A stretch of 64,000 nucleotides of DNA from Paraburkholderia sabiae (GTDB taxonomy: Bacteria; Pseudomonadota; Gammaproteobacteria; Burkholderiales; Burkholderiaceae): assembly GCF_030412785.1 (NCBI RefSeq), contig NZ_CP125296.1:2245678-2309677 (forward strand). Reading direction: 5' to 3'. The notes beneath the pieces were generated by a model. That model was not told the DNA's origin and did no database searches. It saw only the letters and a program-made list of their open reading frames with translations. Within the stretch, counting starts at the first letter, position 1. Every line of letters starts with the position of its first letter. Below are positions 1-64,000 of this stretch, one piece after another. Position numbers and translations under genes: made by a program.

Positions 1-1233
1 GCGAGGCGACGCCAGTATCAGGCACGCGCGATGATTGCCGAACGCGCCGCAGCCAATGCCCGGCTGCTCAGCGCCGCTCGTCAGAAAGACGAGTTTCTGG
101 CGATGCTCGCGCATGAGTTGCGCAATCCACTCGCGCCGATCCGCAATGCTGCCGAAGCCATCCGCATGGCAGACGAGACGCTTCCGCCACGCGTGCGCTG
201 GGCGCGCGAAATGATCGAACGGCAGAGCCGTCATCTGGCGGGATTGCTCGAAGATCTGCTCGACGTGTCGCGCATCACGACGGGGAAAGTCACGCTGAAA
301 TGCGTGCCGATCGAACTCGGTTCGATCCTGACGGCAGCCGTCGACGCAGCCACGCCTTCCATCGAGGCCCGACATCATTCTCTGAACATGATGCTGCCGC
401 AGGAAGTCGTCTATCTGAATGCCGACCCGACGCGTATGGCGCAGGTATTCGGCAATCTTCTCGACAACGCCGCGAAATACACATCCGATGGCGGCGCGAT
501 AGAAATCAATGCGACGGCCGACTCGGAGCAGGTCGTCGTGTCGGTCAAAGATAACGGCACGGGTATTTCGCCGGAAGAACTGCCTGAGATATTCGAATTG
601 TTTTCACAGTCCAATCGCGCGCTGGATCGTGCGCAAGGCGGCTTGGGTATCGGACTCTCCGTCGTGAGATCGCTGGTGGATATGCACGGCGGTTCAGTCG
701 AAGCGCAAAGCGGCGGTCTCGGACTCGGGACGCAGATGATCGTCACGTTGCCTGTCGTGCAGGCTCCATCAGCCGTCACCGATCCACCCGTTCACGCGCC
801 GCCGATTGCGCAGCGCGGACTGCATGTCCTGGTTGTCGACGACAACATCGATGCAGCCGAGTCGCTCGCGGCATTATTGGAAATGACGGGGCATCATGTG
901 CGCACAGCGGTAGACGGACTCGGCGCGCTAAAGGAGTGCCAGAGCGAAGCGCCCGATGTCGTGCTGCTGGATATCGGACTGCCCGGCATGGACGGCTATG
1001 AAACCGCGCGCCGTCTGAAGGCGATGCCGTCTTTGTCGGATGCCATTCTGATTGCGACGACAGGATACGGTCAGGCCGACGATGTCGCGCGCTCGAAAGA
1101 AGCGGGCTTCGATTATCACTTCGTCAAACCCGTCGAGCCCGACACGCTCATCGCACTGCTCGACGGCTTGCGAAACGCCGGCTCGTCGATGCATGACTCA
1201 TCGCTCCCCGATATGACTCCGCGTGTGACCTGA
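1..1233 (+). CDS. Hybrid sensor histidine kinase / response regulator (5' end cut by window)
   Basis: The frame is open from base 1 and has no stop before the ATG at 31, so the gene very probably starts outside the window. Counting from that ATG, the HisKA H-box (AHELRNPLAP) has the phosphorylated His at 28. The HATPase domain follows with an N-box Asn near 142, the DNGTGIS box near 174 and the GGLGIGLS box near 203. A C-terminal receiver covers about 264-380 with the acidic pair D270/D271, phosphoacceptor D314 and K366. A missing N-terminal sensor (PAS, GAF or membrane) is expected but not visible. The input signal cannot be told. No partner regulator is adjacent; the next gene starts after 234 bases with no clear structure. 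Confidence 0.9.
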   Translation, partial: ARRRQYQARAMIAERAAANARLLSAARQKDEFLAMLAHELRNPLAPIRNAAEAIRMADETLPPRVRWAREMIERQSRHLAGLLEDLLDVSRITTGKVTLKCVPIELGSILTAAVDAATPSIEARHHSLNMMLPQEVVYLNADPTRMAQVFGNLLDNAAKYTSDGGAIEINATADSEQVVVSVKDNGTGISPEELPEIFELFSQSNRALDRAQGGLGIGLSVVRSLVDMHGGSVEAQSGGLGLGTQMIVTLPVVQAPSAVTDPPVHAPPIAQRGLHVLVVDDNIDAAESLAALLEMTGHHVRTAVDGLGALKECQSEAPDVVLLDIGLPGMDGYETARRLKAMPSLSDAILIATTGYGQADDVARSKEAGFDYHFVKPVEPDTLIALLDGLRNAGSSMHDSSLPDMTPRVT

Positions 1234-1467
1234 ATGCCCTCATTACACGCCTTGCATAGCAATGAGATCGCTTCTCACACGAGATTCGCCTTTAGGTTTT
1301 GCCCACGACAAGTAACTACTTCTGCATTTGATTCGCTATGCGATGTAATTATTAACCATTTATTTAGCCACGTTCGTTTCCTAACATAGCGCCCTGTTCC
1401 ACTGCGGCAATATCGCCCCAACCCCGCGCTGAGATAGCGCGGAAGGTCGAACTGCCGGGGACTTTCG

Positions 1468-2430
1468 ATGAATACCGTTGGCGCGAATCAGGGAGCGAAT
1501 GGCCGCTCCGTTTCAACGAAGCACGTAGCAATCGTACTGTCGGAAGGCTGCGATCTGCTCGGCGTGAGCACACTCGCCGAATCGCTCGAATATGCGGGCG
1601 GTCTGTCGAATTCGAAGCATGCGGAGAGCGTTTTATATGAAACGCATTATCTGTCTGCAGCGGGTGGATATGTCCGATGCGCTTTTTCCATTTCCGTTTC
1701 GACACGTTCTCTTGAAGACGCGCTCGATCAACGGTTCGAGCACGTACTCATCGCAAGCACACCACGGCAAAGCAACCCGCCGTTCGAAGTCGTGCACGCG
1801 CCGTGGCTCCAGCGGATGCAGAGTCGCGGCGCGACCATTGCGTTTCTGTCGGCTTTCGCGGACGGCAGCAGCACGACGACGACAAAGAACCGCACCGTAC
1901 CCGTTCTTCGCGCGGTGTTCGATATCGTCCGGCTGAATCTCGGCGATGAACTCGCGCTGCAGGCAGTGCGTCTTTCGACAGGCGAACTCGATCTTCCCGC
2001 GTTGCTCGATACGGCAAGAACCCCCGCCGACAAAGTGCACTTCGCGACACGGTGGATCAGGGACAACTGCCAGCGCGAGCTGACCGTTACCGACATTGCC
2101 GAAGCATCGGCCGTCAGCGAGCGCACTCTGCTGCGCTACTTCCAGACATACAAGGGCACCTCTCCCGCCGAATACCTGCAGCAGGTGCGACTCGAAGCAG
2201 CGTGTCGCCTGCTCGTCACGACGACGCTGCCCGCCGACAAGATCGCGCGGCGCGTCGGGTTCAACAGTGGCGATCGCCTGGGCAAGGTCCTGCGTCGCGT
2301 CACCGGTATGTCTCCGACCGAATATCGTGCGGCCGCTCTCATGCAGTCGGGAAATGCCGATCTGCAAGACGTTTGCGTCCGTGACGCAGGTTCTCAACAG
2401 GCCATTGCCGTAGAGGCTTCAGCGACATAA
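1468..2430 (+). CDS. GlxA-type AraC family transcriptional regulator
   Basis: A 320-residue protein with an N-terminal DJ-1/PfpI-like domain (about residues 18-190, beginning HVAIVLSEGCDLLGVS) and a C-terminal pair of AraC helix-turn-helix motifs (about 210-300, ending in the usual GxxPxEYR pattern). That architecture defines the GlxA subfamily; several members control catabolism of amines or betaines, but no target is evident here. A GGGGA stretch six bases upstream supports the start. It stands alone between a kinase end and a lipoprotein gene on the same strand. Confidence 0.88.
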   Translation: MNTVGANQGANGRSVSTKHVAIVLSEGCDLLGVSTLAESLEYAGGLSNSKHAESVLYETHYLSAAGGYVRCAFSISVSTRSLEDALDQRFEHVLIASTPRQSNPPFEVVHAPWLQRMQSRGATIAFLSAFADGSSTTTTKNRTVPVLRAVFDIVRLNLGDELALQAVRLSTGELDLPALLDTARTPADKVHFATRWIRDNCQRELTVTDIAEASAVSERTLLRYFQTYKGTSPAEYLQQVRLEAACRLLVTTTLPADKIARRVGFNSGDRLGKVLRRVTGMSPTEYRAAALMQSGNADLQDVCVRDAGSQQAIAVEASAT

Positions 2431-2499
2431 ACGCTGGAGTCATCGCAAGCCGGCTCCAGCGCATAAACACAAAAAATCGATCACTCAGGGACAAAAAAA

Positions 2500-3588
2500 A
2501 TGAAATCGAATCTGATCATACTGGCCGCCATTTCTCTCGCAGCGTGTGGCGGCGGCGGAGGCGGCAATAGCAGCACGGGCACGGCGTCCGCCGCGCCCGC
2601 TACGCACACGTGTACGGGCGGGCCGTTCACGACGGACGCCACACAAGCCTGTACCGATGCGAGCGGCAAAGTCGTGACGGCATACGTCTATGCACTGCCC
2701 GTCACGATCATTCCGGACGGCACGGTCATTTCCGCGGACACGACATGGAGTGCGAGCGGTTCGCCGTACTTCATCGCAGGCACCGTGCGGGTCGCAAAAG
2801 GCGTCACGCTCACGGTCGCGGACAACACCATCGTCGAGGGACTCAAGCCTTTGCCTTGCACATCCGACTGCATCGGCCAGATTCCGACGAAAGGCATCGT
2901 CAACGTGGCGGGAGGCATGAATGTCGGCGGCAGCAATCAGGCGCAATTGCTTGGCGTGACCGTCAGCAATATCGACAGTCAAAGCGGCGGCGGAACCGTC
3001 AACATTCAGCACACGCATCTGGAAGACGCGTTCATCCAGATCAGCAATGCAGCGCCTTTCTCGATGACCTATAGCCAGGCCTATCGCATGAACGTGACGC
3101 CCATCGTTCGCGCAGGTTCGACGACTTATCAGGCGGGCACGAACGGCTATCCGAGCTTCAGCAACGCGACGCTCAAGTTCAATACCTTCGTCGACTCCGC
3201 GGCCTTTGCGTTCGATCCTTCCGTGATCATGCAGAACAATCTGTTCGTCAACATGGTCGATCCGCTCGTGCTGATCAATGCGTTCCCGAGCGGGCAGCCG
3301 ACAGGCATCGCGCGAAACAACTCGTTTCTCTTCAAGCAGGGTTCGCCGAATCCGAACCGGACCGTCATCGAATCGCACGGCACGTACGATGCGTCCGCCG
3401 TTCACACGCTGGACTTCTCGAACAATTTCTGGGGCATCACGGACAACGGTACGATCCAGGGGCGTGTCCGGGACAGCACGAATACGAGCAATCCGCGGCT
3501 GCCGAACGTGATCAACTACGCGCCCACGGCGACGAGCCCCGATCCCGCAACGCCCGCCGATCCTCAGAGCGGAACGCCCAACGTCTGA
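2500..3588 (+). CDS. Putative surface or periplasmic lipoprotein, right-handed beta-helix-like
   Basis: A 362-residue protein with a lipoprotein signal: hydrophobic stretch, then LAAC with the lipidated Cys at 16, followed by a Gly-rich linker. The body has repeated short strands with regularly spaced Asn and Val/Ile (for example VNVAGGMNVGG, FNTFVDS, MQNNLFVN, ARNNSFLF, FSNNFWG), like parallel beta-helix proteins. I do not recognise a named family and see no catalytic motif. The start has AGGGAC upstream. The C-terminal 20 residues are rich in Pro, Asp and Thr. Function unknown. Confidence 0.75.
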   Translation: MKSNLIILAAISLAACGGGGGGNSSTGTASAAPATHTCTGGPFTTDATQACTDASGKVVTAYVYALPVTIIPDGTVISADTTWSASGSPYFIAGTVRVAKGVTLTVADNTIVEGLKPLPCTSDCIGQIPTKGIVNVAGGMNVGGSNQAQLLGVTVSNIDSQSGGGTVNIQHTHLEDAFIQISNAAPFSMTYSQAYRMNVTPIVRAGSTTYQAGTNGYPSFSNATLKFNTFVDSAAFAFDPSVIMQNNLFVNMVDPLVLINAFPSGQPTGIARNNSFLFKQGSPNPNRTVIESHGTYDASAVHTLDFSNNFWGITDNGTIQGRVRDSTNTSNPRLPNVINYAPTATSPDPATPADPQSGTPNV

Positions 3589-3605
3589 GTCGTCTGACGT
3601 AGCAA

Positions 3606-3643
3606 GCGCTCACGCCTGCATGCGGCGCTCACGCCTGCATGCG
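3606..3643. repeat. Perfect 19-base tandem duplication over a stop codon
   Basis: Two adjacent identical 19-base units, 3606-3624 and 3625-3643 (GCGCTCACGCCTGCATGCG). The second unit contains the last codons and the TGA stop of the minus-strand ABC exporter; the first repeats that sequence just downstream, so the terminal Met-Gln-Ala-stop codons occur twice. Confidence 0.9.
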
Positions 3644-5455
3644 GCGCTCGCGCCGCAGCAGCACATCGCGGTAGATGCCGGGCCTGTCGGCGAGGGCGTT
3701 TGGCGCGCCGTCGTCGACGAGTCTGCCGTGTTGAATAACCACGATGCGGTCGAAGTTCTGCAATGTCGACAGACGATGCGCGATCGCCACCACGGTGCGC
3801 CCCTTCATCAAGCGGTCGAGTGCTTTCTGGATCTTCACCTCCGACTCGGTGTCGAGCGCGGAGGTCGCTTCGTCGAGCAGAAGGATCGGCGCATTCTTGA
3901 GGAACGCTCGCGCGATCGCGATGCGCTGGCGTTGCCCACCCGAAAGCCGCGCGCCCCGCTCGCCGACGACGGTCTGCAGCCCGTCCGGCAGCGAGCGGAT
4001 CAGATCGGCACAATTGGCGTGCTCGCAAGCCTGTAGCACCTCGGCTTCCGTCGCATCGGGGCGGCCATAGCGCAGGTTGTCGAGCAGCGAGCGATTGAAG
4101 AGCGAAATGTCTTGCGGCACGACAGCGACGGCATCGCGCAGGCTCCCCAGACTGACATCGCACAGACGCTGCCCGGAGATGCAAACGGCGCCCGAACCCG
4201 ACGGCGGATCGAACGCTCGTTGCAACAGCGCGAGCACCGTACTCTTGCCCGCGCCCGAAGGTCCGACCAGCCCGACGCGCTGGCCTGCATCAATGTGAAG
4301 ACTGAAGTGATCGAGCACGCGGCGGCGGCCCGCATACGAGAACGTCACGTTCTCGAAGTCGATGTTCGCGTCGCGAATCTGCAAGGGCGGCACGCCGACT
4401 TTCTCTTCCATTTCGCGCGGCACGAGCAGCGATTGCGCCGCATCGGCAAGACGCGCGACATGCTGCACCATGTCCACGAGCGCAACGGCAAGATCGCGCG
4501 TGCCGTGCAGAATCGCGAAGCCGAGCGAGCCGACCAGCACCACGTCGCCTGTCGTTGCACGTCCTTCTGTCCATAGCCACAGCACCCAGCCCAACAGCAC
4601 GCACGACAGCAGCACGGTCGCGACGGCATGCAGCAACCGGAGCTTTTCGAGGTGCCGCAAGCTCGCCGTGCGCGACGTCATTTCCTGTTCGAGAATGCCG
4701 CCGAAACGCAGACACTCGCGCGCCGTCGCAACGAAAGCGCGCACTGTCGGCATGTTGCCGATCACATCGACCAGTTCGCCGTCGACGGAAGCGGCGCGCG
4801 AAGCGAAATTCATATGCCGCGACCCGCCTTTTCTCGCGAGCCAGAACAGGAAGCACGTCATGCACACGGAAATGCCGACGAGCGCGAGCGCCATCCACAC
4901 GCTGACCCACCCGATCAGCACGACCGATCCGATTACCGACAACAACGGCGGCAATGCATTCCACGCCGTGAGGTTTTCGATGGTGAACACGGCATTGGCA
5001 GTCGCCGAAATGCGGCTTGCGAGCGTGCCCGGCTGTACGTTCGAGAAATACCCCGACGAGTGCCCCGTCAGATAGCCGAACAGTTCGCGGCGCACATCGC
5101 CCGTTACGGCGACGAAGGTTCGCACGCTAGCCCATCCGGCGACGCGCCAGAACAGATTGTCTGCGAACAGCAGACCTACGATGACGAGAAACGCATTGAC
5201 GACTTGCGCCGGATGCGCACGGCCGCCGGGCAGCGCGTCGATCAGATTGCGGATCGCAAATTGCGAGCCGAGTGTGCAGCCGACGGCGGCAACGATGGCG
5301 AGCGTCACCATCGCGTGCTCGACGGGATGCTGGCCGACATAACGGAACAACAGACGCACGGGACTGCCCGCGTAAGCGGCGAGCGCATTCGCGCGCCGGC
5401 CGCGCGTCCGTATGGACCGCGCAGCGGGCGCCGTCTGAGGAACTGGCGTAACCAT
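3629..5455 (-). CDS. ABC exporter, fused permease and ATPase (MsbA/multidrug type)
   Basis: A 608-residue half-transporter. About residues 30-330 form a six-helix ABC type-1 membrane domain. The nucleotide-binding domain follows, with Walker A (GPSGAGKST) near 400, signature LSGGQRQRIAIARA near 503, Walker B ILLLDEATSALD near 522 and the H-loop AHRLS near 555. It should work as a homodimer in the inner membrane; the exported substrate cannot be read from sequence. CGGAGC upstream supports the start. The gene lies 125 bases downstream of the glycosidase-like gene on the same strand. The 3' end carries a tandem duplication that copies its stop codon. Confidence 0.92.
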   Translation of the reverse strand: MVTPVPQTAPAARSIRTRGRRANALAAYAGSPVRLLFRYVGQHPVEHAMVTLAIVAAVGCTLGSQFAIRNLIDALPGGRAHPAQVVNAFLVIVGLLFADNLFWRVAGWASVRTFVAVTGDVRRELFGYLTGHSSGYFSNVQPGTLASRISATANAVFTIENLTAWNALPPLLSVIGSVVLIGWVSVWMALALVGISVCMTCFLFWLARKGGSRHMNFASRAASVDGELVDVIGNMPTVRAFVATARECLRFGGILEQEMTSRTASLRHLEKLRLLHAVATVLLSCVLLGWVLWLWTEGRATTGDVVLVGSLGFAILHGTRDLAVALVDMVQHVARLADAAQSLLVPREMEEKVGVPPLQIRDANIDFENVTFSYAGRRRVLDHFSLHIDAGQRVGLVGPSGAGKSTVLALLQRAFDPPSGSGAVCISGQRLCDVSLGSLRDAVAVVPQDISLFNRSLLDNLRYGRPDATEAEVLQACEHANCADLIRSLPDGLQTVVGERGARLSGGQRQRIAIARAFLKNAPILLLDEATSALDTESEVKIQKALDRLMKGRTVVAIAHRLSTLQNFDRIVVIQHGRLVDDGAPNALADRPGIYRDVLLRRERRMQA

Positions 5456-5580
5456 TGGAATCGCTCCGATGCTGAGCTCTGGTCGGACGAATGTCCGATC
5501 GCGCGCAAAGGAGAGACGTCGCCGTACCTATGCGCGGCGATTGCCGCGCATACGCCGTTCCCGATCGATTCGTGTGGGTA

Positions 5581-6855
5581 TTACTTGTCGGGGTTGGCTT
5601 TAACGAAAGACGCGAACGCGCTGTACGGCGGATTCAGCGCGACACCATCTTTCATAATGCCGAACGTGTTGTTCCCGCTATCGAGGATGTAATACATCAC
5701 GGACTGAATGTTGCGTGTTTTCCGCCCCTGATAAAAATTGCCCAGCGTTTTCGTAATGTAGTCCGCGCGATAGTCCTGCGCCTTCTCCGGTCCCGTGTTC
5801 CATTCCGTGATCATGAACGGCACGCCGTAGCGGGCCTTGCAATACGTCGGAAGATCGAAGCCCGGACCCGAGCCGTCGATTCCGATGTTGAAGATGTTGC
5901 CGTACACCTCGTAGTTGTGCCAGGTCGTGATGTCCCAGCGCACTTTCGGGTGCCCGCCCGAGCCGTCCGGCTGCATGCCGTCCCACAACGCGTCCGCTGC
6001 GCCGATATCGGCCACGCAGAAGTTGACGCCGCATTTCGCGGATGACTGCACGGCCTTCACGCCGTCGATCATTCCACGCAGCATCCCGCGCATGACGGGC
6101 CAGTTCAGGTTATTGAAGTCGAGTACTTTGGTGCCGGCGTTGGTGAAGTCCAGAATCGTCGCTTTTTGCCGCGTCAATTCGTTGCCGCATTCGTACATCG
6201 TGACGCCGTATTGCTTGAGTGCATTTGCAACGGACATGGCGGCCTGCAATCCGCGGTTGTATGCGGAAGACTCGCTCGGGAACAGAGCACCGTTCGAATC
6301 GTAAAGGCCCACGTTGATCAGCACCAGCATCGAAATTCCATTCGACTGGAACGCTTGCGCCAGTTTGGAGACGGCTTTGATCTGGTCGGGATCGTCGGTA
6401 CATCCGACGCGGTAGGTCGTGCAGCCAATCCCCTTCAGGATCGATACGAGCTTCGTCGGCGAATACGTGTAGTCGTAGTGTCCGTTGATCCCGTAGAACA
6501 TTCCCGCCGGTGCTGCGACATCGACACGCGGATCGCTGCACGGCAGCCAGGTGTCGAGATCGGCACACACATAGAACTGCCCGCCCGTGCCGATGTGCCA
6601 CATCTTTCCGCCGTACCAGAGCAACAGCGATACGTTATACGTGTTGCCCACGGTCATGCCGTTGCGATACACGACGCCTTTCTTGACTGTCCAGCTCGAG
6701 CCCGTCTTGTCGATGATGACGGAGGCCGAGGGAATCGTCGTGCCGTCAGGCGACGCTCCACTGGCTACGGCTCCGAAAGCTTGTCCATACGTGCCCAGAA
6801 GGTATCCGCCACCCAGAGCCGTCATGCTGCCAAGAAATTGACGTCGCTTAATCAT
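5581..6855 (-). CDS. Tat-exported glycoside-hydrolase-like protein (clan A fold)
   Basis: A 424-residue protein starting MIKRRQFLGS, a twin-arginine signal followed by a Gly/Leu-rich hydrophobic region ending near AFGAVASG. The C-terminal two thirds look like a (beta/alpha)8 glycosidase. MYECGNEL supplies a candidate acid/base Glu after the fourth strand and PFMITEWNTG a candidate nucleophile Glu after the seventh, as in clan GH-A (GH5/GH39-like). Between them TTWHNYEVY fits the conserved His/Tyr strand. Substrate unknown. It probably acts outside the cytoplasm. Alternative: a non-catalytic relative; the two Glu make that less likely. Confidence 0.7.
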   Translation of the reverse strand: MIKRRQFLGSMTALGGGYLLGTYGQAFGAVASGASPDGTTIPSASVIIDKTGSSWTVKKGVVYRNGMTVGNTYNVSLLLWYGGKMWHIGTGGQFYVCADLDTWLPCSDPRVDVAAPAGMFYGINGHYDYTYSPTKLVSILKGIGCTTYRVGCTDDPDQIKAVSKLAQAFQSNGISMLVLINVGLYDSNGALFPSESSAYNRGLQAAMSVANALKQYGVTMYECGNELTRQKATILDFTNAGTKVLDFNNLNWPVMRGMLRGMIDGVKAVQSSAKCGVNFCVADIGAADALWDGMQPDGSGGHPKVRWDITTWHNYEVYGNIFNIGIDGSGPGFDLPTYCKARYGVPFMITEWNTGPEKAQDYRADYITKTLGNFYQGRKTRNIQSVMYYILDSGNNTFGIMKDGVALNPPYSAFASFVKANPDK

Positions 6856-7660
6856 CGCAAGTGAGTTCTCTCGAGAAAGTTGTGAAGAAAAAAGTGTGAT
6901 GGTCGAGCGGATCTACGGACGTGAGCATTCCACGATTATCAAGTTGTACTTATTGATAACCGTAATGACTCGCGTTCTTCGATGCGGGGAAATGGCGGCT
7001 AGAAAATCGCCCGCTCTACGATGTGACGCTCCATGCGATACGCAAGTCCTGTTTGCGTATGCAAAAAAGGGGGCCTGCAACTCGTTCGCACTCGCCCGTT
7101 CGACCGGGGTAAATAGTACCCGTCTAACGATTTGATTTACATACTTCCGGACGGGTAATCGTCTAATTAGCGAGATTCTTTCCAATGTTAATTTCTGGAA
7201 AGGAAATTCCGCCTTAATGACAGATTTGAGAAAAGGCGTTTTTGTCGTACACAGTCGGTTTGCTTCGCGAACCGGTATTTATTGGACTTATTGCGCTGCA
7301 CGCAGAGCATACTTTGCATCAAAGACGCGGGCTGCGGAGAATCGTGCCTGTGCGGCTCGCTACGTGAAGTCACAATTACCGACCGCACGGCGACGAGAAA
7401 GCGATGAAATTTTGATCGCGACGAGAATATCTTTTCGGAATCGACCCCGGAACGCGATCTCGATGCAGGCGCGCACGCCGATACGCCGCCCTTCCCTTTG
7501 TATCCCGACGTATCGACAAAACAGATACGGATACGCGCGCTTACACACCGCCCACCTTCCGACACGAGTGGGATACGTTCACCCGCTCAAATACGCCCAT
7601 CGCGAGCATTGCATCGCAGACGCGCAACGCAACGCGCAGATCAAGGCAGGAGACGAATCC
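6856..7660. other. 805-base divergent intergenic region without a convincing gene
   Basis: Open frames here lack gene-like composition or any family resemblance. The block is more AT-rich than its flanks. It must hold the divergent promoters of the glycosidase-like gene (left) and the epoxide hydrolase (right). Visible structure: a perfect 8-base inverted repeat at 7038-7060 and ACCCGTC/GACGGGT arms at 7118-7124 and 7150-7156. Confidence 0.6.
7038..7060. promoter_or_regulatory. Operator-like palindrome
   Basis: ATACGCAA, seven bases, TTGCGTAT: perfect 8-base arms in a 23-base palindrome between two divergent genes, the expected layout for a dimeric repressor. No regulator gene is adjacent, so the binding protein is unknown. 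Confidence 0.4.
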
Positions 7661-9013
7661 ATGTCTAACGACACACCCCCATCCTCATCGCGCCGCCATT
7701 TCGTCGGCATGGCCGCTGCCGCGCTCGCTGCGGGCTCGCTGAGCAGGCTGGCTTTCGCGGACACGAGCCCGGCCATCGGCAAGATCACCGAACCCGCGAA
7801 CGGCGACAAGACCGCGATCCGGCCGTTCCGCGTGCACGTCCCCGACTCGCAACTCGTCGACATGCGACGTCGCATCAAGGCCACGCGCTGGCCGGATCGC
7901 GAGACGGTGCCCGACGAATCGCAAGGCATTCAGCTCGCGACCATTCAGGGACTCGCGCAATACTGGGCAACGGGCTACGACTGGCGCAAATGCGAGGCGC
8001 GGCTCAACTCCTATCCGCAGTTCATCACTGAGGTCGACGGACTTGACATTCATTTCATCCACGTCCGCTCGAAGCACGAGAACGCGATGCCGTTGATCGT
8101 CACGCACGGCTGGCCGGGCTCGATCATCGAACAGTTCAAGATCATCGACCCGCTCGTCAATCCGACTGCGTATGGCGCACCGGCTTCGGATGCGTTTCAT
8201 CTCGTGATTCCGTCATTGCCAGGTTACGGCTTTTCGGCGCGACCAACGACAACGGGCTGGGGACCGGAGCGCACCGCGCGCGCGTGGGTCACGTTGATGA
8301 AACGCCTTGGCTATGAGCGCTTTGCGTCGCAGGGCGGTGATCTGGGTGGCATCGTCACGAACATTATGGCGAAGCAGGCGCCGCCCGAACTGATCGGCAT
8401 TCATGTGAACTTCCCTGCCACCGTTCCGGCTGAGATTCTGAAGTCGCTGGTCGCGGGCGACGCGATGCCTGCCGGACTGTCGGATGAGGAAAAACACGCG
8501 TACGAGCAATTGAGCGCCAACTTCAAGAAGAAGCGCGGCTACGCTGTCGAAATGGGCACGCGCCCGCAGACACTGTACGGACTCGCCGATTCGCCCATCG
8601 CACTCGCGTCCTGGCTGCTCGACCACGGCGACGGCTACGGTCAGCCCGCAGCGGCGCTGAGCGCGGCCGTACTCGGTCATCCCGTCAACGGTCACTCGGC
8701 AGGCGCGCTGACGCGAGACGACATCCTCGATGACATCACGCTTTACTGGCTGACCAACACCGGCATCTCGGCGTCACGCTTCTACTGGGAGTCGCACTCG
8801 AACTTCTTCCTCGCCGCCGACGTCAACGTGCCGGCCGCTATCAGTGCATTTCCCGGAGAAAACTATCAGGCGCCGAAAAGCTGGACCGAAAAGGCCTATC
8901 ACAACCTGATTTACTTCAACAAACCGGAAACGGGTGGTCACTTTGCGGCATGGGAAGAACCGATGATCTTCGCGAATGAAGTGCGCAACGGGTTGAGGCC
9001 TTTGCGTACCTGA
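7661..9013 (+). CDS. Tat-exported epoxide hydrolase (EHN plus alpha/beta-hydrolase)
   Basis: A 450-residue protein. The frame is open further upstream, but I place the start at 7661 because GGCAGGAGA precedes it and the protein then begins with a twin-arginine signal (SSRRHFVGMAAAALAAG) cut near AFA. An epoxide-hydrolase N-terminal domain follows (FRVHVPDSQLVDMRRRIKATRWP), then the alpha/beta core: oxyanion motif HGWPGS at 149, nucleophile Asp227 in GGDLGG and catalytic His427 in GGHFAAWEEP. Soluble epoxide hydrolases of this group open epoxides by an ester intermediate. Tat export suggests a periplasmic role. It stands alone, convergent with an amidohydrolase gene. Confidence 0.88.
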   Translation: MSNDTPPSSSRRHFVGMAAAALAAGSLSRLAFADTSPAIGKITEPANGDKTAIRPFRVHVPDSQLVDMRRRIKATRWPDRETVPDESQGIQLATIQGLAQYWATGYDWRKCEARLNSYPQFITEVDGLDIHFIHVRSKHENAMPLIVTHGWPGSIIEQFKIIDPLVNPTAYGAPASDAFHLVIPSLPGYGFSARPTTTGWGPERTARAWVTLMKRLGYERFASQGGDLGGIVTNIMAKQAPPELIGIHVNFPATVPAEILKSLVAGDAMPAGLSDEEKHAYEQLSANFKKKRGYAVEMGTRPQTLYGLADSPIALASWLLDHGDGYGQPAAALSAAVLGHPVNGHSAGALTRDDILDDITLYWLTNTGISASRFYWESHSNFFLAADVNVPAAISAFPGENYQAPKSWTEKAYHNLIYFNKPETGGHFAAWEEPMIFANEVRNGLRPLRT

Positions 9014-9019
9014 CGTGCG

Positions 9020-9086
9020 AAGCGCTCCGACGCGCATGCGTCGGAGCGCTTGCCGACTGCGGTAAAGGCCGGGCCTTCGCCGCAGT
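9020..9086. terminator. Two hairpins between convergent genes (bidirectional terminator)
   Basis: The first hairpin has perfect 14-base arms (AAGCGCTCCGACGC, 9020-9033, with 9038-9051) and a four-base loop. The second pairs GACTGCGG with CCGCAGTC (9054-9086) and nests AAGGCC/GGCCTT. No long T-tract follows either, so efficiency is uncertain, but position and stability fit termination from both sides. Confidence 0.65.
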
Positions 9087-9098
9087 CACTTCAACGAC

Positions 9099-10232
9099 TC
9101 ATCCCAGTCGATAAACCTTCGACACCGTTCCCCGAAACAGCGCTTCCCGTTCATTCGCACTCGCATCCGCGGTTAATCGCTTGAACGCATTCCAGCCGTT
9201 GCTATACGGATAAGAGCCCTTGTCTACCGGGAAATTGCTCTCGAACATGCAACGGTCGACGCCGAAGGCTTCGATGCATGTGTGCATCCACGGCTTCCAT
9301 GCTTGTGCAAGTTGCGTCGACGACGGCGGCAATTCGCCTTTCTCGAAGTCGAATCCATTGATGCGCATGCCGAGTCCGCCCACCTTCACATACACGTTGG
9401 GCAGTTGCGCCAGTGCACGCATCGAGCGCGACCAGCTTTCGAACACCTCTTTGCGTTTATCTTCATAGCTCGCGATCCGCACGACACCACCGCAGTGATT
9501 GATGATGATCGGCGTGTCGGGATTAGCCTTCGCCAGATCGAACAGTTCTGGCAACTGCGGGAAAAAGAGCCACGCATCGTAAGACAGCCCGAGCGGCGCA
9601 AGCTGCGCGACACCCGCACGATAGTCGCGATCAAGCAGCAATCCACGCGGTACGGCCGATAGCGGATTCACGAGCGTCTGGTCCGCGTCCCACGTGACGA
9701 GGTGACGGACGCCTCGAAAGCGCCCCTGTGCGGCCTGAAGATGCGCTTCGAGAACTTCACGCACCGCTGCGCCGCGCCGCAAATCCGCATGGCCGACCAT
9801 GCCTCTCGCGACCTGCGGCTTGCGCGACTGCGTCGGCGCGGTCGCACCGATCACATATTCCGTCTCGCCAACAGGCCGCAGTTCCTCGGGTCCCGACTGT
9901 CGATAACGCGTGAGCGCCTGCATGTACACGGAAGCCGTGATGTTGTGCCCGGATTGCGCATCCTGAAGATATTCGTCTAGCAGATACGTCCAGCCCGGAC
10001 GGTCGTAGAAGTGATGATGCGCGTCGATGATCGGCATCGCCGGTTCGAGCGCCGGCTCCGTGCCGGCGGCGAGCCATTCGGATCGAACAGGCAGATAGTT
10101 GCTGGTCGGCTTCATGGTGCGTGTCGTGTCGTTGGCGAGTGCTTGCGTGGCGGCGACGGCGGGCATCGCGATCGTCGCTGCGGCGGCGCGAAGAAGCTGG
10201 CGACGCATCGTCGAATGAGCGTGTCGTGTCAT
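9099..10232 (-). CDS. Exported amidohydrolase family 2 (TIM-barrel metal-dependent hydrolase)
   Basis: A 377-residue protein of the amidohydrolase-2 group. The metal-binding HxH start is IIDAHHHFYD near residue 62; INHCGG supplies another His and the strand-8 Asp lies near FESNFPVDKG. The N terminus (STMRRQLLRAAAATIAMPAVAATQALA) looks like a Tat signal, unusual for this family, which often contains cytoplasmic lactonases or decarboxylases. The ATG overlaps the stop of the MFS gene by four bases, so the two are co-translated. Substrate unknown; context suggests hydrolysis of a lactone or amide before uptake. Confidence 0.85.
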   Translation of the reverse strand: MTRHAHSTMRRQLLRAAAATIAMPAVAATQALANDTTRTMKPTSNYLPVRSEWLAAGTEPALEPAMPIIDAHHHFYDRPGWTYLLDEYLQDAQSGHNITASVYMQALTRYRQSGPEELRPVGETEYVIGATAPTQSRKPQVARGMVGHADLRRGAAVREVLEAHLQAAQGRFRGVRHLVTWDADQTLVNPLSAVPRGLLLDRDYRAGVAQLAPLGLSYDAWLFFPQLPELFDLAKANPDTPIIINHCGGVVRIASYEDKRKEVFESWSRSMRALAQLPNVYVKVGGLGMRINGFDFEKGELPPSSTQLAQAWKPWMHTCIEAFGVDRCMFESNFPVDKGSYPYSNGWNAFKRLTADASANEREALFRGTVSKVYRLG

Positions 10233-11536
10233 CGTTCGCCCCGGTTGAATGCGTAAAGGGAAAGCGTCAGCAGCGTCGTGATGCCGAGCACGATCGCGAG
10301 ACCGAACATCCCGGCGGTGAACGTGCCGAAGCTGTCCTTCAGGTAGCCGACGAGATACGGACCGGCAAACCCGCCCAATGCACCGATCGAATTGATCAGC
10401 GCCAGTCCGCCAGCGGCCGCCTGACCGGAAAGAAAGCGCGCAGGCAGCGTGTAGAAAATCGTGCGTCCCGCGATCGTGCCGATCAGGGCCAACGTGATGC
10501 CGACCATCGCGGGCAGCAGTTGATGAAAGTACGTCGAGACACCGAGCGCAATCGCACCGATGAAAAGCCCTGCAGCGAGGTTCGCAATGTGGCCGCCTTT
10601 GCGATCGACGCGTTTAGCCCACCACAGCAGTGCGATAGTCGCGAAGAAGTACGGCACGGCGGAAAACCAGCCCGTCTGCGTGACGCTCATGCCGTGCGCC
10701 TTGAGCATCTGCGGCAACCAGATGCCGATGCCGTACGAGCCCATCGTGAAGCCGAAGGAGATCATGGCGAGCACATAGACGCGCACATCCTTGATCGCCG
10801 CGCGAAAGTCCTTCTTCTTTTGTCCCGACGATCCTTCGCGATCGAATGCAGCTTGCAGCGCGTAGCGCTCTTCGGTCGACAGCCATTTCGCATCGGCAGG
10901 TTTATCTGCAAGCAGCTTCAGAACAAGGTACCCGAGCAGACACGCGGGAAGACCTTCGACGATGAACATCCATTTCCAGCCCGCGAGTCCAAGCATGCCG
11001 TCGAGGTGAAGAAGCCACGACGACAACGGACCGCCGACCAGCGACGACAACGGCGTCGAGACCGTGAACCACGCGAGGACGCGCGTCCGGTAGCTGGCAG
11101 GAAACCACACCGCGAGAAAGAAGATGACGCCGGGGAAAAAGCCCGCTTCGCCAATCCCGAGCAGCAGACGGATCACGTAGAAGCTGGTCGGCCCCACGGC
11201 GAGCGCGGTGGCCGCGGCCATCAAGCCCCACGTGATCATGATGCGCGCAAGCCAGCGACGCGCGCCGAATCGGTAAAGCGCAAGATTGCTCGGCACTTCG
11301 CAAATGCAGTAGCCCGCGAACATGATCCCCGCGCCCCAGCCGAACTGCGTTGCCGTCAAGCCGAGGTCGCGGTTCATCGTCAGCGCCGCGAAGCCGACGC
11401 TGGTGCGGTCCAGATAGTTGAAGAAATACGCGAGTGCAAGCAGCGGGATAAAGCGCCATGCCGCTTTTCTGACTGCCTGCTGTTCGAGGGTGGTCGGCGT
11501 CTCGGCCGTCATACCCGAAGAAGAAACGGATGTCAT
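10229..11536 (-). CDS. MFS transporter, anion:cation symporter (ACS) type
   Basis: A 435-residue carrier with twelve hydrophobic segments and the ACS-family opening FIPLLALAYFFNYLDRTSVGFAAL. A frame extension of nine codons exists upstream, but TGGAGACGACA before the ATG at 11536 decides the start. Relatives import carboxylates such as galactonate, tartrate or phthalate. The overlap with the amidohydrolase gene and the CoA-transferase gene 83 bases upstream put it in the operon 13865-9099, so it probably imports that pathway's acid. Confidence 0.88.
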   Translation of the reverse strand: MTSVSSSGMTAETPTTLEQQAVRKAAWRFIPLLALAYFFNYLDRTSVGFAALTMNRDLGLTATQFGWGAGIMFAGYCICEVPSNLALYRFGARRWLARIMITWGLMAAATALAVGPTSFYVIRLLLGIGEAGFFPGVIFFLAVWFPASYRTRVLAWFTVSTPLSSLVGGPLSSWLLHLDGMLGLAGWKWMFIVEGLPACLLGYLVLKLLADKPADAKWLSTEERYALQAAFDREGSSGQKKKDFRAAIKDVRVYVLAMISFGFTMGSYGIGIWLPQMLKAHGMSVTQTGWFSAVPYFFATIALLWWAKRVDRKGGHIANLAAGLFIGAIALGVSTYFHQLLPAMVGITLALIGTIAGRTIFYTLPARFLSGQAAAGGLALINSIGALGGFAGPYLVGYLKDSFGTFTAGMFGLAIVLGITTLLTLSLYAFNRGER

Positions 11537-11619
11537 TGTCGTCTCCAGACAATGCGCTGCCATCGCCGACTGTCGTGCAGTCGGTGTTGCGCAACGCTTC
11601 CTTGTGGTGTGTTGCGTGG

Positions 11620-12888
11620 TCAGGCGCTAGCCAGCTCGTTGGCGGAAGGATTCGAATGGTCGCCCGTTTGCGGGTTCTGACATCGAACGACACCCGCATA
11701 CACGAGTTGCCGCAGTTCGTCGTCGGTGTAGCCGAGTTGCGTCAACAGCGCGCGAGTGTCCTGCCCGAGCGCGGGTGGCGCGGCGCGCAGCCGCAAGCGC
11801 TCGCCGTCGAGCGTGAGCGGCAGCAGCGCGGTTCGCGTCGATACGGCTTCACCTGCGCCGCTCGCATCGGCTGGCAACGTCACATCGGCGAGACCGCCCG
11901 TAGCGAGCAGATGCGGATCGTCGAACAGATCCTGCGGCTTCGTGATCGGCGCGTACGGCAAGCCGATGCGTTCGAAAATCGTGCTGATTTCCGCAGCAGT
12001 GAACGCCGACATGTGCTCGCGAAGTTGCGGCAGCAGCCAGTCGCGCGCCTGCACGCGCTGATTGTTGGTGGCGATCCGTTCGTCCGACTTCAGCTCGGAA
12101 AGATCGAATGCATCGCAGAACAAGGCCCATTGCGTGTCCGACACCACCGCCAGAAAAATCTGTTCGCCGTTTTTCACGGAGAAGACGTCATACACGGCCC
12201 AGGCTGAGATGCGGCTCGGCATCGGAGCCGCAGCCTTGCCCGTCACCGCGAACTGCATCATGTGCTGCGCAACCAGAAACACGTTGTTCTCGAACAGCGC
12301 GCTCTGCACTTCCTGGCCCTTGCCTGTGCGCTCACGCTGTGCGAGCGCAGCCATTGCGCCGATCGCGCCGAACATGCCGCCCATGATGTCGTTCACGCTC
12401 GTGCCCGCGCGCAGCGGCCGTCCTTCGGGGCCCGTCATATAGGCAAGTCCGCCCATCATCTGCACGACTTCGTCCAGTGCGGTCCGATGATCGTAGGGAC
12501 CGGGCAGGAACCCTTTGTGCGAGACATAGATCAGCCGCGGATTCATCTTCGAGAGCGCCGCATAGCCGAGCCCGAGCTTGTCCATCGAGCCGCTCTTGAA
12601 GTTCTCGCTAAAGATGTCTGCACCGGCGAGCAGTTTATGTACGACCTCGATGCCGCGTGGATCCTTGACGTCGACGGCAATGCTTTTCTTGTTCCGGTTG
12701 AAGGTGCCGAAGAACCCCGCCCCCGATCCGCGCAGAGAGCGCGTGCTATCGCCTGCGATCGGCTCGATCTTGATCACTTCAGCGCCCAGGTCCGCCAGCA
12801 CCATGCCGCAAGTCGGGCCCATCACCATGTGCGTCATCTCGACGACGCGTACGCCGCTGTACGGCAGCGTTTGATTCGTCTCGCTCAT
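11620..12888 (-). CDS. CaiB/BaiF family (class III) CoA-transferase
   Basis: A 422-residue class III CoA-transferase: LPYSGVRVVEMTHMVMGPTCGMVLADLGAEVIKIE is the hallmark N terminus, and VNDIMGG carries the probable catalytic Asp. An upstream Met exists, but GGGAG precedes the ATG at 12888, which overlaps the lyase stop as ATGA. The enzyme transfers CoA between acids. Next to an HMG-CoA-lyase-type gene the natural reading is activation of a 3-hydroxy-3-methyl dicarboxylic acid before cleavage. That pairing is inference from neighbourhood. Confidence 0.9.
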   Translation of the reverse strand: MSETNQTLPYSGVRVVEMTHMVMGPTCGMVLADLGAEVIKIEPIAGDSTRSLRGSGAGFFGTFNRNKKSIAVDVKDPRGIEVVHKLLAGADIFSENFKSGSMDKLGLGYAALSKMNPRLIYVSHKGFLPGPYDHRTALDEVVQMMGGLAYMTGPEGRPLRAGTSVNDIMGGMFGAIGAMAALAQRERTGKGQEVQSALFENNVFLVAQHMMQFAVTGKAAAPMPSRISAWAVYDVFSVKNGEQIFLAVVSDTQWALFCDAFDLSELKSDERIATNNQRVQARDWLLPQLREHMSAFTAAEISTIFERIGLPYAPITKPQDLFDDPHLLATGGLADVTLPADASGAGEAVSTRTALLPLTLDGERLRLRAAPPALGQDTRALLTQLGYTDDELRQLVYAGVVRCQNPQTGDHSNPSANELASA

Positions 12889-13865
12889 TGCGGCACTCCC
12901 AGCAAACATCCTTCCGGTTGCGGCGCGCTCGGCGCGCGTCCGTCGGCATAGGCGAAACCCTTCGGCAATCCGGCGTCCTGCACATGTCCGTACAGTGCCT
13001 CATCCGGTAATGCCTCAATGAGAATCGCGCGTGCCGCGACAAGAGCGTCGATGTCGATGCCCGTGTCATAGCCCATTGCTTCGAGCAGAAACGCCAGGTC
13101 TTCCGTCACGATGTTGCCGGTCGCGCCCGGCGCATACGGGCAGCCGCCGAGGCCTGCCTGACTCGCGTCGATGGTCGTGACGCCCGCGTCCAGCGCGGCG
13201 ACGACGTTCGCCAGGCCCTGACCACGCGTGTTGTGAAAGTGCGCGCCGCCCGCCTTGCCGCCGAGTTCCGCCTGCAAGCGTCGAAAGAGTCGACGGACCT
13301 GCGTGGGATTCGCATAGCCGCTGGTGTCGGACAGGCCCACTTCATCGACGCCGCATTCGGCCATCGCGTGACACATGCGCATCGTCTGATCGTCGCTGAC
13401 CGTGCCGGCGATCGTGCAACCGAACGCGACCGACACGCCCGCTTCGATCTGCACGCCAGGGAACTGCGCGTCGCGCAACGCGACGATCTCGCGCACTTCC
13501 TGGATCATCTGGCTCGTCGTTTTGCGGATGTTCGCCATCGAGTGCTCGTCGGTGACCGACACCGGCAGCGTGACCTTGTGCACGCCCGCCTCGAACGCGC
13601 TCTGCGATCCGCGCAGATTCGGCGCAAGAACCGCAACGTGCAGACCGGGGATCGTCAGTGCATGCGCGACGACTTCGTGGATATCCGCCATTTGCGGCAA
13701 CAACCGCGCGGGCACGAACGAACCGACTTCGATTTCCTTCAGCCCTGCCGCAGCGAGCGCGGAAATCCAGCGCAGCTTTGTCGACGTCGGCATGACGCTT
13801 TTGATGCTTTGCAACCCATCGCGCGGGCCGACTTCGCTTACGAGAATCTTCGGCGTTGAGGACAT
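12885..13865 (-). CDS. Hydroxymethylglutaryl-CoA lyase family protein
   Basis: A 326-residue DRE-TIM enzyme. It opens with VSEVGPRDGLQ, has HFHNTRGQG metal-ligand histidines near 200 and the lyase loop LGGCPYAPGATGNIVTED with the catalytic Cys near 240. These mark HMG-CoA lyase and relatives that split a 3-hydroxy-3-methylacyl-CoA. The frame can start five codons earlier at TTG, but GGAG nine bases before the ATG at 13865 favours that start. It is the first gene of the operon, 168 bases from the divergent IclR gene. Confidence 0.9.
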   Translation of the reverse strand: MSSTPKILVSEVGPRDGLQSIKSVMPTSTKLRWISALAAAGLKEIEVGSFVPARLLPQMADIHEVVAHALTIPGLHVAVLAPNLRGSQSAFEAGVHKVTLPVSVTDEHSMANIRKTTSQMIQEVREIVALRDAQFPGVQIEAGVSVAFGCTIAGTVSDDQTMRMCHAMAECGVDEVGLSDTSGYANPTQVRRLFRRLQAELGGKAGGAHFHNTRGQGLANVVAALDAGVTTIDASQAGLGGCPYAPGATGNIVTEDLAFLLEAMGYDTGIDIDALVAARAILIEALPDEALYGHVQDAGLPKGFAYADGRAPSAPQPEGCLLGVPQ

Positions 13866-13992
13866 TTCATGTGACTCCAAGGTTTTGGCTGCTCGGCGTT
13901 CTGTTAGAAAGAATATCGTTCTGGCTGACGGAACTATAGGCGCGATATGGCAGCGTTTTAAGGTGGGTATACCCGAGTTTTTGCAGATTTTT

Positions 13993-14018
13993 AGAACTTG
14001 TGTTCTGCGGAACAGAAC
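13993..14018. promoter_or_regulatory. Overlapping GTTC/GAAC palindromes, probable IclR operator
   Basis: Three perfect inverted repeats overlap: AGAAC-N4-GTTCT (13993-14006), TGTTC-N4-GAACA (14001-14014) and GTTCTG-N5-CAGAAC (14002-14018). A looser copy, GTTCTGGCTGACGGAAC, lies near 13928. They sit between the lyase operon and the IclR gene, close to the IclR start, as expected for autoregulation. Confidence 0.55.
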
Positions 14019-14033
14019 GCTAAAGTGAGCCGC

Positions 14034-14858
14034 ATGGAAAATTCAGGAAGGAAAACGGACGTGTCCTCTGAGATGCAGGAAGCGGGGGCTTCGGAGTCTT
14101 CAGCCGCTAGCGAGGCGTCGAGCGGCGTCGCGGTGCTGGATCGCGCGTTCGCGATCCTCAATGCGTTCGGACCGGGCGACAGCCGCCTGTCGCTCGCGGA
14201 GCTTTCGCGCCGGACCGATCTGTACAAGAGCACGATCTTGCGTCTGCTGGGTGCGTTGGAGCATGGCGGATTCATCCGCAAGCTGAACGACGGGCAATAC
14301 GCAATCGGGCCTCAACCGTTGCGTCTCGCCGCGCTCTATCAGCGTTCGTTCGATGTCGGACCGGTCATCGAGCCGATCCTTCAGCAACTGAGCCGCGATC
14401 TTGGCGAAACCGCTTCGCTTTACGTGCGGCAAGGAGACCAGCGGCTCGTCCTGTTCCGCGTCGAACCTGCGCGTGCCGTGCGCGTTTCCATTCATGTGGG
14501 CGAAGCGTTTCCGATCGACAAAGGCGCTTCCGGCAAAGTGCTGCTGGCCTTCACCGATACGGATGACGCACGCTGGGATACCGTGCGCGCACAGCTGTGG
14601 GCGGTCTCGCACGGGGAGCGCGATCCTGAAACCGCGTCCGTTTCGGTGCCGGTATTCGGGGCAACGGGGGAACTGGTCGGTGCGTTGGCGTTGTCGGGAC
14701 CGAAAGCGCGATTCGACATGGCATCGACGTTCACTACGGCGTTGACCGCGCTACTCGCAGCGGCGAAGCGCGCGACGTTGACGTTAGGCGGTCAGGGGAC
14801 GCGCTTCGATGCGAGTATTGAGGCGATGAATCGGGATGGGTTTCGGGTGGGTGAATAG
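14034..14858 (+). CDS. IclR family transcriptional regulator
   Basis: A 274-residue protein with a winged helix near 30-85 (LSLAELSRRTDLYKSTILRLLGALEHGGFI) and an IclR effector domain after it (FPIDKGASGKVLLAF, then SVPVFGATGELVGALALSGP). An in-frame TTG start exists at 13998, inside the palindromes; I prefer the ATG at 14034. It is transcribed away from the lyase/CoA-transferase operon and is its likely regulator, with the pathway acid or CoA ester as possible effector. Confidence 0.88.
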   Translation: MENSGRKTDVSSEMQEAGASESSAASEASSGVAVLDRAFAILNAFGPGDSRLSLAELSRRTDLYKSTILRLLGALEHGGFIRKLNDGQYAIGPQPLRLAALYQRSFDVGPVIEPILQQLSRDLGETASLYVRQGDQRLVLFRVEPARAVRVSIHVGEAFPIDKGASGKVLLAFTDTDDARWDTVRAQLWAVSHGERDPETASVSVPVFGATGELVGALALSGPKARFDMASTFTTALTALLAAAKRATLTLGGQGTRFDASIEAMNRDGFRVGE

Positions 14859-14945
14859 GCTTGCTTCGAGTTATCACTGGCGCGATAACGCGTTGGTGGT
14901 TTTGATAATCTTCTTAGGCAAACTAAGGTTTTAGGGAAATGTGAA

Positions 14946-14985
14946 ACTCCGGGCCAAAGCGCTTTGCGCTCGTTGTGCCCGGAGT
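14946..14985. terminator. Hairpin between convergent genes
   Basis: ACTCCGGGC (14946-14954) pairs with GCCCGGAGT (14977-14985); the loop holds a smaller AGCGC-TTT-GCGCT hairpin. It lies between the IclR gene end and the end of the small secreted protein gene. No T-tract. Confidence 0.45.
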
Positions 14986-15000
14986 AGGTTCTAGCAGTTG

Positions 15001-15294
15001 CTACTTGACCGGCGACGCTGTGCTCGGAGTCGCCAATGTGTTATTGACGCCATAGGCGCTGGTACCAGGCGTCGAACTACTGCTCGTACTCTTCTGCGTA
15101 CTTGAATTCGACGACCCCGCGCCCGTGCCACTATCCGAGTTCGTAGCGCCAGGTGTGCCGTAGCCGCTCGTTGCATGCGCGGCCGGCGATACCGTGCTCG
15201 GCGTCGCAAGCGTATTGTTGCTCTGTGCATAAGCACCGCTCGACAGTGCGAGTGCGGCGACAGCCGCGATCAATGTGCCCCTTGCTTTATCCAC
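15001..15294 (-). CDS. Small secreted Ser/Thr/Gly-rich protein with internal repeat
   Basis: A 97-residue protein. I choose the GTG at 15294 because GGAGGAG lies just upstream; the frame also has an ATG at 15309. A clear Sec signal (LIAAVAALALSSGAYAQS) leaves a mature chain of about 75 residues, low in complexity. The block NNTLATPSTVSP occurs after the signal and again as NNTLATPSTASP at the C terminus, with a Ser/Thr-rich linker between. I know of no function; similar short exported proteins are common in Burkholderia. Composition argues against an enzyme. Confidence 0.65.
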   Translation of the reverse strand: MDKARGTLIAAVAALALSSGAYAQSNNTLATPSTVSPAAHATSGYGTPGATNSDSGTGAGSSNSSTQKSTSSSSTPGTSAYGVNNTLATPSTASPVK

Positions 15295-15447
15295 GATTCG
15301 CTCCTCCATTATTTGACTGGATTTCGGACGCAAGCGGTCTACACGCAAAGCGCGGTCGGCCTCTTGCAGTTCACGATAAGTCTAGGAAAGCTGTCATTGA
15401 TAATTAAGTGCATTGTTCGCAAGGAATAATTGCTATTCCCGCAGTTA

Positions 15448-16281
15448 TCAGGAAAACGCAGCCTGATAAACCTTCGGCGTCACCCCCGTCTGCTGCTTGA
15501 ACACACGCGTGAAATGCGATTGATCGGCAAAGCCAGTTCTCGCACCGACTTCCGCAATCGGTCGGCCGGTTCGCAGCATGGGCATCGCGTGACGCACGCG
15601 TTCCTGCTGCTGATAAGCATGCGGGCTCATCCCTGCTTCTCGCTCGAATGCACGCAGCAGTACAAAAGGCGTCACGCCGAACTCACTCGCGAGCGTCGAT
15701 AGCGTTACGCGTTCAAGGAAATCCTCACATAGACGGCTTTTGACCGCGCGCACCAGAGCGGGCTCCCTGCGCACCACAGGCAAATCGCCGGCGCGTGCAG
15801 CGTGCCGCGCACGCAGTCCGACGACAGCACACGCGAGCGCTTCACTGCGCTTGAACGGATCGTCGTCGACTTCGGAGCACCAGTTCACGCCGTAGAGATA
15901 GCGCGACAGTTCCGGGTCGACGATAAACGGGCTCGCCACTTCGAAGCGTTCGCGCCGGGGAACGCCAAGCCGCTCGCAATACGCAGCAAGTGCTGCAGGC
16001 TGCACATGTTCGACGCGCATCTTCCAGTGACCATCGCCAGCGGCAACGCCAGAGTGCACCACGTCTGCATCGATGACGATCACATCGCCTCGACGGCACA
16101 AGCGGCGTTCTTGCCGGACCTCGACTGCAAGTGTTCCGCCCGTGATGACCGCGAGGCAATGCGTGTCATGCGTGTGCGGCGGATACCGGTGCGCGACGAA
16201 CTGGCCTTTCAGCATGACGGCATCCATCACGTCGGGCGCGCGCCAAAGCTTGACGGAGGGTGTCGGCGATGTGGCTTTCAT
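15448..16281 (-). CDS. AraC family transcriptional regulator (cupin-type sensor)
   Basis: A 277-residue regulator. The N-terminal AraC-binding cupin (QFVAHRYPPHTHDTHCLAVITGG) includes the His-rich strand, and two helix-turn-helix motifs lie at about 180-275 (LSTLASEFGVTPFVLLRAFEREAGMSPHAYQ, then IAEVGARTGFADQSHFTRVFKQQTGVTPKVY). The ATG overlaps the stop of the quinone-reductase gene (ATGA), so it is the last gene of a tightly coupled operon and probably controls it. Confidence 0.88.
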   Translation of the reverse strand: MKATSPTPSVKLWRAPDVMDAVMLKGQFVAHRYPPHTHDTHCLAVITGGTLAVEVRQERRLCRRGDVIVIDADVVHSGVAAGDGHWKMRVEHVQPAALAAYCERLGVPRRERFEVASPFIVDPELSRYLYGVNWCSEVDDDPFKRSEALACAVVGLRARHAARAGDLPVVRREPALVRAVKSRLCEDFLERVTLSTLASEFGVTPFVLLRAFEREAGMSPHAYQQQERVRHAMPMLRTGRPIAEVGARTGFADQSHFTRVFKQQTGVTPKVYQAAFS

Positions 16282-17000
16282 CTTGATGCGACCTGAGTGC
16301 GCGGACGAAAAACATCATCATAATCCTCGAGACCCGGCATGGTCAGCGACGGCTGCGCGTCGAGCGTTTCGACGAAATCGCGCCAATGCGCAAGCGTATC
16401 CGCTCGCTCTGAAGGCGAACAGTACGGAACATGCCACGCGAAGAACGGATCGAGCACTTCATAGCCGACATACCCGAGCGTCCCCTGCAACAGATGACGC
16501 AACATGCCGCCTGCGAGTTCGCCATGAATCGCGTGCGCGCCGAACATGTGTTCCCGTCCACCGAGCGTCACGCCGATCACGGCCCGCTTGCCGGCCATGC
16601 CACCGCGTCCGTAGATCCGCTTGCCGCCATACAGTGCGCCCGACAGAAAGCAGCGGTCTATCCACCCTTTGATGAGCGCGGGCACCGAGAACCAGTAGAG
16701 CGGAAACACCAGCATCAGGATGTCGCTGGACATCAACGCATCGACTTCACGCTGAATGTCGGGCGCAACGGCGTTGTGCTCGAGCGCATGACGCTGCTCA
16801 AGTGCATACACGAGATAGTCGCGATCGGCGCGCTCGACGAAATCGCTTGCGCGGACGACGGGATCGAAGTCGAGCGCATACAGGTCCGAAAAGCTCACGT
16901 CGTCGCCGCGCAATGCAAGCAGCCGACGCGCTTCATGAGCCATTGCCGTGCAGAAGGAACGAGGCTCGGGATGAGCATGGACGATGTGAACTTTACGCAT
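16278..17000 (-). CDS. NAD(P)H dehydrogenase (quinone), flavodoxin-like fold
   Basis: A 240-residue protein of the flavodoxin-2 family (MdaB, KefF, NQO1 group). It opens with KVHIVHAHPEPRSF, the FMN/FAD phosphate loop, and has FPLYWFSVPALIKGWIDRCF, the family's isoalloxazine-binding segment. These enzymes reduce quinones by two electrons. The start at 17000 overlaps the enoyl-CoA hydratase gene by eight bases. An upstream in-frame Met would extend it by 13 residues of unlike composition, so I reject it. Confidence 0.87.
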   Translation of the reverse strand: MRKVHIVHAHPEPRSFCTAMAHEARRLLALRGDDVSFSDLYALDFDPVVRASDFVERADRDYLVYALEQRHALEHNAVAPDIQREVDALMSSDILMLVFPLYWFSVPALIKGWIDRCFLSGALYGGKRIYGRGGMAGKRAVIGVTLGGREHMFGAHAIHGELAGGMLRHLLQGTLGYVGYEVLDPFFAWHVPYCSPSERADTLAHWRDFVETLDAQPSLTMPGLEDYDDVFRPRTQVASR

Positions 17001-17727
17001 GAGGAACCGATCTCCATGAAACGGCTGGAATGCACGCATTCAAATGAAAAAGCTCGCTCGCGATCGCTTCGTGCGCCGATCGCATGGCGCCCTCCCGCAA
17101 CAGACGCCGTGTCGCTTGAAGCGCACTCGGCGGCTTCGCGGCGAGGCGCTTCGCGTAATCGCGAGCGGTTTCTTGAACCTTCCCGTCACACACCACGCTC
17201 GAAATGAAGCCACGTTGCAAGGCCTCCGCAGCCTCGACAGGGCGACCGCTCATCAACCAGTCACGCGCGACGAGATCGCCGACACGCCGTGCCAGCAACG
17301 CCGTCGCGCCCGCTTCAGGGACGATGCCGAGGTCGGCGAATGGAAAGCGGAACGTCGCGCTCTCGCCGACAACCACGTAGTCCGCGTGCAGCAGCATCGT
17401 CGCGCCGAAGCCCACCGCTGCGCCGTTGACGGCGGCGACGAGTGGCACGTGTTGATCGGCAAACGCGTTGATACAGCGCGCAACCGCACCGTCGGCAGCC
17501 TGCGGCCAGAGCGCGCCGAATTCGGCTGTGTCGTGGCCCGAGCAGAAGCAATCGTCGGTGCCATGCAGCAGCACACAATGGACGCGTACGTCGCTCTGCG
17601 CGAGCTGCAGCGCATTCGCCAGCGCATCGAACATCGTGCCGTTGAGCGCATTGCGCTTCGCCGGGCGATCAATGCCGATCGACCACACCTGCCCGTCGAG
17701 TTCGGCTGAAATGTTGGCGGTCATCAT
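16993..17727 (-). CDS. Enoyl-CoA hydratase/isomerase family protein
   Basis: A 244-residue crotonase-fold protein. It shows the IDRPAKRNALNGTMFDAL motif, the oxyanion loop CSGHDTAEF and AAVNGAAVGFGATMLLHADYVV. The usual second acidic catalytic residue falls in FADLGIVPEAGATALLARRVG, where a Glu is present, so a hydratase is plausible. Its start overlaps the upstream stop by four bases and its 3' end overlaps the quinone reductase by eight. The acyl-CoA substrate is unknown. Confidence 0.87.
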   Translation of the reverse strand: MMTANISAELDGQVWSIGIDRPAKRNALNGTMFDALANALQLAQSDVRVHCVLLHGTDDCFCSGHDTAEFGALWPQAADGAVARCINAFADQHVPLVAAVNGAAVGFGATMLLHADYVVVGESATFRFPFADLGIVPEAGATALLARRVGDLVARDWLMSGRPVEAAEALQRGFISSVVCDGKVQETARDYAKRLAAKPPSALQATRRLLREGAMRSAHEAIASELFHLNACIPAVSWRSVPHA

Positions 17728-18176
17728 GCGAACAGCGAAAAGCCGCCGACCAGCTTATTGATCCTGTTCCTCGGTCCGACGAGACCGACTGCGAGGTACA
17801 GCAGCGAATCGCCGGGGAGCGCTTGAACGGCATCGAGAAACGCCGCGTAATCCGTCGTGGCCTGTCCTTGCACGGGAAAGTCCACCACATCGCAATGTGC
17901 CAACGATTTCCGGCGAAGCTCGCCCAACTGTTTCGCCGTCGCCTTGAGCACGGAAATGCCGACAGGAATGAGTCCGGGGTGTGCCGTACCGTCGCGCTCC
18001 CGCAGCGGCGCGCCCACAAGATGACTGTGCCGCTGCCCCAGCGTGAACGCGACCACGGCTGCGGCATTCGACGCTTTGCCCGGCGACAATGCTTCGTCCA
18101 CGACGATGACACAGCGCTCGGGCTTTTGCGGAGTCTCCGCTTCGGTTGAAGAACCTGCTTCCGTTTGCAATAACAA
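17724..18176 (-). CDS. DUF2000-like protein, first gene of the overlapping operon
   Basis: The frame is open a long way upstream, but that part is antisense to the catalase gene. I place the start at a TTG (18176) with AGGAG seven bases before it, giving 150 residues; an ATG at 18260 would give 178. The core (RCVIVVDEALSPGKASNAAAVVAFTLGQ...GLIPVGISVLKATAKQLGELRRKS) resembles the DUF2000 family, of unknown function and usually about 140 residues, which fits the TTG start. It overlaps the enoyl-CoA hydratase start by four bases. Confidence 0.7.
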   Translation of the reverse strand: MLLQTEAGSSTEAETPQKPERCVIVVDEALSPGKASNAAAVVAFTLGQRHSHLVGAPLRERDGTAHPGLIPVGISVLKATAKQLGELRRKSLAHCDVVDFPVQGQATTDYAAFLDAVQALPGDSLLYLAVGLVGPRNRINKLVGGFSLFA

Positions 18177-18404
18177 TTCCAATCTCCTGAGAAAAGCCCT
18201 GGAGACGATGCTAGGGAAGATCCGGCGGAAAGTATTGGACGATTTTGCAGCGGTTGTCATTGGCCATCCGATCGCCCCGAAGACCGTTTCCTGCGATTCA
18301 TAAGTGTTTGTCCGAACCGTCAATTCGAATTCGACTCCAAACCGCCTAGAGTGAATGCTGAGTTTGATCGGCGGCAGCCCACTCAATTCATCCGGAGCGT
18401 CTAC

Positions 18405-19364
18405 ATGAGACTCGCACCATCGGAAAACCCGGCACCCTCGGCAGCACCCGACGAAGACTATTCCGCGCTTGCCAGCGAGATCGTCGACATCTTCTACAAG
18501 ATCTACGGCAACCATCCCGGCTTTCGCGTCAATCACGCGAAAGGGCTCGTCGCGCAAGGCCATTTCGTCGCCGCGCCCACAGCGGCGGCACTGAGCCGCG
18601 CCGCGCTTTTCGATGGCAGCACCATTCCCTTCACCGTGCGGTTTTCGAACGACGGCGGCTTTCCGGCCATCCCGGACGGCGCGCCCGGCAACATCAAGGG
18701 CATGGCCGTCAAGTTCCATCTGCCCGGCGGACGCGAAGTCGACATCGTGATGCTGGCCGTCAAGACATTTCCGATGGCAACGGGAGAGGGTTTTCGCGAT
18801 CTGCTGTGGGCGATCAGCGAGAGTCCCGAAGGCGCACCCAAACCGACCGCACTGGATGAATTCGCCGCCAGCCATCCGACCGTTTCCGCATCGTTCGATA
18901 CGGCGGGTACGCCGGACAGCTTTGCGCACGAACAGTACTATGGCCTCAATGCCTTTATCTTCGTCGACGGGGACGGGCGCAGGCAGGCGGTGCGATACAT
19001 CATGGCCCCGGAAGAAATCGTCTATCTGAGTGCGGAAGAAGCCGCGCAGCAATCTCTCGATTTCCTTATCGACGACTTGCCGCAGCGCATCGCGAAGAAG
19101 CCGGTTTTATTCCATCTCACTGCGCAACTCGCCGAAGCCGGCGATCAGACCAAAGACCCAAGCGAGCCGTGGTCCCGCGATCATCGGGTGGTAGACCTGG
19201 GCGTGCTGACCGTGGACAAGGTTCTGGTCGACAGCCGGGAGGTGCAGAAAGATCTCCTCTTCCTGCCGACCAACCTCACTGATGGAATCGAGTTATCCGA
19301 TGACAGGATGCCCCTCATCCGCACTGCGGTTTACGGGGTCGCGTTTGCACGACGCACTCGCTGA
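18405..19364 (+). CDS. Catalase-family peroxidase, SrpA type
   Basis: A 319-residue short catalase-like haem protein. The distal haem-pocket His is at 44 in FRVNHAKGLVAQGHF, followed by PFTVRFSNDGGFPAIPDGAPGNIKGMAVKFHLPGG, the catalase core strand. GGAGCG before the ATG at 18405 decides the start over one 18 codons earlier. Such proteins lack the long C-terminal part of classical catalases and usually act as peroxidases on organic peroxides. No signal peptide. Transcribed divergently from the DUF2000 operon. Confidence 0.85.
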   Translation: MRLAPSENPAPSAAPDEDYSALASEIVDIFYKIYGNHPGFRVNHAKGLVAQGHFVAAPTAAALSRAALFDGSTIPFTVRFSNDGGFPAIPDGAPGNIKGMAVKFHLPGGREVDIVMLAVKTFPMATGEGFRDLLWAISESPEGAPKPTALDEFAASHPTVSASFDTAGTPDSFAHEQYYGLNAFIFVDGDGRRQAVRYIMAPEEIVYLSAEEAAQQSLDFLIDDLPQRIAKKPVLFHLTAQLAEAGDQTKDPSEPWSRDHRVVDLGVLTVDKVLVDSREVQKDLLFLPTNLTDGIELSDDRMPLIRTAVYGVAFARRTR

Positions 19365-19421
19365 TTACCCACATGGCGATGAACCGGCGTAGCGGTTGCA
19401 TGCCGGTTCGCCATCGATATA

Positions 19422-19440
19422 TCAAACTGAGTCAAACTGA
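19422..19440. repeat. Ten-base tandem repeat over a stop codon
   Basis: TCAAACTGA occurs twice, separated by one G. On the minus strand this duplicates the final Ser-Val-stop codons of the Rieske flavoprotein gene. Confidence 0.75.
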
Positions 19441-20958
19441 ATCGCTCTCCATCTCGACTTCCGCCCGCAGACTGTCGATGTCGCGATAGATCGACGCTAC
19501 CGCGAGCACGCGTCCGTCGCGCAGATAGCGCAGCACACAGTCGCGCCCTTCGATACTGCCGTCCACCGAAATCGCGTCCCAACTCTCCGCATGCCCGACG
19601 TAGTTGATCGGCACATCGTAGTGCTGGCTCCAGAAAAAGGGCACGGCGTCGAACTTCTCTCGCCCGCCAATCATGTTCATCGCCGCTGTTTGCCCCTGAC
19701 GCTGCGCGACCACCCAATGCTCCGCGCGAATCGCCGCGCCACTATGCGGATCGGGCCAGCGAGCGATATCGCCGGCAGCGAAAATGCCGGGCACGCTGGT
19801 TTGCAGGTACGCATCGACCGTCACGCCCCGGTCGATCGCGAGTCCCGCCTGCTCGGCCAACGCCAGCCGTGGTCGAACGCCCGCGCCGACCACCACGAGA
19901 TCCGCGTCCACCCTGCCGCCTGCTTTCAGCGACACGCCGTTCGCATCGATCGCACTGATCGTGTTCTCCAGATGAAAAACGACGCCATGTTCCTCGTGCA
20001 ATTGCCGCACGAAATCACCCATCTCCGGACCTAGCACACGTTCCATCGGACGACGGTCCGGCGCCACGACATGGACTTCGAGTCCGCGCGTGCGCAATGA
20101 CGCAGCCACTTCCAGGCCGATGAAGCTGGCCCCGACCACGACGACGCGCCGTGCATTCGCCGCGCCGGCGATGATCGCGCGACTGTCGGCCAGCGAGCGA
20201 AGCGTATGCACATGCGGCAGGTCCATGCCGGGAATCGGCAAGCGAACCGGTTCGGCGCCCGTCGCCAGCAGCAAGCGATCGTAGGGCACCTTGCTGCCAT
20301 CCGACAGTTCCACTTCCTGCGTCGCAGTGTGAATGCGTACGACGCTGACCTTCAGCCGCAGATCGATGCGTTGATCTGCATAAAACGCGCTATCGCGCAG
20401 CGGCAGCCAGTCCTCCGGCGCACTGCCCGCGAGATAGTCTTTGGAGAGATTCGGCCGGTCGACGGGCGCGGCGTCGTCGTCACTGAGCATCGTGAGATTG
20501 CCCGCGTAGCCGAGTTGCCGGAGACGCTCGGCGGCAGCAAAACCGGCAGCCCCACCGCCCACGATGACGATCTTCTGCGGCGCTTGACCCGGTACTTCGA
20601 TCGAACCCGAAGATGGCGCAAGCCTCTGCAGCACGAAGACCTTTCCGTCTCGAACCGCGGTGGACCAGCACCCGACAGGACTCAGCCCCGGCGCTCGCAG
20701 CGCCGCGCCTGTTCGCAGGCTGAAACACGCGTGATGCCACGGGCAACGTACCGTGTCGCCGACAATCAGCCCTTCGTCGAGCGGCCCGTGATAGTGCGTA
20801 CAGGCGGCATCCACGGCGAGGAATTCGTCACCGACGCGCGCAATCATCACCCTGTCGTCGCCGACATGACCCGCCTGCAGACCCGAGTCGCCGAACGATT
20901 CGATGGCAACGCCTTGCGTCAGATCGGGACCGTTTTCGTTTGTTGCGTCGCTGCTCAT
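19432..20958 (-). CDS. Rieske-domain FAD/NAD ferredoxin reductase (AIFM3-like)
   Basis: A 508-residue fusion. Residues 15-110 are a Rieske domain with ligands C53-x-H55 and C72-x2-H75 (CTHYHG, CPWHHACF). From about 120 a two-dinucleotide-binding reductase follows: FAD loop IVIVGGGAAGFAAAERL, NAD loop VVVVGASFIGLEVAASL near 258, and GIFAAGDIARWPDP near 390. This is the AIFM3 / putidaredoxin-reductase architecture, moving electrons from NAD(P)H through FAD to an internal 2Fe-2S centre. GAGG before the ATG at 20958 supports the start; an earlier Met adds ten residues. The final electron acceptor is unknown. It stands alone, convergent with the catalase gene. Confidence 0.9.
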   Translation of the reverse strand: MSSDATNENGPDLTQGVAIESFGDSGLQAGHVGDDRVMIARVGDEFLAVDAACTHYHGPLDEGLIVGDTVRCPWHHACFSLRTGAALRAPGLSPVGCWSTAVRDGKVFVLQRLAPSSGSIEVPGQAPQKIVIVGGGAAGFAAAERLRQLGYAGNLTMLSDDDAAPVDRPNLSKDYLAGSAPEDWLPLRDSAFYADQRIDLRLKVSVVRIHTATQEVELSDGSKVPYDRLLLATGAEPVRLPIPGMDLPHVHTLRSLADSRAIIAGAANARRVVVVGASFIGLEVAASLRTRGLEVHVVAPDRRPMERVLGPEMGDFVRQLHEEHGVVFHLENTISAIDANGVSLKAGGRVDADLVVVGAGVRPRLALAEQAGLAIDRGVTVDAYLQTSVPGIFAAGDIARWPDPHSGAAIRAEHWVVAQRQGQTAAMNMIGGREKFDAVPFFWSQHYDVPINYVGHAESWDAISVDGSIEGRDCVLRYLRDGRVLAVASIYRDIDSLRAEVEMESDSV

Positions 20959-21184
20959 GTCGACCTCGCGCGTTTTCATGTGCGTCAAATTACCTTAGGC
21001 GAAAAGCGGCGCGAACGCACAGAAGGGTGCGACACAGGCTCTCCGGTTCAGACCAACGCACGGCTTCGACTTCGGGAGACGAGTCCTGACGCGAAAATCA
21101 GCGATTACAATGCTCGCTCGGCCAGAGCCGCAAAACTATTCAAAACAGGTTGTTCCCACTGGAACGACAAGGACGATCGAGACA

Positions 21185-22684
21185 ATGCTCAGAAAGAAGG
21201 TAATCCCGCTCGCTTTCACGATTCTTCTCCACGCATTGCCAGCGAGCGCGCAGCAGACGACGAACCGTGACGAGTTTTACTGGCTGGGCGAAATCAACAA
21301 GGCTACGGCCGTCATCAACACGCAAGAAGGCCTGCTGGACAAAACATTGACGCCGGGCATCGCGGCCGGGCTCGCCAAAGTGCTTCACGACGGCAATCAA
21401 CCCGGCGGCAAGCGCCCTTCCACCGTCATCACGTTCGAGCCGCTGCTGATCCAGGCCGCAGGAATGGACGTCACACTGCTGCACGCGGGACGCTCGAGTC
21501 AGGACATGCACGCCACGTATCGCGCCGCCATCTTGCGCGACGACATGCTCCGCCTCGCCGACCAGCTGAACAAGACGTCCACGACACTCGTGACGCTCGC
21601 GCAGAAGCATGAACACACCATCGTGCCGAATTACACCAATGGCGTTGCCGCGCAGCCGAATAGCTACGGCCACTATCTCCTTGGCTACGCTGCAGGCCTC
21701 GATCGTGACGCTCAGCGCATTCGCGAAGCATATGCGCGCATCGATCTGTGCCCGATGGGAACGACAGTTCTGAACGGCACGAGCTGGCCGTTGGACCGCA
21801 CTCGCATGGCGCAATATCTGGGCTTCGCCGACATCGTCGATAACGCCTACGATGCCCATCAGATCGCCGCGGTCGATCATCCGGTGGAAGTGGGTTCGAT
21901 CGTCACGAGCATCGCGCTTCATGCGGGCAGCTTCATCGAGGACGTCATGACGCAATATGCGCAGCCGCGTCCGTGGATTCTTCTTCAGGAAGGCGGCAAC
22001 AACACGTACGTGTCGAGCGCGATGCCGCAAAAGCGCAATCCGGGCCTGTTGAATTCGACACGCGCGGATGCATCGACGGCGATCACGCTGGCGATGGGGC
22101 CGATCATGCGTGCACACAATCTGCCGCCCGGCATGCCCGACGCAAAGGAAGTCCGCGACAACAAGGAAATGGTGAACAGCGCCATTACCGTCTTGCGCAA
22201 GTGGGACGATATCCTCAAGGCGCTGGTGATCGATCAGGGTCGAGCACTGGACGAACTGAACAGCGACTGGACAGCATCGCAGGAAGTCGCCGACGTGCTG
22301 ATGCGGAAGTACAAACTGCCGTTCCGGCTGGGACATCACTTTGCGTCGGAGGTCGTGGAATACGCGAGAGCACACGATATCAAGCCAAGCGATTTCCCCT
22401 ACGATCAGGCGAAGCGAATCTACGCCGAAACGACCAGCGGCTATGGCAATGGCGTATTGCCGATGAGCGAGGAAGAATTTCGCTCGACGCTCAATCCGGT
22501 CGCTATCGTCAACAATCGACGTACCGTCGGCGGCCCTCAACCGGCTGAGATGGAGCGCATGCTGACTGAGGCGAAGGCGAAGCTCGCGCAACAGGACAAA
22601 TGGGTGACAGAGAAGCGCGGCAAGATCGATTCATCGTTGGCCGGGCTCGATCGTGACTTCGACAAGCTTCTGACGGGTAAGTGA
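21185..22684 (+). CDS. Exported lyase of the argininosuccinate/fumarase superfamily
   Basis: A 499-residue protein. The superfamily signature SSAMPQKRNPG starts at residue 277, with the mobile-loop serines 277/278 and Lys283 in place, and other conserved blocks (LHAGRSSQDMHATYRAA, PNYTNGVAAQPNSYGHYL) match the argininosuccinate-lyase subgroup. The ATG at 21185 begins a clear Sec signal (MLRKKVIPLAFTILLHALPASAQQ). Members are normally cytoplasmic, so export is odd. The substrate should be an amine or alcohol adduct of fumarate, but this cannot be named. It converges with an exported gamma-glutamylcyclotransferase-like gene 14 bases away. Confidence 0.85.
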   Translation: MLRKKVIPLAFTILLHALPASAQQTTNRDEFYWLGEINKATAVINTQEGLLDKTLTPGIAAGLAKVLHDGNQPGGKRPSTVITFEPLLIQAAGMDVTLLHAGRSSQDMHATYRAAILRDDMLRLADQLNKTSTTLVTLAQKHEHTIVPNYTNGVAAQPNSYGHYLLGYAAGLDRDAQRIREAYARIDLCPMGTTVLNGTSWPLDRTRMAQYLGFADIVDNAYDAHQIAAVDHPVEVGSIVTSIALHAGSFIEDVMTQYAQPRPWILLQEGGNNTYVSSAMPQKRNPGLLNSTRADASTAITLAMGPIMRAHNLPPGMPDAKEVRDNKEMVNSAITVLRKWDDILKALVIDQGRALDELNSDWTASQEVADVLMRKYKLPFRLGHHFASEVVEYARAHDIKPSDFPYDQAKRIYAETTSGYGNGVLPMSEEEFRSTLNPVAIVNNRRTVGGPQPAEMERMLTEAKAKLAQQDKWVTEKRGKIDSSLAGLDRDFDKLLTGK

Positions 22685-22698
22685 TCTTCGGGCACTGC

Positions 22699-23514
22699 CT
22701 ACCGGCTCCGCTCCGTCCGGGGACACACATCGCCTTTGCGTTTGGCGATCGCAGCGACGGTCGATGCATAGTCCTCGGAAAACGTCCGCTGCCCGAAGCA
22801 CGGCGCGGATGTCGCGAGCAGTGCATCGACCTTTGCGAACTGCTTGTCGAACACCCACGGACGCCGCGCGAGCGTGCGATCGTTGAGCCAGTACGGACTC
22901 CAGTCCCGCGTGGTCTCGATGATCTCGCGCGCGAACTCGGGTCCGTATTCGAGCCCGCCTTCGATCACCACATCGATATACGACTCGACGAGTGGAAACC
23001 GCGCATCCGGCACGGGGAGTCCTTCGCCGGGCGCCTTGCCTGCGGCCTTCGGCACGTAGACCCAGACGGTCCCCTGTGCGGGCAGCGGCTGCCACGACAC
23101 GGCCTCGATGAGCGCGCGAGGCACTTCGACACGCACGTATCCCTTCTCGCGCTCATCGAATGCGGACATGTCGTTGCCGGCAGCGGGATAGATCACGCCA
23201 TTGATCGTCATCGGCGCTTCGCCCTCGACGGGACGCCGCAGCCCGAGCGCCGTGAACCCCGATCCCGCGCGGTCGCTCCAGCTGCGCACATAGCCGAACG
23301 CCGCCGACACGCGCACCGGAATCGCCGCAACCGGCTTGCCCGCTGTCGCGTCGCGCGATGGCGTGTTGATGAGCGAGCCGTAGCCGAAGATGAACTGCGT
23401 CGGTTGATCGGGAAGACGCGTTCCCCAGAAGTCGCCGCTGGTCTGCGCATGCGCCTCCGGGACAACGAGCGCCAGTGCTACGACAAATCCTCGAATCATC
23501 GCCATCGCCGACAT
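22699..23514 (-). CDS. Exported gamma-glutamylcyclotransferase-like protein
   Basis: A 271-residue protein. After a Sec signal (MSAMAMIRGFVVALALVVPEAHA) comes FIFGYGSLI, the phosphate-loop-like YGSL motif of the cyclotransferase fold (Tyr45-Leu48), and FDEREKGYVRVEV carries the expected catalytic Glu. GGAGA before the ATG at 23514 fixes the start. Family enzymes cyclise gamma-glutamyl groups to 5-oxoproline and normally sit in the cytosol; here the signal puts it in the periplasm. The C-terminal half (DWSPYWLNDRTLARRPW) is extra to the minimal fold. Confidence 0.75.
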   Translation of the reverse strand: MSAMAMIRGFVVALALVVPEAHAQTSGDFWGTRLPDQPTQFIFGYGSLINTPSRDATAGKPVAAIPVRVSAAFGYVRSWSDRAGSGFTALGLRRPVEGEAPMTINGVIYPAAGNDMSAFDEREKGYVRVEVPRALIEAVSWQPLPAQGTVWVYVPKAAGKAPGEGLPVPDARFPLVESYIDVVIEGGLEYGPEFAREIIETTRDWSPYWLNDRTLARRPWVFDKQFAKVDALLATSAPCFGQRTFSEDYASTVAAIAKRKGDVCPRTERSR

Positions 23515-23637
23515 TGTCAGGTCTCCGTGTAGCGGACAGTCATCCACAGGTTTCAACCGTCGATCTTCCATTGTTGTCCGGAGAGTCGTCAACATTCGAA
23601 GGTTGCCGGTTGTGCCTGCGTCCCCGCCGCCTACCCG

Positions 23638-25875
23638 CTAATCACGGCTCAACCGCCTCGGCGCGAGTCCCGTCGACGACACCCAGAAACGGCTCGACAC
23701 GCGGCTCGTGCCGTGTTCGTCGCAAACCGTCAGCGTCGCGATATGCTCGCCCTCCGCTACGGGAGGCGCGACCCAGAGATCGCGTCCGCGCCCGACCTCG
23801 ATACCGTCGATCGACCAGATGTGCGTATCGTCCGGGAGCGGCTTCGTTCCCGCCGACATGCCGCTTCCCCACAGCCTCATTCGCGAATGACCCGCCACTG
23901 TCGCGGTTTGCAGCGGCCAGTGAATCGCGGCCGTCGGCGCGCGCTGCGGCACAGTAATCTCGACGCTTTCCGAAGTCGCCGTATGAAAACCGTCGGACGC
24001 AAGTACCGCTACCCAATGGCGGCCCGGCGCGATAACCGCGAGCGGCACGCTGGTTTTCGTCGACTGTACGCGCAACTCGAGCAGGCGCCATGTTTTGCCT
24101 TCGTCGCTGGAAATGCGCAGATGCGTTTCGAGATCCCGGCCGCGAGGCGTCTGCCATTCGAGAGAAAGGCCGGCGTCCGTCACTTCGGCGCGAAGCGCCT
24201 TGATTGCCGGCGCCTGGTCGGGCGCGTCGCGACTCCACAACTTCTCTTCGCCGCGAACGATACGCATGGTCGCGGCGTGAGCCGAATCCGGCACGACCGC
24301 CGTGACAATGCGAGGACAGGCCCCGTGCGGGTCATGACAGCCGCATCCGCACGAACTTGCGCCGTGCCCGCATCCGCAGCCGTTGCCGCAGGCTGAGAGC
24401 GGTTGATGACGTAGCGCGCCAGCACTGACGACCTCGCCATTCGAATCGAGAATCTCGAGCCGTTCTTCGCCGGCAATGCCGCCGCCCACGAATGCATCGA
24501 GCCGAAGGACCGAGCGCACTTCCAGCTTGCCATCCTGCAACAGACCGGATACGACAATCGCAGGTTTGAGTTCGGCCCGGCTTGCTTCATGGACCAGGTA
24601 TTCCTCGACGGGATTCGGGTAGGGCAAGTCTCTCGGCAGCCAGTATCGACGATACAGCTTCGAGCTATCCCACCACGGCGGCCGGTCGCCTGTCGATATG
24701 TAGCGCGGATTGAACCAGCTGCTGCCGATCTGCGCCTTATAGTGATAGAGCGATGTCCAACGCGGTCCGCAATACGACATGTAGTCCTTTGCGGTCGCGG
24801 GATCGTAAAGCGCCCCATTGCTGATGTCGAGGCCGAATTCACCGATGCTCGCAGTGCGTGCGCCCGGCGTGTCGTACGGTTCGTACGCAGGATATCCCGG
24901 ATCGGGCGTGCCCACGTTCCCGCATGGCGCGTGCGGAAAGCCCTGATAGTGACCGAGTTCGTGGGCCATCGTGACGCCGTCTCCCGCGATGCCAGCGCTG
25001 ACGTCGCCGCTATCGCATCCGATCACAGGCCCATCCGGCGTTCCTACCGGAAGCAAGCCGTAGTACATGAAGTCCGGGTGATCCCCGGCGATCATGCCGT
25101 CGACCACCTTGGCGATATGCAGCCAGAACAGCAGATCGTTCCAGCCCGTCGAGCAGCCACCCGCGGCGGCGGGCGCGCCCGCCAGCGTCTCTGACCACGT
25201 GAATATGCCGGCGAGCGAAATACTGGGCACGTTTTCGACCGGATAAGTCAGCATTGTCCATGTGGCCGTGTTCGCGAAGTCGGCAGCCGTCGTCGGGCCG
25301 AGCTGCACCTGATTGCCCGCGGCGTCCTGCCCCCAGTAGCGAATCGGGATGCCGCGTATCTGCAGGGTTTGAAGCAGCGTGGCGTCGACGTTGATCGTGC
25401 GGCTTGCTGCGTTTCCCGATGCCGGTTGAATCGATGCGACGAGCCGGAAACTGCCGTGCATCTGATCCGCGGGAATCACGAAGTTGAGCGTGTTGCCCAG
25501 CGATCCTCGGACGGTAGCGTATGAATCCGCCGGATCGAAGTTGACCGTTGCCGGCCATTGCCCGATGGGCGTGAACGTGTTCTCCCATACGCCCAGGCCA
25601 TTCCGGCGTTGCAACGAAAGTGTTCCGGCAATACCGTGATGCTCGATAAAACCGCCGACGTAGATGCGCACCCAGGCAGGCTTGTTGGCGACCAGCGTGA
25701 CGCCGTTGTCGGGCCCGCGATCGGCCGGATCGGTCAGGTGGCGGCTGGCCTCGAACCACTGAATGGCCTGCGTGACTTCGACACCCGCGACGTAGACCAG
25801 CGACAGCTTGAAGATATCGCGGTCCTTGATGAATTCGCTGATGAGGTCGATGGGAAGATGCGTCAGATCGGGCAT
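23638..25875 (-). CDS. Large metzincin-type zinc metalloprotease
   Basis: A 745-residue protein. The ATG at 25875 follows AAGGAG; the longer open frame upstream has no gene-like composition. The zinc motif is HELGHYQGFPH at 305-315, matching HExxHxxGxxH, and DYMSYCGPRW about 55 residues later provides the Met-turn. Residues 1-200 look like an Ig/jelly-roll-type module, and the C-terminal part has fibronectin-like segments (LSLEWQTPRGRDLETHLRISSDEGKTWRLL). A Cys/His/Gly-rich stretch lies at about 496-521. No signal peptide is visible, so it is either cytoplasmic or secreted by a leaderless route. Substrate unknown. Confidence 0.8.
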   Translation of the reverse strand: MPDLTHLPIDLISEFIKDRDIFKLSLVYVAGVEVTQAIQWFEASRHLTDPADRGPDNGVTLVANKPAWVRIYVGGFIEHHGIAGTLSLQRRNGLGVWENTFTPIGQWPATVNFDPADSYATVRGSLGNTLNFVIPADQMHGSFRLVASIQPASGNAASRTINVDATLLQTLQIRGIPIRYWGQDAAGNQVQLGPTTAADFANTATWTMLTYPVENVPSISLAGIFTWSETLAGAPAAAGGCSTGWNDLLFWLHIAKVVDGMIAGDHPDFMYYGLLPVGTPDGPVIGCDSGDVSAGIAGDGVTMAHELGHYQGFPHAPCGNVGTPDPGYPAYEPYDTPGARTASIGEFGLDISNGALYDPATAKDYMSYCGPRWTSLYHYKAQIGSSWFNPRYISTGDRPPWWDSSKLYRRYWLPRDLPYPNPVEEYLVHEASRAELKPAIVVSGLLQDGKLEVRSVLRLDAFVGGGIAGEERLEILDSNGEVVSAGALRHQPLSACGNGCGCGHGASSCGCGCHDPHGACPRIVTAVVPDSAHAATMRIVRGEEKLWSRDAPDQAPAIKALRAEVTDAGLSLEWQTPRGRDLETHLRISSDEGKTWRLLELRVQSTKTSVPLAVIAPGRHWVAVLASDGFHTATSESVEITVPQRAPTAAIHWPLQTATVAGHSRMRLWGSGMSAGTKPLPDDTHIWSIDGIEVGRGRDLWVAPPVAEGEHIATLTVCDEHGTSRVSSRFWVSSTGLAPRRLSRD

Positions 25876-26060
25876 GGCTCGCTCCTTCGATACGCGCTGC
25901 GGGTTCGACGAGAGGAGAGGCCAGGCGGAGTGCCAGGTATGGCTTGCCGATTCAATCCGGCCCCGTGCTGTAAGACGAACGTCGGGTGCCGTTTTGGAAG
26001 TCGTCGGGATCGGGCATCGCGGAAACGGCGCGACGCGCTGACGCGAGCACGCGAGTTCGC

Positions 26061-26969
26061 TCAGACTTCGCCACCCGACACAGGTGCAATCACCGCTCGC
26101 TGCCGGGCGATCTGAACGAGCGCAATGCTCGCAAAGACGAGAGCGATGGCGATCAGTTCCAGCATCCCGAACCGCTCGCCGAGCGCCCAACCGATCAGCA
26201 AAGTCACAGCGGGAGCCAGGTAGTTTGCACTCGACGACGCAACCGCACCGAGTTGCTCAAGCAAGTAGTAATAGATCAGGAAGGCCACGCCTGTGCCCAG
26301 AACGCCGAGCCCGACGATCACACCTGCCGTCGCGCGCCAGTCCTGAAGCAGACGCCCCATGCCCGTAAAGTCCGTGCAAAACGACAGAATGAGCAGCGCC
26401 AGGCCCATTTGCCATGTAGCGAGAGCGATGGGCGGCAAATTGGCCGGCGACAAGAATACACGGACGTAGATATAGGAAAGTCCGAGTACGCTCGCACTCG
26501 CCAGCAACCACAGGACACCCGCCGCACTGATCGCGCCGTCGCCGTCCTCCCATGGACGCGCGATCAGAACGATACCCAGGAAGCCGAGCACCACGGCAGT
26601 CGCCATCACGACTGTGAGTTTCTCCGTTCGCAGCAGAACCAGAGAAAAAACCGCTGTGAACAGTGCAATCGATCCGCCTAGCACGCCGGCAATGCCGAGC
26701 GGAACCAGCGCCGTGCCTTTGATGATCGCGATGAAGTAAAAGGCCGTTGCGCCTGCCGCCATGATCAGAAAATGCGGCAGCAGCCGCATCTGCGCCCGCG
26801 TAATGGCTCGCTGCTGCCACGCCGCGAGCGCGAGCGGCAGGAAGCCAAACAAGACCCGCAAGAACGCCACCTGAACGGGACTGATGAGATCCGTGGCCCA
26901 TTTCATGTAGACGAGATTCATGCCCCCGAGCAGGCCGAGGAGAAGGAAGGCAACCGTCGATAGTTTCAT
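26061..26969 (-). CDS. EamA/DMT-family inner-membrane transporter
   Basis: A 302-residue protein with ten hydrophobic segments in two repeated halves, the EamA drug/metabolite pattern (LLLGLLGGMNLVYMKWATDLISPVQVAFLRVLFG at the start; YLAPAVTLLIGWALGERF in the second half). The start at 26969 begins directly with the first membrane helix; the frame upstream adds 39 polar residues with no gene-like features. Probably an exporter of amino acids or metabolites. It lies 136 bases from the Rieske oxygenase gene on the same strand, but I see no evidence of a shared role. Confidence 0.85.
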   Translation of the reverse strand: MKLSTVAFLLLGLLGGMNLVYMKWATDLISPVQVAFLRVLFGFLPLALAAWQQRAITRAQMRLLPHFLIMAAGATAFYFIAIIKGTALVPLGIAGVLGGSIALFTAVFSLVLLRTEKLTVVMATAVVLGFLGIVLIARPWEDGDGAISAAGVLWLLASASVLGLSYIYVRVFLSPANLPPIALATWQMGLALLILSFCTDFTGMGRLLQDWRATAGVIVGLGVLGTGVAFLIYYYLLEQLGAVASSSANYLAPAVTLLIGWALGERFGMLELIAIALVFASIALVQIARQRAVIAPVSGGEV

Positions 26970-27105
26970 GGCTCGTCTGGTGGCAATGAGACGACAAAGG
27001 ACGGGCCGGGCCCGTCCTTCCTTCGTGAAGCAGATGCTTTCCTGCGCAAGCAGCGACCTATGCGCGTTGGACTCGTGTCGACCCAACGGACATGTATCGG
27101 CGACG

Positions 27106-28362
27106 TCAGATCCCGTGCGCTTTCAGACGCCCCGAATACCAGTCGACGAACTGATCGACGTAGGTCTCAGTGGACGGAGAGTACGGTCCCGGGATATAGC
27201 CGGGATCCTGCGCGCCACGATGATTGATTGCGACCAGGCTCGCGTCTTGAGCGTTCGTCGCAACCCACACCTCGGTCAGCTTCGTGAGGTCGTAGTCCAC
27301 GCCTTCTACCGCGTCGGCGTGGACCAGCCACTTCGTGCGAACAAGGGTCTTCTCGGGAGTGAGCGGGATGATCCAGGAAATCATCGCGTGGTCGCTCATC
27401 ACATGCGTCCACGAGTTGTGCGTCCACATATGCGTGTCGCCAAGATCGCGGCGGGTGAGATTGCCCAGCAGTTTCTGACACGCGACCTTGGTGTCCAACG
27501 TCTGCGACTCGCCGTGGCCTGCGATGAGAAGCCGCTCGGTGCGGAAATGCGTGGCAACGTCTCCGCTGAGTTCCTCGACGGCTGTGCATACCCATCCGTC
27601 GCTTTCCCAGTTCTTCTGGGTGTCGGCGTTGAGCCTGTTATAGGCGTCGAGCGCTTTTCGTCCTTCATCGTCCATGTCGTCGGCGCTGGCGCCTGTGGAT
27701 TCCGGCAGAAACGACATCGTCAACTCCGGATGTCCCGCTTCGCAGTGGTAGCACTCGCGGTTGTTCTCCATCACGAGCTTCCAGTTGCCGTCTTCGACGA
27801 TTTCGGACTCGAAGGCAATCTTCGTGTTCTGCAACTCGTAAGGGGCGAAACGCGGCGTCATCGTTTCTTCGAGCTTCGCGATGTCGGCCGGCGGCTCGTC
27901 CGCGAAACACACCAATACATGTGTGCCGACAACCTTCAGATGCACCGGCCGCAGACTGCGACAGGTCGGATCGAAATCCTTCCCCATGTGCCTGGTGTGT
28001 CGCAAGCTGCCGTCGAGATCGTACGTCCACTGGTGATACGGACACACGAGCATGCCGACCGTCGACTTCCCGGCTTCCTTCAGACGCGCGCCGCGATGGC
28101 GGCACACATTGCGATACGCGCGAATGTTCTCGTCGTCATCGCGCACGATGATCACCGACGCCCGGCCGATGTCGACGACGGAGACGTCGCCCGGTTCCGG
28201 CACATCCGCCGTCACGCCGACCACGATCCAGTGCTTGTGGAAAAAGATATCGACGTCGGTATCGAACACATCCTGCCGGCTGAAAACCTCTCCGGGCAAT
28301 CCGCACCCGGGTTCGCGGCTTCGAACGAGCTCACCAAGAGGCTTCAATACGAACTCAGACAT
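27106..28362 (-). CDS. Rieske non-haem iron oxygenase, GbcA-like (betaine demethylase type)
   Basis: A 418-residue oxygenase alpha subunit. Rieske ligands are C87-x-H89 (CRHRGA) and C107-x2-H110 (CPYHQW). The mononuclear iron site is in NRECYHCEAGHPEL (His206, His211). This ending and the overall layout resemble GbcA and stachydrine demethylases, which remove a methyl group from quaternary ammonium compounds as formaldehyde, rather than arene dioxygenases; no beta-subunit gene is present. The GbcB-like reductase at 37677 is its probable partner and has the same promoter. The exact substrate (glycine betaine, proline betaine, carnitine-like or a sulfonium analogue) is not decided. Confidence 0.87.
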   Translation of the reverse strand: MSEFVLKPLGELVRSREPGCGLPGEVFSRQDVFDTDVDIFFHKHWIVVGVTADVPEPGDVSVVDIGRASVIIVRDDDENIRAYRNVCRHRGARLKEAGKSTVGMLVCPYHQWTYDLDGSLRHTRHMGKDFDPTCRSLRPVHLKVVGTHVLVCFADEPPADIAKLEETMTPRFAPYELQNTKIAFESEIVEDGNWKLVMENNRECYHCEAGHPELTMSFLPESTGASADDMDDEGRKALDAYNRLNADTQKNWESDGWVCTAVEELSGDVATHFRTERLLIAGHGESQTLDTKVACQKLLGNLTRRDLGDTHMWTHNSWTHVMSDHAMISWIIPLTPEKTLVRTKWLVHADAVEGVDYDLTKLTEVWVATNAQDASLVAINHRGAQDPGYIPGPYSPSTETYVDQFVDWYSGRLKAHGI

Positions 28363-28415
28363 CGTCTATCTCCAACGTTCAGGGGTATCGGGAATTCGAA
28401 TGTTCCCGCGTTACC

Positions 28416-28474
28416 CTTGAGTATTGGAGTGCCCAGAAAGGTCGTCAATGCGCTTTATTTTCGCGGACGTATTA
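28416..28474 (-). promoter_or_regulatory. Promoter of the Rieske oxygenase gene, shared with its reductase
   Basis: Read on the minus strand: -35 TTGACG (28448-28443), a 17-base spacer and -10 AATACT (28425-28420), 58 bases before the start codon. The 32 bases at 28443-28474 match 37511-37542 at 28 positions, including 21 consecutive ones, and the -10 block CCAATACTCAAG is identical. The conserved block runs from the -35 upstream, so it is probably a regulator site. Confidence 0.75.
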
Positions 28475-28528
28475 CTTTGATTTATAGGTGCGAGGTATCC
28501 GCGCGATCGGCCTTCCTGAAAGCACATA

Positions 28529-29458
28529 TCAGGACAGCCCGACTGAATTCCTTAACGCTTCGATCAGCGTTTCGATTGTCGGCGACATCGGTTTGCCGTG
28601 CGGCACGACCAGATAGTAGGCGTCGTTCAGCGTGATGGACGCGCTCGTCAGACGTACGAGTTCGCCCGATGCGACGTGTTCGTGCAGCAGACTGCCAAAG
28701 CCCAGCGCAACGCCCTGTCCGAGCCGGGCCGCCTGGACGGCATCCGTATAGAGACACGTACGCACACCGTATTTGAGCCGGGTTGGAGGCGCGCCCACGG
28801 CGCGGAACCATTCTTCCCAGGTCAGCCAGCCTTCCGACGTCGGGTCGTACGCGATCAGCGTCATGTTCGCGAGTTCTTCCAGCGATGCAGGCGCACCGTA
28901 CTCGTCTTTCCAGCCCGGCGAACACACGGGAAACACCTGCTCGCCGAACAGCAGATGCGATGTTCCATCGCTCCACCGGCCGTTGCCCCAGCGAACCGCC
29001 GCATCGACTTCGTTGTGACGCAGGTCCGCCATGAACATCGTCGTCGTGAGGCGAATACGCAGGCCAGGCTGCACACGCTTGAGCCGCGTGAGACTCGACA
29101 TCAGGCGGAAATGCGAGAACGCAGCCGTCGTTGCGAGCACGAGTTCTTCGTCCTCGATTCCCGTCGACAGGCGGTCGAACACGCCCGCAATTTTCCCCAT
29201 TGCTTCCGCGACGACCTTGTACAGCGCGTCGCCCTCGCCCGTCAGCGTGGTCGTGCGATGCAGCCGGTCGAGTAGCCGGACGCCGAGCGTCTCTTCGAGC
29301 AACCTGACCTGCCGGCTGACGGCGGCCTGCGTCACGCCAAGCTCGGCGGCGGCAAGTGTGAAGCTTCGCAACCGCGCGACTGCTTCGAATTCGACTAGCG
29401 CCGTGAGCGAGGGTATCAGCCGCCGATAACCTTTTGCGCCGTCCATAGCTGCTTTCAT
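28529..29458 (-). CDS. LysR family transcriptional regulator
   Basis: A 309-residue LysR protein with the helix-turn-helix near residues 25-70 (FTLAAAELGVTQAAVSRQVRLLEETLGVRLLDR) and a C-terminal LysR substrate domain. The spacing and the sequence SLTALVEFEAVARLRSF place it in the GcvA-like branch. The start is uncertain: no strong ribosome site precedes 29458, 29446 or 29509. It sits between the Rieske oxygenase gene and the ABC binding-protein gene and is a candidate regulator of the island. Confidence 0.85.
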   Translation of the reverse strand: MKAAMDGAKGYRRLIPSLTALVEFEAVARLRSFTLAAAELGVTQAAVSRQVRLLEETLGVRLLDRLHRTTTLTGEGDALYKVVAEAMGKIAGVFDRLSTGIEDEELVLATTAAFSHFRLMSSLTRLKRVQPGLRIRLTTTMFMADLRHNEVDAAVRWGNGRWSDGTSHLLFGEQVFPVCSPGWKDEYGAPASLEELANMTLIAYDPTSEGWLTWEEWFRAVGAPPTRLKYGVRTCLYTDAVQAARLGQGVALGFGSLLHEHVASGELVRLTSASITLNDAYYLVVPHGKPMSPTIETLIEALRNSVGLS

Positions 29459-29554
29459 CGTGAGCACAGGGAAATAGTTCTTCTGCAAATGACGCCGAGG
29501 GGACGGCAATCGTCCCCCCGGAAACTCGCGTCTTGAAGCGAGGCGCTGGCGCTT

Positions 29555-30559
29555 TTATAGCGACGCCTTGATCTTTTCCGCGGCGGCCGGCGTCACCCAC
29601 TTCGTCCAGATTTGCGGCTTCTCTTTCAGAAAGTGCTTCGCGGCGTCCTCGCCCGTCGCCTGATTATCGGTCATCCATGCCATGACTTGCTGAACATCGG
29701 CTGTCGTAAAAGTACGCGTATCCAGATACTTCATGACATCAGGACTTGCCCTGTCGGCGAACGGCTTCGAGACCAGCGTGAGCAGACGGCTTCCCGGCCA
29801 GCCGGTCGGTTTCGGGTCGGGACAGCTTGCCACCGTCGTGCAACGCTTCCACTCGGCCTGATCGATGGGCACACCCTCGCTCAGCCTGACCATTTTGTAT
29901 TTGCCGAGCAGCGACGTCGGCGCCCAGTACACACCGAGCCAGCCCTGTTTGCGTTCATACGCTTTTACGAGCGAGCCATCCAGACCGGCGGCAGAACCCG
30001 TATCGACGAGCCGGAAGCCTTTCTGTTCTGCGCCAAACGCCTTGTACAACTGCGCTGTATTGACAGTGATGCCCCAGCCCTGAGGTCCGTTGTAGACCGC
30101 GCCTTTGCCGGGATTTTCCGGATCCGGGAAAAGCTCGGGATGCTTCAGCGCATCGGAAATCGTCTTGATCTCGGGATGCGCGTCCGCGACGTACTTCGGG
30201 ATGTACCAGCCGTAGACGGCGCCTTCCTGAATGACGTGGCCCGCCAGAACGATCTTCTTCGAATCGATGCCCTGCTTGGCAACGGCAGGCAGCAAATCGA
30301 TTGCGCCCTCCGGCACGATATCCGGCTTGCCTTTGTCGACCATCGACGTGATGGTCGGCACGGTATCGCCGACGACGCTATTCACCGAACAGCCGTAGCC
30401 TTCCTGAAGAATGACCTTGTCGACAGCCGCTTCGAGTTCCGCGCTCTGCCAGTTCATGCTTGCGATCGTCACGTTTCCGCAAGCGGCAGCGTTGGCTTGT
30501 GAGCTTCCGCAGAAAATCCCGATAGCGACGAGCGCCGCCCCTAGAAATGTCGATTTCAT
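29555..30559 (-). CDS. Glycine-betaine-type ABC transporter substrate-binding protein
   Basis: A 334-residue OpuAC/ProX-like binding protein. A Sec signal (MKSTFLGAALVAIGIFCGSSQANA) precedes CGNVTIASMNWQSAELEAAVDKVILQEGYGC. The QGWGITVNTAQLYKAFG and GWLGVYWAPTSLLGKY segments carry the Trp residues usual in cages for onium headgroups. It belongs with the ATPase and permease just upstream, though a 206-base gap with a hairpin suggests separate or attenuated expression, common for an abundant binding protein. Confidence 0.88.
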   Translation of the reverse strand: MKSTFLGAALVAIGIFCGSSQANAAACGNVTIASMNWQSAELEAAVDKVILQEGYGCSVNSVVGDTVPTITSMVDKGKPDIVPEGAIDLLPAVAKQGIDSKKIVLAGHVIQEGAVYGWYIPKYVADAHPEIKTISDALKHPELFPDPENPGKGAVYNGPQGWGITVNTAQLYKAFGAEQKGFRLVDTGSAAGLDGSLVKAYERKQGWLGVYWAPTSLLGKYKMVRLSEGVPIDQAEWKRCTTVASCPDPKPTGWPGSRLLTLVSKPFADRASPDVMKYLDTRTFTTADVQQVMAWMTDNQATGEDAAKHFLKEKPQIWTKWVTPAAAEKIKASL

Positions 30560-30734
30560 TGCAGTTTCCCAAAAAGTTTCCGGAGCTTCGCCGGCATGCG
30601 TTGGTCGATGCGTGAGTCAGTTTCCATTTATATCGGATCACTAACTAACGCGTTGCGATAATTAACTGCCAGTTCTCGAATCACCTGCCTGACAACAACC
30701 ACCGGCCGTTCCCCGGAAGCGACCTTTCAACCCC

Positions 30735-30758
30735 GGTTGCCGCATCACTGCGGCAACC
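30735..30758. terminator. Hairpin between ABC ATPase and binding-protein genes
   Basis: GGTTGCCGCA and TGCGGCAACC form a perfect 10-base stem with a four-base loop directly after the ATPase stop. With no T-tract it may be an attenuator or an mRNA-stabilising hairpin rather than a terminator. Confidence 0.45.
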
Positions 30759-30765
30759 TTCGTGC

Positions 30766-31893
30766 TTATCTTTCGAGCGGCGTTAGCGATACACCGGGAA
30801 GCGCTTCGGTGCGGATGCGTGCTTCGGCCGGTACACGAATCGCGTCACACCGCTCGTCCGAGGTAATCAGCGCACACGCCAGCTGACGTAGGCTCACGCT
30901 GCCGAGCGGCTGCTTTTCCGCGCCGACGACAGTGAGTTGCTCGATTGCAGGGTTGTGCGTCAGCATCGAAATCGCTTCCTCGATCGTCGTGCCGGCCACA
31001 ACATGATTTCCTGCCGATGCCACGCCTGCGCGCAACGGCGTCATCACCGACTCGACACAGACGACCCGCCCACGATTCACCTGCTTCACGAAGTTCGTGA
31101 CGTACTCGTCGGCGGGCCGCAGTACGATGTCCTGCTTCGTGCCTTGCTGCACGATGCAGCCGTCGCGCAGGATCGCGATCTGATCGCCAAGGCGGAGCGC
31201 TTCGTCGAGGTCGTGCGTGATGAAGACGATCGTCTTCCTGATTTCCTTCTGAAGATCCAGCAGCACGGTCTGCATGTCCATGCGGATCAGCGGATCGAGC
31301 GCGGAATACGCTTCGTCCATCAGCAGAACGGGCGCATCCATCGCAAGTGCCCGCGCGAGACCGACGCGCTGCTGCATGCCGCCCGACAGCTGATTCGGAA
31401 AGCGCTGCTCGAAGCCCTTGAGGCCGACGCGTTCGATCCAGCGCATCGCTGTCTCAACGGCGGCATGGCGCTTCACGCCGCAGATTTCGAGGCCGTAAAT
31501 CACGTTGTCGAGCACATTGCGATGCGGGAGCAGCGCGAACTTCTGGAATACCATCGCGGTCTGGCGTCGGCGGAATTCGCGCAATCCGCGAAAGCCCATC
31601 TTGCAGACATCGACGCCGCCAATCAGCACTTCCCCGGCAGTCGGATCGATCAGGCGATTGATGTGCCGGATGAGCGTCGACTTGCCCGACCCCGAGAGGC
31701 CCATGATCACCTGAATGGAGCCGGCCGGAATATCCAGGTTGATGTCTCGCAGTCCAAGGACATGACCGGTCTCTTTCAGCAACTCGGCTTTCGACAAACC
31801 GTTCTTGACGGCTTCGACATAGGATGCGGCCTTGGGTCCGAAGATCTTGTACAGATGCTGGATGCGGATGCCGCCGGATTGAATGTCAGCCAT
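30766..31893 (-). CDS. Betaine/proline-type ABC transporter ATP-binding protein (ProV-like)
   Basis: A 375-residue ATPase. Walker A GLSGSGKST is at 65-73, signature LSGGMQQRVGLARA near 165, Walker B VLLMDEAYSALD near 185. The insertion KNGLSKAELLKETGHVLGLRDINLDI before Walker A is typical of ProV. A C-terminal regulatory region (about 275-350, TPLRAGVASAGNHVVAGTTIEEAISML) resembles the tandem CBS part that senses ionic strength in osmolyte importers. AGGAGG precedes the ATG at 31893, which overlaps the permease gene by eight bases. Confidence 0.9.
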   Translation of the reverse strand: MADIQSGGIRIQHLYKIFGPKAASYVEAVKNGLSKAELLKETGHVLGLRDINLDIPAGSIQVIMGLSGSGKSTLIRHINRLIDPTAGEVLIGGVDVCKMGFRGLREFRRRQTAMVFQKFALLPHRNVLDNVIYGLEICGVKRHAAVETAMRWIERVGLKGFEQRFPNQLSGGMQQRVGLARALAMDAPVLLMDEAYSALDPLIRMDMQTVLLDLQKEIRKTIVFITHDLDEALRLGDQIAILRDGCIVQQGTKQDIVLRPADEYVTNFVKQVNRGRVVCVESVMTPLRAGVASAGNHVVAGTTIEEAISMLTHNPAIEQLTVVGAEKQPLGSVSLRQLACALITSDERCDAIRVPAEARIRTEALPGVSLTPLER

Positions 31894-32773
31894 GGACCAC
31901 CTCCTGATGCTTTTGGAGCCGCTTGCCATATGCCTGACTCACGCGGTCGAAGATCACCGCGATACCCACGATAGCAAGTCCGTTGAAGATACCGAGTGTG
32001 AAGTACTGGTTCGCGATGGCTTTCAGAACCGGCTGCCCCAGTCCCTGAACGCCGATCATCGCTGCGACGACGACCATCGCCAGCGCCATCATGATGGTCT
32101 GATTGACACCCGCCATGATGGTCGGCAGCGCCAGCGGCAACTGAACCTTCAGCAACCGTTGCCAGCCCGACGAACCGAATGCGTCGGCGGCTTCGAGAAT
32201 GTCGCGGTCGACCAGCCGGATGCCGAGACTGGTGAGCCGGATCATCGGCGGAATCGCGTAGATGACGACGGCAATCAGGCCAGGCACACGTCCGATACCG
32301 AGCAGCATCACGACGGGAATCAGATAAACGAAGCTCGGCATGGTTTGCATCACGTCGAGGATCGGGTCCACCAGTTTGCGTATGCGGTCCGACTTCGCCA
32401 TCAGAATGCCGATCGGCAAGCCGATGACAATCGACAGGAACGTGCACACGAAAATCATCGACACAGTGCGCATCGTGTCCTGCCACATGTCGAGGTAGCC
32501 GATCAGCGTGAGCGTGACGAAGCAGCCGAGCACCACCTTCCAGTTTCTGCTGGCACCCCAGGCGATGACCAGCACGAGCAGCATGATTACGGGCCACGGC
32601 GTTTGCGTCATGAACCTCTCTGCCGCCATCAGGAACTCCTGCAGCGGATGGAAGAAGCTGTCGATGGGGTCACCGTATGCCGCCGTGAATGCACGGAAGC
32701 CGTCATCGATCGAACGCTTCATATGCAGAAGCGCCTCGTCCTGCATATGCGGGAATTTGTTTATCCAGTCCAT
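31886..32773 (-). CDS. Betaine/proline-type ABC transporter permease (ProW-like)
   Basis: A 295-residue inner-membrane permease with about six or seven helices and the ABC coupling loop (LEAADAFGSSGWQRLLKVQLPLALPTIMAGVNQTIM). The long N-terminal cytoplasmic segment before the first helix is like ProW. GGAGG five bases before the ATG at 32773 decides the start; two earlier Met codons add five residues. Overlap with the ATPase gene means coupled translation. With the binding protein it should import a betaine-like or DMSP-like solute. Confidence 0.9.
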   Translation of the reverse strand: MDWINKFPHMQDEALLHMKRSIDDGFRAFTAAYGDPIDSFFHPLQEFLMAAERFMTQTPWPVIMLLVLVIAWGASRNWKVVLGCFVTLTLIGYLDMWQDTMRTVSMIFVCTFLSIVIGLPIGILMAKSDRIRKLVDPILDVMQTMPSFVYLIPVVMLLGIGRVPGLIAVVIYAIPPMIRLTSLGIRLVDRDILEAADAFGSSGWQRLLKVQLPLALPTIMAGVNQTIMMALAMVVVAAMIGVQGLGQPVLKAIANQYFTLGIFNGLAIVGIAVIFDRVSQAYGKRLQKHQEVVHG

Positions 32774-32832
32774 GTGTTCCTCCATCATTCAATCGCCAGT
32801 CGGCGCCACCTGTCTCGCGACGCGAATCGTGA

Positions 32833-34158
32833 TTACTCCGCTCCGGCCGACCATTCCTTCATGCTGAGATTCGCCGTTGCGCCTATCGTCAGGAAAGGTT
32901 GCGGCGGCAGCCGCTTCGGTGCTGCAAAACCCCGGAAGACCTGAACGAGCCACGAATCCTGACCGAACGCGGCCTCGGCGGCAGCGATTCCCGACGCGGT
33001 CGCTTTCGTCGCACCCACTCCATTGCAAGCGATTGCGGCAAAGACACCGGGCTCGATCTCGCCGAAAGCCGGGACGCCGTTCCAGGTCAGTGCCATCGCA
33101 CCCGCCCATCGGTATTCCATCGGCATGCCTTTCAGCATGGGGAAACGCGTCTCGAACTTGCGGTCGTGCACGCGGCCGGCGCGTGCAATTGCGCTTTTGC
33201 TCACCTGCATGCGAGGGTTGTAGGTGTATCGCGAGCGAATCAGAATACGGTCGCCCTTGTCGCCTTCGACGCGACGCACAGTCGTTCCCATCGGGAATGC
33301 AGGCGTGGCCGCCCATGAACGCTGACCACCGAGCCGTTTCGGATCGAACGCTTCCGTCATCGACGCGTAGGTATAGACGTGCAGAAGCTGTCCAAGGAAG
33401 AGTCCGAAGCTCTGCGCCTGTCCGTTGTTCGCGAGGATGATTTTCCCGGCATTGACAGACCCTTTGGGCGTCTTGATCAGCCACGACGCGCCCTGTCGTT
33501 CGAACGACAGAGCAGGTGTGTTCTCGTAAAGCTTCACAGGGTCATCGAACGAGTCGGCCAGTCCCCTGATGTAAGCGGCGGGCTGAATGATGACGGTCCC
33601 TGGCGTGAAAATCGCCGACGTGAACGACTTCGTTCCCGTCACAGCGGCAATCTCGTTCGCATCGAGAAGCCTGTACGGTTCGTTCACCTTGTCCAGTTGC
33701 TTCGCGTAAGACGAGACGTGCTCGTCGCCTTGCAGCCCCAACGCGACGTTGTATTTGCCGCAAGGATCGAAAACGTCTTTGCCCCAGCCCTTTTCGTTGG
33801 CCAGATCCTGCGCGAGAGCAATTGCGATGCGATGGACCTTGATATCGTGGCGTCGCTCGTTGGTATCGGACCCGCCGTAGTCTTCGGACGAAACTTCGTG
33901 AGGCAGGTCGATGATGAAACCGGAATTGCGCCCTGTCGCGCCCTCCGCGATTTCTCCCGCTTCCAGAATGACGACTTTGAGACGCGGGTCGAGTTGCGAG
34001 AGACGCCTTGCCGCCGACAGCCCCGCAAAGCCTCCGCCAATCACCACGATGTCGGCATTCACTGCGCGATTGAGCGGCGGGCGCGGCATCCTGGGCGGCA
34101 GCATGGACACCCACCCTGACTGGCCGAGATGCTGCGGAAGTTTGCTCGCTACGAACAT
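32833..34158 (-). CDS. FAD-dependent oxidoreductase, DAO family (PuuB/sarcosine-oxidase-like)
   Basis: A 441-residue flavoprotein. The FAD loop ADIVVIGGGFAGLSAARRLSQ is near residue 35, followed by GATGRNSGF, the conserved flavin loop of DAO-family amine oxidases; the C terminus has FAAIACNGVGATKATASGIAAAEAA. Such enzymes oxidise secondary or primary amines, including N-methyl groups left after demethylation. That fits a role after the Rieske demethylase and before the aldehyde dehydrogenase, but the substrate is inferred. No strong ribosome site upstream of the chosen ATG. Confidence 0.85.
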   Translation of the reverse strand: MFVASKLPQHLGQSGWVSMLPPRMPRPPLNRAVNADIVVIGGGFAGLSAARRLSQLDPRLKVVILEAGEIAEGATGRNSGFIIDLPHEVSSEDYGGSDTNERRHDIKVHRIAIALAQDLANEKGWGKDVFDPCGKYNVALGLQGDEHVSSYAKQLDKVNEPYRLLDANEIAAVTGTKSFTSAIFTPGTVIIQPAAYIRGLADSFDDPVKLYENTPALSFERQGASWLIKTPKGSVNAGKIILANNGQAQSFGLFLGQLLHVYTYASMTEAFDPKRLGGQRSWAATPAFPMGTTVRRVEGDKGDRILIRSRYTYNPRMQVSKSAIARAGRVHDRKFETRFPMLKGMPMEYRWAGAMALTWNGVPAFGEIEPGVFAAIACNGVGATKATASGIAAAEAAFGQDSWLVQVFRGFAAPKRLPPQPFLTIGATANLSMKEWSAGAE

Positions 34159-34176
34159 GATAGTTAGCCCAGGTCC

Positions 34177-35070
34177 TTAAACGGCAAGCTTTTCGCGCTC
34201 GACCAGTTCGCCGAGCGCGCTGCGCAGGGCGTCGGCCTTCCTTGCGGAAAGCCGTGCGAGCGGACGACGCGGATTTCCCGCTCCATAACCCGTCATTTCC
34301 GCGGCGGCATAGACGGACTGCACGTAGTCGCCTTCCCAGATCAGCGACATGGCAGGCTCCAGGAGTCGCCAGAGTTCTCTCGCATCGTCCCAGCGATGTT
34401 CCTGGGCTGCCGTGACGAACTGCGTGCACGTCTTCGGGGCAAAGTTCGCGCCGCCCCAGATGAGCCCGCGCACGCCCGCATACATTGCGTACGGCATGAG
34501 CGGGTCCGCGCCGTTCATCACCGGAAGCCCTGTGCGAACGAGCGCTGCCTGTTTGCTCAAATCTCCGCTGCTGTCCTTCACCGCGAGGAATTCGGGAATC
34601 TCGCAGAGACGGCGCAGGAGCAACGGCGTGATTTCCACGCCAACGGCCTGCGGCACGTTGTAGCCGATGACAGGCAGGCCGGCACGCGCGACGGCGGCAT
34701 AGAAATCGAATACACCGTCGTCGTCCGTCGGTCCTTCGAAGAACGGCGGCAGCACCATCACCGCGCCAGCACCGCAATCGGCTGCATGACGCGTGCGCTC
34801 CACCACGTCATCGACGAGCAGCGCGGAGGTCTGCGCGATGATGCGTGCCCGCCCGTCGATCACCTTCGCGCCGAACGCGACCAGCGCTTTCGATTCTTCC
34901 TGCGACAGATACACGTGCATGCCCGTGCCCGAGCTGAGCACGAAACCGCGTATGCCCGCCGCGAGATATCGTTCGATGAGCTGTTCGAGTCGCGCGTGAT
35001 CCGGTTTTCCATCGTTATTAAAAGGAGTACTAATCGCCAGATTGATGCCAGTAAAGGAGAAATCTTTCAT
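34177..35070 (-). CDS. Dihydrodipicolinate synthase family (DapA-like) lyase/aldolase
   Basis: A 297-residue class I aldolase-fold protein. The Schiff-base Lys is K165 in FLAVKDSSGD and the catalytic Tyr is Y137 in GYNVPQ. The family includes pyrroline-4-hydroxy-2-carboxylate deaminase and keto-acid aldolases as well as DHDPS; this catabolic position argues against lysine biosynthesis. It lies four bases from the aldehyde dehydrogenase gene. In betonicine/hydroxyproline clusters the same family sits beside a Rieske demethylase and an aldehyde dehydrogenase, a possible analogy. Confidence 0.87.
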   Translation of the reverse strand: MKDFSFTGINLAISTPFNNDGKPDHARLEQLIERYLAAGIRGFVLSSGTGMHVYLSQEESKALVAFGAKVIDGRARIIAQTSALLVDDVVERTRHAADCGAGAVMVLPPFFEGPTDDDGVFDFYAAVARAGLPVIGYNVPQAVGVEITPLLLRRLCEIPEFLAVKDSSGDLSKQAALVRTGLPVMNGADPLMPYAMYAGVRGLIWGGANFAPKTCTQFVTAAQEHRWDDARELWRLLEPAMSLIWEGDYVQSVYAAAEMTGYGAGNPRRPLARLSARKADALRSALGELVEREKLAV

Positions 35071-35074
35071 GTCG

Positions 35075-36574
35075 TTACTCGTCGTCCGCTTCGTTGTCGT
35101 TCAGGTCGAGCCAGATAGTCTTCAACTGCGTGTACTGGTCATGCGCATGGAGCGAGTTGTCACGTCCGCCGAAACCCGACTGCTTGAATCCGCCGAATGG
35201 GGTCGTGATATCGCCTTCACCGAATGAGTTCACTGTCACGGTGCCCGCTCGCAGTGCACGCGCCGCACGCAATGCGCGCTTTCCATTGCCCGCGAACACG
35301 GACGCTGCAAGACCGTAGTCAGTGTCGTTCGCGATGTCGATGGCTTCCTGCAAGCTGCTTACCGTGATGACCGACAGAATCGGCCCGAAGATTTCTTCGC
35401 GAGCGTGCTTTGCGTCATTGCTTTCGACGTCGATGATGGTCGGATGCACGTAGCGCCCTTCGCTCGTCTGTCCGCCGCAGAGGACGTTGATATCGCCCGA
35501 CAGATACGACTGCACTTTCTCGTAGTGCTGCGGCGAAACGAGCGGTCCGATCCGGTTGGCCGGGTCCAAAGGATCGCCGACGCGCCATTCCCCGGCGAGC
35601 TTCATGATCCGGTCCAGCAGTGGTCCCTTGATGTCGCGATGGACGATGAGCCGCGAAATCGCCGAACAGTTCTCGCCCATGTTCCAGAGCGCACCATTGA
35701 CGATGTGGCCTGCCACTGCGTCGAGGTCGGTCGCGTCGGACATCACGATGCAGGGGTTTTTCCCGCCCATCTCGAGCACGATCTCTTTGAGGTTGCTTTC
35801 GGCGGAATAGGAAAGGAAGCGGCGACCCGTATCGGTGGAACCCGTAAACGACACCATATCGATGTCGCGATGACGCCCGATCGGCTCGCCCACTGCGGGA
35901 CCTGTGCCCGTCACGACATTGAACACACCGGCGGGAATGCCCGCTTCGAGCGCGAGTTCGGCGACCCGCATCGTCGTAAGCGATGTTTCTTCGGCTGGCT
36001 TCACGACGAGCGAACACCCTGCCGCCAGTGACGGACCGATTTTCCACGCAAGCATCAGCAGCGGAAAATTCCACGGCAGTACGAGGCCGACGACACCCAC
36101 CGGCTCGCGCACGATCATCGAAATGTGACTGTCCGAGGCCGGCGAAACCTGGTCGTAGATCTTGTCGATGGCTTCCGCGTGCCAACGCAGCACATTGATC
36201 GTTTCGGGAACGTCGACGGTCTGACAATCGAAGATCGTCTTGCCTGCATCGAGACTCTCCATGACCGAGAGTTCCAGCGCGTTCTCTTCGATGAGATCGG
36301 CGAGCCGAAGCATCGCCTGTTTGCGCGCGGCGGGATGCAGCTTCGACCAGCGTCCGTCCTCGAATGCCGTGCGAGCGCTCACGACCGCCGCATCCACGTC
36401 GGCCCTGGCGCAAGCGGGCACGTCGGCGAGTTGCTCGCCCGTCGCCGGATTGAACGTCGCAAACGTCTCGCCGGATGCCGCGGCGCAAGCCTTGCCATCG
36501 ATGATGACCCGGCTCGGCAACTTCAATTCACGAGCGATGTTGTGATATTCGCTCCCGGACAGCAAATCAGTCAT
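35075..36574 (-). CDS. Aldehyde dehydrogenase (PuuC-like)
   Basis: A 499-residue NAD(P)-dependent aldehyde dehydrogenase. The catalytic Cys303 is in NMGENCSA, the general-base Glu in LEMGGKNP, and PWNFPLLMLAWKIGPSLAAGCSLVVKPAEETSL and FTGSTDTGR are the cofactor-binding blocks. Its start (RVIIDGK) and length resemble gamma-glutamyl-aminobutyraldehyde and betaine-type enzymes. It is the first enzyme gene downstream of the GntR gene (62-base gap). Likely job: oxidise the aldehyde made by the DAO-family oxidase. Confidence 0.9.
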   Translation of the reverse strand: MTDLLSGSEYHNIARELKLPSRVIIDGKACAAASGETFATFNPATGEQLADVPACARADVDAAVVSARTAFEDGRWSKLHPAARKQAMLRLADLIEENALELSVMESLDAGKTIFDCQTVDVPETINVLRWHAEAIDKIYDQVSPASDSHISMIVREPVGVVGLVLPWNFPLLMLAWKIGPSLAAGCSLVVKPAEETSLTTMRVAELALEAGIPAGVFNVVTGTGPAVGEPIGRHRDIDMVSFTGSTDTGRRFLSYSAESNLKEIVLEMGGKNPCIVMSDATDLDAVAGHIVNGALWNMGENCSAISRLIVHRDIKGPLLDRIMKLAGEWRVGDPLDPANRIGPLVSPQHYEKVQSYLSGDINVLCGGQTSEGRYVHPTIIDVESNDAKHAREEIFGPILSVITVSSLQEAIDIANDTDYGLAASVFAGNGKRALRAARALRAGTVTVNSFGEGDITTPFGGFKQSGFGGRDNSLHAHDQYTQLKTIWLDLNDNEADDE

Positions 36575-36636
36575 ATCAGTCTCTCAGTGATGCAGGGTTG
36601 CATGAGGAACCGAGCAGCCACTCCCGGTTCGCAAGG

Positions 36637-37362
36637 CTAAAAATTGATCGGCACGTCGACACCATCCGGCGCGACATACGACGCCATGTTTCGTCGCGCG
36701 AGATACACATGCGCACGCACGATTTCGCCGGCGGTATCGGCATCACGTCGCTGAATCGCATCGATGATGTCCTCGTGCTGCTGCACCGCTTCCGCGAGGT
36801 CGGCGTCCATGCGCTCGTCTCGCGGCTGATAAAACGTCTTGCCTAGCCGCGCATGATCGATCAGCAGCCGGCACAGGCTCGGCAACAAATACGGGTTGTG
36901 CGCCATCTTTCCGATCGCGAGGTGAAACCCGTCATTCTGCAAAACCCGCTCGTCGACATCGACCCCTTCCACTGCCGCGCGAAACCGTTCCTGGATTCGC
37001 TTCAAACCATCGATCTCGGCTTGCGTTGCGTGAACGGCCGCCAGCTTGGTCGTCGCGACGTATATCAGCGGCGCCGCCAGAAAATAATTACGCAGCGAGT
37101 CGTAATTCATCGACGCCACGCGCGCCGCGCGATTCGCTTCCAGTTCGATGTAGCCCTCGGCAGCCATCTGCCGCATCAGTTCGCGCACGGGCGGTCGCGA
37201 GAGCCCGAACTCCTCGGCCAGTGCCACTTCGTCAAGCGACGCGCCCGGCGCCAGTTCCATGCTCAGAATGCGGTGGCGCAGCGCCTGTCCCAGAACTGAT
37301 TTGCGATCGGGGGACGAAGCCTGGCCATCCTCCCGCTCGAGTTCGACGATGTTCGTCTTCAT
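36637..37362 (-). CDS. GntR family (FCD domain) transcriptional regulator
   Basis: A 241-residue regulator: a winged helix at about 20-85 (LRHRILSMELAPGASLDEVALAEEFGLSRPPVRELMRQMAAEGYIEL) and an FCD effector domain with its metal-binding residues in DGFHLAIGKMAHNPYL and HEDIIDAI. CAGGAGAG before the ATG at 37362 fixes the start. It is first on the minus-strand arm and is divergent from the reductase gene, so it probably controls both arms. Confidence 0.88.
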   Translation of the reverse strand: MKTNIVELEREDGQASSPDRKSVLGQALRHRILSMELAPGASLDEVALAEEFGLSRPPVRELMRQMAAEGYIELEANRAARVASMNYDSLRNYFLAAPLIYVATTKLAAVHATQAEIDGLKRIQERFRAAVEGVDVDERVLQNDGFHLAIGKMAHNPYLLPSLCRLLIDHARLGKTFYQPRDERMDADLAEAVQQHEDIIDAIQRRDADTAGEIVRAHVYLARRNMASYVAPDGVDVPINF

Positions 37363-37420
37363 GCGCTCTCCTGTTGCAACTATCGTGTGTCTACAAATTG
37401 TATTCGTCAAGCCGACAATA

Positions 37421-37447
37421 CGTCTAATCAGGGAAGTCACTTAGACG
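37421..37447. promoter_or_regulatory. Inverted repeat, candidate GntR operator
   Basis: CGTCTAA (37421-37427) and TTAGACG (37441-37447) are perfect 7-base arms 13 bases apart, about 60 bases before the GntR start codon. Spacing is wide for an FCD-type GntR dimer, so this is tentative. Confidence 0.35.
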
Positions 37448-37510
37448 GACGGGTTCGACGGCGTCGAATACGCGTGTGTCGCCAGTGCTCGCGCGACGCA
37501 TAACCTAATG

Positions 37511-37569
37511 TAATAGCGCCACGAAAATAAAGCGCATTGACGCTGATTTACCCGCCACCAATACTCAAG
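37511..37569 (+). promoter_or_regulatory. Promoter of the reductase/DddP/cupin arm, shared with the oxygenase gene
   Basis: -35 TTGACG (37537-37542), 17-base spacer, -10 AATACT (37560-37565), 111 bases before the reductase start. The block 37511-37542 and the -10 block CCAATACTCAAG (37558-37569) match those of the Rieske oxygenase gene, with the same spacing and orientation to the gene. Confidence 0.75.
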
Positions 37570-37676
37570 TCACAGCAACGGTGGCCGCATCGCACGACGG
37601 CGATATCAGAAGAACGAGCCCGGCAACGCGTCCACATTCACGCTGAATCCGCGATTTAGACAACAGGTTTGATGCG

Positions 37677-38807
37677 ATGAACTCGGTAGAAAGAATGTTC
37701 GACCCCGCCCCCGAAGCTGACGACAGACTCTCGAACGCAAGCACCTGGGAAAGCGGCGGCGCGCTCTGGGCCAGTGGCGAACAGAAGACGCTGACGTGTT
37801 GCCGCGTCGTGGACGAGACCCACGACGTGAAGAGCTTCGAATTTCGCGTCGGCGATGGTTCGCCCGTGCGGTTCGAGCCTGGCCAGTTCATGACGGTATC
37901 GGCTCAGGTGCAGGGACAATCGGTCGAACGCTGCTACACGATTTCTTCTCCTCCGACGCGCCCCTATCTGCTGTCGATCACCGTCAAGCGCGTACCGGGC
38001 GGCACCATGTCGAACTGGCTTCACGACAACATGAAGCCCGGCAGCGAGTTGCGCGCATACGGTCCGTCCGGCAGCTTCACGCCGACCGCCGCGCCTGCTG
38101 CGAAGTCGTTGTATCTGTCGGCTGGGTCGGGCGTCACGCCGTTGATGTCGATGACACGCGCGAGCATCGACCTCGGTCTGGACCGCGACATCGTGTTCGT
38201 GCATAGCGCGCGGACGCCTGCCGACATCGTCTTTCGAAAGGAATTGCAGCGGCTCACCGAGCTTTCTCCGCGCCTGCGGACGTTCTTCGTATGCGAAGGC
38301 GTCGGAGATGAAGGCGGCTGGTCAGGACCGACAGGCCGACTCAGTCTCCGGCTTCTGTCGGAGTGGGTGCCCGATTACATCGAGCGCGAAGTATTCACGT
38401 GCGGTCCCGCCGGCTACATGAACGCCGCGCGCGGGTTGCTTCGCGAAGGCGGGCACAACCCGGCGCGCTACCACCAGGAAAGCTTCGACATCAGCGCCGG
38501 CGTCGCACCGGAGCCCGCTGCACCGGCAAACGATGCACCTCAAGCTACTTTCAGCGTCAAGCTCTCGCGCTCATCGCGGACGTTCACGGTGAACGCCGCC
38601 GATACGGTGCTCTCTGCCGCGAGGAAAGCCGGTGTGGCCATTCCATCGTCGTGCAGTCAGGGCATCTGCGGTACGTGCAAGACGAAAGTGCTCGAAGGCA
38701 CCGTCGACATGAATCACAACGGCGGCATTCGCGAGCGGGAAGTGCAAAAAGGATTTCGACTGCTTTGCTGCAGCCGTCCGACCTCGGACCTCGTACTCGA
38801 GCTTTGA
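37677..38807 (+). CDS. Ferredoxin-NAD(P)H reductase with C-terminal 2Fe-2S domain, GbcB-like
   Basis: A 376-residue electron-transfer protein. The FAD-binding motif is RCYTISSPP near residue 85, the NAD site LYLSAGSGVTPLMSM near 145 and the C-terminal nucleotide motif EVFTCGPAGYM near 240. After a Pro/Ala linker a plant-type ferredoxin domain follows with CSQGICGTCK and a distal Cys in RLLCCSRP. This is the GbcB layout that feeds electrons to Rieske betaine monooxygenases. Its alpha-subunit partner is 9 kb away at 27106 but shares the promoter. No strong ribosome site; Met7 is an alternative start. Confidence 0.88.
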   Translation: MNSVERMFDPAPEADDRLSNASTWESGGALWASGEQKTLTCCRVVDETHDVKSFEFRVGDGSPVRFEPGQFMTVSAQVQGQSVERCYTISSPPTRPYLLSITVKRVPGGTMSNWLHDNMKPGSELRAYGPSGSFTPTAAPAAKSLYLSAGSGVTPLMSMTRASIDLGLDRDIVFVHSARTPADIVFRKELQRLTELSPRLRTFFVCEGVGDEGGWSGPTGRLSLRLLSEWVPDYIEREVFTCGPAGYMNAARGLLREGGHNPARYHQESFDISAGVAPEPAAPANDAPQATFSVKLSRSSRTFTVNAADTVLSAARKAGVAIPSSCSQGICGTCKTKVLEGTVDMNHNGGIREREVQKGFRLLCCSRPTSDLVLEL

Positions 38808-38874
38808 TTGGCGCAAGCATCCCGGCATCGAACGCGCAGCCCCACACTCAAAACAATGTCTGGAGCAACAAAGA

Positions 38875-40104
38875 ATGACGGATGATCCTCTGCTGGATGC
38901 AGGTACAGCCGCAACAAGCGATTCGAAGCAAAGCGTACTGCGCGACGTCCGGGCTTATCGGCTCGCTCGCGTGCAGGAGCAGCTACGCAAGCACAAATGC
39001 CCCGCAATCCTGCTCTACGATCCGGTCAACATCCGGTATGCGACCGATACATCGAACATGCAGGTATGGGCGGGCCGCAATCCCGCGCGATACGTGATGG
39101 TCTTCGCGGACGGCCGCATCGTCGCGTGGGAATTTCACAGCAGTGAGCACGTATGGGATGGTCTCGATCTGAACGTCGAATTACGCGGCGCACTGAGCTG
39201 GACGTTTTTCAATGCGGGTCATGAAGCGGAGCGTCGCGCTGAAACCTGGGGCGCCGAAATAGTCGACGTGTTCCGAAAAAACGCGCCGGGCGACAGTGTA
39301 TTGGCAGTGGATCGACTCGACCCGTTCGGCACGGCCTGTCTGGAGAAGCACGGACTTACGCTGCTCGACGGGCAAGCTTTGATGGAAACGGCGCGCCTGA
39401 TCAAGTCACCCGGCGAACTCGTTCTGATCGGCGAGTCTTTGCGTACGGCCGAAAAAGGAATCGCGCGTATGCGTCGTGAGCTTCGTCCGGGACTCACCGA
39501 AAACGACATCTGGGCCAACCTCCACTACGAGAACATTCGAAACGGTGGCGAGTGGATCGAAACACGACTGCTCGCATCCGGCGACCGCACCAATCCCTGG
39601 ATGCACGAATGCTCCAGCCGTGTTTTGCAGGCCGGCGATCTGCTCGCGTTCGATACCGACATGGTCGGTCCGAACGGCTACTGCTCGGATATTTCGCGCA
39701 CATGGCTCGTCGGCGACGGCCGTCCTTCCGATCAGCAACGCAAGCTGTACGATCTCGCGTATACACAGGTCCACTTCAATATGGACGTCCTGCAAGCGGG
39801 CATGACATTCCGTGAGTTCTCGGAAAAGGCATGGAAGATCCCCGACGAGTACATCAAGAACCGATATTGCTGTCTCGCGCACGGCATCGGCATGGTCGAC
39901 GAATATCCGTCGATTGCGCACCAGGTCGATTGGGAAAGCTCGGGTTACGACGGCGTGTTCGAAGTCGGAATGACGGTGTGCGTCGAGAGTTACATCGGCG
40001 CGGAAGGCGGGACGCAGGGCGTCAAGCTCGAACAACAGGTCGTGCTCACGGACAACGGTTGCGTCTCGCTGACGGATTGCAGCTTCGAGACCGACTGGCT
40101 TTGA
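38875..40104 (+). CDS. dddP: M24-fold protein, probable DMSP lyase DddP homologue
   Basis: A 409-residue creatinase/aminopeptidase-P-fold protein. Candidate metal ligands are D260/D262 (AFDTDMV), D272 (YCSDISRTW), H336 (LAHGIGM), E371 (CVESY) and E386 (KLEQQV). The stretches NIRYATDTSNMQ and GEWIETRLLASGDRTNPW match my memory of DddP proteins. From memory the Roseobacter DddP ligands are D295, D297, D307, H371, E406, E421 with catalytic D377; all map here at a constant offset of 35, the last on D342 (GMVDEYPS). DddP cleaves DMSP to acrylate and dimethyl sulfide. Alternatives: ectoine hydrolase or a creatinase-like enzyme. Confidence 0.75.
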   Translation: MTDDPLLDAGTAATSDSKQSVLRDVRAYRLARVQEQLRKHKCPAILLYDPVNIRYATDTSNMQVWAGRNPARYVMVFADGRIVAWEFHSSEHVWDGLDLNVELRGALSWTFFNAGHEAERRAETWGAEIVDVFRKNAPGDSVLAVDRLDPFGTACLEKHGLTLLDGQALMETARLIKSPGELVLIGESLRTAEKGIARMRRELRPGLTENDIWANLHYENIRNGGEWIETRLLASGDRTNPWMHECSSRVLQAGDLLAFDTDMVGPNGYCSDISRTWLVGDGRPSDQQRKLYDLAYTQVHFNMDVLQAGMTFREFSEKAWKIPDEYIKNRYCCLAHGIGMVDEYPSIAHQVDWESSGYDGVFEVGMTVCVESYIGAEGGTQGVKLEQQVVLTDNGCVSLTDCSFETDWL

Positions 40105-40162
40105 CGTCATACATGACGTTATACGTGACAATCGAAGACCTCATCCTCATTCAGCGAGCAAC

Positions 40163-40753
40163 ATGAGCAACCGACCGGAACACATCGAAACGTTCGTTCG
40201 AATAGCCGAGGACCTCTTTCAGTCAGACAAGCTGCCTGAGGCGGGAAGAGCCGTTGCGTCTCGCATCTTCGAACGGTTACGCATTCCATCGGATGACGGC
40301 AAGCGACACACCACCCGCTATCCCGCATGCGAATTTATCGATGCGGCATTGGCACCCGTCATCGACCTGCCGACGCAAATCGGCGCAGCGGCACGAACCA
40401 TCAAATTGCTCGAGCCTGCGTTGGGCTGGACGCGTCGCACGACGGGATCGCACGGTAGCGACAACTACATCGAAGGCCACGTGCACGGCATGATTTGCGG
40501 ACCCGGCGGCGCCGAAAGCCGCTATGACGTGCAACTGGGCTTTTCCGTCATGGCACCCAACGTCCGATACCCGGACCACAGCCATCCTCCGGAAGAGGCG
40601 TATGTGCTCTTTACAGCCGGGGAATTTCGTCAGAAAGACGGCGACTGGGTGAATCCGGGAATCGGCGGCGGCATACATAACGCGCCGGGAAGCCAGCATG
40701 CAATGCGATCCGGCTCGAATCCTTTTCTTGCGATGTGGTGTCTCCTGACTTGA
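40163..40753 (+). CDS. Cupin of the dimethylsulfoniopropionate-lyase family (DddL/DddQ-like)
   Basis: A 196-residue protein, mostly helical for the first 90 residues, then a cupin. Candidate metal ligands are H139, H141, E145, Y147 (YPDHSHPPEEAYV) and H179 (NAPGSQHAM), the arrangement of the DMSP-lyase cupins DddL, DddQ, DddW and DddK. Length matches DddQ (about 200). These enzymes also cleave DMSP to acrylate and dimethyl sulfide. It lies 58 bases after the DddP-like gene. Family assignment is good; activity on DMSP itself is unproven, and a related onium acid could be the true substrate. Confidence 0.75.
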   Translation: MSNRPEHIETFVRIAEDLFQSDKLPEAGRAVASRIFERLRIPSDDGKRHTTRYPACEFIDAALAPVIDLPTQIGAAARTIKLLEPALGWTRRTTGSHGSDNYIEGHVHGMICGPGGAESRYDVQLGFSVMAPNVRYPDHSHPPEEAYVLFTAGEFRQKDGDWVNPGIGGGIHNAPGSQHAMRSGSNPFLAMWCLLT

Positions 40754-40905
40754 CCATGCCGAACGACACAATACATTAGCCGATGCAGCTGCGTTGCAAA
40801 TCAGTTTTCAGGCAAATAACAAAGTAGAAATCGTTCCTTCGTTTTTACCGTTTGCACTCATAGCATCGGGTTCCTTTTCCATTCGATAGATAAAAAGGGA
40901 GTCCG

Positions 40906-42096
40906 ATGAAACATGTTGTTCTTGCCAGCGCCGCTGGCCTGGTCGCGCTGACGCCCGCACTCGTGAATGCACAAAGCGCCGTCACGCTGTATGGCCTCGT
41001 CGATGCGGGCATCACCTATACGAACAATCAGAAAGGCGCGAGCAACATCCAGCAGACGAGCGGCAAGCTGAGCGGCAGCCGCTGGGGACTGCGCGGCGTC
41101 GAAGATCTCGGCGGCGGGTTGAATGCGATCTTCACGCTCGAAAGCGGCTTCCGTCCCAACGACGGCACGTCGGCGCAAGGCGGCCGTCTGTTCGGGCGTC
41201 AGGCGTTCGTCGGCGTGCAGAAGACGGGCATCGGCACGCTCACGCTCGGCCGGCAATACGAACCCGTGACGGACCTCGTCTCGCAGTACGCCGGTCCCGG
41301 CTTCTGGTCGCCTTCGACGCACATCGGCGACAACGACAATCTGAACCAGACGTTCCGCGTGAACAACGCGGTCAAGTTCCGCAGCGACACGATTGCAGGG
41401 CTGACCGTCGACGGCCTCTATGCGTTCAGCAATCAGGCGAATAGCGGCAGCGGAACGGGCTTCAGTAACAATCGCGCGTGGGGCGTGGCCGCGAACTATG
41501 TGAACGGACCGTTCTCGATTGGCGGCGGATATAACGTGCTGAATCATCCGAATGCGGCATCGAACACGAGCGGCGCAATCGGCGGTGCATCGACGACATC
41601 CGGCGACGACTACAGCGGCGCGTTCTTTTACGGCTTGAACGGCGGCGTCGTGCGTCAGCAGATTGCGGCGGCGGGCACGAACTATACGATCGGCGCGGCC
41701 ACGCTCGGGTTCGCGTGGAGCCACACGCAACTCGACTATAGCGACGGCTCGTCGCGCAAGTTCAACAACTACGATCTGAATGCGCGCTATCTGTTCACGC
41801 CTGCTTTCACGCTGATCGGCGTCTACACCTACACCGACGGACGCGCGACGAATCTGCCCGGCACGAATGGCGCGAATCTGAAGCCGCGCTGGCATCAGTT
41901 CACGCTCGGCGTCGACTATGCGTTGTCGAAGCGCACCGACGTGTATCTGTCGGCGGCCTATCAACTCGCGGCGGGCGATGCTTCGACACGCGTCGGCAGC
42001 GGATATCAGAAGATCGCAACGATCGCCGACGCAGGCACGGCTTCATCGACAAACCGGCAAGTGGCCGTTTTCTCGGGCCTGCGCGTGAAGTTCTAA
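40906..42096 (+). CDS. Gram-negative porin (porin_4/OmpC-like), 396 residues
   Basis: A Sec signal (MKHVVLASAAGLVALTPALVNA) precedes QSAVTLYGLVDAGITYTNN, the hallmark start of Burkholderiaceae trimeric porins. SRWGLRGVEDLGGGLNAIFTLESGF and the terminal FSGLRVKF (last residue Phe) confirm a 16-strand outer-membrane barrel. AAGGGAG precedes the ATG. It lies 152 bases after the DMSP-lyase-family gene on the same strand and may be the outer-membrane entry for the same solute, though it could have its own promoter. It differs from the two 341-residue porins further on. Confidence 0.9.
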   Translation: MKHVVLASAAGLVALTPALVNAQSAVTLYGLVDAGITYTNNQKGASNIQQTSGKLSGSRWGLRGVEDLGGGLNAIFTLESGFRPNDGTSAQGGRLFGRQAFVGVQKTGIGTLTLGRQYEPVTDLVSQYAGPGFWSPSTHIGDNDNLNQTFRVNNAVKFRSDTIAGLTVDGLYAFSNQANSGSGTGFSNNRAWGVAANYVNGPFSIGGGYNVLNHPNAASNTSGAIGGASTTSGDDYSGAFFYGLNGGVVRQQIAAAGTNYTIGAATLGFAWSHTQLDYSDGSSRKFNNYDLNARYLFTPAFTLIGVYTYTDGRATNLPGTNGANLKPRWHQFTLGVDYALSKRTDVYLSAAYQLAAGDASTRVGSGYQKIATIADAGTASSTNRQVAVFSGLRVKF

Positions 42097-42118
42097 GGTC
42101 ACGCGACGATAGCGATCG

Positions 42119-43276
42119 TCACTGCACGAAGTCGATAGCGACGGGAGTCGGCATGTCCGCCGACTCTCCCGTATTGGACAGCTTGCCGGATGAGGAGTCG
42201 ATGGCGAATACATTGACTTTGCCGTTCTGCTGGTTGGCAACCAGCATCCACTTTCCCGAAGGACCGATGGCAAAACCCCACGGTTTTTCACCACCCGACG
42301 ATGTGCGTTGAATCAGCGAGAGCATGCCCGATTCGCCGTCCACACGATAAACAACCAGTTCATTCTCCGCGCGATTCTCGACATAAACGAAACGCCCATC
42401 GCGGCTCACTGCGATTTCGGCGCCGCTTTTCACGCCTTTGAATGATTCGCTGGTCACAGGCAATGTCTGCACGGGGCTTAACCGCCCTTTTGAAGCGTCC
42501 CAGCGCAGCACCATGATCTCCGCCGACAACTCCGTGAGCAGATAAACGAACTGGCCGCTCGATCCGAACGCGAGATGACGCGGCCCGCTGCCGGGTGGCA
42601 CGGCAAAGGCGTGCACGTTGTCATCGGCCGACAACGCATGCGTCGTCCGATCGAAGCCATACACGAACACGCGATCCGCGCCGAAGTCGGGAACGAGCAC
42701 GTATCGTCCCGAAGGATCGACCACGGCACTATGCGCATGCGCGCTCGCCTGCCGCCGGTTCGGTCCCGAACCTGTTTCCTTGACCGTCGATACGAGCGGG
42801 CCGAGACTGCCGTCCGGTTGAACCACGATGCTCGACACAGAACCGCTGCCGTAGTTCGCGGCGAGCAAGGTCGTCGCAGGCGTGTCCAGCAGAAGATTCG
42901 TCGTGCCCGTGCCGCCCGCCAGCACCGCATTCATTTTCGTCAGTGCGCCCGTCGCGCGATTCACTGCGTAGGCCGTGACGCTTCCTTCGCGCGAATTGTC
43001 GTCGTCGACGGCGTAGAGAACGGGTAGTTGAGGATGCGACGTCACCCACGTCGATCGCGTGCCGCTGGCGACGACACCGATTGTGTCGAGCTTGCCCGTC
43101 GATGTATCGAGGCGCAGCGCATGAATCCGGCTATCTTGCGTACCGACATACACGAGGTCGGTTTGCGCGCCTGTCGCTTGCGTTGCGATGCTCTTGCACC
43201 CGCTCATCAACACGACGAAGAAGAGTGCGAAACCATAACGCGTCAGCCTGTCTCTCTGGAGGGACCGAATCATCAC
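42119..43276 (-). CDS. Lactonase-family (6-phosphogluconolactonase-like) seven-bladed propeller lipoprotein
   Basis: A 385-residue protein. A lipoprotein signal ends in LMSGC near residue 27. The body repeats blades such as GPRHLAFGSSGQFVYLLTELSAEIMVLRWD and GRFVYVENRAENELVVYRVD, the cytoplasmic YbhE-type lactonase fold, here exported and lipid-anchored. Relatives hydrolyse sugar lactones or muconolactone-like rings, or only scaffold. Copy 1 of the five-copy 37-base element lies just upstream, tying it to the aromatic operon at 56-49 kb. The start could be either of two adjacent Met codons. Confidence 0.8.
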   Translation of the reverse strand: MMIRSLQRDRLTRYGFALFFVVLMSGCKSIATQATGAQTDLVYVGTQDSRIHALRLDTSTGKLDTIGVVASGTRSTWVTSHPQLPVLYAVDDDNSREGSVTAYAVNRATGALTKMNAVLAGGTGTTNLLLDTPATTLLAANYGSGSVSSIVVQPDGSLGPLVSTVKETGSGPNRRQASAHAHSAVVDPSGRYVLVPDFGADRVFVYGFDRTTHALSADDNVHAFAVPPGSGPRHLAFGSSGQFVYLLTELSAEIMVLRWDASKGRLSPVQTLPVTSESFKGVKSGAEIAVSRDGRFVYVENRAENELVVYRVDGESGMLSLIQRTSSGGEKPWGFAIGPSGKWMLVANQQNGKVNVFAIDSSSGKLSNTGESADMPTPVAIDFVQ

Positions 43277-43326
43277 CGGTTAGCTTCGAGAAGAAATTGG
43301 CCAAGCGTACTGGATCCGGATGTGGA

Positions 43327-43362
43327 CGTCCCTGCACAAAACGCGGATTCGCTTGTATTTTT
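43327..43362 (-). promoter_or_regulatory. 37-base regulon element, copy 1
   Basis: Plus-strand CGTCCCTGCACAAAA followed by GGATTCGCTTG and a T-run. It is the most divergent copy in its second half. Placed about 50 bases upstream of the minus-strand lactonase-like gene and right after the AraC stop. Confidence 0.6.
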
Positions 43363-43395
43363 ATATCCGCTGCGATCCGTTGTGTCCAAGCGCGC

Positions 43396-44313
43396 TTATT
43401 GCCTTGCCGCCGCGCGGAACTGACTCGGCGCTTGACCCACTTCCCTGCGGAAAAAGCGCGTGAAATAGGCGGCATCGGCGAAGCCCAATCCAAATGCGAT
43501 CTGCTCCACCGACATATTGCCGAAGATGAGATCACGCTTCGCCTCGGTGATGATGCGCGCATGAATCATCTTGGTCGGGCTCTGCTCCGTGGCGGACGCA
43601 CACGCGGCCCGCAGTTGCACGAGAGACACCGCCATCATCGATGCATAGTCCTGCAACGGCAGATTCTCGCGGTAGTGCTGGTCGATCAGTTTGCGGAACC
43701 GGTCGACGAGGCGGATATCGTTGCGCGTCGCGCTTTCGCTGCCCGTCTGATCCAGGCTCGCCTCACGCAGCAGCATGAGCAGAAGCGTGGTCAGCAATGC
43801 TTCCGTGCCGACTACGTGACCGACCGAGTCGGACTCGACTTCCTGCTTGAGACGTTGAATCAGGCTGTAAAACGCCACTCCTGTATCGGTGGAATCCGCA
43901 AGCGGGATCATGCGAGGCGCCGCCCACAGCCCGATGAATTCGTGAAGTTTGGCGTTGATCTGGGTCAGATAGGCGACTTCGATCGTCACGACCCAGCGGT
44001 CGGCGTCGACTTCGTAATCGAGACCATGCACGCATTCGGTCGGCAACAGCAACGCGCAAGGCCCTTCGAACGGCACGCTGCTGCCTTCCAGATTCATGAC
44101 GCCGCGTCCGCTACGAACGTAGATCACCTGGCCATAAGCGGGATGCGCGTGAGGTTCCGTCCGCCAGCGGCCCCGGTCCGTGACATGCCCGACGTGTACC
44201 AGCCAGTTCTTCTCCTCCGGGCGCTCGACGTACAAACGGACCTTCGGAACGGTCGCATGCTTCTCCTTGCCGTTCCACTTGGGTTGAACCTTCGTCATGG
44301 CACTGTACGTCAT
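43396..44313 (-). CDS. AraC family regulator (PobR/HpaA-like)
   Basis: A 305-residue protein. The N-terminal cupin (EPHAHPAYGQVIYVRSGRGVMNLEGSSVPFEGPCALLLPTECVHGL) and C-terminal AraC helix-turn-helix pair (about 215-300, ending FADAAYFTRFFRREVGQAPSQFR) resemble activators of aromatic hydroxylase genes such as PobR and HpaA. AGAGAG precedes the ATG. It lies amid copies of the 37-base element and an aromatic catabolic operon, so it is my best candidate for the protein that binds that element. Not proven. Confidence 0.87.
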   Translation of the reverse strand: MTYSAMTKVQPKWNGKEKHATVPKVRLYVERPEEKNWLVHVGHVTDRGRWRTEPHAHPAYGQVIYVRSGRGVMNLEGSSVPFEGPCALLLPTECVHGLDYEVDADRWVVTIEVAYLTQINAKLHEFIGLWAAPRMIPLADSTDTGVAFYSLIQRLKQEVESDSVGHVVGTEALLTTLLLMLLREASLDQTGSESATRNDIRLVDRFRKLIDQHYRENLPLQDYASMMAVSLVQLRAACASATEQSPTKMIHARIITEAKRDLIFGNMSVEQIAFGLGFADAAYFTRFFRREVGQAPSQFRAAARQ

Positions 44314-44573
44314 AAAGTCTCTCTGACGGCCGAGCCGGACGGGTATCGGCCATCTTTATCATGTCAGCATGACGGGGCCAAACGGCACAAACGGCATTGC
44401 CCTGCTGATTCACCGTCTCCAGGTTTGTCCACGAACGCTGCGATGCGAACCTCTGCTTCGCACTCGAATGCCACTGCATCGCGTGCACGGATACACGCGA
44501 CATATTCCCACACCGATGCAGGAGAATGCGACCTGCGATTTACCCGAACTGCCGCGGCGCGCTGCTTCACGCA

Positions 44574-45599
44574 TCAGAACGTATGCACGATGCCGAGCGT
44601 AATGCCGCGCGTATTGGCGCCCGGCGCGACCGTCACGCCTATATACGCGGTGCCGTTCAGCGTGAAGTGCGCCTGATTGCGGTTCTGGATGAAGCCGGCC
44701 GACGCGTACAGCGTCGTCACTTTCGAAAGATAGTGTTCGTAAGAAAGACCGATCTGCTGCGCATTGTTTCCCTGACCCGTTCGATCGTGCGCATAGCCGT
44801 ACAGCACGGCGACCTGATCCGCAGGGCCGAACAGATACGAACCCGATGCTTCGTAGACGTCGCGCTTCACGCTGTCGTCGGTCTGACGTTCCGTGTGATA
44901 CGCGAGAAAGAAGCGCGCCGCACCGACCTTCACGGATGCGCCCGCATTGAATATCTTCAGGATCGACGTGCCCGCCGCGTTCGCGGCCTGCTCGTAGCCT
45001 GCGGCCAGATGAAACGGACCGTTCACATAGCGGACAGCCGCGTTGTAGAACTGCAGGCCGTTGCTCGGCTTCGTCGTCGAATCGCGCATCGCGACCATGA
45101 ACTGCGCAGTCAGCCCGTAGACGGTCGGCGTGAAGTACGAGATCGCGTTGTTGACGCGCACCGTGAGGCTGTTGAAGTTGTTCATCGGCGACGCGATGCT
45201 CATCACCGCGAGCGGATCGAGTTCGGGGTTCATGAAGATGTATTGCGGCGTGTTCTGAAGCCCGAAACGCATTTCGCCGAAACCGCCCGACATGCCGACC
45301 CACGCCTGCCGGTTGAACGCAGCGGCGGAATTCGACGCCGCGCCAGTGATGCTCGAAAAGCCCTGCTCCAGTTGAAAATTCACATGCAGGCCGCCGCCGA
45401 TATCTTCGCTTCCCTTGAAGCCATACCGGCTTGCGAACAATCCGCCCGATACCGCGCGCGTCACCGCCGCCGTGCCCGGGTTCTGATATTCGAGTCCATT
45501 GTCGATCACGCCATACAGCGTGACGGACGATTGAGCGTGAGCAACGTCTACTGCGCATACGCACGCGACGCCGGATAGCAGAACAATGAGCTTCTTCAT
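44574..45599 (-). CDS. Gram-negative porin, 341 residues (paralogue of 56241 porin)
   Basis: The start at 45599 follows CGGAGAC; the frame upstream is non-coding leader. The signal (MKKLIVLLSGVACVCAVDVAHA) leads into QSSVTLYGVIDNGLEY, the porin_4 N terminus. Blocks such as GFKGSEDIGGGLHVNFQLEQGFS and the final residue Phe fit a 16-strand outer-membrane channel. It is the same length as, and close in sequence to, the porin at 56241; both have a 37-base element about 185 bases upstream of the start codon. It probably admits the aromatic acid used by the nearby operon. Confidence 0.92.
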   Translation of the reverse strand: MKKLIVLLSGVACVCAVDVAHAQSSVTLYGVIDNGLEYQNPGTAAVTRAVSGGLFASRYGFKGSEDIGGGLHVNFQLEQGFSSITGAASNSAAAFNRQAWVGMSGGFGEMRFGLQNTPQYIFMNPELDPLAVMSIASPMNNFNSLTVRVNNAISYFTPTVYGLTAQFMVAMRDSTTKPSNGLQFYNAAVRYVNGPFHLAAGYEQAANAAGTSILKIFNAGASVKVGAARFFLAYHTERQTDDSVKRDVYEASGSYLFGPADQVAVLYGYAHDRTGQGNNAQQIGLSYEHYLSKVTTLYASAGFIQNRNQAHFTLNGTAYIGVTVAPGANTRGITLGIVHTF

Positions 45600-45781
45600 T
45601 TTGTCTCCGTACAGCTTCTGGTTTTTAGATCCGGTCCGCACGCAGACGCAAAGGCCGATGCGTGTCGTCCGTTGATTCATTTCGTAGAGCTGATTTCGGC
45701 GCATGCGCCACGCGATGGCGGAGCCGCCTGGCGAGCTGCGGTTGCGCGCGTGAAGGCAAGAATAGGTTCGCTTCGGCTGCG

Positions 45782-45818
45782 CGTCCCTACACAAAAGTCA
45801 GATTCGCTGGGATTTTTT
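45782..45818 (-). promoter_or_regulatory. 37-base regulon element, copy 2
   Basis: CGTCCCTACACAAAA, then GTCAGATTCGCTGGGA and a run of seven T. It lies upstream of the minus-strand porin, in the same orientation to the gene as the other copies. Confidence 0.7.
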
Positions 45819-45858
45819 TCGATCGATGAATCGCTTTTGAACGACGGGCATCACGCCG

Positions 45859-45898
45859 CACAAAAGTGCCAGCGAATCTGATTTTTGTGTAAAGGCAG
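45859..45898 (+). promoter_or_regulatory. 37-base regulon element, copy 3 (inverted)
   Basis: CACAAAA (45859-45865), 17 bases, TTTTGTG (45883-45889), then TAAAGGCAG. The middle, GCCAGCGAATCTG, matches copy 2 on the other strand. It is about 70 bases upstream of the plus-strand outer-membrane gene and has the most complete palindromic arms. Confidence 0.7.
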
Positions 45899-45964
45899 AC
45901 GTCGACGCATCCAATAGGATTTCTTCACCGCGGGGTTGATAACAAATCCATTTCGGACGGAGAC

Positions 45965-46942
45965 ATGAAAAACATATCGGTAGCTTTGCGCGCCTCGCTT
46001 GCTGGCGCGGCGATCTTCTGTTGCCTGAGCAAACCCGGCTACGCGGAGGTCTACACCGCGCCCGCGGCCTCGCCGCCATCGCCAGCACAGCAGACGACAC
46101 CGTCGAATGCCGTCGCGCCGCTCACCGCACCCAGTCTGAAATCAGGCGAAGAACCCGGCGAGCCGCCCGTGTCGTGGAACGATACGTATATCGGCTACCG
46201 CTACGGCAACGACTTCCACTATCCGGGCATGCATGACAAGGTCGTGCAGAACATCGGCTACCTCACGACCACAGGCGGCTTCCGCTTCGGCAGTTATGCG
46301 TTCAATGTCGATTACCTCGTCTCCAACGCGGCGAACCCGGAAGCAGGCGGCCCGTCGACGGGAGGAGCACAGGAGGTGTACAGCGTCGGCCGCGTCGAGT
46401 TGAGCGCCGGCAAGATCCTCGGGCGGCCGGTCGGCTTCGGCATCGTTCGCGATGTGGGTTTCACGAGCGGCTTCGAGTTCGGCTCGAAGAACGACGCCTA
46501 TGCGGAGCGCGCGCGGATGCTCGTATTCGGTCCGACGATCGAATTCGCACTGCCGCGAGGATTCCTGAATCTGACCGCGGGCCTTCGAACGGAAAGCAAC
46601 CATAACGGCATTACAGGCGTCGACGTGCATTTCAACACCGCGTGGCATATCGAAAGCTCGTGGCTCTTTCCGTTCCGTGCCGGTCCGGTGCCGCTCATTT
46701 TCCGTGGATTCGCGAGCGTGACGGGGCCAAAGGGCAAAGACGGTTTCGGCGTCGAGACGCAAACGGAATTCCTCACGCGCGTTTCGCTGCTCGCCGATCT
46801 CGGTTCATTCGCGGGACATCCTCGCGCCGTGTATGCGGGCGTCGGCTACGAGTATTGGCATCACATGTATGGCTCACCGACCAGCGAAACAGTCGGCACG
46901 ATCACTTCCGCGCCGATGCTCATGGCCGAAATCCATTTCTGA
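45965..46942 (+). CDS. Outer-membrane beta-barrel protein (Tsx-like / outer envelope channel)
   Basis: A 325-residue protein with a Sec signal (MKNISVALRASLAGAAIFCCLSKPGYA), a Pro/Ala-rich linker to about residue 60 and alternating amphipathic strands ending in Phe (SAPMLMAEIHF), the outer-membrane assembly signal. WNDTYIGYRYGNDFHYPGM at the barrel start resembles nucleoside-channel Tsx-like outer-envelope proteins. GGACGGAG precedes the ATG. Copy 3 of the 37-base element is its likely promoter, so it may serve uptake of the same substrate as the porins. Confidence 0.75.
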   Translation: MKNISVALRASLAGAAIFCCLSKPGYAEVYTAPAASPPSPAQQTTPSNAVAPLTAPSLKSGEEPGEPPVSWNDTYIGYRYGNDFHYPGMHDKVVQNIGYLTTTGGFRFGSYAFNVDYLVSNAANPEAGGPSTGGAQEVYSVGRVELSAGKILGRPVGFGIVRDVGFTSGFEFGSKNDAYAERARMLVFGPTIEFALPRGFLNLTAGLRTESNHNGITGVDVHFNTAWHIESSWLFPFRAGPVPLIFRGFASVTGPKGKDGFGVETQTEFLTRVSLLADLGSFAGHPRAVYAGVGYEYWHHMYGSPTSETVGTITSAPMLMAEIHF

Positions 46943-47231
46943 TTTCACACCGTTGCAGACACGACGAAAGGCGGCCAGCAAGATGGGTCGCCATTCGTCG
47001 TTTGAGCGTTCGGCGCGCCGCAGAATAGTCCTCGAAACAAGGGGCGGATGTCTCCGCTCCCGCATCAATCGTCTGACCATTCGAAGCGCGGCAAACGCCG
47101 CGCTTTGTCCATCCGGGGTCATAAGAAGAACTGGGCGCGATATGGCGAATTTCGATCCCATGCGCCACTCAATTTCTCCCGCATTCCGCCGATAAACCTT
47201 GCAGAGCCCGAACTATCCCACCCGGAACACA

Positions 47232-48767
47232 ATGAGACTTTCTACCCGACTGATTGTCCTGGTCACCACCGCGCTATTGGGGATAGCGTGCGTCGTCGCC
47301 CTGTCGCTGCACGAACTCAACGATGCGCTGATCGCGAACCGTCAGGCCGAAGCCGTCAATCTGCTCACCAAGGCCGAGCACATGGTGCAGTCGTACCGCG
47401 AGCTGGAAGCGAGCGGCAAGATGACACGCGACGAAGCCCAGGCCGCCGCGAAACGCACGCTGGACGCGCTCAACGCCGACAAGAAGAGCTACTACTGGGT
47501 GATGAACCCGAACGGCCTGATGCTCGTGCATCCCGTTGCCGAACTCGTCGGCAGGCGCATGGTCGGCAAAGGCGCATTGCCGGGCGAAACAGACCTGGAC
47601 GCCTACGCGCGCGGTTTGTCGGCGAATCACTATGCGCTCGTCGACGTACTGATCCAGCGCTCGCCGAACGGCCCGTACGAAGCGAAATTGCAGGGTATCG
47701 TCGCGGTTCCCGAGTGGAACTGGTGGATCGGGACGGGCTTCTTCTACGACAACATCGAGGCCGCGTTCTGGCGCGCCGCCACGCGCCTGATCGCGATTTC
47801 GGCGGCGATTCTCGTTGCCGTGTGCCTGATGGCCTGGTACATGACGAAGAGCATTCGCAAGACGCTCGGCGGCGAGCCGGCGGACGCAGCGGCCTTCGCC
47901 GCGCAGATCGCGTCGGGCAATCTCGCGGCCGACATCAAGCTCGCCACGACGGACCGGCATAGCCTGATGTACGCGCTGCACGAGATGAAGCTGAAGCTCC
48001 GCGAACTCGTGCACGACATCCAGCAGACCAGCGAATCCATCGCGACCGGCTCGAGCGAAATCTCGCAAGGCAACACGGACCTGTCGCAACGCACCGAGGA
48101 ACAGGCGGCATCGCTGCAGGAAACGGCCGCCAGCATGGAGCAACTGACGACGACCGTGCAGCACAACGCCGACAATGCGCGTCAGGCGAGCCAGCTTGCA
48201 TTGCAGGCGTCGGCGGCGAGCAGGAGCGGCGGCGACGCCGTCGATCAGGTCGTCGGCACGATGCAGGGCATCGTCGAGCAGTCGCACAAGATCGGCGACA
48301 TCATCGGCGTGATCGAAGGCATTGCATTCCAGACGAACATTCTCGCGTTGAACGCAGCCGTGGAAGCGGCGCGTGCAGGCGAAGAAGGCCGCGGCTTCGC
48401 CGTCGTCGCGAGCGAAGTGCGCTCGCTCGCGCAACGCAGCGCGTCCGCTGCCAAGGACATCAAGGGGCTGATCGAAACGTCGGTTGCGCGCGTCGATCAA
48501 GGCACGAGTCAGGTCGCCGACGCGGGCGAACGGATGCGCGAGATCCTGCAATCGATCGCGCGCGTGAGCGACATCATGGGCGAAATCGCGGCGGCATCGA
48601 CGGAACAAAGCACGGGCATCGAGCAGGTGAACCGCGCCGTCTCGCAGATGGACGAAGTGACCCAGCAGAACGCGGCGCTTGTCGAACAGGCCGCCGCTGC
48701 GGCAGGTTCACTCGACGATCAGGCCGCGCGTCTGCGTGCTTCCGTTTCGCAGTTCAGACTGAGCTGA
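47232..48767 (+). CDS. Methyl-accepting chemotaxis protein (single-Cache sensor)
   Basis: A 511-residue chemoreceptor. Helix 1 is at about 5-28; the periplasmic sCache_2-type sensor covers about 30-175 ([39 protein letters not shown]); helix 2 is near 185-205, followed by a HAMP segment. The signalling hairpin includes [39 protein letters not shown]. The sensor type usually detects small carboxylates. No CheR pentapeptide at the C terminus. It may steer the cell to a solute used by nearby operons, but that is inference. The 289 bases upstream hold no gene and no regulon element. Confidence 0.92.
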
Positions 48768-48790
48768 TCGTTCGATTTCCGCTGAACGTG

Positions 48791-48828
48791 AAAAGGGCGC
48801 TGTGTCCAGACGCAGCGCCCTTTTTCTT
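48791..48828 (+). terminator. Strong Rho-independent terminator of the chemoreceptor gene
   Basis: AAAAGGGCGCTG (48791-48802) pairs with CAGCGCCCTTTT (48813-48824); a 10-base loop and a T-rich tail follow. Because the stem begins with an A-run, it can also terminate the minus-strand operon arriving from the right. Confidence 0.88.
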
Positions 48829-48851
48829 TCCATCTCAAGCGTAAAGCGGCA

Positions 48852-50765
48852 TCAGGGATTGGGTATGTACATCGGCATCGCTTCTTCCCACAGCGTATCC
48901 GTGATGGCGTGCTGATCGGTACCGTCGGCGTTCATCACCCAGTTCTGACCGTCGGGCTGGAAGCTGTTGTCGTACAGCGCGAGTTCGTCGCGGAAACCAT
49001 ACGTGCCCGAGCTATACGCGATGCGGCCGTCCCACGTCCACACGGCATGCCCCTGATTCGAGCCGTCGTCGGTCAGACGGCTCAGGCCCGTGCCGTCCGG
49101 CTTGATCGTGAACACGTCATAGTTGAATTTGTTCGGATCGCCCGGGTTGATCTGCTTGCGCGTGAAGACGATCTTCGTGCCATCCGGCGACCAGCCCGGC
49201 AGATTGTCCGTTTCCGTGGTCAGGACCGTCGTGGTGTGCGTATCGAGATCGAGAATGCGCAGTCCCTGCACCTTCTGGCTCCACACGCGATACACGATCT
49301 TCTTCCCATCCGGCGAATAGCTCGGAAAACCCGCATTGATCGAACCATCCGTGAGAAATTCCGGATGGCCGTCCATGCTGCCGTCCGACTTGATCCGCGC
49401 GATACGGCCCGGACCAGCGCCGCGCGTGAAGAACCAGTCGCCCACGCCGAACGCGACCCATTGCCGGTCCGGCGACCACGTCGGCTGAAACGCGCCCGCG
49501 AGCCCCTTCTTCACCATGTCGGGATCGAGTCCGCTCGTCGACGGATCGTAGATGCGCGTGTAGCCGGAGAAGTCGGGGTTGATGATCGCGATCGACGAAT
49601 TGATCGCCTTTTCCGTGTACACCAGCTTCTTGCGATCCGCCGAGAGTTGCGGGAACACATCGATGTACCGGTAATTCCACGCGCGATCGAAACTGTAGAG
49701 CGGCGCGCCGTTCGCGCGGGCCGGGCGGAACGTCACTTTCTCGTAGATCATCTTGCTGCCGTCCGCCGAATAGCGCGGCGAGCGTATGCCCGTATTGGCC
49801 GTCGAACGGAACGTGCCTGCCGTCGTATAGATGCCTTCCGTGTCGCCGCCCTTGACGTGATACGCGATGTTCGTCGCGTTCAGATATTGCGGGAACACCT
49901 TGAAACCGGGCGTCGACGTCAGAGCCGAACGCGCGAGGCTCGCGACGTCCACGGAAACCAGTTGCGAGCTGACGGAGTTGATTCCTTCGGGACGGTGCAC
50001 GCCCCACGTCGACTCGACGGGCGTTTCGTAGAAGACGACGTGCTTGCCATCCGGCGACCACGACGGCGAGCCTTCGTCGAAACCAGCATTGCTCGCGATC
50101 TTCTTCCACCCCGAACCATCGGGCCGGATCAGATAGATGCTGCTTTCCTGCGTACGCTCCCAGCCGACGGGCAGATTATGGCCGCGCCAGTCCGAACCGA
50201 TATCGGACGACAGCGCGAGCCACTTGCCATCCGGCGACCACGACGGCCGGAAGTAGCTATGCGGTTTGCTCGCGTCGAACGGGATCGCGCCCGTGACGTT
50301 CTTCAGCGCGCCCGTCGCGATGTTCAGCGTCCACACGTTGGTCGTGCCGAAGCCGGCGTCGCCCTTGCGCGACGACACGAAGGCAATGACGTTCGGATCG
50401 GTGGGCGAAATGACAGCGGCATCGTCGACGGCAATGTGATCCGTGAGCCGCTGCAGCCCCGAGCCGTCGATCTTCACGCGATACAGGTTCGACTCGCCGA
50501 GTCCGTCGCGTTCCGACGTGAACACGACCCACTGGCCGTCCTTTGAAAACGACGCGTGATAGTCGAAGCCATCGGATGCAATCAGGCGATGCTCGCCCGT
50601 ACCGTCCGCATTCGCGACATACAACTCGGACGTCACGGGTCCAATGCGATTGAGCAGCAGATCCCCGTTCTGCGCTGCAGCCGCTGCGGCTGGAATCACG
50701 ATGCAGATTGCGATTGCAGCACTGCCTGCCAGCCGCCTGTTCTTTAAACGCCAGGTCGAATACAC
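48852..50765 (-). CDS. TolB-like beta-propeller exported protein, last gene of the aromatic operon
   Basis: The frame stays open for 1.3 kb upstream, antisense to other genes. GGAG ten bases before a GTG at 50765 gives a 637-residue protein beginning with a signal-like helix (LAGSAAIAICIVIPAAAAAAQNG). The body repeats PD40/TolB blades: FSKDGQWVVFTSERDG, WSPDGKWLALSSDIG, WSPDGKHVVFYE, YSPDGKKIVYRVWS, WSPDGTKIVFTRKQ. Probably periplasmic. It lies 44 bases after the decarboxylase-like gene; a propeller at the end of a meta-cleavage operon is unusual and its role is unknown. Confidence 0.8.
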   Translation of the reverse strand: MYSTWRLKNRRLAGSAAIAICIVIPAAAAAAQNGDLLLNRIGPVTSELYVANADGTGEHRLIASDGFDYHASFSKDGQWVVFTSERDGLGESNLYRVKIDGSGLQRLTDHIAVDDAAVISPTDPNVIAFVSSRKGDAGFGTTNVWTLNIATGALKNVTGAIPFDASKPHSYFRPSWSPDGKWLALSSDIGSDWRGHNLPVGWERTQESSIYLIRPDGSGWKKIASNAGFDEGSPSWSPDGKHVVFYETPVESTWGVHRPEGINSVSSQLVSVDVASLARSALTSTPGFKVFPQYLNATNIAYHVKGGDTEGIYTTAGTFRSTANTGIRSPRYSADGSKMIYEKVTFRPARANGAPLYSFDRAWNYRYIDVFPQLSADRKKLVYTEKAINSSIAIINPDFSGYTRIYDPSTSGLDPDMVKKGLAGAFQPTWSPDRQWVAFGVGDWFFTRGAGPGRIARIKSDGSMDGHPEFLTDGSINAGFPSYSPDGKKIVYRVWSQKVQGLRILDLDTHTTTVLTTETDNLPGWSPDGTKIVFTRKQINPGDPNKFNYDVFTIKPDGTGLSRLTDDGSNQGHAVWTWDGRIAYSSGTYGFRDELALYDNSFQPDGQNWVMNADGTDQHAITDTLWEEAMPMYIPNP

Positions 50766-50809
50766 AGCGAAATGTCTCCAGTTGATTGTGTTTTTAAAGA
50801 GCGGTCGCC

Positions 50810-51706
50810 TTAGCCCAGGCTGCCCGTCACGTCGTCGAACAGTTCGTCGACGCTCAGCCGGTGCGGAATGATCTTCTGATCGAGCGCCCAGTCGATCGCC
50901 AGCTGAATGCCCTTGCGGTTCGCTTCGAGTCCGATGGGCGGAAACACGGCAGGCACGCCGCCTTCCGTCAGCGCGCGGCTTTCGACGATCATCCGGTACA
51001 GCTCGCGCACGATCTCGGGATGTTTCTTCGGCAGATCTTCGTGCACGACGAACATGTGATTGATGGGCACCACCCCTTCGCGCGCGAACCAGTCTTTCGC
51101 GGCGGCCTTCGCATCGGGCACGAGCGTGCGCACGCGTTCGTCCTTCGGCATGTCTTCGCCGAGCAGCGCCGCGCTCAGTTCGCCGTCGAGCATCATCTGC
51201 GGAATCGACGATCCTGCTGGCAGGCGCACGCAGTTGTTCGGATCGCGATACTCGGCGAGATGCCCGTCGCCGAGCGTCATCCACGTGACCTTGTCGAGAT
51301 CGACGCCGTATTCGTGGCGCAGAATGCCGCGAATCCAGAGCGCCGTCGTCTGCGTGTAGGTGCACACGCCGACCGGCTTGCCTTCGATATCTTTCGGATC
51401 GAGATGACCGAAGTCGATGTTGAAGCCCGCGCAGTGATGCTGGAAGCGGCCCGAGATCGGTGTCGGCAACAGCACGTAGGGCTTGCCGTACGCCTTCGCC
51501 TGCAGGAACGTGACGATCGCCAGTTCGCCCGCGTCGAATTTGCTCTCGCGCACCATCGCCTTGAAGCCGTTGTGCGCGGGCGTGGGTCCGCAAAAGTCGA
51601 GATCGACGATATCCGAGGCGACGCGCCCTTCCTTCAGCGCTTTCGTCACGGGATACGTCGCCAGGTTGGTGCGCAGCGTCGGCACTTCGGTGAGCGTCGT
51701 TGTCAT
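50810..51706 (-). CDS. 4,5-dihydroxyphthalate-decarboxylase-like protein (second copy)
   Basis: A 298-residue protein of the Pht5-like family, with a periplasmic-binding-protein type 2 fold (GFKAMVRESKFDAGELAIVTFLQAKAYGKPYVLLP; DIEGKPVGVCTYTQTTALWIRGILRHEYGVDL; LPAGSSIPQMMLDGELSAALLGE). No signal peptide, so a cytoplasmic enzyme is more likely than a binding protein. Known members remove a carboxyl group from 4,5-dihydroxyphthalate to give protocatechuate. It lies three bases after the aldolase gene. A second member of the family heads the same operon. Confidence 0.83.
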   Translation of the reverse strand: MTTTLTEVPTLRTNLATYPVTKALKEGRVASDIVDLDFCGPTPAHNGFKAMVRESKFDAGELAIVTFLQAKAYGKPYVLLPTPISGRFQHHCAGFNIDFGHLDPKDIEGKPVGVCTYTQTTALWIRGILRHEYGVDLDKVTWMTLGDGHLAEYRDPNNCVRLPAGSSIPQMMLDGELSAALLGEDMPKDERVRTLVPDAKAAAKDWFAREGVVPINHMFVVHEDLPKKHPEIVRELYRMIVESRALTEGGVPAVFPPIGLEANRKGIQLAIDWALDQKIIPHRLSVDELFDDVTGSLG

Positions 51707-51709
51707 GGT

Positions 51710-52567
51710 TCAGTACCCCGCCATTTCGCGCGCCGCGCCGACGACGCCATAGCTCTTCACGGGCGCCGACATCAGGAAGCGATAACCTTCTTCGAGCAAC
51801 CGCTTGTGATTCTTTGCGTTGACATGCGGATTGCCGACCACGACGTTGTGCTTGCGACAGGTCTCGACGATCTGCCGCATCGCGTCGGCCACGACGGGAT
51901 GTTCGTAATCGCGCGGATAGCCGAGTTGCTGGCTGAGATCGCCTTCGCCGATCAGAATGAAGCCGATGCCTGGCACGTTCGAAAGAATATCGTCGAGGTT
52001 CTCGATCGCTTCCGTGCTCTCGCACATCAGGCCGACGAGAATTTCGCCGTGCGGCGCGAGCGGCCACACGTCGGCTTTCCTGTAGTACTCATCGGTGCTC
52101 AAGCCCCAGTAGCGCGCAGCATTCGCGGGACCATCGCCGCGCACGCCTTTCGGCTCGTACAACGGCGCGTGTTTAGGGCGTGCATAGCGGCACGATGCGA
52201 CCGCGTTATACGCCTGCTCGACGGTCGAGATATGCGGCCACACCACGCCATACACGCCGCGATCGAGCACCTGCTTCGCGAACGCCTGATTCATTTCCGC
52301 GCCATTCGCGGGAATGCGGGCGATCGGCGTCACGCGCGCCGCCACCGAAGCGGACTCCGCGATCGCCTTGCGGTTGAGCATGTACTGCAACGCATCGCCG
52401 AGCGCCGACACGTCGTACGGGTTGTGCTCCATCTCGAAGACGATGCCGTCGTATGGCGCGTCGCTCATCTCGATGGCCGACTGCTTGTCCAGCTTGGAGA
52501 ACGCGGCAAACGTGGGCTTGCCGGATTCGAAAGCGCGAATGATGCTGTTCAGGCGCGTGTCGCTCAT
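51710..52567 (-). CDS. HpcH/HpaI family aldolase
   Basis: A 285-residue class II aldolase. Metal and substrate residues fit the family: FEMEHNPYD near residue 45, GLMCESTEAIENL with the metal Glu near 180, and GEGDLSQQLG with the metal Asp near 208. Family enzymes split 4-hydroxy-2-oxo acids such as 4-hydroxy-2-oxoheptanedioate to pyruvate and an aldehyde or keto acid. Downstream of a LigB-type ring-cleavage gene it should do the last carbon-carbon cleavage of the pathway. It is longer than HpaI (about 260). Confidence 0.87.
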   Translation of the reverse strand: MSDTRLNSIIRAFESGKPTFAAFSKLDKQSAIEMSDAPYDGIVFEMEHNPYDVSALGDALQYMLNRKAIAESASVAARVTPIARIPANGAEMNQAFAKQVLDRGVYGVVWPHISTVEQAYNAVASCRYARPKHAPLYEPKGVRGDGPANAARYWGLSTDEYYRKADVWPLAPHGEILVGLMCESTEAIENLDDILSNVPGIGFILIGEGDLSQQLGYPRDYEHPVVADAMRQIVETCRKHNVVVGNPHVNAKNHKRLLEEGYRFLMSAPVKSYGVVGAAREMAGY

Positions 52568-52607
52568 GATCGTTGCTCTCTCGTGAATGAAATCGCGGCG
52601 GCGAAAA

Positions 52608-53594
52608 TCAGTCGGCGGCTTGCCAGTACATGAAGCCCATGCCTTCGCCCGTGCCTGCCGGCGTGCGCCAGCACGGCACGTAATCGACCAGCGTCATCTC
52701 GGCGCCCGTTTCCTGCACGGCCTTCATCACACTCACGTAGAGCTTGATCTCCGACGTGCCCGACTGATACGAGCGGTCATCCACGGCAGCGAGACCGTCG
52801 TAGTCGTACTCGCCCAGCATCTTCATGATGCGATGATCGAACTCCTCGTCGTTGACGAAGTGCGACAGGCCGCCCGACGCGAAGATGCCCACGCGCACGT
52901 CCTCGGGCCACGCGGTGATCGCATCGCGCAGCACGCGGCCGAACTCGATGCAGCGCGACATCGACGGCTGCGTCGGCGGATAGAAGCAGTTCATGATGAC
53001 GGGCACATGCGGCGGCGGATCGTCGCTCATGATCTGGTGATAGACGAAGCTGTACGCATGCGGCACGACGGGATACTCGGGCAGCGGCTTCATCCACACG
53101 TTGTCGGGCCACGCGAACAGATCCGTCAGATCGAAGCCTTCGTTCTGAAAATGCTGGATCAGATACGTCGCGAGCTGCGGATGACACTTGTGCGTGACAT
53201 GGCGGTCGGGCGCATAAACGGGACGCTGCGGCGGACCGTTGTGCACGTCCTCCCCGCTGTAAATGGCGATCGACGGCGAGAAGTCGGTGAAGATTTCCTT
53301 CTGGTCCTTGCCCAGAATGATTGCGACATCGATGTTCGCGTCGCGATACGCAGCCGCCATTTTGTCGAGCGCGGCGCGGCAGCGCGCGGCACGCGCGGTG
53401 CGCTCTTCCAGCGTCAGGTATTTCTCGAACGCTGCTTCGCGATGCGCTTCCAGTTCGGGATACGTCCACGTCCGATTGCGATACCACAGTTCCGGATTGT
53501 TGCGGTCGCGCTCGCCGTTCTTGAGCCAGTCTTCCGGTGCCTGGCCGAGCATGCCGCTATGCGGCACTGCCATCCCGAATACGATCTTCGCCAT
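52608..53594 (-). CDS. LigB-type class III extradiol ring-cleavage dioxygenase
   Basis: A 328-residue protein with the LigB fold. AVPHSGML supplies the first iron His near residue 11, ILGKDQKEIF the nearby acidic/Asp segment, and FASGGLSHF the catalytic His near 250. These non-haem iron enzymes cleave catecholic rings such as protocatechuate, gallate or related dihydroxy-acids at the meta position. No separate LigA-like small-subunit gene is next to it. Together with the decarboxylase-like and aldolase genes it suggests ring opening and cleavage to central intermediates; the exact ring is unknown. Confidence 0.85.
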   Translation of the reverse strand: MAKIVFGMAVPHSGMLGQAPEDWLKNGERDRNNPELWYRNRTWTYPELEAHREAAFEKYLTLEERTARAARCRAALDKMAAAYRDANIDVAIILGKDQKEIFTDFSPSIAIYSGEDVHNGPPQRPVYAPDRHVTHKCHPQLATYLIQHFQNEGFDLTDLFAWPDNVWMKPLPEYPVVPHAYSFVYHQIMSDDPPPHVPVIMNCFYPPTQPSMSRCIEFGRVLRDAITAWPEDVRVGIFASGGLSHFVNDEEFDHRIMKMLGEYDYDGLAAVDDRSYQSGTSEIKLYVSVMKAVQETGAEMTLVDYVPCWRTPAGTGEGMGFMYWQAAD

Positions 53595-53673
53595 GTAGTG
53601 TTTCTCAGTGAATTAACGTGTTTCGCAAGGCCGGATGCGCCGGCCATGGTGTGGTGTCCAGCGATGTGCGGGC

Positions 53674-54960
53674 TCAGGCCTCGCGCAGCGAACCGTGCGC
53701 TTCCGTGACTTTGGGCGCCCATTCGGGCCGGTACAGAATCAGCGTGGCCGTTGCGCCGACCAGCAGAAAGCCGAGAATCACCATCATCGGCAGGTCGTAA
53801 CTTCCGCTCACGTGCAGCAGCCAGCCGGAGAGACTCGCGGCCACGCCGCCCGCGAGACTCGTCGCCACCTGCTGCACGCCCGTCACGAGGCCGATGGCCT
53901 GCTTCGGAATCAGCGTGAGACGCGACAGCACCAGGTTGTTCGCCGTGACGAAACCGAGCAGCGACAGCGACAGCACGTTCCAGAACAGCGCCATCTCGAC
54001 GGATTGCGCATACGCGCCGAGCAGCACCGTGCATCCGCCGACGAAGCCCGTCACCGTGAACGCCTTGCGCACGCGGATCGGATCGTGTCCTCGCGCGATG
54101 ACGCGGTCGGCGGCCCATCCCGCCACGGCCGCGACGATCGCGATGCCTGCGAAGCTGAAGAAGGTGAACAGCCCGGAGCGCGAAATCGACAGGTTGCGTT
54201 GCTCGACCAGATACGCGGGCATCCACGTCATGCAGAAGAACGTGAAGTAGCCGTAGCAGAAGTTGGTCACCATGCCGCCCCACACCACCGGGCTCGACAG
54301 GATGCTGGCGAGACTCACCGAGCGCGCGCTGCGGTTCTTCAGCGCGAATTCGGCCTTCGAAGGAAGATCGTTGCGCACCAGCAGCAGCCACGGCGCGAGC
54401 CAGAGCAGCCCGACCAGACCCGTCGCGATGAACATCACCTGCCACGAATAGTTGACGATGAACCAGGCCGCGACGGGCGCGCCGAGCGCGGGACCGAACT
54501 TGTTGCCCATCGCCAGGATGCCGACGGCCAGCCCGTTCTGGCTTTCATCGAAGTGGTTGCGGATCCAGCGATAGCTCGCCGGGATCACGATCGCTTCCGC
54601 CATGCCGACGACCAGCCGCATCACGACGAGGCCCGCGAGCGTCGTCACGGCGCCCATCAGTGCCGTCGCGATACACCACAGCGCGAAGCTGACGGCATAC
54701 GGCCACTTCACGCCGTAGCGGTCGGCGACCCAGCCCATCGGCACCTGGAACAGACCATACGACCAGAAGAAGGCCGAGTTGATCCAGCCGCGATCGATAT
54801 CCGTCAGCGCAAAGTGACGGACGAAGCCCGTGTCGGCCAGCGTCGAAGAAATGCTGGTGCGGTCGATAAACGACACCAGCACGCCGATCGCGAGGAGCGC
54901 GAGTATCGCCCAGCGGCTCACGGTGCCCGGTTGCCCGGATTTGTCTGTCTCCATCTGCAT
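53674..54960 (-). CDS. MFS transporter, ACS type, of the aromatic operon
   Basis: A 428-residue carrier with twelve helices. It opens with WAILALLAIGVLVSFIDRTSISSTL and has GWVADRYGVKWPY, the loop 2-3 motif of the family. ACS carriers import organic anions including phthalate. It lies between the first decarboxylase-like gene (134 bases) and the LigB gene (79 bases), so it should import the operon's aromatic acid. Confidence 0.9.
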   Translation of the reverse strand: MQMETDKSGQPGTVSRWAILALLAIGVLVSFIDRTSISSTLADTGFVRHFALTDIDRGWINSAFFWSYGLFQVPMGWVADRYGVKWPYAVSFALWCIATALMGAVTTLAGLVVMRLVVGMAEAIVIPASYRWIRNHFDESQNGLAVGILAMGNKFGPALGAPVAAWFIVNYSWQVMFIATGLVGLLWLAPWLLLVRNDLPSKAEFALKNRSARSVSLASILSSPVVWGGMVTNFCYGYFTFFCMTWMPAYLVEQRNLSISRSGLFTFFSFAGIAIVAAVAGWAADRVIARGHDPIRVRKAFTVTGFVGGCTVLLGAYAQSVEMALFWNVLSLSLLGFVTANNLVLSRLTLIPKQAIGLVTGVQQVATSLAGGVAASLSGWLLHVSGSYDLPMMVILGFLLVGATATLILYRPEWAPKVTEAHGSLREA

Positions 54961-55094
54961 TGTCTTTTCCGTTTGTTTGATTCCGCGTGCTGCAACGTCA
55001 CGCCGTCCTGCCGACGATCCGTCCGCGCTCTTCGTCGCTCAAGCATGCCAGAGCCGCCTGAGCCGTCGCGAGAGTCTCGCCGGGTACGCCCCGG

Positions 55095-56081
55095 TCAGCG
55101 GGCCGGCGCGCCATTGGGGTCCACGAACAATTCGCCGATCGACATGCGGCGCGGCGTCAGCCCTTGCCTGAACGCGGTGGCTTCGAGCGTCTCGATCGTC
55201 TTGAGGTTTTCCTGAAGACCGTACGGCAGCGGATCGTGTCCGACGATCTTGCGCAACTCCAGATACTTCCTGTCGCTGGCGGCGGTCGCTTCGCCTGCAT
55301 CGAGGCGCGCGAGCCATTCCTTCTTCGCCTGCGCGAAAGCGTCGTAGATCGACTTCGCGATCCACGGATGCTCGGCCAGCACCGAATCCTTTACGACGAT
55401 CGTGCCGTGCATCGGATAGACGCCCGTGCGCCGGTAGTAATCGGCTTCCAGTTCGGCTGCGTTGGGCAGCAGGTCCGGATAGTCCGCCTCGACTTCTTTC
55501 CAGCCGCCCGTCGGCGCGCCCGTGCGGCCGATGCCCGCCGCCGCAGCGAAGCCCGCCGACAACTCGCCCTTCTCCATCATTTCCGCCAGCGAGCTGCCCG
55601 CCGGTGCGTGAATCACGTTCGGCGGCAGCTTGAGCTGCGTCACGTGTTCTTCGTCATCGACCACCCACGTCACCTTCGACGAATCGAGGCCGAATTCGTC
55701 GATCAACACCTGGCGCGTCCACACGCCTGTCGTCACCGAGTACGCGCGCACGCCGACCTTCTTGCCTTCGAGATCCTTCGGCGTCGCAATGCCCGCGTCC
55801 GGGCGCACCAGCAATCCGCCGTGATGGAAACGCCGCACCACGAAAACCGGCAATCCGACGAAGGGCGCGCCATAGGCACGCGCGATGATGTAAGTCGTCG
55901 GCGCCAGTTCGCACACGTCGAACTCGACATCGCGCACCATGCGGCGGAACGCGCCGATTTGCGGCTGGACGGTGATGAACTCGGCGTCCACGCCTTCGAT
56001 GGGAATGGAACCGTTGCGGATCGCCGACGTATGCGGATGCTCGGCGATTGCAATCTTGAGCGGGACTTTCCTGGTCAACAT
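55095..56081 (-). CDS. 4,5-dihydroxyphthalate-decarboxylase-like protein (first copy)
   Basis: A 328-residue protein. CAAGGAGAGG just before the ATG at 56081 fixes the start over one 11 codons upstream. LKIAIAEHPHTSAIRNGSIPIEGVDAEFI, FRRMVRDVEFDVCELAPTTYIIARAYGAPFVGLPVF and VIHAPAGSSLAEMMEKGELSAG match the Pht5-like family, the same as the protein at 50810. No signal peptide. It heads the operon that runs to 48852, and copy 4 of the 37-base element is its likely promoter. One of the two homologues may instead act on a different acid. Confidence 0.83.
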   Translation of the reverse strand: MLTRKVPLKIAIAEHPHTSAIRNGSIPIEGVDAEFITVQPQIGAFRRMVRDVEFDVCELAPTTYIIARAYGAPFVGLPVFVVRRFHHGGLLVRPDAGIATPKDLEGKKVGVRAYSVTTGVWTRQVLIDEFGLDSSKVTWVVDDEEHVTQLKLPPNVIHAPAGSSLAEMMEKGELSAGFAAAAGIGRTGAPTGGWKEVEADYPDLLPNAAELEADYYRRTGVYPMHGTIVVKDSVLAEHPWIAKSIYDAFAQAKKEWLARLDAGEATAASDRKYLELRKIVGHDPLPYGLQENLKTIETLEATAFRQGLTPRRMSIGELFVDPNGAPAR

Positions 56082-56187
56082 CCTCTCCTTGGGGTAGGTC
56101 GTCGCCGGCGGCACGATCCGAGGATCGGCGGATCAGCGCCTGGCGTAGCGTCTCGATGGGTTCAGAATATTGGACGGGCGCGCTCGT

Positions 56188-56224
56188 GTCCCTACACAAA
56201 ACGCAGATTCAATGGCACTTTTGT
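56188..56224 (-). promoter_or_regulatory. 37-base regulon element, copy 4
   Basis: GTCCCTACACAAAA, then CGCAGATTCAATGGCA and CTTTTGT. It lies between the porin stop and the first decarboxylase-like gene, about 107 bases before that start codon. Confidence 0.7.
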
Positions 56225-56240
56225 CGACGGGCTCGCAGCG

Positions 56241-57266
56241 TCAGAACCGGTGCACCATGCCGACGATCACGCCCTTCACGTTGGCGCCCGGCGTCACGTC
56301 GATACCCGAATACTCGGTGCCGTTCAGCGTGAATTGCGCCTGGTTGCGGTTCTGGATAAAGCCCGCCGACGTGTACAGCGTGGTCGACTTGGACAGGAAG
56401 TAGGCGTACGTCAAGCCGACCTGCTGCGCGTTGTTCCCCTGGCCGGTGCGGTCGTGCGCGTAGCCGTACATCAGCGAGAGCCGGTCGAACGGGCTGAACG
56501 AGTACGAACCCGATAGCGAGTAGATGTCGAGCTTCTCGCTGTTGTCGGACTCGCGCTCCGACTGGTACGCGAGATAGACGCGCGCGGACTTCGTGCCGTA
56601 CGACGCGACGGCTCGCAGCACGCGTTGCAGTGCGGTGCCCGACGCGTTGCCCTGCTGCTCGTAACCCGCGGCAACACGGAAGTGCCCGCTTACCCAGCGC
56701 GCGACGGCGTTGTAGAACTGGATGCCGTTCGTCGGTTTGGTCGTGTCGTCGCGCATCGCAACCGAGAACTGCGCGGTCAGGCCGTAGGCTTCCGGCGTGA
56801 AGTACGTGATCGCGTTGCTCGCGCGCACCGTGACGTCGTTGAAATTGTTCAGCGGCGACGCGATGCTTTGCACGCCGACGGCATCCATTTCGCGATTGAG
56901 ATACAGATACTCGGGCTTCTTCTGCCGTCCGAAGCGCAACTCGCCGAAGTCGCCGGACAATCCGACCCACGCGAGGCGATTGAAGGCGTCGGCGGGATTC
57001 GATGCCTGGCCGTTCACCGCGGAAAAGCCTTGCTCCAGCTGGAAATTGACGTGAAGACCGCCGCCGATGTCTTCTTCGCCCTTCATCCCATACACCGTTG
57101 CGGCGAGTCCGCCGGATGATGCGCGAACGACTGCGCCCGCGCCGCCGTCCTGATATTCGATGCCGTTGTCGATGACGCCGTAGAGCGTGACGGACGATTG
57201 CGCGTGAGCCGTGCCGAGCGCGCATGCCGATATAACGGCAGATGCAAAGATGGCGAGTTTTTTCAT
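56241..57266 (-). CDS. Gram-negative porin, 341 residues (paralogue of 44574 porin)
   Basis: CGGAGACA before the ATG at 57266 fixes the start. The signal (MKKLAIFASAVISACALGTAHA) leads to QSSVTLYGVIDNGIEY. Much of the chain matches the porin at 44574 (for example EDIGGGLHVNFQLEQGFS, IASPLNNFN, YGLTAQFSVAMRD), with identical length and a terminal Phe. It carries copy 5 of the 37-base element about 188 bases before the start codon, and copy 4 lies just after its stop. Expected role: outer-membrane entry of the aromatic acid. Confidence 0.92.
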   Translation of the reverse strand: MKKLAIFASAVISACALGTAHAQSSVTLYGVIDNGIEYQDGGAGAVVRASSGGLAATVYGMKGEEDIGGGLHVNFQLEQGFSAVNGQASNPADAFNRLAWVGLSGDFGELRFGRQKKPEYLYLNREMDAVGVQSIASPLNNFNDVTVRASNAITYFTPEAYGLTAQFSVAMRDDTTKPTNGIQFYNAVARWVSGHFRVAAGYEQQGNASGTALQRVLRAVASYGTKSARVYLAYQSERESDNSEKLDIYSLSGSYSFSPFDRLSLMYGYAHDRTGQGNNAQQVGLTYAYFLSKSTTLYTSAGFIQNRNQAQFTLNGTEYSGIDVTPGANVKGVIVGMVHRF

Positions 57267-57721
57267 TGTCTCCGGATCGATATGTAATGGTTGATGCTCG
57301 TCGGGTTGGCTCGACGAGTCGGCGTGCGAACTACGGGTTGCGAATTGCACGCACACACGCGCGCTGGCGCGGCGATGAGAACTGCGCGACGGACGGCAGA
57401 AAGCGAAGATGGAAGCGAAGCGCGAGAGGAACGATAGGCGAGGAAGGCGCGCGCGTCCCTAGATAAAAGTGATGTTCAGTGGGACTTTTGTGAGGTGAGT
57501 CGAAGCGCATGAAGCGCGTCGAACCGCGTCGCCGCCGCGCGTCGTACTATTGAACGCGGCATCGCGAACACTGCACCGGACACGCGAAGCGACATTTGCA
57601 TCTGCTGGCTCGCGCCGGAAGCCTCGGCTGCACTCCACGCGTTTGTCGAAGAGATGAAGGCGTCAGGCTTCGTTGCCGACGCGCTGGCGTAAACGCTATT
57701 CCGCCCAGGCTACACCGCCCA
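57267..57721. other. 455-base intergenic region between porin and GST gene
   Basis: No convincing gene. It contains the long porin leader and regulon element copy 5 at 57454-57492. The remaining 230 bases up to the GST stop show no hairpin with a T-tract. Confidence 0.6.
57454..57492 (-). promoter_or_regulatory. 37-base regulon element, copy 5
   Basis: CGTCCCTAGATAAAA, then GTGATGTTCAGTGGGA and CTTTTGTG. The half-site GATAAAA departs from CACAAAA, making it a weaker copy. It lies upstream of the 341-residue porin. Confidence 0.62.
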
Positions 57722-58345
57722 TCAAGGCAGCCCGTTTCCGCAATGCACCCCGAAGCCGGGACGTTCGCGCAATCGCTCGAAGTACCCGGATACTGCAGGA
57801 AAATGCGGGTGTTCGAACGGCGTGCCGAACCAGCGGTTGACCGACAGTGCGATCGGTATGTCGGCGAGCGAAAACTGCTTGCCAGCAACGAATGCGCCGG
57901 TTGCGCGCAACTGTTCGTCGAGAATGCGCATGTGGCGCGTCCAGTTATCGATCGACAGCGCGATCTCGCTCGCCACCTGATGCGCCGCCGACTGACGAAC
58001 CAGACCGAGAAACGCATAGCTCCACGACCGGTTGAGATCGGCTGCCTGCCAGTCGATCCACTGATCGACCCGCGCACGCAAAAGCGGATCGGCCGGATAA
58101 AGGTGCGCGCCATCGTAGCGGGCGGCCAGGTAGCGGATGATGGTGTTCGACTCCCAGAGAACGACGTCACCGTCTCTGACGACGGGCACCAGACCATTCG
58201 GGTTCAACGAAAGAAACTCCGGCGTCTGCGTAGACCGGAATCCGCTTCCCCAGTCTTCCCGCTCGAAGGCCAGATTCAGTTCAGCGCACGTCCACAACAC
58301 CTTGCGAACGTTGATGGACGATGCTTTTCCCAGGATCTCGAGCAT
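57722..58345 (-). CDS. Glutathione S-transferase family protein
   Basis: A 207-residue GST. The N-terminal thioredoxin-like domain has [11 protein letters not shown] with the candidate catalytic Ser near residue 10, [30 protein letters not shown] with the cis-Pro and glutathione-binding Glu-Ser pair, and a helical C domain from about 90. Possible roles include detoxification or isomerisation of ring-cleavage products such as maleylpyruvate-like acids. It is divergent from a LysR gene (148 bases apart). Confidence 0.88.
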
Positions 58346-58493
58346 GACGGAGAGAAGTGAGGTCGATGCGCGAGTCTAGGCTTCGTCGAATCTTCCGTTC
58401 AAGGTACAGTTCGGTGAATCCGCGCCGTTGCAGTTGCGTGCAGTTGCATCCTGGCGGCGACGGACCCGTCAAGCCCCCAAGGATTCCGGCAGC

Positions 58494-59387
58494 ATGCGCA
58501 TCGATCCGTACAGCCTGGAGCTGTTCATTTCCGTCGTGCAGGAAGGCTCCATCGCGCGGGCGGCCAGCCGCAATCACATCGCGCCTTCGGCATTGAGCCG
58601 TCGACTCGCCGATCTCGAAACGGCGATGGGACTTCCGTTGCTGATCCGTTCGCCGTCCGGCGTCGAGTTGACGGAAGCGGGCCGTCACGCGTTCGCGCGC
58701 GCGGTGTCGGTTCACGATCAGTTGCAGTCTCTCGCGCGCGAGGTTCAGTCGCTCAGCGGTCAGGTCGCGGGCGTCGTGCGTCTGTATGCGAACGCGTCGG
58801 CGATCGTCGGCTTCCTGCCCGAGCGACTGAAGGCGTTCCAGGCGCGCTATCCGCTCGTGCAGATCGCGTTGACGGAACAGATCAGCGACGAGGTGATCCG
58901 TGCCTGTGTCGACGATCGCGCAGACGTGGGCATTTCGGCGAGCGGCGAGATACCGGGCGGTCTCGAATCATGGCATTTCGCCGACGATCCGCTGATGGTC
59001 GTCGTGCCGCCCGGCCACGAACTCGCCGCGCTCGAAGCGCCGTCGTTCAACGACGTGATCCGCTTTCCGCTCGTCGCGTTGCAGGCGGGCGGTTCGCTCG
59101 ATCAGATCCTGAAGGAACGCGCCGATGCCGCCCGCACGCCGCTCGATCTGTCCGTGACGGTCAACAGTTTCGACGCGCAATGCCGGATGGTCGAGGCGGG
59201 GCTCGGCATCGGCATCGTGCCGACCAGCGCGGCGTCCGCGTTCGCGGGATCGCATGGTTTCGTGCGTCGGCCGCTCGATGAACCGTGGGCGCGCGCTCGC
59301 ACTCTGCGGGTTCACGCGCTGCGGAAGTCGTCGCGCCTGAAAGCCGTGCAGGCATTGATCGAAGCGCTCGCCACGAACGAGGGTTAA
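58494..59387 (+). CDS. LysR family transcriptional regulator
   Basis: A 297-residue LysR protein: helix-turn-helix at about 18-60 (GSIARAASRNHIAPSALSRRLADLETAMGLPLLIR) and an effector domain after residue 90. AAGGA before the ATG at 58494 supports that start over a longer frame of 22 unusual codons. It lies between the divergent GST gene and the co-directional aconitase-family gene, and may control either. Confidence 0.87.
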   Translation: MRIDPYSLELFISVVQEGSIARAASRNHIAPSALSRRLADLETAMGLPLLIRSPSGVELTEAGRHAFARAVSVHDQLQSLAREVQSLSGQVAGVVRLYANASAIVGFLPERLKAFQARYPLVQIALTEQISDEVIRACVDDRADVGISASGEIPGGLESWHFADDPLMVVVPPGHELAALEAPSFNDVIRFPLVALQAGGSLDQILKERADAARTPLDLSVTVNSFDAQCRMVEAGLGIGIVPTSAASAFAGSHGFVRRPLDEPWARARTLRVHALRKSSRLKAVQALIEALATNEG

Positions 59388-59393
59388 CGAGGA

Positions 59394-59410
59394 CATCGCG
59401 ATTCGCGATG
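59394..59410. terminator. Short hairpin after the LysR gene
   Basis: CATCGCG-ATT-CGCGATG has perfect 7-base arms, followed by CCCCC and TTT. Weak as a terminator, but it lies just after the stop codon. Confidence 0.4.
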
Positions 59411-59481
59411 CCCCCTTTGCCAATCGAGCACTTCATTGCCGCCGTCGTCGCCGTCTAGATTTCCGTTGAAGGAGAAATCAG

Positions 59482-61440
59482 ATGGCGACACTGGAATTGA
59501 CGGGCCGGATCCTGTTTCTTTGCGACGATCCCGAACGCGTCGAGCGGCAACTCGGCGGCGTCGATCTGACGCAAGCGTCGGCGGGCACGTTGCGCGACGA
59601 CGTATCGACGGATGAGATCACGCCGATGAGCGTACTCACGCGCTTCGACGAACGGCTCGGCCGCTTTCCTTATCTCGGCTTCCGCACGGGCGGCCGCAAT
59701 CCGATCGGTGCCGACGCGATCCGTGCAGGCGGCTTCTGCGTGACGGTAGCGGGCAATCGCTACGGCAAGGGTTCGTCGCGCGAACATAGTCCGCTTGCGG
59801 AATATCGCGCGGGCATCCGGCTCGTGATCGCGAAGAGCTTCGAGCGGATCTATCGGCAGAACGCCGACAACCTCGGTCTCTTCACGTCGACGGACTTCGG
59901 GCTGATCGAACGCATCCGGCGCGGCGAGCCGGTCGACATCGAAGAACTCGTTGCGTCGCGCGACAACCTGTCCGCGTCGATCCTGCGCAGCGGCGGGTTG
60001 CTGCGCTACGGCGCACGGTACATGCGGACGATCGAACCCGCCGCAAGCGCCGTCGATAATTCGCCGCGCACGCTCGCGCAAAAAATCCTGGAACGTCACG
60101 CGCTGCGCACGGAAGGAACGGGCGAATCGCTCGCGCCCGGCTCGGGTGTCTTCGTGCGCGCCGACTGGCGCTTCATCCACGAGTACTACACGGGCATGGC
60201 GACGCACATGCTGCACGCGACGTTCGGCAAGCCGCTGTCGCTGCATCAGCCCGACAGCATTCTCACGTTCGAAGACCATCTTTCGTATTCGCACAAGAGC
60301 GAACTGCACATCAGGAACGGCTTGCTGCCCGACGTGCGGGAATTGTCGGCGGCACACCGGCAGTTCGCGCAGGACTATGCGCTAACGAACCACGGCTATC
60401 TGTCCGAATCGGGCAGCGGCATCGACGAAGGCTCGGAAGGCATCTCGCACGCGATGATGGCCGAGCGCTACGCGTTGCCTGGCCAGGTGATCGTCGGCAC
60501 GGATTCGCATACGCCGCATAGCGGCGCGCTGGGCTGCGTGGCGTTCGGCGTCGGCACCACGGACATGGCGAACGCCTTCGTCACGGGCGCCGTGCGGATG
60601 ACCGTGCCGCAATCGCTGCGCGTCGATTTCAACGGTCCGATTCCGCCCGGCGTGACGGCAAAGGATCTCGTGCTGCATCTGCTCGCCGAGCCGGCGATCC
60701 GTTCAGGCGCGGGCGTGGGCAAGGTGTTCGAGTTCGCGGGCTCGGCGATGTCGCAACTGACCACCGACGAACGCACGACGCTCACGAACATGACGGCGGA
60801 ACTCGGCGGCTTCACGGGCCTCGTCGCACCCGATGCCGAGACCGTGCGCTTCCTCAAGGAACGCCGGGGCATCGACTTCGTGATCGAACCGTGGATGCAC
60901 AGCGACGCGGGCGCGTCCTACGCCGACGTCATCGAGATCGACTGCACGCGCATCACGCCGATGCTCGCCGCGCCCGGCGATCCCGGCAACGGCGTCGCGC
61001 TGAGCGATTTGGCTGAGCGTCCGCACGTCGATATCGCTTATGGCGGCTCGTGCACGGCGGGCAAGCGCGAGGACTTCGACCACTATCACGAAGTGCTCGC
61101 GTGGGCGGCGGCGCGCGACCTGCGCGTGCCGGCGGACGTAAAGCTCTATCTGCAGTTCGGCACTTCCGACGTCAGGGACTATTGCGCAGAACGCGGCTAC
61201 CTCGATGCGTTCGAAAAGGTTGGCGCGATCCTGCTGCAACCGTCGTGCGGCGCATGCGCGAACTGCGGACCGGGATCGTCGACGGATGCTGGCGAAGTGA
61301 CGATCAGCGCGATCAATCGAAATTTCCCGGGCCGCTCGGGTCCAGGACAGGTGTGGCTCGCGAGCCCGCCGACTGTCGTCGCGAGCGCGCTGGCTGGCCG
61401 CATCGCTTCGTTCGCGGAATTGCAGGCGCAGTACGCGTGA
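59482..61440 (+). CDS. Aconitase/isopropylmalate-isomerase family fusion, swivel domain first
   Basis: A 652-residue protein. Residues about 40-175 are the swivel (LeuD-like) domain with YGKGSSREHS at 94 and LVIAKSFERIYRQNADNLGL. From about 210 the large LeuC-like part follows: VIVGTDSHTPHSGALGCVAFGVGTTD, and iron-sulfur ligands C524 (GGSCTAGK) and the triple C589-x2-C592-x2-C595. The order small-large is opposite to aconitase A. GAAGGAG before the ATG is strong. Predicted reaction: hydration or isomerisation of a dicarboxylic or tricarboxylic acid. The substrate could be an oxalomesaconate-like ring-cleavage product or an alkylmalate. Confidence 0.85.
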   Translation: MATLELTGRILFLCDDPERVERQLGGVDLTQASAGTLRDDVSTDEITPMSVLTRFDERLGRFPYLGFRTGGRNPIGADAIRAGGFCVTVAGNRYGKGSSREHSPLAEYRAGIRLVIAKSFERIYRQNADNLGLFTSTDFGLIERIRRGEPVDIEELVASRDNLSASILRSGGLLRYGARYMRTIEPAASAVDNSPRTLAQKILERHALRTEGTGESLAPGSGVFVRADWRFIHEYYTGMATHMLHATFGKPLSLHQPDSILTFEDHLSYSHKSELHIRNGLLPDVRELSAAHRQFAQDYALTNHGYLSESGSGIDEGSEGISHAMMAERYALPGQVIVGTDSHTPHSGALGCVAFGVGTTDMANAFVTGAVRMTVPQSLRVDFNGPIPPGVTAKDLVLHLLAEPAIRSGAGVGKVFEFAGSAMSQLTTDERTTLTNMTAELGGFTGLVAPDAETVRFLKERRGIDFVIEPWMHSDAGASYADVIEIDCTRITPMLAAPGDPGNGVALSDLAERPHVDIAYGGSCTAGKREDFDHYHEVLAWAAARDLRVPADVKLYLQFGTSDVRDYCAERGYLDAFEKVGAILLQPSCGACANCGPGSSTDAGEVTISAINRNFPGRSGPGQVWLASPPTVVASALAGRIASFAELQAQYA

Positions 61441-61507
61441 AGCATCGGTCGACAGGCCGCTTCACGAAGTTGTTGAACATTCAAAACTACGAGATTTGGA
61501 GACAGAC

Positions 61508-62950
61508 ATGACAACTCTGGAGGGCGCCTCCCATCTACGCGCCACCGATCACCTCGCACGCGCCGACGCATCGCAGGCGGCGGGCACGGGCGAAATTTCG
61601 GCGCGTCTCGACCGGCTTCCCGGGACTCGCGCGGTCTGGAAGCTGATTCTGCTGCTGAGTCTCGGCTTCTTCTTCGAACTCTACGATCTGCTCTTTACGG
61701 GCTACATCGCGCCGGGGCTCGTCAAAAGCGGCATTCTCACGCCGACGACGACGGGCCTGTTCGGCACGTCGGGCGTCGCGAGTTTCATCGCCGCGCTCTT
61801 CTGCGGACTGTTCATCGGCACGATCGCGTGCGGCTTTCTCGCCGACCGTTTCGGCCGACGCGCGATCTTCACGTGGTCGCTCCTCTGGTACGTCGCGGCG
61901 AACACGGTGATGGCGTTTCAGGACACCGCGAGCGGTCTGAACCTGTGGCGCTTCATCTCGGGAATGGGCATCGGCGTCGAGCTGATCACCATCGGCACGT
62001 ATATGTCCGAACTCGCGCCGAAGCATCTGCGCGGGCGGGCTTTCGCGATCTGCCAGACGATCGGTTTTTCGGCCGTGCCCGTCGTCGCGTTTCTTTCGTA
62101 TCTGCTGGTGCCCGCGATGCCGTTCGGCATGGATGGCTGGCGCTGGGTCGTGCTGCTCGGCGGCATTAGCGCGCTGTTCGTCTGGTACTTCCGGCGCAAC
62201 CTTCCGGAAAGTCCGCGCTGGCTCGCGAGCAAAGGGCGTATCCGCGAAGCGAATGAAGTGCTTGCGCGTCTCGAAGAACAGGTCGAGCGGCAATACGGAC
62301 AGCCGCTGCCCGAACCGGGCGCGCCCGATCCCGTTCCGCGCAAGGCCACTTTCGCCGACATGTGGAAGCCGCCGTATCGCAAGCGCACGCTGATGCTGAT
62401 CGCCTTCCACATCTTCCAGACGGTCGGCTTTTACGGTTTCGCGAACTGGGTGCCGACGCTGCTTGTCAAGCAAGGCATCACGGTAACGTCGAGCCTGCTG
62501 TACACGACGATCATCGGGCTTGCCGCGCCGCTCGGGCCGCTCCTCGGCTACTGGATCGCGGATCGATTCGAACGCAAGCACGTGATCGTCGGCATGGCGG
62601 CGCTCAATATCGTCAGCGGGCTGCTGTTCAGCCAGGCGGCATCGGCGGTTGCGATCGTGACGCTCGGCGTGCTGCTGACGCTGGCGGGCAACATCATCTC
62701 GTTCACCTATCACGCGTATCAGCAGGAGCTGTATCCGACGGCGATACGCGCGCGTGCGGTGGGCTTCGTTTATTCGTGGAGCCGGATGTCGGCGGTGTTC
62801 AGTTCGTTCGTGATCGCGTTCACGCTGAAGGAATTCGGCGTCACGGGCGTGTTCGTTTTTATCGCCGGAGCGATGGCGCTCGTCATTGTCGCGATCGGAT
62901 TGATGGGGCCAAGAACGCTCGGCAAATCGCTTGAAAGCATTTCGCACTGA
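61508..62950 (+). CDS. MFS transporter, sugar/aromatic-acid symporter type
   Basis: A 480-residue carrier with twelve helices; loop 2-3 motif GFLADRFGRRAIFTW and YRKRTLMLIAFHIFQTVGFYGFANWVPTLL at helix 7. The long N-terminal cytoplasmic tail and the PESPRWLASKGR motif put it in the sugar-porter/AAHS-like group. GGAGACAGAC before the ATG at 61508 fixes the start. It lies 67 bases after the aconitase-family gene, so it probably imports or exports that enzyme's acid. A terminator follows. Confidence 0.9.
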   Translation: MTTLEGASHLRATDHLARADASQAAGTGEISARLDRLPGTRAVWKLILLLSLGFFFELYDLLFTGYIAPGLVKSGILTPTTTGLFGTSGVASFIAALFCGLFIGTIACGFLADRFGRRAIFTWSLLWYVAANTVMAFQDTASGLNLWRFISGMGIGVELITIGTYMSELAPKHLRGRAFAICQTIGFSAVPVVAFLSYLLVPAMPFGMDGWRWVVLLGGISALFVWYFRRNLPESPRWLASKGRIREANEVLARLEEQVERQYGQPLPEPGAPDPVPRKATFADMWKPPYRKRTLMLIAFHIFQTVGFYGFANWVPTLLVKQGITVTSSLLYTTIIGLAAPLGPLLGYWIADRFERKHVIVGMAALNIVSGLLFSQAASAVAIVTLGVLLTLAGNIISFTYHAYQQELYPTAIRARAVGFVYSWSRMSAVFSSFVIAFTLKEFGVTGVFVFIAGAMALVIVAIGLMGPRTLGKSLESISH

Positions 62951-62966
62951 GCGATTCGGTGTGAGC

Positions 62967-62995
62967 CAGCGGCCGGTTTGACCGGCCGCTGTTTT
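62967..62995. terminator. Terminator between convergent MFS and LysR genes
   Basis: CAGCGGCCGG (62967-62976) pairs with CCGGCCGCTG (62982-62991) over a five-base loop, followed by TTTT. It suits the plus-strand transcript and sits directly at the LysR 3' end. Confidence 0.82.
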
Positions 62996-63900
62996 CACGT
63001 GCCGCACGCGTGAATCAGAAACTGCTGTAACGCCGTCGCCGGGCCGTTCAGCTGCGCGCCCTTCTGCCAGATCATGCCGGCGTCCATCTGCGGCACGGTG
63101 TCGAGAACAGGCCGCGCTTCGATGCGATTCCCTTCGAGCGACCACGGACGAAACACCATATCCGACAGCACGGTCACGCCGAAACCGTGCGCGACGAGCC
63201 CGCGCAGCGCTTCCATCGAACTCGTGCGAAACGCGATGTTCGGCTCGAGTCCCTTCTTTTTCCAGTAACGCAGCGTCGACTGCTCGCCTTCATCGACGGT
63301 GATCAGGATGTACGGATGCGCCGCGATGTCTTTCAGCGACGGCGCGTCGACCTGCGCGAGCGGATGAGTCGGCGCGACCCACAACTGCCGCCTGGAACGG
63401 ATCAACACCTGGCTGCCGAAGCGGCTCAACTTCTCGATATTCGACAGCAGCACCACGCCGATATCGACATCGCCGTCGAGCACAGCCCGCTCGATATCCA
63501 CGCGCTCCATATCACGCAGATCGAATTCGATGAACGGATACGTCGCGCGAAAACGCGCCAGCAGTTCGGGCAGGAAATAGCCAAGCACCGTATAAGACGC
63601 GGCGATCCGCACGGTGCCGCGCATATCGTGCGAACGGAACGGCGGCTTGTGCACGGCGTCGCGCGCGGCGTCGAGCACGCGCCGTGCGTGATTGTAGAAA
63701 TCCTGGCCGTCGGGCGTGAGCGTGACGCCCTGCGGCAGCCGCTCGAAGAGCCGCGTACCGAGCCCGTTTTCGAGCGCGAGCACGGCATTGGTGATCGCCG
63801 ATTGCGACACGTGTTCGTTGGCGGCTGCCATCGAAAACTGGCCCGTTTGCGCCGCCGCCGCGAAGTAGCGCAACTGCCGGAGTGTGAGATCGAAAGCCAT
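62995..63900 (-). CDS. LysR family transcriptional regulator
   Basis: A 301-residue LysR protein: helix-turn-helix at about 18-60 (GQFSMAAANEHVSQSAITNAVLALENGLGTRLFER) and effector domain (ASYTVLGYFLPELLARFRATYPFIEFDL). It faces away from the window's right edge, so the gene divergent from it beyond 64000 is its most likely target. No strong ribosome site; a GAAAATCAG stretch precedes the ATG. Confidence 0.87.
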   Translation of the reverse strand: MAFDLTLRQLRYFAAAAQTGQFSMAAANEHVSQSAITNAVLALENGLGTRLFERLPQGVTLTPDGQDFYNHARRVLDAARDAVHKPPFRSHDMRGTVRIAASYTVLGYFLPELLARFRATYPFIEFDLRDMERVDIERAVLDGDVDIGVVLLSNIEKLSRFGSQVLIRSRRQLWVAPTHPLAQVDAPSLKDIAAHPYILITVDEGEQSTLRYWKKKGLEPNIAFRTSSMEALRGLVAHGFGVTVLSDMVFRPWSLEGNRIEARPVLDTVPQMDAGMIWQKGAQLNGPATALQQFLIHACGT

Positions 63901-64000
63901 CTGATTTTCGAATACCAGAATTGTCTATTTGTGATTTTACGATAGCAATTCGGCTTCCTATACTCGCGAAAAATCACGATTCCCCGGAGACAGCCCCGCC
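63901..64000. promoter_or_regulatory. LysR promoter region at the window edge
   Basis: GAATTG (63918-63923) and CAATTC (63946-63951) are perfect 6-base arms, a LysR-site-like pair. GGAGA near 63986 could be the ribosome site of a rightward gene starting outside the window. Confidence 0.4.

Follow-up and report, generated by a model that had tools for sequence, protein, structure and literature searches.

In the 64-kb stretch of DNA analysed here (the window), five gene starts on both strands are preceded by copies of a common element. On the minus strand, the genes concerned encode a 7-bladed beta-propeller lactonase-family protein (42119–43276; PF10282, 331.5 bits), a first porin (porin 1, 44574–45704; PF13609 in the open reading frame 44574–45794, with a probable start codon near 45704), a second porin (porin 2, 56241–57266; PF13609, with a probable ATG at 57266) and the first protein of an operon, a homologue of 4,5-dihydroxyphthalate decarboxylase (55095–56114; PDB 9jp7, E = 9.3e-46). 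The fifth is a plus-strand gene for a putative outer-membrane protein (45965–46942), which is conserved beside the element in relatives and gave no Pfam match at E ≤ 1. Downstream of it, on the same strand, lies a chemoreceptor gene (MCP, sCache_2; 47238–48767, putative start). The minus-strand operon continues with an MFS transporter (53674–54960; PF07690), a LigB-type extradiol ring-cleavage dioxygenase (52608–53594; PF02900; PDB 1b4u, E = 1.1e-5), an HpcH/HpaI aldolase (51710–52567; PF03328) and, by cross-match, a second protein related to the first (50810–51706); these two families cross-match at about 32–34% identity in a second cluster. A minus-strand TolB-like beta-propeller gene (48852–50750; PD40 in the open reading frame 48852–52067, 5′ limit approximated) is either an operon member or a unit of its own, and its homologues have their own element in some relatives.

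The sequence-only reading had placed a common element of about 37 bases at five positions, and all five copies were found there: at 43327, 45782, 56187/56188 and 57454 on the plus strand, with an inverted one at 45857–45897. Each faces the gene that had been named for it, and the orientation relative to that gene is the same in all five. The shared element thus exists, but it is 35–36 bp long and asymmetric. The two copies at 45.8 kb are inverted to each other and lie about 44 bp apart.

The element is highly specific to this region. A 36-position sequence model, built from the sites of relatives (98 of 111 distinct sites; 13 were omitted by choice, the reverse match at locus L017 and 12 others), matched the five window copies and nothing else across the 9.9-Mb genome at E ≤ 1e-3; the sixth-best match had an E of 0.65. 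With a position matrix trained on relatives, the five copies scored 38.8–58.7 against less than 4 for the rest of the window and are therefore far above chance. A simple pattern, CCCTACACAAAANNCAGATTC at up to three mismatches, gave six matches in the same genome, four in the window and two elsewhere (three mismatches each), and its reversed control gave none there. The 57454 copy differs too much to be caught in this way. When 299 genomes were scanned, the simple pattern matched in 28 and the reversed control also matched in five, and the sequence model was therefore preferred.

Read in the orientation of the gene, each copy starts with a predicted 30-bp regulator site, AAAAGTGCCAGYGAATCT-NNN-TTTTGTGTA, which is followed directly by a weak −35 (RRGACG; alignment positions 31–36) that closes the element towards the gene. 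Exactly 17 bp past the −35 there is a TATTCT-like −10 (positions 54–59), present at all five window copies and lying outside the matrix by which the sites were found. We examined this arrangement in 129 sites from relatives, after one spurious match among 130 (the L017 copy matched in reverse) had been dropped. TA---T was found at offset 54 in 126 of these sites, with no other offset between 37 and 105 exceeding 6%, and the spacers were all different (129/129), mostly with TC at spacer positions 13–14 in the alignment. The −35 hexamer was GGGACG in 48 and AAGGCA in 12 of the 129 sites. Since the fixed-distance −10 is kept both in the relatives' sites and in the five window copies, each copy is, as predicted from the sequence, an operator plus a promoter.

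Two details of the earlier reading were not borne out. The TGTGTA proposed as a −10 gives way to the conserved TATTCT-like hexamer 17 bp downstream of the RRGACG −35. A palindromic dimer site, CACAAAA-N17-TTTTGTG, had also been suggested; a single window copy of the five, that at 45859, has both arms exact, and relatives do not conserve the right-hand GTG (matrix positions 36–38 carry 0.30, 0.27 and 0.06 bits). AraC-type sites are expected to hold two direct half-sites about 21 bp apart. Among direct repeats, the best lag was 21 (0.31), with a permutation P of 0.03 taken alone and a non-significant 0.39 for the best of 16 lags, and an inverted match, mostly A4/T4, scored above it. The alignment shows TGCC at 6–9 and TGTA/TGCA at 27–30, and column counts over the relatives' sites showed that the TGCA-N6-GGNTA box is absent as such, with no GGNTA six bases on.

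The best-scoring predicted site belongs to the porin-1 promoter (45788–45817, minus strand; matrix score 58.7), with its promoter at 45759–45787 (−35 GGGACG 45787–45782, 17-bp spacer, −10 TATTCT 45764–45759). The catabolic-operon site (56193–56222, minus strand; 58.4) adjoins a promoter at 56164–56192 (−35 GGGACA 56192–56187, 17-bp spacer, −10 TATTCT 56169–56164), and the inverted copy, on the plus strand, comprises the outer-membrane-protein site (45862–45891; 58.1) and promoter (45892–45920; −35 AAGGCA 45892–45897, 17-bp spacer, −10 TAGGAT 45915–45920). For the lactonase, the site at 43333–43362 (minus strand; 47.9) is followed by a promoter at 43304–43332 (−35 GGGACG 43332–43327, 17-bp spacer, −10 TACGCT 43309–43304). 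The most divergent copy is that of porin 2 (site 57460–57489, minus strand; 38.8, model E = 7.7e-4), where the promoter occupies 57431–57459 (−35 GGGACG 57459–57454, 17-bp spacer, −10 TATCGT 57436–57431). Taking the transcription start as 7 bp beyond the −10, which is an assumption, the predicted site spans about −66 to −37 and adjoins the −35. On that assumed start, it lies where AraC/XylS-type class-II activators have their sites, at about −70 to −35 and next to or overlapping the −35.

A matrix scan of the genome and its relatives had been proposed. For the genome, the sequence model gave the five matches described above; in the relatives' dioxygenase-bearing loci, the matrix gave 130. These matches covered 53 of the 58 non-alphaproteobacterial loci and none of the 22 alphaproteobacterial ones. 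The element-bearing loci are titled Paraburkholderia, Caballeronia, Cupriavidus, Burkholderia and several Oxalobacteraceae and Comamonadaceae. Sites within coding sequence or without a preferred orientation, which had been named as signs of a mobile or structural repeat, were looked for in the same loci: 0 of 130 sites lay inside mapped homologues (those of window genes being the ones mapped), and where a window-gene homologue lay within 600 bp downstream (113 of 130 sites), it was on the expected strand in every case (113/113). The proposal of a regulon that joins 42–47 kb with 48.9–57.5 kb is therefore upheld by upstream copies in fixed orientation and by the recurrence of the pattern in relatives.

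Some elements lie on another replicon, ahead of the same gene families, and in one relative (G065) the chemoreceptor homologue has its own, weaker element. All six plasmid loci outside the training set carried such 60-bp promoters, five of them directly before the first operon gene, although these loci come from related species and are thus not fully independent of that set. They represent six of the seven matches at ≥75% identity to the dioxygenase, H3 being left out. The sixth locus, L191, has its promoters ahead of a DUF1302 gene and of the lactonase. The matches at L187 (31.2), L190 (27.3) and the L189 lactonase (28.2) are marginal against the cut-off of 25, but block-shuffled windows scored −14.6 at most. 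Among 369 genomes from the class, at E ≤ 1e-4 with stricter filters, the motif was found only in its own genome (four of the five copies); the limits of its range are rough, as no other genome of the family is among those listed for the class sample.

The gene at 43396–44313 (minus strand) encodes an AraC-family regulator (HTH_18), which domain matches and co-occurrence point to as the proposed activator of all five promoters. It has a C-terminal AraC-type double helix-turn-helix (PF12833, 68.6 bits, cut-off 33.6; PF00165, 34.8, cut-off 26.6) and a weak match to an N-terminal cupin-like ligand-binding domain (PF02311, AraC_binding, 23.5 bits, cut-off 21.1). In 200 genomes of the family, the motif, the AraC orthologue and the dioxygenase (at least 88% identity) were present in an identical set of 17, with a Fisher P of 5e-25 for the motif and the AraC orthologue. 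In 13 of the 17, an element lay no more than 150 bp from araC, and in all 17 no more than 1.4 kb, a count that leaves out one second araC copy in G020. Action in trans is suggested by 11 of 65 elements that are on a different contig from araC, among them elements on a different large replicon of the two-contig assembly G044, before the same gene families. In the relatives' loci, araC lay outside the examined flanks in 11 of 53 element-bearing loci, which reflects the flank limit.

Because motif, AraC and dioxygenase co-occur, the association within the family does not by itself single out AraC; it is singled out by the contrast with the Alphaproteobacteria, which are one distant group. Among 31 dioxygenase-bearing genomes, all nine betaproteobacterial ones have the motif together with an AraC protein at 66–77% identity. 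The 22 alphaproteobacterial genomes have no motif; 13 have only a distant AraC relative (27–37% identity) and nine have none at E ≤ 1e-20. The protein at 43396–44313 is the strongest candidate and the likely regulator.

The other regulator considered was the LysR-family protein at 58428–59387, encoded past the porin-2 copy at the head of a LysR-aconitase-MFS unit. Control of nearby aromatic genes is common among LysR regulators, and this one is enriched in motif genomes (6/17 against 21/183, Fisher P 0.015). It is, however, missing at E ≤ 1e-90 from 11 of those 17 genomes and present without the motif in 21 others; within the examined DNA it occurs at >60% identity in just 5 of the 58 non-alphaproteobacterial loci, and its own unit lacks the element. 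With the genome distribution so strongly against it, we rejected an operator for LysR as scarcely credible. A REP-like or hairpin repeat, mobile or structural, would account for the inverted pair at 45.8 kb and for the weak inverted symmetry of single copies, but not for the unconserved right arm or the fixed-distance −10. Its probability is negligible, and it was rejected given five copies in 9.9 Mb, none of the 130 sites inside mapped homologues and fixed orientation.

The rigid −35/−10 geometry and the unusual conserved TC in the spacer might suggest that the block is an alternative sigma-factor promoter and not a transcription-factor site. This is very improbable, since the 30 bases conserved ahead of the −35 exceed what a sigma factor alone reads. 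Motif-bearing genomes also have only two to six sites each at E ≤ 1e-3, and an araC gene is near at least one site in all 17. On the other side, the use of other sigma factors at XylS/Pm, described in the excerpt of PMC5481539, counts in favour of such a promoter. A site that abuts the −35 could also serve a repressor, so that repression or dual regulation at the same operator and promoter might come from the AraC-family protein or from a different regulator of the cluster. We regard this as improbable: AraC-type activators, CphR among them, have their sites at this position as far as the excerpt on CphR describes, and the −35 hexamers are so poor that the promoter is expected to be weak without an activator.

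We therefore consider it highly probable that each copy is an activator site joined to a weak sigma-70-like promoter, through which the AraC-family protein activates the whole aromatic regulon in class-II fashion. The motif, promoter geometry, conservation of targets and co-occurrence of the regulator were computed; binding by the AraC protein, activation over repression, the inducer and the substrate are what we infer from them. Once its ligand is present, the protein would bind the 30-bp site and recruit RNA polymerase in a XylS-like manner. The two porins, the outer-membrane protein, the lactonase-family protein and the catabolic operon would then be switched on jointly, with the operon (decarboxylase, MFS transporter, LigB dioxygenase and HpcH/HpaI aldolase) degrading an aromatic (poly)carboxylate. 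The chemoreceptor may also belong to the regulon in some relatives. A doubtful idea is a capture-to-catabolism regulon whose promoter cassette of about 60 bp was gained independently by genes dispersed over replicons, the enzyme genes as well as those for porins, outer-membrane protein, lactonase, beta-propeller protein and chemoreceptor; its spacer TC would be a promoter determinant read by an unusual contact with polymerase or activator.

The XylS/Pm system of the Pseudomonas putida TOL plasmid, as presented in the excerpt of PMC5481539, similarly combines an AraC-family activator, aromatic catabolism and a site that meets the polymerase site. The XylS site consists of two 15-bp repeats, in which the boxes TGCA and GGTA are separated by 6 bp, whereas no GGNTA box is conserved here and five promoters share the site, including those of the porins and the putative outer-membrane protein. 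For the AraC-type CphR of Rhodococcus sp. YH-5B (4-chlorophenol), the excerpt of PMC6205950 gives two sites, one from −35 to −49 and the other from −55 to −69, which is nearly the span of about −66 to −37 predicted here from the assumed start; in contrast, CphR uses TGCA-N6-GGNTA repeats at one target promoter in an actinobacterium. The present site is absent from the AraC-family box patterns given in the excerpts of both papers. The best NCBIfam match of the regulator is HpaA, the regulator of 4-hydroxyphenylacetate catabolism, at 161.6 bits (TIGR02297), below the curated equivalog cut-off of 274.65, and by family none of the controlled genes belongs to 4-hydroxyphenylacetate catabolism.

The nearest known pathways are those for protocatechuate 4,5-cleavage (lig) and for phthalate (pht) degradation. 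The likeness lies in the LigB-type dioxygenase and the 4,5-dihydroxyphthalate-decarboxylase-like first gene and extends, in relatives, to a 4-oxalomesaconate-hydratase-like protein (PDB 2gwg, 500.6 bits) and, weakly, a pyrone-dicarboxylate-hydrolase-like one; a difference is that the dioxygenase has no more than a distant relationship to the solved LigB (the 1b4u match above). In the open-licence literature we found no paper on the gene combination of this cluster, a single review on endophytes for AraC regulons with porins and chemoreceptors, none by title on such promoters when searching with pieces of the motif, and none giving the substrate of the cluster.

Unlinked gene calls, one of them without a family match, thus become one predicted pathway module, which gains a candidate regulator by name and promoters predicted to the base. 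It is now a strong prior expectation that the aromatic substrate of the dioxygenase operon is also served by the two porins, by the putative outer-membrane protein and by the lactonase-family protein; as this substrate would be shared, a single reporter should suffice for substrate screens.

All five copies of the element claimed by the sequence-only reading were found at their places in the window. They share the block GTCCCTACACAAAA-NNN-AGATTCGCTGGCACTTTT in that reading's orientation, or AAAAGTGCCAGYGAATCT-NNN-TTTTGTGTAGGGAC when read toward the gene. With a position matrix built from relatives' sites, the copies at 43328, 45783, 45862, 56188 and 57455 scored 47.9, 58.7, 58.1, 58.4 and 38.8, respectively, and no further position in the 64-kb window scored as high as 4. 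A sequence-only model of 98 sites from dioxygenase-bearing loci gave exactly five matches at E ≤ 1e-3 in the 9.9-Mb genome (4 contigs, with the window at the end of contig C2), all of them the window copies; the sixth-ranked match was partial (E = 0.65).

Relatives' loci were collected via the dioxygenase at 52608–53594 (−), and the best 80 of 100 confirmed loci were searched with the matrix. Record titles place 22 of these in the Alphaproteobacteria and 57 in the Betaproteobacteria; the remaining one, L034, is titled Pantoea. Elements were present in 53 of the 58 non-alphaproteobacterial loci and in none of the 22. Four of the five remaining loci (L012, L027, L049 and L061) are short or cut beside the gene, and L059 lacks both an element and araC (in the window, the AraC-family regulator gene at 43396–44313 (−)) within its 16.9 kb of locus DNA. 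A window-gene homologue lay within 600 bp downstream of 113 of the 130 matches: the first operon gene in 42, the lactonase in 26, the outer-membrane protein in 21, a porin in 14, MFS in 7 and TolB-like in 3. The other 17 were at a contig end or before a gene outside the mapped set, and one of them was a true site scored again on its opposite strand. The site in some relatives is nearly self-complementary, so that its reverse face also scores (L017:5425–5471). The scan of genome and relatives that had been proposed gave five genomic matches at E ≤ 1e-3, and upstream sites of fixed orientation in relatives. Copies inside genes or in random orientation, which would have spoken against a regulon, were not seen: all 113 homologues were on the expected strand, and none of the 130 matches lay inside homologues of window genes, the only genes mapped.

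The 129 sites aligned toward the gene have a second conserved block, outside the matrix that found them (T54 98%, A55 98%, T59 99%). TA---T occurs here in 126/129 sites and in ≤6% at any other offset from 37 to 105, despite spacers that all differ. Seventeen bases upstream of this −10 block is RRGACG, a poor −35, with variants GGGACG (48/129) and AAGGCA (12/129); positions 3–5 of this hexamer read GAC in 94 sites, matching TTGACA, and GGC in 29. All five window copies have the same layout, with −10s TACGCT, TATTCT, TAGGAT, TATTCT and TATCGT. Within the otherwise free spacer, TC is conserved at positions 49–50 (78% and 75%), ending three bases before the −10; it is found in four window copies and is absent from that of porin 1.

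The same cassettes were found in six plasmid loci outside the training set (L187–L192), from species related to it. They precede the first operon gene in five of the six, the lactonase in L187, L188, L191 and L192 (weakly in L189) and, on an Acidovorax plasmid, a DUF1302 gene. Given the fixed −10 block, the poor −35 and these plasmid cassettes, the element is a predicted upstream site directly adjoining a weak promoter. This layout agrees poorly with a terminator or hairpin, and with the palindrome proposed in the sequence-only reading.

The motif and an AraC orthologue (E ≤ 1e-60) share an identical set of 17 of 200 family genomes. These 17 also have the dioxygenase at ≥88% identity; nine others have relatives at 36–44% only. 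In every one of the 17, araC has an element no more than 1.4 kb away, and in 13 the gap is at most 150 bp. The LysR gene at 58428–59387 was found (E ≤ 1e-90) in 27 of the 200, six of them motif-bearing. Its unit with aconitase-family and MFS genes (58428–62950) adjoins porin 2 (56241–57266), lies beside the cluster also in L188 and L192, carries no element and has a distribution that is largely independent. Whole-genome searches also covered 31 dioxygenase-bearing genomes from outside the family. Among these, the nine betaproteobacterial ones have 2–5 sites each and AraC at 66–77% identity. The 22 alphaproteobacterial genomes gave no site; the AraC relatives in 13 of them are distant (27–37% identity), and the other nine have none at E ≤ 1e-20. 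Therefore, where the operon lacks this regulator it also lacks the motif.

Eleven of 65 elements sit on another contig than araC, which is little proof in draft assemblies, but the two-contig assembly G044 has three elements on a large replicon different from that of araC; they precede the outer-membrane protein, the TolB-like protein and a porin. Such separation points to a regulator that would act in trans. A chemoreceptor ORF in genome G065 has an element 77 bp upstream, a weaker one scoring 31.8. One relative's locus (L185, G020 C18) has two araC copies 3.6 kb apart, which share 85% and 75% identity with that of the window; four elements lie within the same 20 kb.

The first operon protein (55095–56114 (−)) matches a solved 4,5-dihydroxyphthalate decarboxylase. 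Between its gene and the MFS gene (53674–54960 (−)), relatives such as L007 have a close 4-oxalomesaconate hydratase homologue and a weaker pyrone-dicarboxylate hydrolase homologue; L008 has a thiamine-diphosphate enzyme gene further on. With the LigB-type dioxygenase and the HpcH/HpaI aldolase (51710–52567 (−)), these homologies suggest a route in which an aromatic (poly)carboxylate is decarboxylated, ring-cleaved and hydrated, with the substrate predicted only in kind. Two amidohydrolase genes occupy this interval in L007 and L188, and the window (54960–55095) is without them. Homologues of both (87% and 79% identity) are in a second cluster of the same genome (L119, C2:377–385 kb), together with homologues of the first operon gene, aldolase, TPP enzyme, a second decarboxylase-like gene and MFS; no element was found there. 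Several public records name the LigB-type (PF02900) extradiol enzyme or its orthologues ‘protocatechuate 3,4-dioxygenase’, an intradiol name.

The best reading is that a ligand-bound AraC-family dimer would sit on a predicted 30-bp site ending at the −35 and would thereby activate a weak promoter. An internal repeat test of the 30-bp site gave lag 21 as best, not significant over all lags. Comparable activation is described for XylS at Pm (PMC5481539) and for CphR (PMC6205950). The site sequence is new as far as the literature searched shows. The regulon and the promoter type are real and well conserved, and the predicted AraC-type activation is of a known kind.
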